Positions 1-64,000 of a stretch of 64,000 nucleotides of DNA are shown here, in pieces. Origin of the DNA: Megaleporinus macrocephalus (lineage: Eukaryota > Chordata > Actinopteri > Characiformes > Anostomidae); NCBI GenBank assembly GCA_021613375.1, contig CM038705.1, positions 5,787,364-5,851,363 on the forward strand, written 5' to 3'. The notes beneath the pieces were generated by a model. That model ran no database searches and had not been told where the DNA came from. It worked only from the letters and a program-made list of their open reading frames with translations. Position 1 is the first letter of the stretch. Each line of letters starts with the position of its first letter. Made by a program: the position numbers and the translations under genes.

Positions 1-183
1 CTGTCTTTTTACCTGTCTGTCTGTTTGTCTATCTATCTGTTTGTTTGCCTGTCTGTCTTTGTGTCTATGTGTATGTCTGTCTCAATATCTGTCTACTTGT
101 CTGTCTGTCTGTCTGTCAGTTTGTCTGTCTGTGTCTCTGTTTCTCTGGCTGCCTTCTGTCTCTCTCTCTGTCTCTCAGTTTGT
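1..183. repeat. CTGT/GTCT-rich simple repeat
   Basis: The sequence is a degenerate tetranucleotide tract built from CTGT and GTCT with TATG interruptions. It keeps all three forward frames open and so yields Leu/Ser/Val/Cys-rich translations with no domain. The tract runs off the left edge of the window, so its full length is unknown. Confidence 0.85.
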
Positions 184-348
184 CCAGGCTTCTGTGGTGT
201 TGCATTGCTGTGCACTTCCTCTGTATTATGTGTTATAGTTTCCTGTTTTCGTCCTCACGGTGTTCTTCTTTTTATTTTCTGCTGAACATCTTAATAACTT
301 ATTGTCCTAATGTCCCTCCTCACATGTTCTGTTACTGATTAGTAAATC

Positions 349-387
<39 letters not shown>

Positions 388-529
388 GTATTTATTCGTC
401 AGTTCTCTTGGTTACCACACTGTTAATGATCTAGAGGTAGTTGGCCAAAACAACCAGACTTGTGATGAATAATAAATAATTATAATATATAAAAAAATAC
501 TTCTACATAATTTACTTTCTACTGCAAAT
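184..529. other. Upstream flank with an ATT microsatellite
   Basis: This is AT-rich sequence between the simple repeat and the promoter. A perfect ATT trinucleotide run occupies about 349-384. I see no exon, RNA gene or named element in the rest. Confidence 0.6.
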
Positions 530-1011
530 CGGTTTATTGGCTGGTAATATTGTTCCGCGCTCTGATTGGCTGGCAGCTTATTTATTTATTTACAGCTGGA
601 CAGTTCATTGGCTAGCAGCGTCCCGCCCTCCTACACTGAGTGTATACAGTTTTTCCCCACCCGTTTTGAGAAAGGCCCCGCCCTCCTGCGCTCGGATTTG
701 CCAATACTTCATAATCAGCTGTTTGTCCAATCCGAGTGCAGGAGGGCGGGGCTTGTCACAAAACAGGCGGGAAAAAAACTCCTAAACTTATAAACTACTA
801 CCCAATCCGAGCGCAAGGGGGCGTAGCCTGTCGGAAAGCGAGTGGGCGGGCGGAGCAGCGCGCGCTTGCGGAGGAGTAGCTGTGGGCGCAGAGCGGGTGA
901 GAGTCTCGCGCTGAGGCTGAAAGTTTGAGGAGCGGCGCTGGGAAGTTGGTGGAAGTTCCGCGCGCCTTAATCAATAACTCTGACGGAAGCGCGTGTCAGG
1001 ATGAGCCCAGC
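530..1011 (+). promoter_or_regulatory. sntb1: CCAAT/GC-box promoter and 5' UTR of the syntrophin gene
   Basis: Immediately upstream of the start codon the sequence becomes CpG-rich. It carries six CCAAT boxes: three in reverse orientation (ATTGG at 536, 565, 607) and three forward (701, 727, 802). There are also GC boxes near 676-684, 744-751 and 843-852. A TATA-like CTTATAAAC lies near 787, but CCAAT plus GC boxes is the typical NF-Y/Sp-driven CpG-island arrangement. The transcription start cannot be fixed from sequence; somewhere in 810-920 is plausible. The promoter role is inferred from position and motif density. Confidence 0.65.
663..764. promoter_or_regulatory. Inverted repeat of a CCAAT plus GC-box module
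   Basis: The arms at 675-698 and 729-752 are reverse complements at 23 of 24 positions, with weaker extension outward to 663 and 764. Each arm contains a GC box (CCCCGCCC) and a CTCGGATT/AATCCGAG segment next to a CCAAT box. A third, more diverged direct copy (CCAATCCGAGCGCAAGGG) lies at 802-819. The 30-base spacer means it could form a cruciform, but three shared binding modules are the simpler reading. Confidence 0.75.
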
Positions 1012-1021
1012 ATGGCGGTAG
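1001..1021 (+). promoter_or_regulatory. Six-codon upstream ORF overlapping the main start
   Basis: An ATG at 1001 with A at -3 opens a six-codon frame (MSPAWR) that ends at TAG 1019-1021. It overlaps the main ATG at 1012 in a different frame. Ribosomes using 1001 would terminate just past the main start, so it could reduce translation of the main frame or favour reinitiation. It matters only if the transcript starts upstream of 1001, which the promoter position suggests. Confidence 0.55.
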
Positions 1022-1212
1022 CATCGGCGGGTCCCGCTCAGCGCGCGCACAAGAGCGGCTTTGTGGAGGTGCTCGTGCGGGAACAGTGGCACCGCGTGCT
1101 GGCGAGCCTGAGCGAGGAGGCGCTGGTCCTGAGCTGCGAGGAGAACGGGCACGCGCAGGGGCACGAGCATGTGAACGGAGAGGCGGACGGCGGAGCGCGC
1201 GGCGCTTTCACG
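1012..1212 (+). CDS. sntb1: Beta-1-syntrophin exon 1: N-terminal half of split PH1
   Basis: The exon encodes 67 residues beginning MAVASAGPAQRAHKSGF. The ATG at 1012 has an optimal context (A at -3, G at +4). The core SGFVEVLVREQWHRVLASL is the typical syntrophin opening strand set of the first PH domain, which the PDZ domain interrupts. A low-complexity Gly/His/Glu stretch follows, as in vertebrate SNTB1 before the PDZ. The donor is ACG|GTACGC at 1212/1213 (phase 0). The open frame extends upstream without a stop, but only through a TTG, so 1012 is the natural start. The SNTB1 assignment rests mostly on exons 2-4; a paralogous fish copy (a or b) cannot be excluded. Confidence 0.88.
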
Positions 1213-1263
1213 GTACGCATGGACCCGTCGATGTTTTCGGGGAGTCGATATTGACATATTGAC

Positions 1264-1596
1264 CTAAAGGAGGATTCCACCGAGTTTTCAGAATTCCCAC
1301 ATAATTCAGTGTGTGAGATGTAAGCAGAGTCATTCAGAGTGGTGAAATGGTTGAGATGTTGTTTACAGTGGTGGTCAATGGAACCAGACGTCACCATGTC
1401 TACAATACAAATATACACGTTTTATTTTACTATTAAACCCACCAGTGAACCTACACGTGTCTTCTTTTAGAGAGGGGGGCGCCTGGTTCCTATGATCACC
1501 ACTGTGAACAGTTTGGTACAGTGTTCTGTAGAACAGAGCACTTCACACCAAACCACTCTGAAGGAATTTTGAAAAATTGGTGGACTTTCCCTTTAA
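1264..1596. mobile_element. MITE-like element with about 33-bp terminal inverted repeats
   Basis: The left end (CTAAAGGAGGATTCCACC, continuing to GAATTCC) and the reverse complement of the right end (TTAAAGGGAAAGTCCACC, continuing to AAATTCC) match at roughly three quarters of about 33 positions. The interior is noncoding, and a short TGGAACCAGACGTC block is shared with 2808-2820. No clean target-site duplication is visible. This suggests an old non-autonomous DNA transposon; the superfamily is not determined. Confidence 0.55.
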
Positions 1597-1687
1597 TACT
1601 GAGATACTGAGCGTAGTACTATAATGGTTGTAATATCTAAACATAGGGTTTAATGATTGTGGCTATATATACACACCTTAGTACTAG

Positions 1688-1691
<4 letters not shown>

Positions 1692-1741
<50 letters not shown>
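1692..1741. repeat. (AT)n microsatellite
   Basis: About 25 uninterrupted TA dinucleotides are followed by a short T-rich stretch. Confidence 0.95.
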
Positions 1742-1743
<2 letters not shown>

Positions 1744-1930
1744 TATTATTTTTTTTTTAATAAACATATGTATTCAGGTTAGGTATGCCCTTTTGACTGA
1801 TATTCTTTTGGCCCAGGCACACGATTAAAGGGCCCATATCATAGAAAAAGTGACCTGGCATGTTAACATTATTAAACTACAAAGCCCATGTTTTTGTGAT
1901 GTCACAAAAACCAACACCGTACCATATATG

Positions 1931-1966
1931 CACCCATTCAGCCTAAAGCAGTTAAGCTCCGCCCAC
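1931..1966 (-). repeat. Orphan monomer of the 29-bp minisatellite family
   Basis: A single copy of the CCATTCAGCCTAAAGCAG...TTAAGCTCCGCCCA motif sits alone in intron 1. The same sequence, in either orientation, is the unit of the arrays at 41985-43655, 56165-57780 and 62920-63970. It lies within older dispersed sequence, so it may represent the ancestral context from which the arrays grew. Confidence 0.7.
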
Positions 1967-2362
1967 TTACCCTGAAGTCAAAAGAAGTGTTTAAGGAGAG
2001 AGGAGTACTTTAAAAAAAAAAAACCTTGGGCACGATATAAGGCAGCCAATCAGAACACAGCTCATTTACATATTTTAAAGGCACAGTAACAGTTTTAAGT
2101 GTAAGGCATACGGAGAGCGCGCAGGGTTCTAAATGGGTAGTGGCCAGCGTGCCCCCTGAAACCTGATTGGCCACCCCAAGATTTGCTGTGGAATGGGTGG
2201 GTGGGTCTTTAGGAGTGGTACACATGTCAATCATTTGTAGCACTGCCCCCGCAGTCGTGCAGATCAGTGTTTTTTAAGTGCTGACCGTGACGTATGGCTG
2301 TGAGGTCGTACGGATATCTGGTGGTCTGCGTGTGGTATTGATACCGAACCCGGTGTTCTCAG

Positions 2363-2651
2363 TTCACAGACGCGGAGGAGCGCGTGCCGGAGACCATCGC
2401 CAACCGGAAACGATGCGTGAAGGTGGTGAAGCAGGACGTTGGCGGGCTCGGCATCAGCATCAAAGGTGGGAAGGAGAACAAGATGCCCATCCTCATCAGT
2501 AAGATCTTCAGGGGTCTGGCGGCGGACCAGACGCAGGCGCTCTACGTGGGAGACGCCATTCTGTCGGTGAACGGCGTGAACCTGCGGGACGCCACGCACG
2601 ACGAGGCCGTGCAGGGCCTGAAGAGGGCCGGCCGAGAGGTCACGCTGGAAG
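2363..2651 (+). CDS. sntb1: Beta-1-syntrophin exon 2: PDZ domain
   Basis: The exon encodes [17 protein letters not shown] followed by the whole PDZ domain. The carboxylate-binding loop is GLGI (protein residues about 95-98), preceded by VKQDVG and followed by [18 protein letters not shown] and [13 protein letters not shown]. The PDZ domain binds C-terminal motifs of sodium channels, kinases and other ligands and pairs with the nNOS PDZ. Internal acidic and basic spacing matches the vertebrate SNTB1 family closely. The donor is AAG|GTGAGA, phase 1. Joined to exon 1, the junction reads AFT-FTDAEE, with a doubled Phe-Thr; this is odd and discussed under findings. Confidence 0.95.
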
Positions 2652-2717
2652 GTGAGAACGGAAAGAACCAGCACTTTCAGCTGGGATGCACTTCTAATCT
2701 GAGAAAGTGGTGAAAGC

Positions 2718-3130
2718 GGAAGGGGAACTCCACCAACTTTTTAAAATATCAATGTGATTCTATGGTTAGAATTGAAGACATTCAGAGTGGGTCATAGTGG
2801 TGGTGAATGGAACCAGACGTCCACCTCTAAAAGCTCCCTCACAGTTATTACATGAAATGGTTATGAATACACTGCCTGATCAAGTCCGTTAGAGGTGGAG
2901 GGATACATATAGGGCGCTGTGAGGCAAAATAGTCCCCCAAAGAAAATGCATTATTTCAGATTTTCCTGGTTTCACCATCATAAATATGAACACTCACATG
3001 TGGCTTTGATAGGAAATAGAATATAATAATAACATATTTGTGTTGTAGACACAGAGAGGTCTGGTTACCATCCCCAACACTATAAACAACATCTGAACCG
3101 TTTTACATTAAACCCACTCAGAATGAAAAA
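2718..3130. repeat. Dispersed element related to the one in intron 1
   Basis: It starts about 67 bases after the exon 2 donor with AAGGGGAACTCCACCAAC, which resembles the end of the 1264-1596 element. It shares the TGGAACCAGACGTC block and, further on, a TTACATTAAACCCAC motif (compare 1424-1440). The right end is not clear. Confidence 0.45.
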
Positions 3131-3235
3131 AAAGCCTTAAAATATTTATTATTAATATATTATCTTATAAATTAACATTGTACACAAATATATATATATT
3201 TCATAGCTCTCCAAAAAAGCATGTATCTTCAAATT

Positions 3236-3435
3236 AGCAGCTTTACAGAAGAGGCCAAAAACTGTCTATACTTTCTATGCAAGTCAATGGAACCAGAAGT
3301 TTTTCCAGATTATTTTGGAGCGTTTCTATTGGTCTGTTCATCATAAAACTTTCACACAATATAAACGGCAGCTGTTGCATGCAAATGATGCAGAAAAATA
3401 AAAATCAACAAAAATACAGATACATGCTTTTCTTT
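3236..3435 (+). repeat. Dispersed repeat (GTCAATGGAACCAGAA family), copy 1
   Basis: The block GCAAGTCAATGGAACCAGAA, then GAGCGTTTCTATTGGTC and CAGCTGTTGCATGC, recurs in part at 6960-7025 and 11160-11260. It appears as reverse complement at 10975-11060 and 31820-31930. This is an interspersed repeat of unknown class. Confidence 0.65.
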
Positions 3436-3770
3436 GGATGATATATGAAATAAGATCTGTTCGTGTTAAGAGTCTCAGGCTGTCAGGCTCTGGTGGATGT
3501 TTGGTGTTGAGTTTTAGGTTCTTATTCGTCTGAATTTTGTCAGAGAATTGTCAGTGGTTTGTTTTCAGTGCGTAAACGTTTCCACTCGTCAGATTCTGAC
3601 TCATCAGAACTGAATCACTCAGTTTATTCCTTTATGAACTCTCTGCTTTCATTTTCCATCTCCAGCGAGCTTCACTGCTTAGAAACAGTGAGTTAACTTC
3701 ATTAATTAATTAATTAATTATTATATATACACGATCACTGCTAAACTATTTAGAACATTAACTTCATTAA
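3436..3770. other. Non-repetitive intron 2 sequence
   Basis: I recognise no gene or element here. A short ATTA/TTAA simple run occupies about 3696-3721. Confidence 0.5.
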
Positions 3771-4575
3771 TGGAGAAAGTTATGGGATTATTAACTTAAC
3801 ACTAAATTAATGGGTTTATTAACTTTATTTAAGGCAATTTATTGACAAATTTATAAGCTTTATATATAAAAAATATAATGGAATGCAGTAACTTTATTAA
3901 CGCTAAATAAAAGGGAACATTAACTTTATTAACACTAACAATGGGATCATTAACTTTTTAATGATGCTAAATTAAAGGAGTCATTTCTTTATTTATGCAA
4001 AATTAAAGTAATTGTGAACTTTACTAATACTAAATTAAAGGGACCATTAACTTTATTAACACCAAATTAAAGAGACCATTAACTTTATTAACACTGAATT
4101 AAAGGGGCCATTAACTTTATTAACAGGCCCGTTAACTTTATTAACACTAAATTAAAGAGACCATTAACTTTATTAACACTGAATTAAAGGGACTATTAAC
4201 TTTATTGACACAAAATTAAAGGGACCATTAACTTTATTAACACTAAATTAAAGAGACTGTTAACTTTATTAACACTAAATTAAAGAGACCATTAACTTTA
4301 TTAACAAGCCCGTTAACTTTATTAACACTAAGTTAAAGGGACCGTTAACTTTATCAACATTAAATTAAAGAGACTGTTAACTTTATTAACACTAAATTAA
4401 AGGGACCATTAACTTTTTTAACACTAAATTAAAGGGACCGTTAACTTTATTAACACTAAGTTAAAGGAACCGTTTACTTTATTAACACTAAATTAAAGGG
4501 ACCGTTAACTTTATTAACACTAAATTAAAGGGACCGTTATTTTTATTAACACTAAATTAAAGGGACCATTAACTT
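3771..4575 (+). repeat. About 32-bp AT-rich minisatellite
   Basis: The unit contains TTAACTTTATTAACACTAAA and then TTAAAGGGACCA, with 32-base spacing in its regular part (about 4040-4575). The 5' part from 3771 is strongly diverged, suggesting older units at that edge. Confidence 0.9.
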
Positions 4576-4855
4576 TATGGGTGTGGGTGGGGGGTGTGTG
4601 TTGAGGGTGGGCGGTGGCTGTGGGGGTGTGTGCTCGGAGGGCATGGTGGCTGTGGGGGGTGTATGCTAGGGGGCACAGTGTGTGTTTGGGGGGGGGTCGG
4701 TGGCTGTGGGGGTGTGTGTTTGGGGGTGGGTCGGTGGCTGCGGGGTGTGTGTGTTGGGGGGCACAGTGGCTGTGGGTGGGGTGTGTCGGGGGCGAGGCGC
4801 TGAGGCTGCTGGGGGAGTGTGTTGGGGGGCACGGTGGGGTGTGCTGGGTGTTGTT
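4576..4855 (+). repeat. G-rich GGGTGTG array, potential G-quadruplex tract
   Basis: The + strand is almost entirely G and T with many runs of three to eight Gs (for example GTGGGTGGGGGGTGTGTG). Loosely repeated GGTGGCTGTGGGGGTGTGTG segments make up the tract. Both strands translate into long Gly/Cys/Trp or Pro/His frames with no protein meaning. Confidence 0.85.
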
Positions 4856-5150
4856 AGCCACTCTGCTGGTGAGTGTACAGTATAAGAGTGTGTTGGTGTG
4901 TCGTATCTGTTGCTGATCTCGTTAGCATACCTTCAGACCCTCAGTCCAGTGAGGACATGTTCTCGGTCACATGGCGGCACATAAGCTGACCGGCGTTGCG
5001 ACACGGGCGGCTGAACGGGCTCCGGCGCTGGGCGTGTCGAGCTCATGAGGGTTCATGCATTGAGGAGTGCGGCGTGTCAGTGACCTCGAGGGGTTAATAA
5101 CCTGCAGGAATGTGAATCAGAGATTAGAGCTGAGGAACAGCAGCAGTGAA
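4856..5150. other. Non-repetitive island between two arrays
   Basis: This is mixed-composition sequence with several CpGs around 4970-5080. No coding frame resembles a known protein. It could be conserved noncoding sequence, but nothing proves that. Confidence 0.4.
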
Positions 5151-6852
5151 CTGAGAGTTAACCACTACACCACCATACTAACCACTACACCACCATACTA
5201 ACCACTACACCACCATACTAACCACTACACCACCGTACTAACCACTACACCACCATACTAACCACTACACCACCATACTAACCACTACACCACCATACTA
5301 ACCACTACACTACCATACTAACCACTACACCACCTTACTAACCACTACACCACCATACTAACCACTACACCACCTTACTAACCACTACACCACCGTACTA
5401 ACCACTACACCACCATACTAACCACTACACCACCATACTAACCACTACACTACCATACTAACCACTACACCACCTTACTAACCACTACACCACCATACTA
5501 ACCACTACACCACCTTACTAACCACTACACCACCATACTAACCACTACACCACCTTACTAACCACTACACCACCATACTAACCACTACACCACCATACTA
5601 ACCACTACACCACCATACTAACCACTACACTACCATACTAACCACTACACCACCATACTAACCACTACACTACCATACTAACCACTACACCACTATACTA
5701 ACCACTACACCACCGTACTAACCCCTACACCACCATACTAACCACTACACCACCATACTAACCACTACACCACCGTACTAACCACTACACCACCATACTA
5801 ACCACTACACCACCATACTAACCACTACACCACCGTACTGACCACTACACCACCGTACTAACCACTACACTACCGTGCTAACCACTACACCACCGTACTA
5901 ACCACTACACCACCATACTAACCACTACACCACCATACTAACCACTACACTACCGTGCTAACCACTACACCACTATACTAACCACTACACCACTTTACTA
6001 ACCACTACACCACCGTAATAACCACTACACCACCATATTAACCACTACACCACCGTACTAACCACTACACCACCGTACTAACCACTACACCACCGTACTA
6101 ACCGCTACACCACCATACTAACCGCTACACCACCGTACTAACCACTACACCACCATACTAACCACTACACCACCATACTAACCACTACACCACCGTACTA
6201 ACCACTACACCACCATGCTAACCACTACACCACCGTACTAACCACTACACTACCGTGCTAACCACTACACCACTTTACTAACCACTACACCACTTTACTA
6301 ACCACTACACCACCGTACTAACCACTACACCACCATACTAACCACTACACTACCATACTAACCACTACACCACTATACTAACCACTACACCACCGTACTA
6401 ACCCCTACACCACCATACTAACCACTACACCACCATACTAACCACTACACCACCGTACTAACCACTACACCACCATACTAACCACTACACCACCATACTA
6501 ACCACTACACCACCGTACTGACCACTACACCACCGTACTAACCACTACACTACCGTGCTAACCACTACACCACCGTGCTAACCACTACACCACTTTACTA
6601 ACCACTACACCACTTTACTAACCACTACACCACCGTACTAAGCACTACACCACCATACTAACCACTACACCACCATACTAACCACTACAGCACCGTACTA
6701 ACCACTACACCACCGTACTAACCACTACACCACCTTACTAACCACTACACCACCTTACTAACCACTACACCACCATACTAACCACTACACCACCATACTA
6801 ACCACTACACCACCATACTAACCACTACACCACCATACTAACCACTACAGCA
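5151..6852 (+). repeat. 20-bp satellite, about 85 units
   Basis: The unit is ACCACTACACCACCATACTA with common variants GTACTA, GTGCTA and TTACTA. The array keeps perfect 20-base register for nearly 1.7 kb, with substitutions only. A block of variants at 5701-5880 recurs at 6381-6560, giving a 680-base (34-unit) higher-order duplication. One variant, AACCACTACACCACCGTGCT, is identical to the end of a LINE-like tail at 48332-48351. Confidence 0.97.
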
Positions 6853-7030
6853 CCGTGCCGTCTGTATTACTAATAATCAGAATGAAAACAGAACATAACT
6901 GTAATACTGTTGGTGTAAAGTGGTTTATCTCCAAAATGACAACAAACCTTCACTTTCAGTGTAAGTTAATGGAACCAGATTTTTTTCCAAGCTACTTTAG
7001 AGCGTTTCTATTGGTCCATTTATACCCATT
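6853..7030 (+). repeat. Fragment of the GTCAATGGAACCAGAA dispersed repeat
   Basis: About 6955-7025 matches the element at 3280-3340 (GTTAATGGAACCAGAT, GAGCGTTTCTATTGGTCC). The preceding 100 bases are the spacer after the 20-bp satellite. Confidence 0.55.
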
Positions 7031-8765
7031 ATACTGTATATAACCAAATGTTTATATCCAAAATATATATACTCAAAATATATATACCATAATATATACC
7101 CAAATGTTTAAGCCCAAAATATTTATCCATAATAAATACCCAAATGTTTATATCCAAATATATATACTCAAAATATATTCCCAAAATATATACCCAAATG
7201 TTTAAACCCAAAATATATATCCATAATATATACCCAAATGTTTAAGCCCAAAATATTTATCCATAATAAATACCCAAATGTTTATATCCAAATATATATA
7301 CTCAAAATATATTCCCAAAATATATACCCAAACGTTTAAACCCAAAATATATATCCATAATATATACCCAAATGTTTATATCCAAATGTTTATACCTAAA
7401 AAAATATATACTCAAAATATATATACTCAAAACATATGCCCAAATGTTTATGTCCAAAATATACATACCCAAAATATATACCCAAATGTTTAACCCAAAA
7501 TATATATCCATAATATATTCCCAAATGTTTATATACAAATTATATATGCCCATAATATATACCCAAATGTTCATACCCAAAATATATGTACCCATAATAT
7601 ATACCCAAATGTTTATACCCAAATTTATATACTCAAAATATATACCCATAACATATGCCCAAATGTTTAAATCCAAAATATATATACTCAATATATATAC
7701 CCATAATATATACCCAAATGTTTATACCCAAAGTATATATACACAAAATATACACCCAGATGTTTATACCCAAAACATATATACTCAAAATACATACCCA
7801 TAATATATATACTCAAAATACATACCCATAATATATACCCAAATGTTTAAACCCAAAATATAAATACCCATAATATATACCCAAATGTTTATACCCAACA
7901 TATATATACTCAAAATATATACCTATAATATATACCCACATGTTTAAACACAGAATATATACTCAAAATATATGCCCATAATATATACCCAAATGTTTAT
8001 ACCCAAATTTATATACTCAAAATATATACCCATAACATATGCCCAACTGTTTAAATCCAAAATATATATACTCAATATATATACCCATAATATATACCCA
8101 AATGTTTATACCCAAAGTATATATACACAAAATATATACCCAGATGTTTATACCCAAAACATATATACTCAAAATACATACCCATAATATATATACTCAA
8201 AATACATACCCATAATATATACCCAAATGTTTAAACCCAAAATATAAATACCCATAATATATACCCAAATGTTTATACCCAACATATATATACTCAAAAT
8301 ATATACCTATAATATATACCCACATGTTTAAACACAGAATATATACTCAAAATATATGCCCATAATATATACCCAAATGTTTATATCCAAAAAATATATA
8401 CTCAAAATATATACCCATAATATATACCCAAATGTTTACACCCAAAATATATACACTCAAAATATATACCCATAATCTATACCCAAATGTTTATACCCAG
8501 AATATATATACTCAAAATATATACCCATAATATATACCCAAAAGTTTATACACAGAATATATATACTCAAAATATATGCCCATAATATGTACCCAAATGT
8601 TCATACTTAAAATATATATACTCAAAATATATACCCAAATGTTTATACCCAAAATATACATACTTAAAATATACTCAAATAGCAAATACCCAAAATATAT
8701 ATACTAAAAATATATACCATAATATATACCCAAAATATATGTATTCAAAATATATAACCAGATCT
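7031..8765 (+). repeat. AT-rich minisatellite, about 55-bp unit
   Basis: Units contain ACCCAAATGTTTATACCC, an AAAATATATATACTC segment and ATACCCATAATATAT. Length varies by a few bases per unit. A tract starting at 7603 is repeated from 7987, a 384-base internal duplication with few changes. The Ile/Tyr-rich open frames on both strands are repeat artefacts. Confidence 0.93.
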
Positions 8766-9736
8766 ATTACAGCTCATTGGCTGAACTGTAGGGATGTACA
8801 GTGATATTGGAATTCTGCTAGTATCTGCAGATCAGTGTTTAGAAAGTAGGATCTAGTTTTCATGTCTTGCAGGCTGATATGTGATGAGTAAACTCTGAGT
8901 GTATAAGAGACGCTGGCTTACTGAACTACTATACCTGTGTTTATTTATTCTACTGCGTTTATAGCTCTACAGAGATACACGATGTAATGATTTAGGAAGG
9001 ATTTAGTCTCAGTTTTAAATATCGTTCCTGTTTATGTACCAGCATCAGCAGCCGCTGCTGATCTCTAACTGTACAGCTGCGCTTCAAGTGGCTGTTCCTC
9101 GCGCGGTTCTCTGTTCAGGCTGAACTTATGTGCCGTGCGTCCTGCTGGTCTGTGTATGTTCTAGATCAAGTGGATTAGAGCTGGAGAACGTCCTGCAGGG
9201 GAGCCCCTGTAAGAGCTTTCTGTTAGATCTTCTTAGCTCTACAGTTTCTCAGACGCCGCTGGCTGTGGCGAGAGCCCCGTCTGACCCTGGCCGTGACCGC
9301 GCGGGTGTTAATCATTTCCACAGTCCTGCCGTATTGTTGTGTTTTGACCTCCTTTGCCCTTGAGCTGTCCAGCAGCGCTCAGAAGAAAAAAAAAAAAAGA
9401 AATGTCCCAGTTCCGCACCTGGGCTTTCCCCCGAGTCTCAGTGGACACAGATGTGTCCTACTCATTGTTTAGTCACAATCTGATGACCAGATCCGTCGAG
9501 TGTGAGCTCCTGTCTGGTCTCAACCTGTGGTTTGGTTGAACATGCGTCAGGGCTGAAGAGACCTGGTGACTGATTCTGATTGTTGTGCTCGTAGACGTCT
9601 AGACGGCTCGGAGATCAGATCAGCTTTCAAACGCACTTCTGTGAGTTGGTGGATGTGCAGAGTTCGGATACGAATTCAACAAATCTGATTAACTGGCTGC
9701 TTTAATGTGGCAGCAGTGAGTCTGATACCATGAATA
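8766..9736. other. Low-repeat stretch of intron 2
   Basis: No exon or RNA gene is recognised. A segment near 8790-8840 (TAGGGATGTACAGTGATATT) resembles the end of an old DNA transposon common in fish, without a visible partner end. 9385-9401 is an A-rich run. The remainder looks unique. Confidence 0.45.
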
Positions 9737-10239
9737 TAGGGCTGGGCGATAAAACGATAACGATAATTATCGCGAAATAACGTTTCCTAACGTAGCCGAT
9801 AGAAAGTCGATAGAATTAAGAATAGCGCCGCCCCCAAACCAATCAGGTGGCTGAACTAGAGTTCCAGATATTTCATGTTTGGTTGAAGCACACAGTACAG
9901 AGTGTAGACGTAGCTGCAGCTTAACCCACGTTCTAGTAATAAGTTACTGCAGGCGTCACAGTCGAGCAGAGAGAATAAAATAAGAGAAAACGATAACAAA
10001 CATTAAGCTACTACTGAAAGAAACATGATACACGTGTTAATAATCTATAAATAATCTATAAGATAAGATAAACAGGTAAACAGGTGCTGTCCTGCTGCTG
10101 TGTTGATGAAGTTCTACGGGATGTTTGATCTTCAAGGTCTCGTGTGTAGCAGTTGTACTGTTGTGATCATCTCCACTGTGCAGAGCTGACAGAGCACCAC
10201 ACTGTTGTGTTTCTGTGTATGTATGTATGTATGTAAATG

Positions 10240-10316
<77 letters not shown>

Positions 10317-10326
10317 TATATATACA

Positions 10327-10372
<46 letters not shown>

Positions 10373-10599
10373 TTAATTTATTTGAAATACAGTTATGTAA
10401 TGTTCTATAGTACATTAATCTAGAAAATAAATCGGAAGATAAAAAACAATTTAACAAAATTTTGGAATTTTGATATTTTCACGTCTCACTCAAAGTAAAA
10501 AGCAATAGTTATTTGATTTATATCGTGATATATATCGATATCGACTGATATGAAAAAAAACCATCATGATAAGATTTTTTCTCATATTGCCCAGCCCTA
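9737..10599. mobile_element. Non-autonomous hAT-type element with 8-bp TSD
   Basis: The 863-base element is bounded by inverted ends: TAGGGCTGGGCGATA on the left, and on the right the reverse complement TAGGGCTGGGCAATA (14 of 15). The 8-base duplication CATGAATA flanks it exactly (9729-9736 and 10600-10607). Eight-base duplications and CAGGG/TAGGG-like ends are typical of hAT elements. The interior has no transposase frame. It carries two long TA microsatellites (about 10244-10312 and 10328-10364) and ATCGATATCG-rich subterminal sequence near both ends. Confidence 0.88.
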
Positions 10600-10607
10600 C
10601 ATGAATA

Positions 10608-10974
10608 GGAACACATTGGACGGATTGCATCCTTAAAGTCAAAACATACAACCTAGATATCAGCTATCGGCCTAATAGCCTGCTCATTTACTCGTACTTA
10701 TATATACAGCGCAACCTGATAGATATATTATTTTATTATTATTATTATTGTTATTATTATTATTTGATGTCATATGTTGTACAGAAATATGCAGAAGTGC
10801 AGTAATAGGCAGAGTGTATGATATATTTATAATAATTTATGTATGTACACAATTTACGAAACATGCTAGGTGTTTATGAACGTGTTTATGAAGGACTTTT
10901 TATATGTGTATTGTACCTGTTCACTGATGATGATTTGCATCTCCTTTTTTATCGATTTTTATTTTTCTACATCA
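10608..10974. other. AT-rich intron 2 sequence with an ATT microsatellite
   Basis: An ATT/TTG run occupies about 10730-10764. No gene or clear element is seen in the rest. Confidence 0.5.
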
Positions 10975-11057
10975 TTTGAATGGAGCAGCTGACGTTTACA
11001 TTGTACGAAAATTTCATGACTAATAGGCCAATAGAAATGCTGCAAAATTACTTCGAA

Positions 11058-11118
<61 letters not shown>

Positions 11119-11260
11119 GGGGGGTATTGACCAAAGAAAAACAAAATGCTAACTTACCATGTAGGTCAATGGAACCAGAATGTTTTCCAAGTAATTTCTA
11201 TTGTTCAGTTAGTTATGAAACTTACACAGGATATAAAGAGCAACTGTTGTGTTCACATTA

Positions 11261-11265
<5 letters not shown>
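10975..11265. repeat. Head-to-head pair of dispersed repeats around a TA/TG microsatellite
   Basis: The left part (about 10975-11058, containing CCAATAGAAATGCTGCAAAA) is the reverse complement of the GTCAATGGAACCAGAA family. The right part (11155-11262) is the forward copy. A (TA)n run at 11062-11105 and a short TG/G tract lie between them. The arrangement is a long imperfect inverted repeat. Confidence 0.7.
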
Positions 11266-11303
<38 letters not shown>

Positions 11304-11322
11304 AATATATAAAAAAATTAAA

Positions 11323-11417
<95 letters not shown>

Positions 11418-11500
11418 GTATAAAAAATATATATATAAATAAAATAAATAAAAAACATACCTTTTATAATAAATATATATGTATTTATATATATGTATAT
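11266..11500. repeat. TA and poly-A microsatellite cluster
   Basis: (TA)n at about 11268-11299, an A-rich run at 11316-11354 and (TA)n at 11355-11413 follow each other, with more AT-rich sequence to 11500. Confidence 0.93.
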
Positions 11501-12174
11501 GTTTTAAATATTACTTTTCCCTGTACAAACTAAGCATGTATTAATAATGTAAATTACAAATATTAAAATGAATAGAATTACATAAACAAACACAAAATAT
11601 ATATGCATGTCTTTTTTCACAATTCAAACCAAATACTGGATAAATAATAATAGTATGTAACGTATATATAGTACATATATAGCATAAATAAGTAAATATG
11701 TGTTGCATCAGTGCACGCCGATGCCAGCTGACACCATGTGCAGTGAGCCGAGTGTTTGCTGCCACGTTAATGAACAAACAGCTTAAGCTGGCAGTGAACT
11801 TTAAACATTGAACTTGATCACTTTAAACATTCCGCCTTGGCAAATTCCCACACAGTCACATTCACAACCACGTCCCCGGTACGGGTGGAGACATGTAGGC
11901 CAACAAAACAGAGGCAAAAGTCAACATTTGCTCCTAAACTTTGTGTATGACTGAGTTACAGTGTATAAACATTAAAACAGGTACGTAAGTTCAGGCACCT
12001 AGAGCGCTCTGATACTTCCTGTTACAGTGAAAGGTGTCACGCTTAACATGATTTCTGTTGAGGTGGAATATCAGTGTATCAAAAATAGAAACAGAGCATC
12101 ATATACTGACACTGGTGGGTGGTGTGCACAGCTTCATTGCATGTGATGGTAGCTTTTTAGTTATTTTGTGTGCT
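11501..12174. other. Non-repetitive intron 2 sequence
   Basis: I see no exon, element end or RNA gene. Composition moves from AT-rich to balanced at about 11700. Confidence 0.4.
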
Positions 12175-13192
12175 CTATAATGTTTATATGATCTAGACAG
12201 TCACTCTGACAGACTGTAATACACTACAGGAAGTGTAGGGGGCGATATAACTTCTATTGTTTTATACTTAAAAAGAGTCTATAATGTTTATATGATCTAG
12301 ACAGTCACTCTGACAGACTGTAATACACTACAGGAAGTGTAGGGGGCGATATAACTTCTATTGTTTTATATTTAAAAAGAGTCTATAATGTTTATATGAT
12401 CTACACAGTCATTCTGACAGACTGTAATACACTACAGGAAGTGTAGGGGGCGATATAACTTCTATTGTTTTATATTTAAAAAGAGTCTATAATGTTTATA
12501 TGATCTACACAGTCATTCTGACAGACTGTAATACACTACAGGAAGTGTAGGGGCGATATAACTTCTATTGTTTTATATTTAAAAAGTGTCTATAATGTTT
12601 ATATGATCTACACAGTCATTCTGACAGACTGTAATACACTACAGGAGGTGTAGGGGGCGATATAACTTCTATTGTTTTATATTTAAAAAGTGTCTATAAT
12701 GTTTATATGATCTACACAGTCATTCTAACAGACTGTAATACACTACAGGAAGTGTAGGGGGCGATATAACTTCTATTGTTTTATATTTAAAAAGTGTCTA
12801 TATTGTTTATATGATCCACGCAGTCATTCTGACAGACTGTAATACACTACAGGAAGTGTAGGGGGCGATATAACTTCTATTGTTTTATATTTAAAAAGTG
12901 TCTATAATGTTTATATGATCTACACAGTCATTCTGACAGACTGTAATACACTACAGGACATGTAGGGGGCGATATAACTTCTATTGTTTTATATTTAAAA
13001 AGAGTCTATAATGTCTATATGATCTACACAGTCATTCTGACAGACTGTAATACACTACAGGAGGTGTAGGGGGCGATATAACTTCTATTGTTTTATATTT
13101 AAAAAGTGTCTATAATGTCTATATGATCCACACAGTCATTCTGACAGACTGTAATACACTACAGGAGGTGTAGGGGGCGATATAACTTCTAC
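12175..13192 (+). repeat. 104-bp minisatellite, intron 2 array
   Basis: About ten copies of a 104-base unit contain ATAATGTTTATATGATCTAC, CATTCTGACAGACTGTAATA, CACTACAGGAAGTGTAGGGG and TATAACTTCTATTGTTTTAT. The TACACTACAGGAAGTGTA segment can fold into a six-base stem. The same unit in the same orientation forms the array at 24186-25935 in intron 3. Confidence 0.97.
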
Positions 13193-13935
13193 TGTTATTG
13201 TCTAATAGGCGTATTGAGATGGTATGCACTGGGATTGGGAAAATAAATAATTTGATTTGTCTGTTTTTCTTTCTGTCAATCATTTTATATTCCATTGTTG
13301 ATTTGTCCATTGTTGACGTTGGACGTCTGTCATGTTGGAACATCTGAGTGAAGGTACGCGGCGCGCTGGGCTTTGGTGATGCGATATCTGCTCGTTGCCG
13401 TGGCGGTGGATGAGGGAAAGTCTGCAATTAGAGCTTTTTTATAAGGAGGCTTTTGTGTGTCGGCAACACTCGGCGTTCCGACGTACGTATCTCAAATTAG
13501 CTGTCTTTTTCTTCGTCGGAAAACAAAAGCCCTCCGCTCTCGGCAAATCAAACGGGCTGTAATGACTCTGACCGCTTAAAGAATGGCACACAATGCGCTG
13601 GTTATGGACTACACCTGATGTTCCGGGCAGATAAATCCGGGCGCGTGCAGCGCTCCGACGCTTCCCATTGTAGCCGGAATAATTAATAATAGTGCCGTGG
13701 TGCCGGGACTCTCTCGCAGAAATTGGATTGGAGCATCTGGGCCTGTAGATACGCCTCAGGCAGGCGAGCACTGCTGTTTAAGTAAACATTCGATTCCAGC
13801 GTGAAGTGAAAACATTCCACAGAGGCCGGAACAATGAAACGGGGGATGATGAAACCCGCTGGAACTCCTGGCCCGCGTTCAGCAATAATACTGAAAGTGT
13901 GACGTACTGGTGATAATTATAGCCGGCCGAGTCCG
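13193..13935. other. Unique island, candidate conserved noncoding sequence
   Basis: Between two arrays lies about 740 bases of complex sequence without internal repeats. It has several CpGs and AT-hook or homeodomain-like motifs such as GAATAATTAATAATAG near 13677. No frame shows protein homology. A regulatory role is inferred only from its complexity amid decayed repeats. Confidence 0.4.
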
Positions 13936-15650
13936 TCATAACGTTTATATATCACAATACCTACAATTAGAGTTATACATTCAACCTAATGAGAAACTGT
14001 ACTCAGTTTATATCACAATACCTACATTTAGAGTTATACATTCAACCTAATGAGAAACTGTACTCAGATTATATATCACAATACCTACATTTAGAGTTAT
14101 ACATTCAACCTAATGAGAAACTGTACTCAGTTTATATCACAATACCTACATTTAGAGTTATACATTCAACCTAATGAGAAACTGTACTCAGATTATATAT
14201 CACAATACCTACATTTAGAGTTATACATTCAACCTAATGAGAAACTGTACTCAGTTTATATACAATACCTACATTTAGAGTTATACATTCAACCTAATGA
14301 GAAACTGTACTCAGTTTATATACAATACCTACATTTAGAGTTATACATTCAACCTAATGAGAAACTGTACTCAGTTTATATACAATACCTACATTTAGAG
14401 TTATACATTTAACCTAATGAGAAACTGTAACTCAGTTTATATACAATACATACATTTAGAGTTATACATTCAACCTAATGAGAAACTGTAACTCAGTTTA
14501 TATACAATACCTACATTTAGAGTTATACATTCAACCTAATGAGAAACTGTACTCAGTTTATATACAATACCTACATTTAGAGTTATACATTCAACCTAAT
14601 GAGAAACTGTACTCAGTTTATATACAATACCTACATTTAGAGTTATACATTCAACCTAATAAGAAACTGTACTCAGGTTATATATCACAATACCTACATT
14701 TAGAGTTATACATTCAACCTAATAAGAAACTGTACTCAGGTTATATATCACAATACCTACATTTAGAGTTATACATTCAACCTAATGAGAAACTGTATTC
14801 AGTTTATATATCACAGTACCTACATTTAGAGTTATACATTCAACCTAATGAGAAACTGTACTCAGTTTGTATGTCACAATACCTACATTTAGAGTTATAC
14901 ATTCAACCTAATGAGAAACTGTATTCAGTTTATATATCACAGTACCTACATTTAGAGTTATACATTCAACCTAATGAGAAACTGTACTCAGTTTATATAC
15001 AATACCTACATTTAGAGTTATACATTCAACCTAATAAGAAACTGTACTCAGTTTATATCACAATACCTACATTTAGAGTTATACATTCAACCTAATAAGA
15101 AACTGTACTCAGGTTATATATCACAGTACCTACATTTAGAGTTATACATTCAACCTAATAAGAAACTGTACTCAGGTTATATATCACAGTACCTACATTT
15201 AGAGTTATACATTCAACCTAATGAGAAACTGTACTCAGTTTGTATGTCACAATACCTACATTTAGAGTTATACATTCAACCTAATAAGAAACTGTACTCA
15301 GGTTATATATCACAGTACCTACATTTAGAGTTATACATTCAACCTAATGAGAAACTGTACTCAGGTTATATATCACAATACCTACATTTAGAGTTATACA
15401 TTCAACCTAATGAGAAACTGTAACTCAGTTTATATCACAATACCTACATTTAGAGTTATACATTCAACCTAATGAGAAACTGTACTCAGGTTATATATCA
15501 CAATACCTACATTTAGAGTTATACATTCAACCTAATGAGAAACTGTACTCAGTTTATAAACAATACCTACATTTAGAGTTATACATTCAACCTAATGAGA
15601 AACTGTACTCAGTTTATAAACAATACCTACATTTAGAGTTATACATTAAT
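13936..15650 (+). repeat. 60-bp minisatellite, forward array
   Basis: The unit (about 28 copies) contains CTAATGAGAAACTGTACTCA, GTTTATATACAATACCTACA and TTTAGAGTTATACATTCAAC, with small insertions (ATC) in some copies. Because 60 is divisible by three, it gives a long artefactual frame. The same unit in reverse complement forms the intron 6 array at 53865-55462. Confidence 0.97.
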
Positions 15651-16200
15651 AGTATTATTAATGTATTACATTAATAACATGTTAAGGCTATGTATCATGA
15701 TGTGTGACTGTTATTCTGTGATGATATAGAGACTGTATCTCCCAGCACTCAGGGAGAGAGACGTTAACAGGTGAAGAATGCTTTGGTTTCACTCCCCAGG
15801 GCTGTTTCACACGAAATGTAACACTCTTCTCAGTCTGAGTGTTTCTGTATGTGTTTAAAGCGGCGTGTCTCTTCTCTCGTTAAGAAATTTTCCTCAAAAT
15901 CCCTGAGACTGGAATAACTAGTTTCATTCAGCATCAAATTAGGAAGGAAAACGTTTAAGGTATTGGAATCCTCTCCGAACAGGATTCCTCCAGCGCCCGT
16001 TGGCACTTCCCACTGAAAATCTGAATAAAGGCACAGAGTAAACATCTGCCAAAAATAATCAGCAAATATTTGATTCTCACTGTCTGAAAAAAGAGGTACG
16101 ATATAAATGAGACTGTGCAACGTTGACTACACTCAAGTTTAGACTGAGTTTGGTTATTACAGTCAGAATTAAACAGAAATGTGTTGATTGAAAGCAAATT
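15651..16200. other. Unique sequence between arrays in intron 2
   Basis: No gene is recognised. The minus-strand open frames here (80-96 codons) lack start context, homology and codon bias. Confidence 0.4.
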
Positions 16201-17905
16201 AAGAATTCTTTTGGGCTGTAGTCAGATTTAGATTGAGTTTGGTTGGCCTACAGTTGGTTCAGACAGAATTTTGTTTGGCTACAGTCGGTTCAGACAGAAT
16301 TTTGTTGGGTTATAGTTGGTTCAGACAGAATTTTGTTGGGTTATAGTTGGTTCAGACAGAATTTTGTTGGGTTATAGTTGGTTCAGACAGAATTTTGTTG
16401 GGTTATAGTTGGTTCAGACAGAATTTTGTTGGGCTACAGTCGGTTCAGACAGAATTTTGTTGGGCTACAGTCGGTTCAGACAGAATTTTGTTGGGCTACA
16501 GTTGGTTCAGACAGAATTTTGTTGGGTTATAGTTGGTTCAGACAATTTTTTTGGGGTATGGTCGGTTCAGACAGAATTTTGTTGGGCTACAGTTGGTTCA
16601 GACAGAATTTTGTTGGGCTACAGTTGGTTCAGACAGAATTTTTTTGGGGTATGGTCGGTTCAGACAGAATTTTGTTGGGCTACAGTTGGTTCAGACAGAA
16701 TTTTTTTGGGGTATGGTCGGTTCAGACAGAATTTTGTTGGGCTACAGTTGGTTCAGACAGAATTTTGTTGGGTTACGGTCGGTTCAGACAGAATTGTCTT
16801 CGTTTACGGTGGGTTCAGACAGAATTTAGTTGGGTTACGGTCGGTTCAGACAGAATTTTGTTGGGTTACGGTCGTTTCAGTCAGAATTTTGTTGGGTTAC
16901 GGTCGGTTCAGACAGAATTTTGTTGGGTTACAGTTGGTTCAGACAGAATTTTGTTGGGCTACGGTCGGTTCAGACAGAATTTTGTTGGGTTACGGTCGGT
17001 TCAGACAGAATTTTGTTGGGTTACGGTCGGTTCAGACAGAATTTTGTTGGGTTACGGTTGGTTCAGACAGAATTCTGTTGGGCCACAGTTGGTTCAGACA
17101 GAATTTTGTTGGTTTACGGTCGTTTCAGACAGAATTTTGTTGGTTTACGGCCGTTTCAGACAGAATTTTGTTGGGTTACAGTTGGTTCAGTCAGAATTTT
17201 GTTGGGTTACGGTTGGTTCAGACAGAATTTTGTTGGGTTACAGTCGGTTCAGTCAGAATTTTGTTGGGTTATGGTTGGTTCAGACAGAATTTTGTTGGGT
17301 TACGGTTGGTTCAGACAGAATTTTGTTGGGTTACAGTCGGTTTAGACAGAATTTTGTTGGGTTACAGTCGGTTTAGACAGAATTTTGTTGGGTTACAGTC
17401 GGTTCAGTCAGTATTTTGTTGGGTTACAGTTGGTTCAGTCAGTATTTTGTTGGGTTACAGTCGGTTCAGACAGAATTTTTTTGGGCTACAGTTGTTTCAG
17501 ACAGAATTTTTTTGGGCTACAGTTGTTTCAGACAGAATTTTGTTGTGTTGTGTTAAAACAAAATTTTGTATGGGCTAAGTTTGTTTTTTTTGTTTTTTTG
17601 AGCTGCAGTCAAGTTCAGCCAGAAAGTTGTTGGTTCTGACAGAATTCTGTTGGCTAGTTAGGTTTACTCTTGGGATAGAATGTTTGTTGGCTATATTCAG
17701 ATTCAGACAGAATTCTTTTTTTCGAGCTACAGTCAAATTTATATAGAATTTTGTTGGACTACAGTCATGTTCAGCCAGAATGTTGTTGGGCTTCTGTACA
17801 GAATTCAGTATAGGCTACAGTCAGATTTAGTCAGAATTGTCTTGGGGTACAGTCCAGCTCAGATAAAATTTTGTATGAGCTACAGACGGACTAGTTTGTA
17901 CTCTT
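16201..17905 (+). repeat. 31-bp minisatellite
   Basis: The unit is GGTTCAGACAGAATTTTGTT followed by GGGTTACAGTT or GGGCTACAGTC. It is regular from about 16250 to 17540 (over 40 copies) and decays towards 17905. Since 31 is not a multiple of three, the frame rotates, and all three forward frames stay open for up to 389 codons. The frames are artefacts. Confidence 0.96.
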
Positions 17906-18369
17906 GTTGTACGGGTGTTGAGAGAGTATTTTGTAGGATTTTGTACAGAATTTGAACTAAACTTGGTGCTGCGTGTCGGGTTGAAACGCAGGATGTATTC
18001 GGGATAATATGAAACTTTCAGACCCTGTTAAAGCTCTGCTCCTAGGCCTGTCTTGTAGCTCATCCTTGAGATTACGGTACAGCAAGTTCTTCCGACGTGA
18101 ACAGAATTCCAGCTCGGCTGCTTGAACAGTGTTGAACAGAACTGCTTCAAGGTCAGCCTGTGTTTGACACACTGCTGTGAGTTTTGGACTGTTGGTCGTG
18201 CAGTTTGTGCGTGTTTTCACTAAACCAGCGTCTCTTACAGCCAGCTTGTTTTATTAGTGTGGGTTTTTGGTCCAGTGGTCTTCAGTTACCCACATCACGT
18301 CTATTTCTAGAAAAGGGAACGTCAGCAGTTTGTGGTATGTGGTCACGTTTGCCGTGCGAGCTAAACTCG
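17906..18369. other. Unique sequence after the 31-bp array
   Basis: No coding or RNA feature is recognised here. Minus-strand frame 17957-18220 has no recognisable domain. Confidence 0.4.
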
Positions 18370-19018
18370 TAGTGTGAAATGATTTGCCCTGTTTCACTGA
18401 TCACCAGCCGATAGCCGATACCAATCGAGGGCGGGGTTATATGCCACACAGGGCTACATGTAGTTATAAACTGGTTTATTACTATTTTTAACGAGCTCAT
18501 ATGAAACAGCATAATATTTTTAAACTAAATTAACAGTAAATAAAGAAAGTAAATCAAACAAATATCTTCAATACTACATTTATACCCTTAATTTAAAACC
18601 AAAAAATTTAATTTTAAATAAATAAAGTGTCGTATTAGATTAGTAGCGTTAAATGTCTTTGTCTTAGTTCTCCAACGATACACGCTAATTTTACTAATTT
18701 TAACACATACGGTAACGAGCTGCCAGACGGACGATGTTTTCCATCAGTGAACACCATAAACTGTTCTCGCGAGGCCGCTGCTTTAGTCAGTGTGTGGAAA
18801 ATGAAAGGGTATGTATTTCCACCTAGTGGTTCAAATAGGAATTGCAGGGAGCTGGCCGAAGGGGGTTTCAACGAGGGCTCCTTTTCCTGAATGAAAAGCT
18901 AGCTGAAAATACAGAAATTAGGCTCATTTGTTGAACGCCAATGCTTGGCTCTCGAGATATATATATTGATTAGACATCGGCCGATATAGATACATAGCCG
19001 ATCGATCCTTCCATCTCT
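18370..19018. mobile_element. Degraded DNA transposon fragment (CCGATA-rich ends)
   Basis: The left part has CACCAGCCGATAGCCGATAC at about 18404. The right part has CATCGGCCGATATAGATACA and CCTTCCATCTCTACT ending near 19019. Such opposed CCGATA-rich subterminal regions occur in fish hAT-like elements. No duplication or transposase is visible, so this is tentative. Confidence 0.4.
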
Positions 19019-19023
19019 ACTCA

Positions 19024-19901
19024 CTACGTTTACATGCAGCACGAAAATCCGTCAATAATCAACTAATAGCTCAGTAGGAATAGAATACGTCCATGTATAC
19101 ACCTCAGTCCCAATAGACTAGTCCGATTGAGGTCATTCTGATTACAATTTCTATCTGATTGAATAATCTGTTTAATAGAAGAATAATAGCCACGTAAACG
19201 CCTGTATCCGATTACATTCCCAATCGGAACGTTTAAATACGTTGGGCACATGTACTGTAGTGTCATAGAGGACGTTTCAACATGGCGGGAGGTAGAAACT
19301 GGTCTTGAATAGACAAAGTTCATGATTCAAAGCTTAAAAGATTTAAAATAGTTAGCAGGATGGACGGCTGTAAAGCATTAACGATCTGTTCAGATGAGAA
19401 TATGAGGAAATGAGTGACGGTGGGTTTCCACGAACTATAGAGCAAATTAAAAACAAGAGTTTCTCAGATCGGATTTTCCAAAGCTAAAAAGCAGAACGGT
19501 GAAATCCGTCCCTCTTTCACGTTTACTAAATTATGGATGAAGTCGCAGGAGATGGACTCCTCGCTAACGCGGATGAAAACGGTGTTGCAGGACGTGACGT
19601 CTTCCTCTCGGCCTTCTTTAATAAGTATGTGAAATATGTTCTCCTGACTCCGCCACAGTTTTAAAGCAGTTAAAAACACGAGCGCGATAACCGGAAACTC
19701 AGGTTACCGTAGATCTGCTGGTTGCACTCTGACAGACCTCGCCTGATGCTTGTTGTCATGGTAACACTAACACCAAGACGTAATTTTGGATCTGATTACT
19801 TGTAGAGTGTTGAGTAGAGTGAGCATATAAACACCTCAGTCTTAATCTAGAATCGGAATTTATTCAATCGGATTGGAGAAAATCCCTGAATGTAAACGTA
19901 G
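19024..19901. mobile_element. MITE-like element with CTACGTTTACATGCAG ends
   Basis: The left end CTACGTTTACATGCAG (19024-19039) and the right end CTGAATGTAAACGTAG (19886-19901) are reverse complements at 15 of 16 positions. Internal GATTG/CAATC motifs occur near both ends. The 878-base interior has no transposase. It abuts the preceding transposon fragment, suggesting nested or adjacent insertions. The target duplication is unclear. Confidence 0.7.
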
Positions 19902-20574
19902 CCAGTGTGTCGCTTTGGCCTGGTGAAGTAAAACACTGTACAGGGATCAGCCTTGCAGTGGGGTTGTTCTTGTAGCAGCGGATGACTGTTAGACATTTAC
20001 CTGAAAGACTCTGAAGGTGCTTCACCAGCTTTGGTATAGCAGTCTGACATTCGCAGTGGCTACTTAAGCACTTTAGGTCAACAAGTCTTTCACTGACTGT
20101 GGGGTCAGACCACTGTACAGTAAACACTCGTGCTTATAGGAGTGCAGTCACTCACGGCAGCGTCAGAATTTAGAAAAGTAACCCGGAGTAGCTCTTGTGT
20201 CCTCATATAGATGTTATTGTTTTGTTTATGTAGAGAAAGCAAGCTGTTTTAGTCCCTAAAAATGGTTAAAAATGGAAATGGTTATAGCATCCTCATGGAA
20301 ATAGAAGTAGTGTAACCATGGAAATAGGTTTAGTGAGACTGGAGAAATGTTTGTAATGTAACCACGGAAATTATTGTAGTGCATCCATCGAATTAGTTAT
20401 AGTATCACTGTGGAAACAGAGATGAGTGTAGTGTAACCTCAGAAATGAGTATAATGTAACCATGGAAACAGGTGTCGAATGACTAGGGATATGGATATAG
20501 CCATCAAGGAAATAGTGGTAGCATCACCATGGCAATGTGTGTAGCTCAACAATGGATATACGTACATAACTGCA
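19902..20574. other. Intron 2 sequence passing into a decayed repeat
   Basis: 19902-20240 shows no recognised feature. From about 20260 to 20574 a loose repeat of GTGTAACCATGGAAATAG-like units appears, probably an old relative of the 24-bp array downstream. Confidence 0.5.
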
Positions 20575-21346
20575 GGGTTAGGGTTAGGTTAGGGTTAGGT
20601 TAGGTTAAATTTAGATTAGGGTTAGGGTTAGGGTTAGGTTAGGGTTAATTTAGGTTAGGTTAGGTTAGGTTAGGTTAGGTTAGGTTAGGGTTAGGGTTAG
20701 GTTAGGTTAGATTTAGGTTAGGGTTAGGTTAGAGTTAGGTTAGGGTTAGGTTAGTGTTAGGGTTAGGTTAGATTTAGGTTAGGTTAGGGTTAGGTTAGAT
20801 TTAGGTTAGGGTAAGGTCCCTGTTTTTGCGGAAGTGAAGATGTTTTCCTCGAGTTGGACTCTGGTGGGTTAGGGTTAGGTTAGGGTTAGGTTAGGGTTAG
20901 GTCCCTGTTTTTGTGGAAGTGAAGATGTTTTCCTCGAGTTAATGGACTCTAGGGTTAGGTTTAGGTTAGGGTTAGGTTAGGTTAGGGTCAGGGTTAGGGT
21001 TAAGGTTAGGGTTAAGGTTACGGTTAGGGTTAAGGTTAGGTCCCTGTTTTGTGGAAGTGAAGAGGTTTTCCTCGAGTTAATGGACTCTGGTGGGTTAGGG
21101 TTAGGGTTAAGTTAGGGTTAAGATTAGGGTTAAGGTTAGGGCTAGGTTAGGGTTAAGGTTAGGTCCCTGTTTTGTGGAGGTAAAGAGGTTTTCCTCGAGT
21201 TAATGGACCCTGGTGGGTGTGGGTTAGGGTTAACGTTAGGGTTAGGTTAGGGTTAAGGTTAAGGTTAGGGTTAGGTTAGGGTTAAGGTTAGGTCCCTGTT
21301 TTGTGGAAGTGAAGAGGTTTTCCTCGAGTTAATGGACTCTGGTGGC
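20575..21346 (+). repeat. Interstitial telomere-like array with a composite unit
   Basis: Runs of TTAGGG and TTAGG (GTTAGGGTTAGGTTAGG) are interrupted five times by a non-telomeric spacer of about 55 bases. The spacer starts GGTCCCTGTTTT and includes GTTTTCCTCGAGTTAATGG. Spacers start near 20815, 20900, 21039, 21162 and 21291. The regular alternation shows that the composite unit was amplified. Confidence 0.93.
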
Positions 21347-21724
21347 AGGTTTGACCTCCTGCACTTCTGCATTACTGCTGTTTCTGAGTGACCTCGTTGC
21401 TGTGCGCCCGTAGCGACAGTACTGGCGAGGCTACATGGCGCTCACATGACGAGGGCACCGCTCTGAGGATCAGGGACTCGTGTTGAATTGAAGTAATTGG
21501 CCTTCAGTTTCTGCTCTAAATGGCACTAATTGGTAATCCTCAGCGTATCACTACCTGGAGTGAGGTTTTGGTGTTAGAAGTGCTGGTCACACTCTGAAGC
21601 TGGAGCTTCGTTCACCCCAAGTATTTACAAACATAAATAAAGTGAGTGTGAGGCTAACGTTAAGTCAGCCCATTTCCTGTGTTTAACTGATAATGCAGAG
21701 CTGCAACTGTAACGGTAGCGTAAC
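21347..21724. other. Unique island, candidate conserved noncoding sequence
   Basis: This complex sequence includes AATTGAAGTAATTGGCC and GCACTAATTGGTAATCC near 21486-21540, homeodomain-type motifs, with no coding frame of interest. Confidence 0.4.
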
Positions 21725-23350
21725 TCTGTAACTGGGTGTAGAGTCACTATGGAACGTGGGAGTAACATTCACTATGGAACCAGGTGTAGAGTTACTTTGG
21801 AAGCGGGTGTAGAGTCAATATGGAACCCATGGTTTGAGTTACATTGGAACTGGGTGTAGCGTCTCTATAGAAGCAGGTGCAGAGTCACTATGGAACTCAG
21901 GAGTAGAATTACCTAGGGAACTTCGGTGTAGAATCACTAAGAAACTTGGGAGTAGAGTCACTGTGGAACCAGGTGTAGAGTCACTATGGAACCTGGGTGT
22001 AGCATCACTATGAAACCTGGGTGTAGTGTCTCTAAGGAACCGGGTTTAGTGTCGCTATGGAGCCCAGGTATAGCATCTCTGTGGAACTGAATGTAGGGTT
22101 TCTAAGGAATCGGGTGTAGAGTCACTTTAGAACCCGGGTGTAGAGTCACTATGGAACCCGGGTGTAGAGTCACTATAGAACCTGGGTGTAGCATCACTAT
22201 TAAACCTGGGTGTAGTGTCTCTAAGGAACTGGGTTTAGTGGCGCTATGGAGCCCAGGTATAGCATCTTTAAGGAACCGAGTGTAGCATCTCTGTGGAACT
22301 GAATGTAGCGCCTCTAAGGAACCAGGGGTAGCGTCACTATAGAACCCGGGTGTAGAGTCACTATGGAACCTTGAAGTAAAATCTCTATGGAACTGGGTGT
22401 AGAGTTACTTTGGAACGGGGTGTAGCGTCTCTATGGAACTCGGTGGAGAGTCATTATGGAACCAGGTGTAGAGTCACTATAGAACCCGGTTGTAGAGTCA
22501 CTATGGAACCTGGAAATAAATTCTCTATGGAACTGGGTGTAGAGTTACTTTGGAACTGGGTGTAGCGTCTCTATGGAACTGGGTGGAGAGTCCTTATGAA
22601 ACCGGGTGTAGAATTACTATAGAGCCCGGGTGTAGAGTTACTATGGAACTTGGGAGTAGAGTCAATATGAAATCAGGTGTAGAATTACCTAGGGAACTCT
22701 GGTGTAGAGTCATAATGGAACCTGGGAGTAGATTCTCTATAGAGCTGGGTGTAGAATTACTATGGAACCTTGAAGTAGAGTCACTATGGAACCTGGGAGT
22801 AGAGTCAATATGGAACCTGGTGTAGAGTTACTATAGAACCTGGGTGTAGAGTCACTATGGAACCTTGGATTTGAGTCACTGTGGAACTTGGGAGTAGAGT
22901 CAATATGGAACTGGGTGTAGAGTTACTATAGAACCTGGGTATAGAGTCACTATAGAACTGGGTGTAGAGTTACTATAGAACCTGGGTGTAGAGTCACTAT
23001 GGAACCTTGGAGTTGAGTCACTATGGAACTTGGGAGTAGAGTTACTATAGAACCTGGGTGTAGAGTCATCATGGAACCTTAGAGTTGAGTCACTATGGAA
23101 CTCTGGTGTAGAGTCACTATAGAACCCAACAGTAGAGTCACTATGGAACCTGGGAGTAAATTCTCTATGGAACCGAGTGCAACGTTTCTATGGAACCGGG
23201 TGTAGAATTACTATAGAACCTGAGTGTAGAGTCACTATGGAATTTGGGAGTAGAGTCTATATGGAACTCTGGTGTAAAGTCACTATAGAAACCCAACCGT
23301 AGAGTCACTATGGAACCGGTCTGTAGCATCACTATGGAACTAAATGTGTA
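21725..23350 (+). repeat. 24-bp minisatellite
   Basis: The unit is close to GTGTAGAGTCACTATGGAAC plus CNGG. It is quite diverged, with about 65 copies. Open frames through it are artefacts. Confidence 0.93.
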
Positions 23351-23952
23351 GTAACATTATAGAAAAGGGGGAAACAGAGGAAACTATGGCAACAGGGGTC
23401 CACAGGTTGTTATATCAGTGTTGTAGTTGTAATTCAGAAAGATGTTTATCACTCAGTCCGTGTTCTAACTCTCTTTCTGTCATCTGGATTATGATGGCTG
23501 GGCAGTAACTGTGGCCCTGCACGACTTACAGTTAGTTCTAGAGGTGCTTCTGGAGGGTCTGTGTTCAGCTGAGTTGATGTTTCCTGCTTTGAACCCACCA
23601 ACTAAACCTGGCAGTCACTGCTGAGCTGGATCAGATGTGTTTGAGCAGGAAAATCATCAAACCATGGTGGACACGGTCTCTCCTGGGGACGGCTGGGGCC
23701 ACAAACTTTGTTTTGGAATGTGGTGGTGGAACAAAACCGTATCACTAACCGTCTCACGCCCCAGCCTGCTCTGATACCGGATGCCGCTCCGTGAGAGAGA
23801 GACTTCATTTCACAAGTTAAGTGTGATTGAGCTGCGCTGTGATTCCCTCAGTACCTGTGAAAGTGCTTCAGTGCGCTCAGCCATTTCCTCCTGTCCCTCT
23901 TGACCCACGCGAGATGATGCTAACCACAGCTTCTCTTCTGGTGTTCTCACAG
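23351..23952 (+). other. sntb1: 3' end of intron 2
   Basis: The sequence is unique and leads into the branch and acceptor region of exon 3 (TTCTCTTCTGGTGTTCTCAC then AG). No separate gene is seen. Confidence 0.6.
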
Positions 23953-24169
23953 TCAAGTACATGAGAGAAGCCACTCCGTACGTGAAGAAGGGCTCTCCAG
24001 TGTCTGAGATCGGATGGGAAACGCCCCCGCCTGAATCCCCGCGCCTTGGCAGCCCCCACTCAGACGCCCCCACGCCCCCTTCACTGTCCCTTCAAGGAGA
24101 CCGCAGATACATTCCTCTCAGAATGTGCTACGTCACCCGGGCTATGACCACACCTGACCCAGAGAACAG
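23953..24169 (+). CDS. sntb1: Beta-1-syntrophin exon 3: post-PDZ linker and PH1 resumption
   Basis: After the split Val codon the exon reads KYMREATPYVKKGSPVSEIG and WETPPPESPRLGSP. A variable Ser/Pro-rich linker follows, then RRYIPLRMCYVTRAM and TPDPENR. The KKGSPVSEIGWETPPPESPR block is characteristic of SNTB1 rather than SNTA1 or SNTB2 as I know those families. The IPLRMCYVTR segment starts the second half of PH1. The acceptor is CAC AG|TC; the donor is ACAG|GTACAA, phase 2. A 104-bp array begins only about 17 bases past the donor. Confidence 0.95.
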
Positions 24170-24185
24170 GTACAAAAGCTCTATA

Positions 24186-25935
24186 TTGTTTATATAATCT
24201 ACACAGTCATTCTGACAGACTGTAATACACTACAGGAAGTGTAGGGGGCGATATAACTTCTATTGTTTTATATTTAAAAAGTGTCTATAATGTTTATATA
24301 ATCTACACAGTCATTCTGACAGACTGTAATACACTACAGGAAGTGTAGGGGGCGATATAACTTCTATTGTTTTATATTTAAAAAGAGTCTATAATGTCTA
24401 TATGATCTACACAGTCATTCTGACAGACTGTAATACACTACAGGAAGTGTAGGGGGCGATATAACTTCTATTGTTTTATATTTAAAAAGAGTCTATAATG
24501 TTTATATGATCTACACAGTCATTCTGATAGACTGTAATACATTACAGGAAGTGTAGGGGGCGATATAACTTCTATTGTTTTATATTTAAAAAGAGTCTAT
24601 AATGTCTATATGATCTACACAGTCATTCTGACAGACTGTAATACATTACAGGAAGTGTAGGGGGCGATATAACTTCTATTGTTTTATATTTAAAAAGAGT
24701 CTATAATGTCTACATGATCTACACAGTCATTCTGACAGACTGTAATACACTACAGGAAGTGTAGGGGGCGATATAACTTCTATTGTTTTATATTTAAAAA
24801 GAGTCTATAATGTCTATATGATCTACACAGTCATTCTGACAGACTGTAATACATTACAGGAAGTGTAGGGGCCGATATAACTTCTATTGTTTTATATTTA
24901 AAAAGAGTCTATAATGTTTATATGATCTACACAGTCATTCTGACAGACTGTAATACACTACAGGAAGTGTAGGGGCCGATATAACTTCTATTGTTTTATA
25001 TTTAAAAAGAGTCTATAATGTTTATATGATCTACACAGTCATTCTGACAGACTGTAATACACTACAGGAAGTGTAGGGGGCGATATAACTTCTATTGTTT
25101 TATATTTAAAAAGTGTCTATAATGTTTATATGATCTACACAGTCATTCTGACAGACTGTAATACGCTACAGGAAGTGTAGGGGGCGATATAACTTCTATT
25201 GTTTTATATTTAAAAAGAGTCAATAATGTTTATATGACCTACACAGTCATTCTGACAGACTGTAATACGCTACAGGAAGTGTAGGGGGCGATATAACTTC
25301 TATTGTTTTATATTTAAAAAGAGTCTATAATGTTTATATGATCTACACAGTCATTCTGACAGAATGTTATACGCTACAGGAAGTGTAGGGGGCGATATAA
25401 CTTCTATTGTTTTATATTTAAAAAGAGTCTATAATGTTTATATGATCTACACAGTCATTCTGACAGAATGTAATACGCTACAGGAAGTGTAGGGGGCGAT
25501 ATAACTTCTATTGTTTTATATTTAAAAAGAGTCTATAATGTTTATATGATCTACACAGTCATTCTGACAGAATGTTATACACTACAGGAAGTGTAGGGGG
25601 CGATATAACTTCTATTGTTTTATATTTAAAAAGAGTCTATAATGTTTATATGATCTACACAGTCATTCTGACAGAATGTAATACACTACAGGAAGTGTAG
25701 GGGGCGATATAACTTCTATTGTTTTATATTTAAAAAGAGTCTATAATGTTTATATGATCTACACAGTCATTCTGACAGACTGTAATACACTACAGGAAGT
25801 GTAGGGGGCGATATAACTTCTATTGTTTTATATTTAAAAAGAGTCTATAATGTTTATATGATCTACACAGTCATTCTGACAGACTGTAATACACTACAGG
25901 AAGTGTAGGGGGTGATATAACTTCCATTGTTTTAA
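24186..25935 (+). repeat. 104-bp minisatellite, intron 3 array
   Basis: About 17 copies of the unit of the intron 2 array (12175-13192) lie here in the same orientation, with exact 104-base spacing. Copies here are more uniform than in intron 2. The first unit (AAAAGCTCTATATTG) starts next to the exon 3 donor. Confidence 0.97.
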
Positions 25936-26262
25936 AATGTGTACATGCAACAGCAACACGTACTGCCTCACTTATCAGCGTGTGCTGTGCTGGTGTGAGT
26001 GGATCAGACACAGCAGTGCTGCTGCTGCTGCTGGAGTGTTTAAACACCTTATTGTCACTGCTGGACTGAGAATCATCGTCCACCAACCAAAACTATCCAG
26101 ACAGCAGTGTCCTGTGGGCGGCGTCCTGTGTCCACTGATGAAGAACTAGAGGAACACAAACTGTGCAGCAGCAGATGAGCTACTGTCTCTGACTTTACAT
26201 CTACAAGGTGGACCAGCAAGTAGTAGGAGTGTCTAATAGAGTGGATGAAGGTTATGAATGGA
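25936..26262 (+). repeat. Dispersed fish repeat (GTGTGCTGTGCTGGTGTGAG)
   Basis: It contains GTGTGCTGTGCTGGTGTGAG, GTGGATCAGACACAGCAG, a CTG run and TGGACCAGCAAGTAGTAGGA. Its last 85 bases recur at 48130-48215. I know this sequence type as a common interspersed repeat of teleost genomes; the exact family is not certain. Confidence 0.7.
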
Positions 26263-27020
26263 AAGTCCAGTTAAAGTTATAATTAGCTGTTATCTAATCA
26301 GCGGCTCACTTTCTTTTTAGAAACTATGGGAAGTAACGTTTCCTTCTTTTCCGAGCCTGGTCTGCTGGGGTGGGGGTGGGGTTTAATTGTTGAAGTAGTA
26401 GCGCTGATTAGATTAGATCACCCTCTGAAGGTGGAAGGTTGCTCTACGGTCCCTGCCTTCAGATCCAGCCCAGATAGAAGGCTCTGTAGGCCCGCTCTTA
26501 TCTGCTGTCCACCTCTAAACATGATTAGGTGGAAGGAGCTGGTCGTGTATATCGCCGGGTCCGATTTCACCACATCAAAGCTGGGGAGCAGATCAAAGCC
26601 TATGTTAACAGCAGCTTCAGCCTCCTTTTGACTGACCTCTGCGCGGCGTCGTTAACTGACCACAAGTCCTACAGATGTTCTTGAGCATTGAGCTATACGT
26701 GACAAGCTCATAACTCTAATTACGTTTCATGATCAATCAGTCTTTCGACAGTAGGGTCAACAAAGCATATGAAGCTGTGTTCATAAATATAGTTAAAACG
26801 AATAGATATAAAATAAATAGATATAAATGCTGTAGGCCCTGTCTGTAGGTTTATTTTCCTTGTACATGTCATGTGATTCTGGGTACCAACCCACCCCCCC
26901 CTCCAGTAGCCTTGCCCACCAACCCAGGCTTTATACTCTCTTTGAGTCTCTTTGCAATGACATATTGCAATATGTAATATAATAACTTATATTAAGTTAA
27001 GATGAATCACTGGGATAATA
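26263..27020. other. Unique island, candidate regulatory sequence
   Basis: It carries an inverted pair of homeodomain-like motifs, TCTAATCAGCGG (about 26293) and GCGCTGATTAGA (about 26401), around a complex region. No coding homology is recognised. After 26700 it becomes AT-rich with no features. Confidence 0.4.
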
Positions 27021-28430
27021 CTGGAAAACTAAACTGTAATGTTTGGGTTCGGCCGAAAATGAATGGGACTCTATGAGAGGAACGAGGGATGAATAAACGA
27101 CAAATAGAGGAGTGTGAGTCAGTATGAGTGTAGATTAGAGGTTGTGGATCTGCTCTGAGTGAGTACAGGCAGTTTGGAGGCTGTAGGTTGAACTAAACCG
27201 TTATGTTTGGGTTCGGCCGAAAATGAATGGGACTCTATGAGAGGAACGAGGGATAAATAAACGACAAACAGAGGAGTGCAGGTAAGTATGTGTGTGGACT
27301 AGAGGTTGAGGTAGAGGTGTAGATTAGAGGTTGGAGAGATCTGCCCTGAGTGAGTACAGACAGTTTGGGGGCTGTAGGTTGAACTTAACCGTAATGTTTG
27401 GGTTCGGCCAAAAATAAATAGGACCCTATGGGAGGAACGAGGGATGAATAAAACGACAAATAGAGGAGTATGGGTTAGTATACCTGTGGATTAGAGGTTG
27501 GAGAGATCTGCCCTCAGTAAGTACAGACAATTTGGAGGCTGTAGGTTGAACTAAACTGTAATGCTTGGGTCCATCCGAAAATGAATGGGACCCTATGGGA
27601 GGAACGAGGGATGAATGAACGACAAATAGGTAAGTGCAGGTCAGTATGTGTGTGGATTGGAGTTTGGTGATCTACTCTGAGTGAGTACAGGCAGTTTGGA
27701 GGCTGTAGGTTGAACTAAACCGTAATGTTTGGGTTCGGCCGAAAATGAATGGGACCCTATGGGAGGAACGAGGGATGAATAAACGACAAATAGAGGAGTA
27801 TGGGTCAGTATACCTGTGGATTAGAGGTTGGAGAGATATGCCCTGAGTGAGTACAGACAGTTTGGAGGCTGTAGGTTGAACTAAACTGTAATGTTTGGGT
27901 TTGGCCGAAAATGAATGGGACCCTATGGGAGGAACGAGGGATGAATAAAACGACAAATAGAGGAGTGCAGGTCAGTATGAGTGTAGATTAGAGGTTGTGG
28001 ATCTGCTCTGAGTGAGTACAGACAGTTTGGGGGCTGTAGGTTGAACTAAACCGTAATGTTTGGGTTCGGCCAAAAATAAATAGGACCCTATGGGAGGAAC
28101 GAGGGATGAATTAAACGACAAATAGAGGAGTATGGGTTAGTATACCTGTGGATTAGAGGTTGGAGAGATCTGCCCTCAGTAAGTACAGACAATTTGGAGG
28201 CTGTAGGTTGAACTAAACTGTAATGCTTGGGTTCGGCCGAAAATGAATAGGACCCTATAGGAGGAACGAGGGATGAATAAACGACAAATAGAGGAGTGCT
28301 TGTCAGTATGTGTGTGGATTGGAGTTTGGTGATCTACTCCGAGTGAGTACAGGCTGTTTGGAGGCTGTAGGTTAAATGAAAACATGATATTTGGGTGTGA
28401 CTGAAAATGAATGGGATACTATTGGGAAAA
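27021..28430 (+). repeat. Long-unit tandem repeat, about 160-190 bp, about nine copies
   Basis: Each copy contains GAGGCTGTAGGTTGAACTAA, GTAATGTTTGGGTTCGGCCG, AAAATGAATGGGACCCTATG and GGAGGAACGAGGGATGAATA. Length differs because of variable 3' segments with or without GGTTGGAGAGATCTG. The last copy diverges. Confidence 0.92.
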
Positions 28431-30189
28431 AAGAGGGATGGAAAAAAACGACAAACAGACGAGTGTGGGTCAAACCAACGCTGCAGTCGTGGTCGGAGGT
28501 CCGCCCTGAGTCAGTGTATGTGAAACCGTGTCTGTGGGTCGAGCAGAAGTTCAGTAGATTGGCGTGCACTTTTCCATCCCATTCATTCTCTATGGAGAAA
28601 AAAATCCAGAAAAAGTCTAGTTATCTGGAATCTGTGCATCCAATCAAAAAGTCCTACACAAGCCCGATTCACACAATCAGACCGGACCGTGAAGATCTGT
28701 TAGAAAGCAAAAAAACAAATAACAATACAGTTACACAACCATAATAAGTGTGAGAAGATTAGAACTATAGAATAAGAGGTATGGAATTATTCCTGGATCA
28801 GAATTGATCATCTGGTTTTCGTGTTTAAAGAATGTTTAGAGGGTCTTTTAGAAATGAGCTCTGATGCAGGTTTACATACTTTGAACATTCTGACCAGCAG
28901 CTTCATCATGAGGAGCCACATGAGCTGCTTCTCTAACAGGACTGAAGAAGATAGTGTAGATGCTGAGATCTTGTTCTGATAAACAGGTTTGGGGGTTTTA
29001 TAGCTCTTATAATTAATATACATTCTTATTTTTACATTTAAATACAGTCAAATGTTAGTTTTAGTAATATTTGTGTATATGGGCTCCAACTTCACTATAT
29101 ACACTCGTCTCTCAACACATTCAGATCTAAACCTCTTCATAGTTATTAACATATATATATATATATATATATTCGGTTATGTGTGCCCAAACAGTTGAGT
29201 CGTTCTCCTCTAATCTGAGCTTGATAATTGAGTTGAATGAGAACCTGGATGAGCTCCGCTCGTCTCTTCTAAAGAACGAGCGTTGTGGTTTGTGAGATTA
29301 ACCTGAATGTGAAACAGGAAGTCTGGGAGGAAGTTGATGCTCCACAGATGAGCGGGTTAAAAACAACCCTAATCTGCTTCTGTTAAAACAATCTGCTGTT
29401 GTTGTTGTTGTTGTGATCAAAGACTGGCTGTCGGTGTTCTGGGTTGGGCGGTGGTGGGAGTGCTCGGAGAGATGCTCGCTCTACTGTATATAACAAAAGA
29501 TGGTTTCATGATGTCATAAATTCACCCACCAAGTAATTACACTGTGTATCAGGGCTGAAAGTGTAGTGAATTAGTCACATCTGACTGGATGTATGACTTT
29601 CTAAGACCAAAAAACACTAAGGTTGTGTCTCAAATCCTAGTGAGCTCCTACATAGGCAGCATTTTACATCATAGTATGCGCTCCCGACATGTAGACTGTC
29701 CCAATACTTACATACCTTAAACATGCTGTTTACTGAGGAACCTTATTTAGACCTGATTTTAAAGAAGTATTGAACTCTTCCTCAGCCACTAAGACAATCC
29801 CATGATGCAACACAGGCTAATCTAGGAGCAGTGAAGTGGTTTTAAAATGTGAATTTTGATTCTCTCTGGAGTTTTAATGTGTTTCTGGTCATATAATCAC
29901 ACAAAACAGTATTTTATTATCAACGATTATGTATTAAGTATTTTATGTAACGAGTCCTTCACCATTTACACTTTTATACTCCAGACATTAGCATTAGGCT
30001 ATTGTTTTGGATGTAGGCTGGTAACTTAGCAACCAGCGAAACCACCGGTCGCGTGCTGCAGTGGGCGGGAACAAGCCGTGACGCAGTCTCTCTCTAACTA
30101 GAGCGTCTCAGTAATCTGTTTTCTACCCAAGAACTTCCTTCTCCGCCAGACGCCCTCTGAACATTCATGCTTCTATTCAAGAACCTATT
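28431..30189. other. Mostly unique intron 3 sequence with small repeats
   Basis: A TA run occupies about 29148-29171 and a TTG run 29396-29413. GTGTCTCAAATCCTAGTGAG at 29624-29643 recurs at 53398-53417 and marks a dispersed element whose ends are unclear. No gene is seen. Confidence 0.5.
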
Positions 30190-31665
30190 CAAGGGGCATC
30201 TGGAGGAGAAGGTAGTTTTTGAATGGAAGGATGTCTGGACGAGAAGGTAGTTCTTGGGTAGAAGGATGTCTGGAGGAGAAGGTATTTCTTGAATAGAAGT
30301 ATTTTTGGAGGAGAAGGTAGTAGGGTGTCTGGAGGAGAAGGTAGTTCTTGGGTAGAAGGGTGTCTGGGAAGAAGGTATTTCTTGAATGGAAGGATGTCTG
30401 GACGAGAAGGTAGTTCTTGGGTAGAAGGGTGTCTGGAGGAGAAGGTATTTTTTGAATAGAAGTATGTTTGGAGGAGAAGGTAGTAGGGTGTCTGGAGGAG
30501 AAGGTAGTTCTTGAATAGAAGTATGTTTGGAGGAGAAGGTAGTAGAGTGTCTGGAGGAGAAGGTAGTTCTTGGGTAGAAGGGTGTCTGGAGGAGAAGGTA
30601 GTTCTTGAATGGAAGGATGTCTGGACGAGAAGGTAGTTCTTGGGTAGAAGGGTGTCTGGAGGAGAAGGTAGTTCTTGAATGGAAGGATGTCTGGACGAGA
30701 AGGTAGTTCTTGGGTAGAAGGGTGTCTGGAGGAGAAGGTATTTCTTGAATAGAAGTATGTTTGGAGGAGGAGGTAGTAGGGTGTCTGGAGGAGAAGGTAG
30801 TTCCAAGTAGAATGAGGTCTGAAAGACAGGGTAGTTCTTGAATAGAATGACGTCTAGCGGAGTAAGTAGTTCTTGAGTATAAGGAGGAGTCTGGAGGAGA
30901 AGGTAGTTCCAAGTAGAAGGACATCTGGAGGAGAAGGTAGTTCTTGAGTAGAAGTACGTCTGAAGAGGAAGGTGTTTCTGGAGTAGAAGGTTGTCTGGAG
31001 AAGGAGGTGATTCTTGAGAAGGACATATGGAGGAGAAGGTAGTTCTTGAGTAGAGGGACATCTGGTGGATAAGGTCATTCTTGAGAAGGATATATGGAGG
31101 AGAATGTAGTTCTTGAGTAGAAGGACATCTGTAGTATAAGGTAATTCTTGAGAAGGATATATGGAGGAGAATGTAGTTCTTGAGTAGAAGGACATCTGGA
31201 GGATAAGGCCATTCTTGAGAAGGACATATGGAGGAGAAGGTAGTTCTTGAGTAGAAATACGTCTGAAGAGGAAGGTGTTTCTGGAGGATAAGGCCATTCT
31301 TGAGAAGGACATATGGAGGAGAATGTAGTTCTTGAGTAGAAGGGCATCTGTAGTATAAGGTAATTCTTGAGAAGGACATATGGAGGAGAATGTAGTTCTT
31401 GAGTAGAAGGACATATGGAGGATAAGGCCATTCTTGAGAAGGACATATGGAGGAGAAGGTAGTTCTTGAGTAGAAGGACATCTGTAGTATAAGGTAATTC
31501 TTGAGAAGGACATATGGAGGAGAATGTAGTTCTTGAGTAGAAGGACATCTGGAGGATAAGGCCATTCTTGAGAAGGACGTATTGAGGAGAATGTAATTCT
31601 TGAGTAGAAGGGCGTATGGATGATGAAGTAGTTCTTGAGTTTTAGGAGGAGCCTGGAGGAGAAGG
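30190..31665 (-). repeat. 35-bp minisatellite, first block
   Basis: The + strand unit is GTAGTTCTTGAGTAGAAGGA then CATCTGGAGGAGAAG. Around 31060-31600 a two-part higher-order unit alternates with TATATGGAGGAGAATG copies. Ser/Pro/Leu-rich minus-strand frames of up to 458 codons are artefacts. Confidence 0.95.
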
Positions 31666-32505
31666 TAGTTTCATTGAGATGGGAGCATATAGCTGACACG
31701 CTTAACCGTTTAGCTCTAAACTGGATGCGCTTTGAGACTTGTTCCCTGCAGATCCCCATCTCATCACTAGCCAAACAAAACATCTATCTTTTTATATATT
31801 GTCATGGTTTTATATTATTTGAACACAGCAGCTGTTCTTCATACCTGTGAAAGTTTCATGATGAATGGACCAATAGAAATGCTCCAAAATCACCAGGGAT
31901 AAAACCTCATTACATGAACTTCCATTGCAAGTAAAGAACGTTTGGCTTTTCCAGTAAAGTTATTGTTTAGGAGTTAATAACTAAATGTTTTGAGAGCTGG
32001 GCGTGATTGTGAATAGGAAAATAGATGATCTCTGTATGTGGAAGGTTGTTACTAAATGTTCAAAGCTTAACATTCCCGCAGAGTTAAATATATCTTCAAG
32101 TGATTGAGTGCCCTGTCTCAGCCAGTACTCAGCCGCAAGTGCTTTATTACCCATTTGATGTTTCTGTTGTGCCATAGTTGGGTTTCCAAATGCCATTTTT
32201 CATTGTAACCTAGATATTTCACCACAGCTCTGGAATTGGTGATACTTATATTTGTCATATTGGAACCAAAGCTCAGTAAACAGTGTTATACCATCAGCCT
32301 GATGGCCCATCAGATTGTTCTGCAGTATCTGAATAGAGTGAATCAAACCACATCTGTACCGTGCCTGAGCTCGTTTGACCTCCAAAGGTCAGTTTGTTTG
32401 ACCAGTGTGATCACTCTGTTCAGTTGGACTTGAGCTCAGTTCACATCTGTTGTAATCACTAATTGGGCCCAAGCTTGGAACAAGAACACATACATGCTGC
32501 CTGAA
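31666..32505. other. Unique segment splitting the 35-bp array
   Basis: It contains a reverse-complement copy of the GTCAATGGAACCAGAA dispersed repeat (about 31820-31930, with ACCAATAGAAATGCTCCAAA). The remaining sequence is unrecognised. It separates two blocks of the same minisatellite. Confidence 0.6.
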
Positions 32506-33595
32506 AAGATAGTTCTTGAATAGAAGGACATTTGGAAAAGGTAGTTCTTGAGTAGAAGGATGTCTGGGGGAGAAGGTTGTTTTTGAATAGAAGGATGTCT
32601 GGAGGAGAAGATGGTTTTTGAATAGAAGGACGTCTGGAGGAGAAGATGGTTTTTGAATAGAAGGATGTCTGGAGGAGAAGATGGTTTTTGAATAGAAGGA
32701 CGTCTGGAGGAGAAGATGGTTTTTGAATAGAAGGATGTCTGGAGGAGAAGGTAGTTCTTGAATAGAAGGACATCTGGAAGAGAAGGTAGTTCTTGGGTAG
32801 AGGGATGTCTAGAGGAGAAGATAGTTCTTGGGTAGAATGATGTCTGGAGGAGAAGGTAGTTCTTGGGTAGAAGGGCATCTGGAGGAGAAGGTAGTTCTCG
32901 TGAAAAAGGAGGTCCGGAGGAGAAGGTAGTTCTTGAGTATAAGGATGTCTAGAGGAGAAGTTAGTTTTTGGGCAGAAGGATGTCTGGAAGAGAAGGTAGT
33001 TTTTGAGTAGAAGGGTGTCTGGAGGTGAAGGTAGTTCTTGGGCAGAAGGACGTCTGGAAGAGAAGGTAGTTCTTGAGTAGGAGGATGTCTGGAAGAGAAG
33101 GTAGTTCTTGGGCAAGAAGGACATTGTAAAAGAAAGTAGTTCTTGAGTAGAAGGACGTCTGGAAGAGAAGGTAGTTCTTGAGTAGAAGGACGTCTGGAAG
33201 AGAAGGTAGTTCTTGAGTAGAAGGACGTCTGGAAGAGAATGTAGTTCTTGAATAGAAGGATGTCTGGAAGAGAAGGTAGTTCTTGGGCAGAAGGACATCT
33301 GGAGGAGAAGTTAGTTCTTGTGCAAAAGGACGTCTGGAAGAGAAGGTAGTTCTTGAGTAGAATTGTGTCTGGAGGAGAAGGTAGTTCTTGAGTAGAAGGA
33401 TGTCCTGAGGTGATGGTAGTTCTTGGGCAGAGGGGCGTCTGGGAGAGAAGGTAGTTCTTGAGTAGAAGGATGTCTGGAGGAGAAGATAGGGAAGATAGAA
33501 GGGCATCTGGAAGAGAAGGTAGTTCTTGAGTAGAAGGATGTCTGGAGGTAAAGGTAATTCTTAGGCAGAAGGACCTCTGGAAGAAAAGGTGTCAT
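32506..33595 (-). repeat. 35-bp minisatellite, second block
   Basis: The unit and orientation match 30190-31665, with about 31 copies. The 5' part has a homogenised variant (GAAGATGGTTTTTGAATAGA). Open minus-strand frames are artefacts. Confidence 0.95.
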
Positions 33596-34315
33596 CCCTT
33601 CATTCCTTTATCATCACCAACACTGTTCCTTCATCCCTTCATTCCTTTATCATCACCAACACTGTTCCTTCATCCCTTCATTCCTTTATCATCACCAGCA
33701 CTGTTCCTTCATCTGTTCATTCCTTTATCATCACCAACACTGTTCCTTCATCCCTTCATTCCTTTATCATCACCAGCACTGTTCCTTCATCCCTTCATTC
33801 CTTTATCATCACCAGCACTGTTCCTTCATCTGTTCATTCCTTTATCATCACCAACACTGTTCCTTCATCCCTTCATTCCTTTATCATCACCAACATTGTT
33901 CCTTTATTCCTTTATCATCACCAACACTGTTCCTTCATTCCTTCATTCCTTTATCATCACCAACATTGTTCCTTTATTCCTTTATCATCACCAACACTGT
34001 TCCGTTATTCCTTTATCATCACCAACACTGTTCCTTTATTCCTTTATCATCACCAACACTGTTCCTTCATTCCTTCATTCCTTTATCATCACCAACATTG
34101 TTCCTTTATTCCTTTATCATCACCAACACTGTTCCTTCATTCCTTCATTCCTTGATCTGTTCGCCAGAATTGTTTCTTCATCCGTATATTCCTTAATCAT
34201 CAACATTATTCCTTCATCCCTTCATTCCTTTATTTATAAACCAACATTGTTCCTTCATCTGTTCATTCCTTCATCCATCACCAGCACTGTTCCTTCGTTT
34301 GTTGATCCGTTCTGA
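33596..34315 (+). repeat. 39/31-bp minisatellite
   Basis: The unit is ATTCCTTTATCATCACCAAC then ACTGTTCCTTCATCCCTTC. Shorter 31-base copies lack part of the CTTCATC segment. It starts directly where the 35-bp array stops. Confidence 0.95.
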
Positions 34316-35040
34316 TGCTTCCTTTGTACACCTGTTTGTCTATTCCTTTCTTCCTTGATTCATCCGTCCGTTTGTTGGTCCGTTGGTCAAACAAGGCTAC
34401 GTTAGACTTTTCAGCACAACTCAGATATCTCAGTCAACTCACAGCACAGATACTTCTAGAATGTGAGGCTGGAGTCCTGCAGTTGATGCTCTCGGTGAGA
34501 TAAACAAGCCAGATTACAACTTCTTTCCATTACAAAGAGAAAGACGACGGCAGCCTCCCCGTCGGTTCTCCTGGCTGAGGGACCTGTAGCTGATGTGGGT
34601 GTAAATTCAGCTGTTTAGAGCATCAGAGCTGGACGGGACGTTACAGGACCAGCTCTCCTCTGATGGATTTACCGCAGACCTCCTTCATCCTGCCTGTATC
34701 TGCGGCCCATGTTTGCTTTGGACGACACTCATGTTTGGATCCCTACTAAGAATAGCTCCACCCAGAGCCGGCCGGAGTGATGTTAGAGTCTATAAAGAGA
34801 GAGCGCTGCAGAACTTCCTCTGACTTCTTCACACAGAGTATTTCTCAAGCGTGTTTCTTCAGGAGCTGTGGTGTCGCAACGAGGCTGCTAATAGCAGGGC
34901 TGTCGCAATTATTACATAATCGCCTAATCGCAATTACGTGAGAAGATCATAGTCATTATCCGAAGACTACAACTTGTAGCAGAGGGTTAAGTGGCTGTGC
35001 TGAGTATATAAACTGGAAGAAAAGAAAGGGGTTACGTTTA
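34316..35040. other. Unique segment with a possible transposon end
   Basis: 34893-34960 (CAGGGCTGTCGCAATTATTA, ATCGCCTAATCGCAATTACG) resembles the end of a hAT-like element, but no opposite end is found. The rest is unrecognised. Confidence 0.4.
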
Positions 35041-38000
35041 TCGTTGAGTAATGTTAGTAGCACTCAGTAGCAGTAATGCTAACAAATCAGGCCTCAGTAA
35101 CAGTAATGCCATCCAATCAGCTCTCAGTAGCAGTAATGCCAACCAATTACCACTCAGTAGCAGTAATGACATCCAATCAGCTCTCAGTAGCAGTAATGCC
35201 AACCAATTACCACTCAGTAGCAGTAATGACATCCAATCAGCTCTCAGTAGCAGTAATGCCAACCAATTACCACTCAGTAGCGGTAATGTTAACCAATCAG
35301 GCCTCAGTAACAGTAATACCATCCAATCAGCTCTCAGTAGCAGCCACGCCAACCAATTACCACTCAGTAGCAGTAATGTTAACCAATCAGGCCTCAGTAA
35401 CAGTAATGCCATCCAATCAGCTCTCAGTAGCAGTAATGCCAACCAATTACCACTCAGTAGCAGTAATGTTAACCAATCAGGCCTCAGTAACAGTAATACC
35501 ATCCAATCAGCTCTCAGTAGCAGCCACGCCAACCAATTACCACTCAGTAGCTGTAATGTTAACCAATCAGGCCTCAGTAACAGTTATACCATCCAATCAG
35601 CTCTCAGTAACAGCCACGCCAACCAATTACCACTCAGTAGCAGTAATGTTAACCAATCAGGCCTCAGTAACAGTAATGCCATCCAATCAGCTCTCAGTAG
35701 CAGCCACGCCAACCAGTTACCACTCAGTAGCAGTAATGTTAACCAATCAGACCTCAGTAACAGTAATGCCATCCAATCAGCTCTCAGTAGCAGCCACGCC
35801 AACCAATTACCACTCAGTAGCTGTAATGTTAACCAATCAGGCCTCAGTAACAGTAATGCCATCCAATCAGCTCTCAGTAGCAGTAATGCCAACCAATTAC
35901 CACTCAGTAGCAGTAATGACATCCAATCAGCTCTCAGTAGCAGTAATGCCAACCAATTACCACTCAGTAGCAGTAATGACATCCAATGAGCTCTCAGTAG
36001 CAGTAATGCAAACCAATTACCACTCAGTAGCGGTAATGTTAACCAATCAGGCCTCAGTAACAGTAATACCATCCAATCAGCTCTCAGTAGCAGCCACGCC
36101 AACCAATTACCACTCAGTAGCTGTAATGTTAACCAATCAGGCCTCAGTAACAGTAATGCCATCCAATCAGCTCTCAGTAGCAGCCACGCCAACCAATTAC
36201 CACTCAGTAGCAGTAATGTTAACCAATCAGACCTCAGTAACAGTAATGCCATCCAATCAGCTCTCAGTAGCAGTAATGCCAACCAATTACCACTCAGTAG
36301 CAGTAATGACATCCAATCAGCTCTCAGTAGCAGCAACGCCAACCAATTACCACTCAGTAGCAGTAATGTTAACCAATCAGTCCTCAGTAACAGTAATGGC
36401 ATCCAATCAGCTCTCAGTAGCAGTAATGCCAACCAATTACCACTCAGTAGCAGTAATGTTAACCAATCAGGCCTCAGTAACAGTAATACCATCCAATCAG
36501 CTCTCAGTAGCAGTAATGCCAACCAATTACCACTCAGTAGCGGTAATGTTAACCAATCAGGCCTCAGTAACAGTTATACCATCCAATCAGCTCTCAGTAA
36601 CAGCCACGCCAACCAATTACCACTCAGTAGCAGTAATGTTAACCAATCAGGCCTCAGTAACAGTAATGCCATCCAATCAGCTCTCAGTAGCAGTAACGCC
36701 AACCAATTACCACTCAGTAGCAGTAATGTTAACCAATCAGGCCTCAGTAACAGTAATGCCATCCAATCAGCTCTCAGTAGCAGTAATGCCAACCAATTAC
36801 CACTCAGTAGCAGTAATGACATCCAATCAGCTCTCAGTAGCAGCAACGCCAACCAATTACCACTCAGTAGCAGTAATGTTAACCAATCAGTCCTCAGTAA
36901 CAGTAATGCCATCCAATCAGCTCTCAGTAGCAGTAACGCCAACCAATTACCACTCAGTAGCAGTAATGTTAACCAATCAGGCCTCAGTAACAGTAATACC
37001 ATCCAATCAGCTCTCAGTAGCAGCAACGCCAACCAATTACCACTCAGTAGCAGCAACGCCAACCAATTACCACTCAGTAGCAGTAATGCCAACCAATTAC
37101 CACTCAGTAGCAGTAATGCCAACCAATTACCACTCAGTAGCAGTAAGGTTAACCAATCAGCACACAGTAGCGGTAATGCCAACCAATCAGCACACAGTAG
37201 CAGTAATGCTAACCAACCAGGACTCAGTAGCAGTAAAGCCAACCAATCACCACTCAGTTGCAGTAAGGTTAACCAATCGGCAGGTAGTAGCAGTAATGCT
37301 AACAAATCCGCACTCAGTAGCAATAATGCTAACCAACCAGGACTCATTAGCTGCAATGCCAACCAATCACCACTCAGTTGCAGTAAGGGTAACCAATCAG
37401 CAGATATTAGCAGTAGTGCCAACCAATCAGCACACAGTAGCAGAAATGCTAATCAATCACCACTCAGTAACAATAATGCCAACCAATCAGCACTTAGCAG
37501 CAATAAATTTATCAGGATTTTGTAGCAATAATGATAATCAATCAGGACTCAGTAGCTGTGATGCCAACCAATCAGCATTCAACAGCAGTAATTCTAACCA
37601 ATCAGCACTCAATAGTTATAATGCCAACCAGTCAGTACTCACTAGTATTAATGCTGTCTAATCAGCACTCAGTAACAGTAGTGCCAAAAAACAGTAATGC
37701 CAACCAATCAGCAATCAGTAGCAGTAATGCCAACCAATCAGCAATCAGTAGAAGTACTGCCAACCAATCAGCACTTAGTAGCAGTAAAGCTGACCAGTCA
37801 GCACTCAGCAGTAGTAATGCTAACCAATTACCAAAAAGTAGCAGTAATGCTAACCAATCAGCACTAAATAGAAATAATGCCAACCAATCAGCACACAGTA
37901 GCAATAATGCCAATCACTCAGTACTCAGTAGCAGTAATGCTGACCAGTCAGCATTCAGTAGCAGTAATGATCACCAATCAGCACATAATAGCAATAATGC

Positions 38001-38290
38001 CAGCCAATCAGGTCTCAGTAGCAGTGAATCCAACCAATCAGCACTTAGCAGCAGTAATGCTAATCTATCAGCACTCAGCAGCAGTAATTCTAACCAGTCA
38101 GCACTCAATAGCAATAATGCCAACCAATCAGTACTCAGTAGTATTAATGCTGTCTAATTAGCACTCTAACTAGTTAGCACCATCAAAAACAGTAATGCCA
38201 ACCAGTAAGCACTCAATAGCAGTAAGGCTGACCAGTAATGCCAACCAATTACCAAGAAGTAGCAGTAATCCTAACCAATCAGCACTCAGA
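35041..38290 (+). repeat. 30-bp CCAAT-containing minisatellite, about 108 units
   Basis: Typical units are CAGTAATGCCAACCAATTAC plus CACTCAGTAG, alternating with GCCATCCAATCAGCTCTCAGTA types. The array stays almost in exact 30-base register from 35041 to 37140 and decays after that. The unit length creates frames of up to 861 codons on both strands. These are artefacts: they lie inside an intron and consist only of the repeat. Confidence 0.97.
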
Positions 38291-39045
38291 TCGCCTATAG
38301 CGCCCTCATGTGTACATTTTCATGTGTACATGAACCTTCAGTTCAGTTGATAAACTGCTGAGACAGTAGCTGCTTATTGGAAATGAACTGGTTCTACCTG
38401 AGAGCAGGTAAGACGGCTGTTACCGGGTCAGTCGTGTAGCTCCCTAAAGTGAACAGTGATCAGATTGAAGAAGCCAGACTTTCCACAGGCAGCTCGAGGT
38501 TTTCACCAGACTCAGCGTCTCCTGTGACCACAAAAGGCAGCGAGAGATTTTCCTCCTTCACTGAACTTTCTAAATCTGGCTCCGGCGTCCCTGACCGCTC
38601 TGAAGGTTCCCATGTCTCTGCTGAATGAGGGAGAACCGCTTGGACCCGGGCCAAGAACTTCTCTCTCCCAGACGAGTGCAAACACTCCATTCAACTCCAT
38701 CTGGCCTCATCGACCATACCCCCCTCCCCAAAACTCTCCGTCTTAATAAAACGCAGCTATATTTAGCAGCAGGAGCACCTGGAGATGATTGTGAGGACTG
38801 CTGGGTTCAGGCTCTACTGGAGGAAGATGTATGAGGGAGGTATTAATCACTGTAAGCACAGAGAGGGCCGCGCTGAGTTACGGCCCGTTATAAACTCTGC
38901 ACGACTCGGCCGAGCTCTGCAGCTGCTGAAAGCGCAATCAGCGTCCTTTAAACATCTTGTGAACTTTAGCACAGCTACTGGTTCTTCTCCACTCAGATGT
39001 TCTGAAAGCTGAAAGGAACATAGTGTTTAACACAGACTGAAACAG
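38291..39045. other. Unique island in intron 3
   Basis: The sequence is complex and balanced in composition. The 60-76 codon frames show no domain. It could be conserved noncoding sequence. Confidence 0.4.
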
Positions 39046-41320
39046 ACCGTAATGCGTAGCTAGTTCTAATGAAATTAAATCAGGAATCAAGTTCTAATAA
39101 AATTTCCTATAAAATTAAAATCCAGAATGAATTTCTAAAAATGTTGAAAACCAGAAAGAAGTTTCTATACAATGAACATCCAGAATGAAGTTGTAAAAAG
39201 TGTATATTGAGAATAAAGTTTTAACATGATAAATATCCAGAACGATGTTCTAATAAAATTCATATCCAGAATTAAGTTCTGATCAGGAGTCTGTTTTAAT
39301 AAAATAAAAACCAAAATTTAAATTAATAAATGTAACATTCCGAATGAAGTTCTAAAGAAATCAAAATCAAAAAGTAAGTTCCAATCAATTTTCCAGAATA
39401 AAATTAAATCCCAGAAAGAAGTTTCAATACAATGAACATCCAGAATGAAGTTGTAATAAAATTCATATCCAGAATGAAGTTGTAAAAAGTGTATATTGAG
39501 AATAAAGTTTTAACATGATAAATATCCAGAACGATGTTCTAATAAAATTCATATCCAGAATTAAGTTCTGATCAGGAGTCTGTTTTAATAAAATAAAAAC
39601 CAAAATTAAACTAATAAATGTAACATTCCGAATGAAGTTCTACAGAAATCAAAATCAAAAAGTAAGTTCCAATCAATTTTCCAGAATAAAATTAAAGCCC
39701 AGAAAGAAGTTTCAATACAATGAACATCCAGAATGAAGTTGTAATAAAATTAATATCCAGAATAAAGTTGTAAAAAAATCATATAGAGAATAAAGTTTTA
39801 ACATAATAAATATCCAGAATGATGTTCTAATAAAATTCATATCCAGAATTAAGTTCTGATCAGGAGTCTGTTTTTTTAATTAACATTCAGAATGAAGTTC
39901 TAATGAAATCAAAATAAAAAATTAAGTTCTAATCAATTTTCCACAATAAAAATTAAAGGCCAGAATAAAGTTTCAGTACAATGAACATCCAGAATGAAGT
40001 TGTAATAAAGGTAAAATACAGAATTAAGTTGTAATAAAGTTAATATCTTGAATTAAGTTCTAATAAAATGAATACTCCAAATTAAGTTTAAATAAAATTA
40101 ATATCTAGAATTAAGTTCTAATCAAATTTCCTATAAAATTAAAATCCAGAATGAGATTCTAAAAATATTGAAATCCAGAAAGAAGTTTAAATACAATGAA
40201 CATCCAGAATTAAGTTGTAAAATATTTATATTGAGAATAAAGTTTTAACATAATAAACATCCAAAATTATGTTCTAATAAAATTCATATCCAAAATTAAG
40301 TTCTGATCAGGTGTCTGTTTTAATAAAATAAAAACCAAAATCAAACTAATAAATTTAACATCTAGAATGAAGTTAAATCCAGAACTAAATTCTCATAAAT
40401 TTAACATTCAAAATAATGAAATTAATGAAATTAAAACCAAGAATTAAGTTCCAATAAAATTTCTTATAAAATTAAAGTCCAGAACAAAATTTAAACCTAG
40501 AAAGACGTTTCAGTACAATGAACATTCAGAATTAAATTCTAATCAATTTAACGTCCAGATTGAAGCTCTGATCCAATTTACATCCAAATGTTTTTTATAA
40601 AGTTAAAATTCAGAATTAACTTCTAAGTTTCTAACTAAGTTAACATCCAGAATAAAGTTCTATTGAAATTAAAGTCAGGAATCAAGTTCTGATAACATTT
40701 CCTATCAATTTAAATCCAAAATGAAGTTTTTAAATATTGAAATCCAGAAGTAAGTTTCAATTAAGGAACACCCAGCATGAAGTTGTATTATAATTTATAA
40801 TCCCAAAATATGTTCTAATAAAATGAATATCCTGTTCTGATCAAATTTACCTCCAGTAGTCTGTAAACTAATAATTTTAACATTCAGAATGAAGTTCTAA
40901 TAAAATTTATATCCAGAATAAAATTTAAATAAAATGAACATCCAAAAAGAAGGTCTAATAAAATTAAATCCTGAATTAAATTCTAATTAATTTAACGTCC
41001 AGAATAAGTTTCTAACTAAAATTATATCCAGGATAACATTCTAGTAAAATTAATATCCTGGATTGTTTTAATAAAATTTAAATCCAAAATTCAATTCTAA
41101 TAAATTCAACATTCAGAATGACATTAATGTCCAGAATAAAGTTCCGGGGAAATTCATGTCCAGAATTCAGTTGTAATGAAATTACTATTCAGAGTAAAGT
41201 TGCAATAAAAGTAAAATACAGAATTAGGTTTTACTTAAAATTTAAATTTAGAATGAAGCTGTAATGAAATTAAAGTTCTAAAATTCTTAAATTAAAGTTC
41301 TAATGAAATTAATATGCAGT
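39046..41320 (+). repeat. AT-rich degenerate minisatellite, about 32-bp unit
   Basis: Units contain CCAGAATGAAGTTCTAATAA followed by AATTAA(A)AT. A tract from about 39195 to 39410 (GTGTATATTGAGAATAAAGT onward) recurs from about 39485, a 290-base higher-order duplication. Divergence is high, so it is old. Confidence 0.9.
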
Positions 41321-41723
41321 GATATTTTTTTACCATTTAACAGCTTCTTGCTGAAACCAAAATATTCAAAATTTTTAAAGGAAATCTCTAAAATTTTAGA
41401 ATCTAAATAGCATTATTTATTTATAACATACATTTATTACAGTGTACAGAACTCTTGATCGTAATGTGTGGGAAAAGCTGTTGGATCTGGGTTTTAAATT
41501 ATATTTCATGTCGACTTGTTTGGTATTTATTGATTTTATATTTTTTCAGTAAAACTGCTGAAATCTGTTTATCAGTAAATCCCTGATATGATCAGTTATC
41601 AGAGTTCTGAGCTCTTTAATATGACTGACGGTCCGTGTGGGTGGGCCTGAGAGGTGGGTGGCTGAGAGCAGATGCAGGTTAGAGGTGTTCACTGTGTTTG
41701 ATGTTCCTTTGTTTGTTTCTCAG
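41321..41723 (+). other. sntb1: 3' end of intron 3
   Basis: AT-rich sequence ends in GTTTGTTTCTCAG at the exon 4 acceptor. No other feature is seen. Confidence 0.6.
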
Positions 41724-41931
41724 GCAGGTGGAGCTCCACTCTCCGGATACGAAGCACACGGTGGTGTTGCGCTGTCCGGATTCGGTCTCGGCTCAGGCCT
41801 GGTTTGGCTCGATGCAGTCGGTCACCTCCGGCTTGTTGGAGAAAGTCGTCTCAGAACTCCGGGAACACGTGGTCCGGAACGGCATCGGCGGGAGTCGAGA
41901 GATACGCCACCTAGGCTGGCTGGCGGAGAAG
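41724..41931 (+). CDS. sntb1: Beta-1-syntrophin exon 4: C-terminal half of PH1
   Basis: After the split Arg the exon encodes QVELHSPDTKHTVVLRCPDS, then AQAWFGSMQSV, and ends GSREIRHLGWLAEK. These are the last strands and C-terminal helix of PH1 and the start of the inter-PH linker. The invariant Trp of the PH helix (AQAWF) is present. The SREIRHLGWLAEK string is near-identical to vertebrate SNTB1. The donor is AAG|GTCAGA, phase 0. A 29-bp array begins about 55 bases after the donor. Confidence 0.95.
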
Positions 41932-41984
41932 GTCAGAACCTACAAAAACATATTGACCACCAATGGTTCCAGCCTGGCTGGATT

Positions 41985-43655
41985 AGTGGGACTAAACTGC
42001 TGTAGGTTGAATGGGTGGAGCTAGACTGCTGTAGGCTGAGTGGGTGGGGCTGAACTGCTGTAGGCTGAATGGGTGGGACTAAACTGCAGTAGGCTGAATG
42101 GGTGGGGCTGAACTGCTGTAGGCTGAATGGGTGGGGCTAAACTGCTATAGACTGACTGGGTGGAGCTAAACTGCTGTAGACTGAATGGGTGGAGCTAAAC
42201 TGCTGTAGGCTGAATGAGTGGAGCTAAACTGCTGTAGACTGAACGGGTGGAGCTAAACTGCTGTAGACTGAACGGGTGGAGCTAAACTGCTGTAGACTGA
42301 ACGGGTGGAGCTAAATTGCTGTAGGCTGAATGGGTGGAGCTAGACTGCTATAGACAGAATGGGCGGGGCTAATATGTTGTAGGGATAAATGAGCAAGGCT
42401 AAACTGCTGTAGGCTGAATGTGTGGAGCTAAACTGCTGTAGGTTGAATGGGTGGAGCTAAACTGCTGTAGGCTGCATTAGTGGAGCTAAACTGCTATAGA
42501 CTGAATAGGTGGAGCTAAACTGCTGTAGGCTAAATGGGTGGAGCTAGACTGCTGTAGGCTGAATGGGTGGGGCTGAACTGCTGTAGGCTAAATGGGTGGG
42601 ACTAAACTGCTGTAGACTGAATGGGTGGAACTAAACTGATGTAGACTGAATGGGTGGAGCTAAACTGCTGTAGGGTGAATTGGCAGAGCTAAACTGATGT
42701 AGACTGAATGGGTGGAGCTAAACTGCTGTAGGGTGAATTGGCAGAGCTAAACTGATGTAGACTGAATGGGTAGAGCTAAACTGCTGTAGGGTGAATTGGC
42801 AGAGCTAAACTGCTGTAGACAGAATAGGCGGGGCTAATCTGTTGTAGGGCTAAATGAGCAAGTCTAAACTGCTGTAGGTTGAATGGGTGGGGCTAAACTG
42901 CTGTAGGCTGAATGGGTGGGGCTAAACTGCTGTAGGCTGAATGGGTGGAGCTAAACTGCTGTAGGCTGAATGGGCGGAGCTAAACTGCTGTAGGCTGAAT
43001 GGGCGGAGTTAAACTGCTGTAGGCTGAATGGGCGGAGTTAAACTGCTGTAGGCTGAATAGGTTGAGTTAAACTGCTGTAGGCTGAATGGGCGGAGTTAAA
43101 CTGCTGTAGGCTGAATGGGCGGAGTTAAACTGCTGTAGGCTGAATAGGTCGAGTTAAACTGCTGTAGGCTGAATGGGCGGAGTTAAACTGCTGTAGGCTG
43201 AATGGGCGGAGTTAAACTGCTGTAGGCTGAATAGGTGGAGTTAAACTGCTGTAGGCTGAATGGGCGGAGTTAAACTGCTGTAGGCTGAATGGGCGGAGTT
43301 AAACTGCTGTAGGCTGAATAGGTGGAGTTAAACTGCTGTAGGCTGAATGGGCGGAGTTAAACTGCTGTAGGCTAAATGGGTGGGACTAAACTGCTGTAGA
43401 CTGAATGGCTGGGACTAAACTGATGTAGACTGAATGGGTGGAGCTAAACTGCTGTAGGGTGAATTGGCAGAGCTAAACTGCTGTAGACAGAATAGGCGGG
43501 GCTAATCTGTTGTAGGGCTAAATGAGCAAGTCTAAACTGCTGTAGGTTGAATGGGTGGGGCTAAACTGCTGTAGGCTGAATGAGTGGAGCTAAACTGCTG
43601 TAGGCTGAATGGGCGGAGTTAAACTGCTGTAGGCTGAATGGGCGGGGTTACTAAC
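41985..43655 (+). repeat. 29-bp minisatellite, intron 4 array
   Basis: The unit is AACTGCTGTAGGCTGAATGG plus GTGGAGCTA, in about 57 copies. A block of GGCGGAGTTA variants is homogenised at about 42970-43375. The same family occurs inverted at 56165-57780 and direct at 62920-63970. Confidence 0.96.
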
Positions 43656-44525
43656 GGTTACTAACATTGTCAGCAAGTTGTTCGAGACTTAATAAAATGT
43701 TTTCTTTTGATTGTGCTAATGGTGGTCAGTAACTGTAGTGGGCAGTGAACTTGAGCGTGAACGTTACAGGTGGAGAACTTCAGATGAAGGTTGCCCAGGA
43801 GCTGCAGGTGTAGCGGTGGTCAGCGGCGGCTAGCTGTGGTAGCGGTTGATGGCAGCGTGACTGCGTGTTTGCCTCCGTATCAGGCCGCTTTGTCTCGGCG
43901 CTCCCTCATTAGCCGCGACCTGGCAGAGGCAGTAATGGAGAGCTGGGCCGTCACAGTGCTGTGGGCAGACTGACTAACGGCCTCTTCTTTTTTCTCTCTG
44001 TTCTTTAATGAGCGCTCTCTCTCTCTCTCCGGCTCCTGTTACCGACCTGCCGGCCCTCCGTGAATAATTAGAAAAGAAGGAGAGCCTCCAGTGAGCGGAG
44101 AGCCTGGAGACCGAGTCCAAGTTTCCTTATGCAGCTGCCACAGCTCGCTACCAGGAGCACTTCTGTACACTTCAGATCAAACACAACCTGATTTGTAGTG
44201 AGAGCAGAGAAAAACAGGACCACGCTAAAGCACTCCTCACTGGATACACTTCTCAAAGCTGTTTTATTAAAAACCCTAAAGCTAAAAGAACCAAACAACT
44301 TGAGACTTGAGTACCTGAGACACTTTTATTATTATTATTACATACAGCAGTGGCCCTCTCAGCTTCTCTGTTGTGTAGCTGCTCCGTGTAGCTGCACTGC
44401 TTGACGACTAGTGACCCTGTTTAGCATCTCTTTGTATGCTTTCCCTATAAACTCTGTTCAGCCGCTCTGTGTAGAGGTCCTGGGTTGCTGCTCTATGTGG
44501 CACCTTTGTGCGGATGCTCTTTTTG
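43656..44525. other. Unique island, candidate conserved noncoding sequence
   Basis: 43780-44090 is GC-rich and complex, with CTCATTAGCCGCGACCTGGC, a short TC run and CGTGAATAATTAGAA. No frame matches a known protein. An ATT run lies at 44326-44341. Confidence 0.4.
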
Positions 44526-45745
44526 GCGGCCCTGTTTGTGTTTGCTCTGTGTAGCTGCTGTGTGTAGCTGCTGTGTGTAGCTGCTGTGTGTAGCTGCTGT
44601 GTGTAGCGACTCTGTGTAGCTGCTCTGTGTAGCTGCTCTGTGTAGCTGCTGTGTGTAGCGACTCTGTGTAGCTGCTGTGTGTAGCGACTCTGTGTAGCTG
44701 CTGTGTGTTGCGACTCTGTGTAGCTGCTGTGTGTTGCGACTCTGTGTAGCGACTCTGTGTAGCTGCTGTGTGTAGCGACTCTGTGTAGCTGCTCTGTGTA
44801 GCTGCTGTTTGTAGCTGCTGTGTGTAGCGACTCTGTGTAGCTGCTCTGTGTAGCTGCTCTGTGTAGCTGCTGTGTGTAGCTGCTCTGTGTAGCTGCTGTG
44901 TGTAGCTGCTCTGTGTAGCTGCTCTGTGTAGCTGCTGTTTGTAGCTGCTCTGTGTAGCTGCTGTGTGTAGCTGCTCTGTGTAGCTGCTGTGTGTAGCTGC
45001 TCTGTGTAGCTGCTGTGTGTAGCTGCTCTGTGTAGCTGCTGTGTGTAGCTGCTGTGTGTAGCGACTCTGTGTAGCTGCTGTGTGTAGCTGCTGTTTGTAG
45101 CTGCTCTGTGTAGCTGCTGTGTGTAGCGACTCTGTGTAGCTGCTGTGTGTAGCTGCTCTGTGTAGCTGCTGTTTGTAGCTGCTGTTTGTAGCTGCTCTGT
45201 GTAGCTGCTGTGTGTAGCTGCTGTGTGTAGCTGCTCTGTGTAGCTGCTGTGTGTAGCTGCTGTGTGTAGCTGCTCTGTGTAGCTGCTGTGTGTAGCGACT
45301 CTGTGTAGCTGCTGTGTGTAGCAGCTGTTTGTAGCTGCTCTGTGTAGCTGCTGTGTGTAGCGACTCTGTGTAGCTGCTCTGTGTAGCTGCTGTGTAGCGA
45401 CTCTGTGTAGCTGCTGTGTGTAGCTGCTGTTTGTAGCTGCTGTGTGTAGCTGCTGTGTGTAGCGACTCTGTGTAGCTGCTGTGTGTAGCTGCTGTTTGTA
45501 GCTGCTCTGTGTAGCTGCTGTTTGTAGCTGCTGTGTGTAGTGACTCTGTGTAGCTGCTGTGTGTAGCGACTCTGTGTAGCTGCTGTGTGTAGCTGCTGTT
45601 TGTAGCTGCTGTGTGTAGCTGCTGTGTGTAGCGACTCTGTGTAGCTGCTCTGTGTAGCTGCTGTGTGTAGCTGCTCTGTGTAGCTGCTCTGTGTAGCTGC
45701 TGTGTGTAGCGACTCTGTGTAGCGGCCGTGGGTAACAGCTTTGCA
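44526..45745 (-). repeat. 13-bp minisatellite, GTAGCTGCTGTGT type
   Basis: The units are GTAGCTGCTGTGT, GTAGCTGCTCTGT and GTAGCGACTCTGT, in over 90 copies. The minus-strand frame (39 bases = 13 codons, HSSYTEQLHRAAT) stays open for 417 codons as an artefact. Confidence 0.96.
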
Positions 45746-48016
45746 TAGCGACTTTGTGTTCGGCTGTTCCGTTCAGCTACTGTGTAGTGACTGCTTAGCT
45801 TCTTTTGTTTGCTAATAGCTCTTTTTAGTTGCTGTGTTTGGTAGCTTTATTCAGCAACTCTATGTAGCTGCTCTGTTTAGCTACTCTGTGTAGCGGCCCA
45901 GTGTACTGGTTCTGTCTACCTGCCCTTCGTGTGTACAGGTTCTGTATAGCGGCTTAGTTTAGCGGCTCTGTAAAGCGGCTCCGTATATCGGCTCCGTATA
46001 GCGGCTCTGTTTAGCGGCTCAGTTTAGCGGTTCAGTTTAGAGGTTCTGTTTAGCGGCTTAGTTTAGCGGTTCAGTTTAGAGCTTCTGTTTAGAGGTTCTG
46101 TTTAGCGGCTCAGTTTAGCGGTTCAGTTTAGAGGTTCTGTTTAGCGGCTTAGTTTAGCGGTTCAGTTTAGAGGTTCTGTTTAGCGGCTTAGTTTAGCGGT
46201 TCAGTTTAGAGGTTCAGTTTAGAGGTTCTGTTTAGCGGCTCAGTTTAGCGGTTCAGTTTAGAGGTTCTGTTTAGCGGCTTAGTTTAGCGGTTCAGTTTAG
46301 AGGTTCAGTTTAGAGGTTCTGTTTAGCGGCTCAGTTTAGCGGTTCAGTTTAGAGGTTCTGTTTAGCGGCTCAGTTTAGCGGCTCTGTTTAGCGGCTCTGT
46401 TTAGTGGTTCAATTTAGCGACTGTGTTTAGCGGCTCTGTTTAGTGGTTCAATTTAGCGACTGTGTTTAGAGACTCTGTTTAGCGTCTCTGTTTAGAGACT
46501 CTGTTTAGAGACTGTGTTTAGTGGCTCTGTTTAGAGGTTCAGTTTAGTGGCTCACTTTAGAGGCTTTGTTTAGAGACTCTGTTTAGAGACTCTGTTTAGA
46601 GGTTCAGTTTAGTGGCTCACTTTAGAGGCTTTGTTTAGAGACTCTGTTTAGAGGTTCAGTTTAGAGTCTTAGTTTAGAGACTCTGTTTAGCGTCTCTGTT
46701 TAGAGACTCTGTTTAGAGACTCTGTTTAGAGACTCTGTTTAGAGACTCTGTTTAGCGTCTCTGTTTAGAGACTCTGTTTAGCGTCTCTGTTTAGAGACTC
46801 TGTTTAAAGGCTCTGTTTAGCGACTGTGTTTAGTGGCTCTGTTTAGAGGTTCAGTTTAGTGGCTCACTTTAGAGGCTTTGTTTAGAGACTCTGTTTAGAG
46901 GTTCAGTTTAGAGTCTTAGTTTAGAGACTCTGTTTAGCGTCTCTGTTTAGAGACTCTGTTTAGAGACTCTGTTTAGCGTCTCTGTTTAGAGACTCTGTTT
47001 AGAGACTCTGTTTAGAGACTCTGTTTAGAGACTCTGTTTAGAGTCTTAGTTTAGAGACTCTGTTTAGCGTCTCTGTTTAGAGACTCTGTTTAGAGACTCT
47101 GTTTAGAGACTCTGTTTAGACACTCTGTTTAGAGTCTCAGTTTAGCGTCTCTGTTTAGAGACTCTGTTTAGAGACTCTGTTTAGACACTCTGTTTAGAGA
47201 CTCTGTTTAGAGACTCAGTTTAGCGTCTCTGTTTAGCGTCTCTGTTTAGCGGCTTTGTTTAGAGACTCTGTTTAGAGACTCTGTTTAGAGACTCTGTTTA
47301 GAGACTCTGTTTAGCGTCTCTGTTTAGAGACTCTGTTTAGAGACTCTGTTTAGCGTCTCTGTTTAGAGACTCTGTTTAGAGACTCTGTTTAGAGGCTCAG
47401 TTTAGAGACTCTGTTTAGAGACTCTGTTTAGAGACTCTGTTTAGAGACTCTGTTTAGAGACTCTGTTTAGCGTCTCTGTTTAGAGACTCTGTTTAGAGAC
47501 TCTGTTTAGAGGTTCAGTTTAGCGGCTCTGTTTAGAGGTTCAGTTTAGCGGCTCTGTTTAGAGACTCTGTTTAGAGACTCTGTTTAGAGACTCTGTTTAG
47601 AGACTCTGTTTAGAGACTCAGTTTAGCGTCTCTGTTTAGCGTCTCTGTTTAGAGACTCTGTTTAGAGACTCTGTTTAGAGACTCAGTTTAGCGTCTCTGT
47701 TTAGCGTCTCTGTTTAGAGACTCTGTTTAGAGACTCTGTTTAGAGACTCTGTTTAGAGACTCTGTTTAGCGTCTCTGTTTAGAGACTCTGTTTAGAGACT
47801 CTGTTTAGCGTCTCTGTTTAGAGACTCTGTTTAGAGACTCTGTTTAGAGACTCTGTTTAGAGACTCTGTTTAGCGTCTCTGTTTAGAGACTCTGTTTAGA
47901 GACTCTGTTTAGCGTCTCTGTTTAGAGACTCTGTTTAGAGACTCTGTTTAGAGGTTCAGTTTAGCGGCTCTGTTTAGAGACTCTGTTTAGAGACTCTGTT
48001 TAGAGGCTCAGTTTAA
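45746..48016 (+). repeat. 13-bp minisatellite, GTTTAGAGACTCT type
   Basis: The units continue with the same 13-base period and drift from GTGTAGCTGCTCT through GTTTAGCGGCTCT (about 45950-46400) to GTTTAGAGACTCT (46480-48000). With the previous array it forms one 3.5-kb tract whose monomer changes gradually. Confidence 0.96.
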
Positions 48017-48235
48017 CTGCTCTCTGAGGAGTTGTTTGATGATTTGTGGGGGTCGTCCCAGTTTGCCTGGACACCATTTATCACCTCCATGAGAGCAGCA
48101 TTAAATCTCTGTTCACTCAGAGCTGAGTTTTAGCAGCAGATGAGCTACTGTCTCTGACTTTACATCTTCAAGGTGGACCAGCAAGTAGTAGGAGTGTCTA
48201 ATAGAGTGGACAGTCAGTGGACACATCATTGGGCA
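48017..48235 (+). repeat. Second copy of the teleost dispersed repeat (partial)
   Basis: 48130-48215 (GCAGATGAGCTACTGTCTCT ... TGGACCAGCAAGTAGTAGGA) matches the end of the element at 25936-26262 almost base for base. The upstream 110 bases are not found in the other copy. Confidence 0.7.
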
Positions 48236-48357
48236 AAGGCGGGGTACACCATGGACAGGTCGCCAGTCCATCGCATCCATCCACACACGCACCTACAGGC
48301 AATATAAAGTGAGCGATCAACCTAACACGATAACCACTACACCACCGTGCTGTCATT
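48236..48357 (+). mobile_element. 3' tail of a LINE-like fish repeat
   Basis: GGCGGGGTACACCATGGACA, GGTCGCCAGTCCATCGCA, ACCTACAGGCAATATAAAGT and finally TAACCACTACACCACCGTGC are a shortened version of a tail I know from many teleost interspersed repeats, here followed by ATT/TTG microsatellites (48354-48397). Internal parts are deleted. The family name is uncertain. Its terminal 20 bases equal one unit of the 5151-6852 satellite. Confidence 0.65.
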
Positions 48358-48397
48358 ATTATTATTATTATTATTGTTGTTGTTGTTGTTGTTGTTG

Positions 48398-48879
48398 TAA
48401 GAACATGCAGTCTGTGTTGGTTCTCTTCAGAGGGAGGTTTGGGTCTCTGCTGCTGTATTAATGAGAAGCTGTTGATTGCTCTGAATGAGACTCCGGGGTC
48501 GTGACCCCAGTAGCATCGCAGCTTTAATTAGCGCCATCACAGAATCTCTCAGATGAATGAATTAATGACAGATTCATAATTCAGGCTGGATTAAAAATGC
48601 ACCGAGTGCAGAAACCCAGCCGGACCCGAGCTGTGTTCAACGGACACTTTTGCTGCAGATCCTTTCAACTCTATCTGGAATCTGATTGGTGTTCCCACTT
48701 TCAAAGCCCTTATGTGAACATCAAATGATGGTCATCAACTGTCCTGAATAGTCTTGACTGTTGCACAGTGACCAGTGTCTAGAGCTGGCTTTACACAGTG
48801 ATTCTTTCTAACTGTAACTGGTTGCATGTTACCAGTTGCATGCAACATTAGTGCAACATTGCCACAAGGCTTTGAAAGG
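48398..48879. other. Unique island, candidate conserved noncoding sequence
   Basis: 48430-48640 is complex and rich in homeodomain-type motifs (GTATTAATGAGAAGC, GCTTTAATTAGCGCCATC, GAATTAATGACAGATTC, GGATTAAAAATGC). It contains no protein frame. The rest up to the Tc1 copy is unremarkable. Confidence 0.45.
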
Positions 48880-49775
48880 GTTAAATAAACACACTGGTCT
48901 CATTCTTAATCCATAGGGTTTAATATGATGTCGGCCCAACATTTGCAGCTATAACAGCTTCAACTCTTCTGGGAAGGCTCTCCACACGGTTTAGGAGAGT
49001 GTTTATAGGAATGTTTGACGGTTCTTCCAGAAGACCATTAGTGAGGTCAGACACTGATGTTGGACGAGAAGGTCTGGCTCACAGTCTCCGCTCTAATTCA
49101 TCCCAAAGGTGTTCTATCAGGTTGAGGTCAGGACTCTGTGCAGGCCAGTCAAGTTCTTCCACACCAAACTCACTCCTTCATGTCTTTATGGAGCTGCTCT
49201 GTGCACTGGTGGGCAGTCATGTTGGAACAGGAAGGGCCGTCCCCAAACTGTCCCCACAAAGTTGGGAGCATGAAATTGTCCAGAATCTCTTGGTCTGCTG
49301 AAGCATTAATAGTTCCTTGCACTGGAACTAAGGGTCCGAGCCCACCTCCTGAATACCAACCCCACACCATAACCCCCCCTCAACCAAACTTTACACTCGG
49401 CACAATGCAGTCAGACAAGTACCGTTCTCCTGGCAACCTCCAAACCCAGACTCCTCCATTGGATTGCCAGACGGAGAAGCGTGATTGGTCACTCCAGAGA
49501 ACACGTCTCCACTGCTCTAGAGTCCAGTGTTGGCTGCTTTACTCCACTGCATCCGACGCTCTGCATTGTTCTTGGTGATGTAAGGCTTGGATGCAGCTGC
49601 TCGGCCATGGAGACCCATTCCATGAAGCTCTCTATGCTCTGTTCTTGAGCTGATCTGAAGACCACATGAAGTTTGGAGGTTTGGAGATCTTTCTTTATGA
49701 TTGGCTGAAGTTTCGTGAAGTTGAGACATTTGCAACTGTTCCAACTGAGTGCAGCTGAGGACACTTCTATAGTTT
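48880..49775 (-). pseudogene. Degraded Tc1-like transposase (DD34E)
   Basis: Read on the minus strand this is a broken Tc1/mariner transposase. Recognisable parts in order are MGLHGRAAASKPYITKNNAE and RMQWSKAA (end of the DNA-binding region), a WSDQSRF block with the first catalytic Asp (codon 49488-49490), GLGPLVPVQGTINASADQE and ILDNFMLPTLWGQFGDGP, a QHD with the second Asp (49216-49218), and [18 protein letters not shown] with the catalytic Glu (49112-49114). Asp2 to Glu is 104 nt, one less than the 105 expected for DD34E, so a single-base deletion lies between them. Premature stops and frameshifts make it inactive. No terminal repeats were identified. Confidence 0.9.
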
Positions 49776-50121
49776 CATTTACGTTTCATGTTACACTTGT
49801 ATCACACATACATAATCACAGCGCTTTGATTAGCTGGTTCACGAAACTTGTTTGATGAAGTTGCAGCCAGGTTGCAGCTAAGTTGCAAATGAGTTGCAAG
49901 ATGCTTTACATTAATTCAGGCTGCATCCAAGTTTTGTGTGGATTAATAGTTATGTGTGGTTTTGGTTGCAGCCTCAGTTTCATGTAAGCATTGAGGTTGC
50001 ATGTCTGTTTCACAGTATAAAGAAAGCGTAGCAGCTGTAAACGGTGGCGAAGCCGGTCAGACTGTGTGGTTTCTTCAGGATGAAGGGAAGCAATAACGTA
50101 CGGTTTGTGTTTGTGTTTCAG
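49776..50121 (+). other. sntb1: 3' end of intron 4
   Basis: The sequence contains several GTTGCA motifs (49858-50000) and runs into the acceptor TTTGTGTTTCAG. No separate feature is recognised. Confidence 0.55.
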
Positions 50122-50258
50122 ACGGAGAGCGAGCGTCAGCGCTGGAAGCCGGTGGTGCTGGTGGTGACGGAGAAGGACCTGCTGCTGTACGACACTATGG
50201 CGCGAATGAAGGAAAACTGGGTGAACCCAACACACACTTACCCGCTGCTCTCGACTCG
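50122..50258 (+). CDS. sntb1: Beta-1-syntrophin exon 5: start of PH2
   Basis: The exon encodes TESERQRWKPVVLVVTEKDL, then LLYDTMARMKENWVNPTHTY and PLLSTR, the first strands of the second PH domain. The RWKPVVLVVTEKDLLLYD core and HTYPLL motif are diagnostic of syntrophins. It joins exon 4 in phase 0 (LAEK|TESER). The donor is ACTCG|GTACGC, phase 2, completing an Arg with exon 6. Confidence 0.95.
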
Positions 50259-50330
50259 GTACGCTGGGGTTTAGTTTGGTTTTTATGTTGCGTGGTTAGG
50301 TTTTCATTTAATTTAAACAGTTTCATAAAC

Positions 50331-52902
50331 AGTTTAAACCCTAAAGAGAATATTTGGGCCAGTGAGAGTCCAGATTTAAACCATATAGAGAATGTGCTGT
50401 GGTCAGAGTCCAGATTTAAACCCTATAGAGAATATTTGGGCCAGTCAGAGTCCAGATTTAAACCCTATAGAGAATGTGTTGTGGTCAGAGTCCAGATTTA
50501 AACTCTATAGAGAATATTTGGTCCAGTCAGAGTCCAGATTTAAACCCTGAAGAGAATATTTGGTCCAATCAGAGTCCAGATTTAAACCCTATAGAGAATA
50601 TTTGGGCCAGTCAGAGTCCAGATTTAAACTCTATAGAGAATATTTTGTCCAGTCAGAGTCCAGATTTAAACCCTATAGAGAATATTTGGTCCAGTCAGAG
50701 TCCAGATTTAAACCCTATAGAGAATATTTGGGCCAGTCAGAGTCCAGATTTAAACCCTATAGAGAATATTTGGTTCAGTCAGAGTCCAGATTTAAACCCT
50801 ATAGAGAATATTTGGTCCAGTCAGAGTCCAGATTTAAACTCTATAGAGAATATTTGGTCCAGTCAGAGTCCAGATTTAAACCCTATAGAGAATATTTGGT
50901 CCAGTCAGAGTCCAGATTTAAACTCTATAGAGAATATTTGGGCCAGTCAGAGTCCAGATTTAAACCCTATAGAGAATATTTGGGCCAGTCAGAGTCCAGA
51001 TTTAAACTCTATAGAGAATATTTTGTCCAGTCAGAGTCCAGATTTAAACCCTATAGAGAATATTTGGTCCAGTCAGAGTCCAGATTTAAACCCTATAGAG
51101 AATATTTGGGCCAGTCAGAGTCCAGATGTAAACCCTATAGAGAATATTTGGGCCAGTCAGAGTCCAGATTTAAACCCTATAGAGAATATTTGGTCCAGTC
51201 AGAGTCCAGATTTAAACCCTATAGAGAATATTTGGTCCAGTCAGAGTCCAGATTTAAACTCTATAGAGAATATTTGGTCCAGTCAGAGTCCAGATTTAAA
51301 CCCTATAGAGAATATTTGGTCCAGTCAGAGTCCAGATTTAAAACCTATAGAGAATATTTGGTTCAGTCAGAGTCCAGATTTAAACTCTATAGAGAATATT
51401 TGGTCCAGTCAGAGTCCAGATTTAAACTCTATAGAGAATATTTGGTTCAGTCAGAGTCCAGATTTAAACTCTATAGAGAATATTTGGGCCAGTCAGAGTC
51501 CAGATTTAAACTCTATAGAGAATATTTGGTCCAGTCAGAGTCCAGATTTAAACTCTATAGAGAATATTTGGTCCAGTCAGAGTCCAGATTAAAACTCTAT
51601 AGAGAATATTTGGTTCAGTCAGAGTCCAGATTTAAACTCTATAGAGAATATTTGGGCCAGTCAGAGTCCAGATTTAAACTCTATAGAGAATATTTGGGCC
51701 CGTCAGAGTCCAGATTAAAACTCTATAGAGAATATTTGGTCCAGTCAGAGTCCAGATTTAAACTCTATAGAGAATATTTGGTCCAGTCAGAGTACAGATT
51801 TAAACTCTATAGAGAATATTTGGGCCAGTCAGAGTCCAGATTTAAACTCTATAGAGAATATTTGGGCCCGTCAGAGTCCAGATTTAAACCCTATAGAGAA
51901 TATTTGGTCCAGTCAGAGTCCAGATTTAAACCCTATAGAGAATATTTGGTCCAGTCAGAGTCCAGATTTAAACTCTATAGAGAATATTTGGTCCAGTCAG
52001 AGTCCAGATTTAAACTCTATAGAGAATATTTGGTTCAGTCAGAGTCCAGATTTAAACTCTATAGAGAATATTTGGGCCAGTCAGAGTCCAGATTTAAACT
52101 CTATAGAGAATATTTGGGCCAGTCAGAGTCCAGATTAAAACTCTATAGAGAATATTTGGTCCAGTCAGAGTCCAGATTTAAACTCTATAGAGAATATTTG
52201 GTCCAGTCAGAGTCCAGATTTAAACTCTATAGAGAATATTTGGGCCCGTCAGAGTCCAGATTTAAACTCTATAGAGAATATTTGGTCCAGTCAGAGTCCA
52301 GATTTTAACCCTATAGAGAATATTTGGTCCAGTCAGAGTCCAGATTTAAACCCTATAGAGAATATTTGGTCCAGTCAGAGTCCAGATTTAAACCCTATAG
52401 ACAATATTTTGTCCAGTCAGAGTCCAGATTTAAACTCTATAGAGAATATTTGGTCCAGTCAGAGTCCAGATTTAAACCCTATAGAGAATATTTGGTCCAG
52501 TCAGAGTCCAGGTTTAAACCCTATAGACAATATTTGGTCCAGTCAGAGTCCAGGTTTAAAACCTATAGAGAATATTTGGTCCAGTCAGAGTCCAGATTTA
52601 AACTCTATAGAGAATATTTGGTCCAGTCAGAGTCCAGATTTAAACTCTATAGAGAATATTTGGTCCAGTCAGAGTCCAGGTTTAAAACCTATAGAGAATA
52701 TTTGGTCCAGTCAGAGTCCAGGTTTAAAACCTATAGAGAATATTTGGTCCAGTCAGAGTCCAGATTTAAACTCTATAGAGAATATTTGGTCCAGTCAGAG
52801 TCCAGATTTAAACTCTATAGAGAATATTTGGTCCAGTCAGAGTCCAGATTTAAACTCTATAGAGAATATTTGGTCCAGTCAGAGTCCAGATTTAAACCCT
52901 AT
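50331..52902 (+). repeat. 42-bp minisatellite encoding the Tc1 transposase SQSPDLNPIENIW motif
   Basis: About 61 copies of a 42-base unit: CAGAGTCCAGATTTAAACCC then TATAGAGAATATTTGGTC and AGT. In one frame each unit translates as SQSPDLNPIENIWS (or NSIENIW), which is the conserved block around the third catalytic residue (Glu) of Tc1-type DD34E transposases. That frame is open from 50474 to 51592 and again 52409-52933. A second frame is open 50560-52308. The first units (50331-50475) are shorter and diverged. It sits inside an intron, starts about 72 bases after the donor, has no promoter or start context, and is not a gene. Confidence 0.95.
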
Positions 52903-53614
52903 TTTCAGATTTTTCAGATTATGTGGCTACTAAACACTGACGTACTGAAACTGCCTACTAGTCTGCCGCTCAAGCAGTACTGGCTCTAATCTAGTACCCA
53001 CTGACGAGTAGGCGATTTCGGATGCACTGGTCCAGAACTCCGCCCACCAGGGTTGAACATGGGCTGCTGCTGTGGCTGACGGATTCCATAATCATGGGTT
53101 TTTATTCCAGTGGGATTATTTATGTAAATGGGCTTTTCAGAAGGTACACGCAGCGTCTCCTGTTCCATTACCGCCGTGTCAGCAGACCCTCCACACGTGA
53201 TGGAGAGGAATCCCACCTCTGCTATCTTTCACTGTCGTCCTCTTAACTTCACCACCTAACGAGCTTAATAAACACCAGCCGGCTGCGTATGTGCCCCCTG
53301 AGCTTAATACCTCTTTAAGAAATATCACAAAATACTGAATACTCATGAAAACTGATGCTGATGCTGTGTAATGTCTAGTTCGCACTACACTATGGGTGTG
53401 TCTCAAATCCTAGTGAGTGTGTAAGTAGGCTGTCTAGGTAGCAGCTGTGTAAGTAGCAGCGTTCTCTCCTCATCTCTCCTCCTGGCACATCACACTAAAG
53501 CAGACTGCGATTGGTCGAACTGTATGTCAGTCAAGCGTCCATTTCCTGTCACAGTAGGTTGTTCTTAGCTATGTCCAGTTAGCTTTGAGACTAAACCTGT
53601 TTGCTTGTCTTCAG
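52903..53614. other. sntb1: 3' part of intron 5
   Basis: 53398-53417 repeats the GTGTCTCAAATCCTAGTGAG motif found at 29624-29643, followed by GTAGGCTGTCTAGGTAGCAG, so a dispersed element is likely here. The rest is unrecognised. Confidence 0.5.
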
Positions 53615-53811
53615 GCTTGTCCACTCTGGTCCAGACAGAGGATCTCCCCAGCCGGGCGGCGAGCTGTCCTTTGCCACGCGGACGGGGACGCGGCTGGGCA
53701 TCGAGACGCACGTGTTCAGAGCTGAAACTTGTAAGGACCTGTCTCTGTGGACGAGACACATAGTGACCGGCTGTCACACGTCCGCCGAAATGATCAAAGA
53801 AGTAACGACCA
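53615..53811 (+). CDS. sntb1: Beta-1-syntrophin exon 6: C-terminal half of PH2
   Basis: After the split Arg it encodes LVHSGPDRGSPQPGGELSFA, then TRTGTRLGIETHVFRAET and DLSLWTRHIVTGCHTSAEMI. These are the last strands and helix of PH2; the Trp of the PH helix (LSLWTR) is present. The LVHSG, ELSFATRTGTR and WTR blocks match vertebrate syntrophins, with ETHVFRAET closest to SNTB1. The donor is ACCA|GTGAGT, phase 1. The following exon with the syntrophin-unique domain is not found up to 64000. Confidence 0.95.
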
Positions 53812-53864
53812 GTGAGTACAGTGACCACCAAGATTCTCCTCTCAGTGCAGCAGTCGAGTTGAAT

Positions 53865-55462
53865 ATATAACTCTAAATGTAGGTATTGTATATAAACTGA
53901 GTTACAGTTTCTCATTAGGTTGAATGTATAACTCTAAATGTAGGTATTGTATATAAACTAAGTTACAGTTTCTCATTACGTTGAATGTATAATTCTAAAT
54001 GTAGGTATTGTATATAAACTGAGTTACAGTTTCACATTAGGTTGAATATATACCTCTAAATGTAGATATTGCCTATAAACTGAGTTACCGTTTCTTGTTA
54101 GATTGAATGTATAACTCTAAATGTAGGTATTGTATATAAACTGACTTATAGTTTCTCATTAGGTTGAATGTATAAGTCTAAATGTAGGTATTGTATATAA
54201 ACTGAGTTACAGTTTCTCATTAGGTTGAATGTATAAGTCTAAATGTAGGTATTGTATATAAACTGAGTACAGTTTCTCATTAGGTTGAATGTATATCTCT
54301 AAATGTAGGTATTGTGATATAAACAGAATACAGTTTCTCATTAGGTTGAATGTATAACTCTAAATGTAGGTATTGTGATATAAACTGAGTACAGTTTCTC
54401 ATTAGGTTGAATGTATAACTCTAAATGTAGGTATTGTATATAAACTGAGTACAGTTTCTCAATAGGTTGAAGGTATAACTCTAAATGTAGGTATTGTGAT
54501 ATATAAACTGAGTACAGTTTCTCATTAGGTTGAATGTATAACTCTAAATGTAGGTATTATGATATATAAACTGAGTACAGTTTCTCATTAGGTTGAATGT
54601 ATAACTCTAAATGTAGGTATTATGATATATAAACTGAGTACAGTTTCTCATTAGGTTGAATGTATAACTCTAAATGTAGGTATTATGATATATAAACTGA
54701 GTACAGTTTCTCAATAGGTTGAAGGTATAACTCTAAATGTAGGTATTGTGATATATAAACTGAGTTACAGTCTCTCATTAGGTTGAATGTATAACTCTAA
54801 ATGTAGGTATTGTATATAAACTGAGTACAGTTTCTCAATAGGTTGAAGGTATAACTCTAAATGTAGGTATTATGATATATAAACTGAGTACAGTTTCTCA
54901 TTAGGTTGAATGTATAACTCTAAATGTAGGTATTGTATATAAACTGAGTACAGTTTCTCATTAGGTTGAATGTATAACTCTAAATGTAGGTATTGTGATA
55001 TAAACTGAGTACAGTTTCTCATTAGGTCGAATGTATAACTCTAAATGTAGGTATTGATATATAAACTGAATACAGTTTCTCATTAGGTCGAATGTATAAC
55101 TCTAAATGTAGGTATTGTATATAAACTGAGTACAGTTTCTCATTAGGTTGAATGTATAACTCTAAATGTAGGTATTGTATATAAACTGAGTACAGTTTCT
55201 CATTAGGTTGAATGTATAACTCTAAATGTAGGTATTGTATATAAACTGAATACAGTTTCTCATTAGGTTGAATGTATAACTCTAAATGTAGGTATTGTAT
55301 ATAAACTGAGTTACAGTTTCTCATTAGGTTGAATGTATAACTCCAAATGTAGGTATTGAATATAAACTGAGTTACAGTTTCTCATTAGGTTGAATGTATA
55401 ACTCTAAATGTAGGTATTGTATATAAACTGAGTACAGTTTCTCATTAGGTCGAATGTATAAC
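53865..55462 (-). repeat. 60-bp minisatellite, inverted array
   Basis: The unit GTTGAATGTATAACTCTAAA, TGTAGGTATTGTATATAAAC, TGAGTACAGTTTCTCATTAG is the exact reverse complement of the intron 2 unit (13936-15650). About 26 copies are present, with the same optional ATC insertion types. The array begins about 55 bases after the exon 6 donor. Confidence 0.97.
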
Positions 55463-55552
55463 TCAGTCTACATCAAACATCATATATGTGTATTCAGGTT
55501 GAATCACTCTGGTGGCCACCAGGAATTTGACCAGGTTACTGTCCTCTCCTTT

Positions 55553-55595
<43 letters not shown>

Positions 55596-56167
55596 AGCTG
55601 AACTATGTGTCTTTCTCGTTGGTATTTTGTGTTTCCTGTGGAAATCGCTCTGAGACTGGAACTCCCAGCAGAGCTCTGCAGCAGAGCGCTCGCTCCAGAC
55701 TCTGGACGAGTGCGTGCGTCACTCCAGTCCGGAGCTGTAAAGGGAAATCTGTATTTTCGGAGGGGCAGAGTTCCTGTGTGGTCTCCGTGCGCCGGGCAAG
55801 GGGCACGAGCCAAAGCATTCTGGGAACTGTAACTTTCTCTGAGCTGATAAGGGGCCGCGTATCTTCAGCGTGGACCTCTGAAGATCACGCTAACAATCTC
55901 TCTTTCCTGGAAACGCTCCCCAAAAGAAAGTCAGTAGAATCACATCAGCAGAAGGTGGTGTTAAAATGATACTGTTAGAACCCGCTGATGCTGTGATTAC
56001 GTTCTAGATCGGGTTGCTCTGATCAGTTCCAGGCACTGTATGTAATCACACTGTGTGTATGTGTGTGTGTGTGTGTCAAACGGTGGATCATCACAAACAG
56101 TAACCTCAGCACTGAACTGAGAACAGAACACATACAATCCTACATGCATACAATTAATCATACAACA
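55463..56167. other. Unique island with CT microsatellite and GC-rich block
   Basis: A (TC)n run occupies 55556-55591. 55640-55870 is GC-richer and contains AGCATTCTGGGAACTGTAAC, whose complement resembles a ZNF143/STAF site. The 171-codon frame through it has no recognisable domain and includes the CT repeat, so I do not call it a gene. A TG run lies near 56051-56078. Confidence 0.45.
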
Positions 56168-57783
56168 TGTTAGCTCCACCCATTCAGTCTACAGCAATTT
56201 AGCTCCACCCATTCAGTCTACAGCAATTTAGCTCCACCCATTCAGTCTACAGCAATTTAGCTCCACCCATTCAGTCTACAGCAATTTAGCTCCACCCATT
56301 CAGTCTACAGCAATTTAGCTCCACCCATTCAGTCTACAGCAGTTTAGCTCCACCCATTCAGTCTACAGCAATTTAGCTCCATCCATTCAGTCTACAGCAA
56401 TTTAGCTCCACCCATTCAGTCTACAGCAATTTAGCTCCATCCATTCAGTCTACAGCAATTTAGCTCCACCCATTCAGTCTACAGCAATTTAGCTCCACCC
56501 ATTCAGTCTACAGCAATTTAGCTCCATCCATTCAGTCTACAGCAATTTAGCTCCACCCATTCAGTCTACAGCAATTTAGCTCCATCCATTCAGTCTACAG
56601 CAATTTAGCTCCACCCATTCAGTCTACAGCAATTTAGCTCCACCCATTCAGTCTACAGCAATTTAGCTCCATCCATTCAGTCTACAGCAATTTAGCTTCA
56701 CCCATTCAGTCTACAGCAATTTAGCTCCATCCATTCAGTCTACAGCAATTTAGCTTCACCCATTCAGTCTACAGCAGTTTAGCTCCACTCATTCAGCCTA
56801 CAGCAGTTTAGCTCCACCCATTCAGCCTACAGCAGTTTAGCTCCACTCATTCAGCCTACAGCAGTTTAGCTCCACCCATTCAGTGTACAGCAGTTTAGCT
56901 CCACTCATTCAGCCTATAGCAGTTTAGCTCCACCCATTCAGTCTACAGCAGTTTAGCTCCACCCATTCAGTGTACAGCAGTTTAGCCCCATCCATTCAGC
57001 CTACAGCAGTTTAGCTCCACTCATTCAGCCTACAACAGTTTAGCTCCACCCATTCAGCGTACAGCAGTTTAGCCCCACTCATTCAGCCTACAACAGTTTA
57101 GCTCCACCCATTCAGCCTACAGCAGTTTAGCTCCACTCATTCAGCCTATAGCAGTTTAGCTCCACCCATTCAGTCTACAGCAGTTTAGCTCCACCCATTC
57201 AGCCTATAGCAGTTTAGCTCCACCCATTCAGTCTACAGCAGTTTAGCTCCACCCATTCAGCCTACAGCAGTTTAGCTCCACCCATTCAGCCTACAGCAGT
57301 TTAGCTCCACTCATTCAGCCTACAGCAGTTTAGCTCCACCCATTCAGTGTACAGCAGTTTAGCTCCACTCATTCAGCCTATAGCAGTTTAGCTCCACCCA
57401 TTCAGTCTACAGCAGTTTAGCTCCACCCATTCAGTGTACAGCAGTTTAGCCCCATCCATTCAGCCTACAGCAGTTTAGCTCCACTCATTCAGCCTACAAC
57501 AGTTTAGCTCCACCCATTCAGTGTACAGCAGTTTAGCCCCACTCATTCAGCCTACAACAGTTTAGCTCCACCCATTCAGCCTACAGCAGTTTAGCTCCAC
57601 TCATTCAGCCTATAGCAGTTTAGCTCCACCCATTCAGTCTACAGCAGTTTAGCTCCACCCATTCAGCCTATAGCAGTTTAGCTCCACCCATTCAGTCTAC
57701 AGCAGTTTAGCTCCACCCATTCAGCCTATAGCAGTTTAGCTCCACCCATTCAGTCTACAGCAGTTTAGCTCCACCCATTCATG
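56168..57783 (-). repeat. 29-bp minisatellite, inverted intron 6 array
   Basis: The unit TTAGCTCCACCCATTCAGTC plus TACAGCAAT is the reverse complement of the intron 4 unit. About 56 copies are present. The 5' half carries CAGCAATTT and the 3' half CAGCAGTTT. A variant block starting CAGTGTACAGC at 56881 recurs at 57345, a 464-base (16-unit) duplication. Confidence 0.96.
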
Positions 57784-58090
57784 GTTCTCTTCATGGTTAA
57801 ATGGTTCTGTATGAAGACAGAGTGACTATTGCGTATGGTTCTTTTGACAGCTGGTTGTAGTTAGTACTAGAAAAAGTCGAAGAACCCTGTTGTGGTTCTA
57901 TATAGAACACAGAGTGTGTATATATCAGAAAAGTCTGTGTGACTGTAGAACATAGAACTCACAGCACAGAACACAAACAGTTCTTATATCATTATATTAT
58001 ATTATATTATATTATATTATATTATATTATATTATATTATTATACTAGAGTCTCGGTTTAGAGTTGAAGTGAATGTTGATCCACTGTACG

Positions 58091-58132
<42 letters not shown>

Positions 58133-58180
58133 GCGGCAGACGGAGGCTAAAGGCTGAAGTATTACAGTGTAATCATTATT
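57784..58180. other. Intron 6 sequence with ATTAT and CA microsatellites
   Basis: An (ATTAT)n run occupies about 57990-58042 and a (CA)n run 58093-58130. Otherwise nothing is recognised. Confidence 0.7.
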
Positions 58181-58480
58181 AGAGCTGGTGTTTTTGTGAG
58201 TGAAGAGCTCCGTGATTGGCGTGCAGCAGCTGTGACTCATTTCAGGAATATTTGTTCCATGAAAGAGTTGCGGTTGGATGTGGGAGCTAATCGCATTTGG
58301 GCTGGTTTTTTATGGGAACGACCCATTTGGCCCCCGAGCTGGTGTTCCATTACCTGCGTATGATTTGGAGAGCCCAGCTGTTACAGGAGAATAAACCCAG
58401 AGGCCTTTTAAACTCTTCACAGCTTATTTTCCCCACTTCTTTCCAATCAGCGCTGAAGTAGTAACATAAATAACGTTACA
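58181..58480. other. Candidate conserved noncoding element
   Basis: This complex 300-base block includes AGCAGCTGTGACTCATTTCA (E-box next to an AP-1-like site), GGAATATTTGTTCC (near-palindrome) and GGGAGCTAATCGCATTTGGG. It stands out from the surrounding repeats and has no coding frame. Enhancer function is only a guess. Confidence 0.4.
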
Positions 58481-58768
58481 CAAGACCGCTGTAAGAGTTA
58501 CTACCAGTCCAGTCTGCTGCTCACTGCGTCGTGCAGGCTAACAAGTTCACGGGGCTCTTAAAGGGCCCGTAGCCTACATTTCCTATGTAAACAGGGTTTT
58601 GTTGGTACTGTGCCTTTAAGGCTGCTGTATGTAAATAAGCTCCTATTTAGAATTTGCCACTCGTGTTTGTGCACAGAGGAATCTGACCTCCACATTTAAC
58701 CCATCCTGCAGTGAAACACCCACATATACACACACTAGTGAACACACATATTAGGGGAGAGTGAAACA
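58481..58768. other. Intron 6 sequence with an old dispersed repeat
   Basis: 58600-58625 (GTACTGTGCCTTTAAGG) is the complement of a motif at about 2078-2092 in intron 1, so a decayed interspersed element is likely. Confidence 0.4.
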
Positions 58769-58774
58769 CATCCT

Positions 58775-58820
<46 letters not shown>

Positions 58821-58829
58821 GGGGCAGTG

Positions 58830-58899
<70 letters not shown>

Positions 58900-59057
58900 G
58901 AACACCCACGCACACACACTCTAGTGAACACGCACTATAAAGGGCAGTTAAACACCCACATACACACACACACACACACACACACTAGGGGGCAGTTAAA
59001 CACCCACATAAACACAATAGTGACACAACACAGATTAGGAAAGAGTGAAACAAACCC

Positions 59058-59093
<36 letters not shown>

Positions 59094-59137
59094 GGGCAGT
59101 GAAACACACACACACACACATACACTAGGGGGCAGTT

Positions 59138-59180
<43 letters not shown>

Positions 59181-59357
59181 GGGGTAGTTAAACACACACA
59201 CTAGGGGGCAGTGAAACACAAACACACACACATACACTAGGGGGCAGTGAAACACACACACACTAGAGGGGAGTGAAACACACCCACACACTAGGGGGCA
59301 GTGAAACACACACATACACGAGGGGGCTGTGAAACACACACATACACTAGGGGGCAG

Positions 59358-59404
<47 letters not shown>

Positions 59405-59557
59405 GGGGCAGTGAAACACCCACATACATACACACTAGTGAACACACACACTAGGGGGCAGTGAAACACATACACACTCAATAGGGGGCAGTGAAACACA
59501 CACACACTAGGGCCTGTAAAACACACCAACACACTCACTAGGGGACAGTGAAACACC

Positions 59558-59595
<38 letters not shown>

Positions 59596-59719
59596 GGGGC
59601 AGTGAAACACACACACTCACTAGGGGGCAGTGAAACACCCACATACATACACACTAGTGAACACACACCCTACGGGGCAGTGAAACACATGCACACTCAC
59701 TAGGGGGCAGTGAAACACC

Positions 59720-59765
<46 letters not shown>

Positions 59766-59813
59766 GGGCCAATAAAACACACCAACACACTCATTAGGGG
59801 ACAGTGAAACGCC

Positions 59814-59877
<64 letters not shown>

Positions 59878-60148
59878 GGGGCAGGGAAACACACAAACTC
59901 ACTAGGGGACAGTGAAACGCCCACACACACACACACACACCCTAGGGGGCAGTGAAAAACATGCACACACACACACACTAGGGGGCAGGGAAACACACAC
60001 ACTAACTAGGGGACAGTGAAACACCCAAACACATGCATACACACTAGTGAACACGCACACAAGGGGGGGTGTCGAACATCCACATACACACACACACTAG
60101 GGGCCCATAAAACACACCAACACACTCATTAGGGGACAGTAAAACGCC

Positions 60149-60196
<48 letters not shown>

Positions 60197-60488
60197 GGGG
60201 CAGGGAAACACACACACTCACTAGGGGACAGTGAAACGCCCACACACACACACACTAGCGGACAGTGCAACACCCCCCCCACACACACACACACACCCTA
60301 GGGGGCAGTGAAAAACATGCACACACACTAAGGGGCAGTGAAACACCCACACACACACTAGGGGGCAGGGAAACACACACACTCACTAGGGGACAGTGAA
60401 ACACCCAAACACATGCATACACACTAGTGAACACGCACACAAGGGGGGGTATCGAACATCCACATACACACACACACACACACCCCTA
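58769..60488. repeat. Compound (CA)n and CTAGGGGGCAGTGAAACAC array
   Basis: Runs of (CA)n of varying length are separated by CACTAGGGGGCAGTGAAACA units, giving dozens of copies in 1.7 kb. Larger blocks repeat: the segment around 59975-60100 recurs around 60360-60475. Confidence 0.96.
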
Positions 60489-61199
60489 TCCACAGCACCC
60501 AGAGAGCAGTTGGGAGTTGGGTGTCTTGGGTGTCAGTCGTGTTGTGTCGGTTCAGAGGATCAAACCAGCGACAAGGCTAATGCCCTGACCTCCAGCCCAC
60601 GACTGTCCCCTCTGTTCTGATTGGTTGTTTTCAGCAGGCCAGGATGAAGGGGCAGGGCTAAACTGTATGCTGAGTATGGAAATGTTTAGCGCTGCAGGAA
60701 AGCCACCGAGCCGCCCCACCAATTATTTTCATTTCCAGCCGCTGTGGTCATTAAGGGGGTCATTATATTGTTATGGTGTTGAAGCCCAGAAAAAAAGAGC
60801 TCCAAGTACAAATAAGCCACAGAAAGTTGATGTCTGTGAATTTCCTAAATGAACTCGGATCATTCTCACTTCTGAACGTTCTGCTCTTCAGACGGGCTGC
60901 GCCCGAAAAGCGGCGAGTCCCTCTGGAGATTTCACAGCTCTGCTGATCCAGTATAACATAGTAGAGTCAGAACGTACAAGTTCTGGATGTATTAGGAGAT
61001 AGCAAGTCCTGGTAGATCCATCAACACTGTCCTCTCATCAGATAAACCGTTCTTAGATCTTTGTGAGAGAGAAGAACATCTAGCTCCACTCTTGCTTCAG
61101 ATCTGAGAACATCCACAGGTGTTTCTGTCCCTCCCTCCACTGTGAGAAGACACCTCAGCGCTGTGGGTCTGAAAGGATGTGTAGCTGTTCAAGAAGCTC
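60489..61199. other. Unique island in intron 6
   Basis: 60625-60850 is complex (CAATTATTTTCATTTCCAGC, GGTCATTAAGGGGGTCATTA) and could be conserved noncoding sequence. No exon of the syntrophin gene is recognised here. Confidence 0.45.
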
Positions 61200-62372
61200 C
61201 TCACTGAGAAAAGGACTGCATTACTGCGGTACTGCATCACTGTGTTACTGCGATACTGCATCGTAGTGTTGCTGCAGTACTATCTTACTGCGTTATTGTA
61301 CTACTCTGATACTGCATCACTGAGTTACTGCGATACCGCATAACAATGCTGCTGCAGTACTGCATGGCTGTTACTGCGATACTACATCAAAGTATTGCTG
61401 CAATACTATCTTACTGCATCATTGTACTACTCCGATACTGCATTACTGCGGTACTGCATCACAGAGTTACTGTGATACCGCATAACGACGCTGCTGCGGT
61501 ACTGCATGGCTGTTACTGCGATACTGCATCGTAGTGTTGCTGCAGTACTATCCTACTGCGTTATTGTACTACTCTGATACTGCATCACTGAGTTACTGCG
61601 ATACCGCATAACAACACTGCTGCAGTACTGCATGGCTGTTACTGTGATACTACTTCAAAGTATTGCTGCAATACTATCTTACTGCATTATTGTACTACTC
61701 CGATACTGCATTACTGCGGTACTGCATCACTGAGTTACTGTGATACCGCATAACGACGCTGCTGCGGTACTGCGTGGCTGTTACTGCGATACTACTTCAA
61801 AGTATTGCTGCAATACTATCTTACTGCATAATTGTACTACTCCGATACTGCATTACTGCGGTACTGCATCACTGTGTTACTGATATACTGCATCACTACA
61901 TTGCTGCATTATTGGATGTCTGCCTTACCACAGCACTGCATTACTGCATCTCCGCATCACCGTTTTAATGCATTACTGAATTTCTGCCTTACTGCATCTT
62001 TGCCTCACTGCATTTCTGAATTTCTGCCTTACTGCATCTCTGCCTCACTGTATCACTGCATTATTACTATACTGCATTTTTGCATTACTGTGTTACTGCA
62101 TTCTTGTATTATTACTGCATTACTGGTTGTCTGCCGTGCTTTATCTTTACATTACAATAGTTTTGCATTACTGTTTCACCGCAATACTGCATTACTGCAT
62201 CTCTCCATCACCGTATTACTGCATTACTGAATGCTTGCCTTGCTGCATCTCTGCATCACTATGTTACTGCATCTCGCCATTACTGCATTTCTGCCTTACC
62301 GCATCTCTGTATCACTGTGTTACTGTATCACTGCATTTCTGCATCACTGCCTTACTGCAACACTGCATTACT
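61200..62372 (+). repeat. Octamer array (ACTGCNNN) with 268-bp higher-order unit
   Basis: The basic period is eight bases: ACTGCATC, ACTGCGAT, ACTGCATT, ACTGCGGT. Between 61250 and 61900 longer blocks repeat at 268 bases (for example GCGATACTGCATCGTAG at 61250 and 61518). The 3' part to 62372 is more diverged. Confidence 0.92.
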
Positions 62373-62918
62373 GCACAATAAGCTTTAAAGGCACAGGAAC
62401 ACAAACAGCTTGTTTGGGGTAAAGAGGGGTTCCAGAGCTCATCCCAGAACTCTGCTGTGCATCCAGTATGCGTTCCCATGATCCCGCGGGGCCTCTGCTG
62501 TACAGTATGTGCTGAAATGCGCGTCCGCAGCTCTATTGTGAGTGTTCCAGTGATTCTACCTGCTCGGCTCCCCCGTTCACTCTGAATCACCCACTGAGTG
62601 ACTAATTGCGAGGGTTCTTTTGAGGATGCGAGGCTTTGTGTGATCTCCTGATCTTCAGACTGAGTTACAGCGCTGCACCCGGTCACACCGGTCACCAAAC
62701 ACAGCCCAGTGTTTTGCTGCGTAACTCAAAACATTCTCGCAATAACCTGCGCCCTGACCGTCCAGTAGACCGTCCAGATAAACAGAATAAACAGATAAAC
62801 AGAAAAGAGACGTCCAGGGAAAAGTAATCAATCACAGTGACTCATTATTAAAGAGCCAACAGCAACTTTTTCTACAAGATGATTTTTCTTCTCTCTGTTT
62901 TTTTCTTAGTAAACTAAT
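62373..62918. other. Unique sequence between arrays
   Basis: No exon or RNA gene is recognised. AGCTTTAAAGGCACAGGAAC at 62381-62400 resembles the AAAGGCACAGTAAC motif of intron 1. Confidence 0.4.
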
Positions 62919-63975
62919 GGGGCCAAAGTACTATAGACTGAATCGGCGGGGCCAAAGTACTATAGACTGAATCGGCGGGGCCAAAGTACTATAGACTGAA
63001 TCGGTGGGGCTAAATTGCTATAGACTGAATCGGCGGGGCCAAAGTACTATAGACTGAATCGGTGGGGCCAAAGTACTATAGACTGAATCGGTGGGGCTAA
63101 ATTGCTATAGATTGAATGGGTGGGGCCAAACTGCTGTAGACTGCATGGGTGGGGCTGAATCACTATTTGCTAAATAGATGGGGTTGAAATTCCAATAGAT
63201 GGAATGGACTTGGTTAAACTCCTATAGAGTGAATGGACAAGGCTAAAGTACTACAGAATGAATAGACAGAGCTAAACTGCCATAGATTGAATGGGTGAGG
63301 CTATACTACTATAGATTGAATGGTTGAGGCTATACTACTATAGACTGAATGGAAGGGGACAAACTGCTATAGACTGAATGGGTGGGGCTAAACTATGATA
63401 GACTAAATAGGTAGGGCTGAACTATAGACTGAATGGGTGGGGCTAAATTGCTATAGACTGAATGGGTAGGGCTAATTTGCTATAGACTGAATGGGTGGGG
63501 CTAAACTACTATAGACTGAATGGGTGAGGCTAAACTACTATAGACTAAATGGGTAGGGCTAAACTACTACAGACTGTAGGCTAAAGAACTATAGAATGAA
63601 TGGGTGGAGCTGAACTGCTATAGACTGAATGGATATGGCTAAATTGCTATAGATTGAATGGGTGGGGCCAAACTGCTGTAGACTGAATGGGTGGGGCTAA
63701 ATTGCTATAGATGGAATGGACTTAGTTAAACTCCTATAGACTAAATGGACAAGGCTAAAGTACTACAGAGTGAATGGACAGGGCTAAACTGCTGTAGACT
63801 GAAAGGGTGGGGCTAAACTGCTATAGACTGAATGGACAAGGCTAAAGTACTACTGAATGAATGGGTGGGCTAACTGCTATAGACTGAATTAACAAGGCTA
63901 AACTCCTGTAGATTGAAAGAGTGGGCTAAACTGCAGTAGACTGAGTAGACGGGATAAACTACTATAGACTCTCTG
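62919..63975 (+). repeat. 29-bp minisatellite, third array
   Basis: Units such as AACTGCTATAGACTGAATGG plus GTGGGGCTA belong to the same family as the intron 4 array, same orientation. This copy is the most diverged, with irregular length after 63150. The 5' end has a homogenised CGGCGGGGCCAAAGTACTAT variant. Confidence 0.93.
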
Positions 63976-64000
63976 CTCAGGACAGGCGTTTTCAGGACTG

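Follow-up and report, generated by a model that had tools for sequence, protein, structure and literature searches.

The array analyzed here lies in a 64-kb window (the whole stretch of DNA that was analyzed), within an intron (50259-53614) of a gene that we take to resemble a fish syntrophin. The joined translation of the two exons flanking this intron matched a PH domain (E 1.9e-10), and the same translation retrieved no PDB chain at E 0.001. Approximately 77% of the intron is occupied by a tandem repeat with a period of 42 (61.3 copies, 94% matches and 0% indels in TRF), in agreement with the original prediction of about 61 repeats of a 42-base, 14-codon unit. The array is a minisatellite in the usual sense of head-to-tail units of ~10-100 bp at one locus: 61.3 copies of 42 bp extend over 2.57 kb. 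On the far side of the adjoining exon, ~1.2 kb from the array, we found a decayed copy of a Tc1 element, referred to below as the relic. The features of the locus are collected in Table 1.

Table 1. Features of the host intron, the array and the nearby Tc1 relic (positions are those of the window).
Feature	Position	Strand	Basis
Decayed Tc1-like transposase, upstream of the exon preceding the array	48920..49740 (approximate, from translation)	-	tblastn; HTH_Tnp_Tc3_2 and DDE_3 pieces
Relic catalytic block, where the array unit has its best DNA placement outside the arrays	49103..49147	-	tblastn; ungapped placement
Exon preceding the array, with AG/GT borders; encodes the first part of the PH domain	50122..50258	+	sequence; joined translation matches PF00169
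42-bp minisatellite, 61.3 copies	50333..52902	+	TRF; anchor spacing; Pfam
First of two 40-nt variant units in the 82-bp dimer pattern; breaks the frame	50363..50402	+	anchor spacing
40-nt variant unit, second of two	50445..50484	+	anchor spacing
Open run of 372 codons in the motif frame, explained by the periodicity and not a gene	50474..51592	+	ORF list; unit variants
Exon following the array, with AG/GT borders; encodes the second part of the PH domain	53615..53811	+	sequence; joined translation matches PF00169

In one frame, called the motif frame here, the 42-base unit reads W[S/A]SQSPDLN[P/S]IENIW, and the block encoded in this way surrounds the catalytic Glu, the third acidic residue in DD34E transposases. 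The unit had been read from the letters alone as this Glu block of Tc1 with a Pro codon at the P/S position; the assignment to the block stands, and the Pro does not, as this position is Ser (TCT) in 32 full units out of 58 and Pro (CCT) in the other 26. The codon for the catalytic Glu is GAG in 56 full units and GAC in the other two, and a G directly follows TGG in 15/58. The anchor GAGT[C/A]CAG was found at 61 sites, and its spacing is 42 nt in 58 of 60 intervals and 40 nt in two. The two 40-nt units disrupt the motif frame close to the 5' edge of the array, where 40-nt and 42-nt units alternate as an 82-bp dimer. Both edges of the array fall within the catalytic block and not at a Trp, and the last unit is incomplete. 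Adjacent units differed on average by 0.039 compared to 0.045 when the order was randomized (a value as low occurred in 23 of 2000 permutations), and this slight likeness of neighbors is in line with local expansion. Higher-order blocks were considered and dropped: the peaks of unit identity at lags 3-4 and 9-10 were weak (0.18-0.20 compared to 0.13 expected), and no multi-unit block was repeated beyond chance, the longest run being 4 units, a length reached in 395 of 2000 shuffles.

Pfam searches of the motif frame identified DDE_3, with E 5e-26 over 363 aa (above the gathering score) and, for two stretches of 84 aa, E 1.6e-9 (50486-50737) and 7.2e-8 (50471-50722), both over the cut-off. Because repeats inflate profile scores, control frames from other arrays were scanned for comparison. 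The longest stop-free stretch of at least 40 aa (cut at 84) was taken from each frame of 22 other arrays; 18 of these arrays yielded 62 stretches (40-84 aa) and the remaining four gave none. The best E for any Pfam family among the 62 control frames was 1.8e-4, and DDE_3 was absent among the 25 of 43 families listed for them. The non-motif frames of the Tc1-motif array itself reached E values down to 4.8e-4 (WWE_3). A second family, Homez, also matched the array repeats, over its cut-off on two stretches (E 1.9e-5 and 2.1e-12) and under it on two others (E 0.0011 and 0.058), and in every array stretch scanned it was weaker than DDE_3. When a single unit (20-21 aa) was searched, DDE_3 was again the top match, at E 0.0028 and 0.0059, which is under the Pfam cut-off. 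The sole PDB match at E up to 10 was Sleeping Beauty SB100X (5cr4; E 0.0011). In the alignment of WSSQSPDLNPIENIWA from the array with WPSQSPDLNPIENLWA from SB100X, 14/16 residues are identical, both Trp included, and the two Trp of the SB100X block lie 14 residues apart, a spacing equal to the length of the 14-codon unit.

Comparison of the unit peptide with the rest of the window (tblastn) gave one clear match, on the minus strand in the catalytic block of the relic (E 6e-5), the runner-up having E 0.34. The relic consists of HTH and DDE remnants with stops, pieces of which match HTH_Tnp_Tc3_2 (E 4.8e-10), DDE_3 (E 4.5e-5) and SB100X (E 1.9e-6); no inverted repeat of at least 16 nt was found around it (48016-50330). 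Its catalytic block likewise has a Trp on either side, with a spacing of 14 residues, and the codon after the second Trp starts with G, as it must in SB100X too, where the residue is Ala.

The same comparison was made at the DNA level by ungapped placement of the unit, in each of the 42 phases and on both strands, over the window outside the arrays (27,392 unmasked bases). For the GCC/CCT variant of the unit, all 8 placements with at least 28/45 identities overlap the catalytic block of the relic. The best of them, 30/45, occurs in the motif codon register and also one base off, and dinucleotide shuffles of this variant reached at most 26/45 across 5000. The majority unit scored 29/45 on the relic block, a score also reached at one unrelated place (40497), and the 58 full units showed 27-30 identities of 45 on it. 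Smith-Waterman scores against the relic were 28 for the majority unit, 32 for the TCC/CCT variant and 35 for the GCC/CCT variant (4 of 5000 shuffles were as high); in a control with 20 other arrays and 20 random windows each, the maxima were 22-33, a range surpassed only by the GCC/CCT variant. Since the Smith-Waterman scores separate the majority unit poorly, we relied on the phase-by-phase placement. The host Tc1 DNA compared in this way, one decayed relic in the window, shares 29-30 of 45 bases with the unit. Judged from these alignments, the relic is no closer than a cousin to the source of the array and probably belongs to another Tc1 lineage.

An unrelated 42-bp unit that by chance reads like the Tc1 motif in one frame might also give a modest E value for a single unit, a second Pfam family on the same repeats, and a weak Smith-Waterman score of the majority unit to the relic, all of which we observed. 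Such a coincidence would, however, have to produce the shared residues and both Trp of SB100X, a profile match with nothing comparable in 0/62 control frames, and a best DNA placement in the window that falls on a Tc1 relic in codon register, and we consider it very unlikely. The profile, PDB and DNA comparisons support the origin that had been proposed, namely the Glu-containing block of a Tc1-like transposase. The unit is thus homologous to a part of a transposable element (DDE_3, SB100X, relic placement), as in a transposon-derived minisatellite. Of a DD34E element, with its HTH and DDE frame between TIRs, the array contains only the block around the Glu.

Two other readings were examined and rejected. 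Phage DNA, as a non-transposon source, was set aside when 168 bases of the array, compared to phages by blastn, matched 24 records, the best 20 of which were all at E ~6. A structured RNA was also set aside: the 10 Rfam matches in 48000-53900 were all under the gathering score of their own family, and nine of them were Flavi_NKV_xrRNA on the array (21.6-27.4 bits compared to 50), which we took as chance. In addition, a search for the Tc1 DNA beyond the host, using exact degenerate patterns, found no match in viral contigs or in bacterial and archaeal genomes.

The original prediction had described the motif frame as open for 372 codons before a point change makes a stop. We confirmed this description, the change being TTA to TAA, and discarded the openness as evidence, because another frame of the array is open for longer (585 codons, listed as an ORF of 582 aa). 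A period divisible by three produces long open frames, and their openness is therefore no sign of coding. Among 15 distinct variants in the motif frame, 14 were non-synonymous, one was a stop and none was synonymous, where ~24% synonymous changes would be expected, and a stop codon was present in 3 of the 58 units; there was thus no sign of purifying selection on the motif frame. The long stretches in the two frames are what one might see if the array is or was translated, as a domesticated repeat protein or as a cryptic exon. However, the array sits between the AG/GT borders of two exons that jointly make the PH domain, and its intron position, its stops and its variant spectrum led us to reject a protein-coding or domesticated array. 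We regard translation, present or past, as extremely improbable, as had been anticipated for domestication on account of the intron, and by these features of its sequence the array looks non-coding.

The transposase motif and the host gene share one strand. The array could accordingly be pictured as transcribed with the gene in transposase sense, where its many units would serve antisense Tc1 piRNAs as targets or decoys; the Tc1 DNA compared above is, however, too diverged from the unit for long perfect pairing, and a role of this kind strikes us as exceedingly improbable.

Taken together, these results point to a non-coding minisatellite derived from the Trp-to-Trp stretch, ~42-45 bp long, of the gene for a Tc1-like (DD34E) transposase, and we give this reading a probability of about 0.87. 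The source stretch would run from the Trp preceding the SPDLNPIEN motif through the Trp after it. Because the unit is 14 codons long and its Trp is common to the next unit, the array equals a tandem duplication that ends at two TGG codons, and the founding tandem pair may have arisen by slippage or unequal exchange between them. It is the spacing that suggests TGG as the junction, a sequence of only 3 bp. In some units TGG is followed by a G, which may be left over from this junction. We found no single-copy ancestor of the unit, and the Trp-to-Trp spacing matches the unit in SB100X and in the relic. Further unequal exchange or slippage would have carried the array to ~61 copies, perhaps partly as the 82-bp dimer, which would survive at the 5' edge, and the present-day array would be drifting as neutral intron DNA. 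Its effects are predicted to be limited, in all likelihood, to variable intron length and recombination instability.

The flanks of the array bear on where this process began. In 50100-50332 and 52903-53857, blastn and tblastn showed no convincing similarity to the relic (best E ~0.3), and an array residing inside a Tc1 element was rejected for want of support from these flanks. Since they are without detectable Tc1, the captured piece that is visible today amounts to at most about the 45-bp block. Moreover, with no Tc1 sequence detectable in the flanks and both ends of the array within the block, the array may have been founded at a site other than the present one: either the transposase sequence around it has disappeared, or the insertion was of a short multimer from elsewhere. 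The second course would keep the Tc1 origin. The array or a short multimer would have been made elsewhere in the genome, inserted in the intron and expanded there, and the intron itself would never have held a Tc1 insertion. This is what the flanks, in which no Tc1 similarity was detected, and the position of both edges would suggest, and three other minisatellite families in the window occur at separate places with no visible similarity in their flanks. On the other hand, the relic in the same gene indicates that Tc1 elements do insert there, and an old flanking Tc1 could have decayed or been deleted. We hold an origin elsewhere in the genome to be quite possible, at somewhat short of even odds.

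Tandem arrays (TRF, period of at least 10) fill 50-57% of the 64-kb window, depending on the score limit. At a TRF score of at least 500 they merge into 23 blocks between 3889 and 63970, 15 of which are 1.0-2.0 kb long. The Tc1-motif array is one of many in the window, and its readable source sets it apart. Several families recur: a 104-bp family at 12174-13196 and 24180-25934, the two arrays having the same starting phase and end phases within a few bases of each other; a 61-bp family at 13948-15647 and 53858-55464 (inverted); and a 29-bp family at 41992-43642, 56170-57781 (inverted) and 62918-63970, with a short stub at 1931-1973. No shared sequence was visible in the 60-bp flanks of these families. 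The window also contains a 79-bp dispersed repeat (26167-26245 and 48132-48210, 98.7% identical), an array of telomere-like GGTTA/GGGTTA motifs with a longer unit interspersed (20576-21345), and a compound array in which (AC)n is interleaved with ACTAGGGGGCAGTGAA units (58700-60480). A 20-bp array at 5159-6854 (~85 copies) is identical at 16/16 bases to a single copy at 48331-48346 (E 0.001), which makes an interspersed repeat its possible seed. The readable Tc1 source, this 20-bp array as a second candidate, the arrays that fill half of the window and at least three recurring families give grounds for speculating that the genome has an unusually active process in which short transposon blocks become kilobase arrays and are re-seeded at new sites, which we nonetheless think rather unlikely.

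Transposon-derived minisatellites are well documented (PMC3389668, PMC9659126), and the Tc1-motif array is a further, unusually legible case. In human, at least 7,276 tandem repeats, 23% of minisatellites and satellites, are reported to derive from transposable elements (Ahmed and Liang 2012, PMC3389668), and the postulated mechanisms of origin account for only 6% of the transposon-derived repeats (PMC3389668). These human repeats resemble the Tc1-motif array in that stretches of transposable elements have turned tandem; the main text of that paper contains none of the terms "DNA transposon", "mariner", "transposase" and "coding", and hence no Tc1 coding case like the one described here (PMC3389668). 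PROsat and Pvc 20, from LINE-1 ORF2, and chicken HinfI, partly from CR1 ORF2, share with the array a unit taken from protein-coding transposon sequence (PMC9659126), although they come from retrotransposons, whereas the array would come from a DNA transposon and its unit is only 14 codons long. Tandem repeats tied, like the array, to the Tc1/mariner superfamily include Xenopus miDNA4, Drosophila Bari1 clusters and mariner in Messor satDNA (PMC12628747, PMC9659126). As described in these sources, the first is a satellite carried inside a MITE, the second consists of clustered Bari1 elements and the third is an element inside a satellite, whereas the array is built of transposase motif units. 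In the open-licence PMC literature, including PMC11955569, as far as its accessible text goes, we found no minisatellite of the Tc1 transposase catalytic motif.

Two published models of minisatellite birth are relevant to the origin proposed here. In that of Haber and Louis (1998), short direct repeats bracket the motif, and in that of Taylor and Breden (2000), drawn from the guppy, incomplete terminal units are a feature (both as cited in PMC6947457 and PMC3389668). The array has an incomplete terminal unit, as expected in the second model, and short repeats may have bracketed its future unit. These bracketing repeats would be two TGG codons of 3 bp, shorter than the 5-10 bp cited for repeats in the first model.

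Profile search marks 21 DDE_3 stretches within what is a non-coding intron, and annotation of such loci calls for caution. Many minisatellites no longer reveal their origin. This array shows its source block, its likely founding end points and its later variation, and its source is legible because few blocks of the protein family are more conserved. The short-direct-repeat model of minisatellite birth can thus be put to a concrete test on this array.
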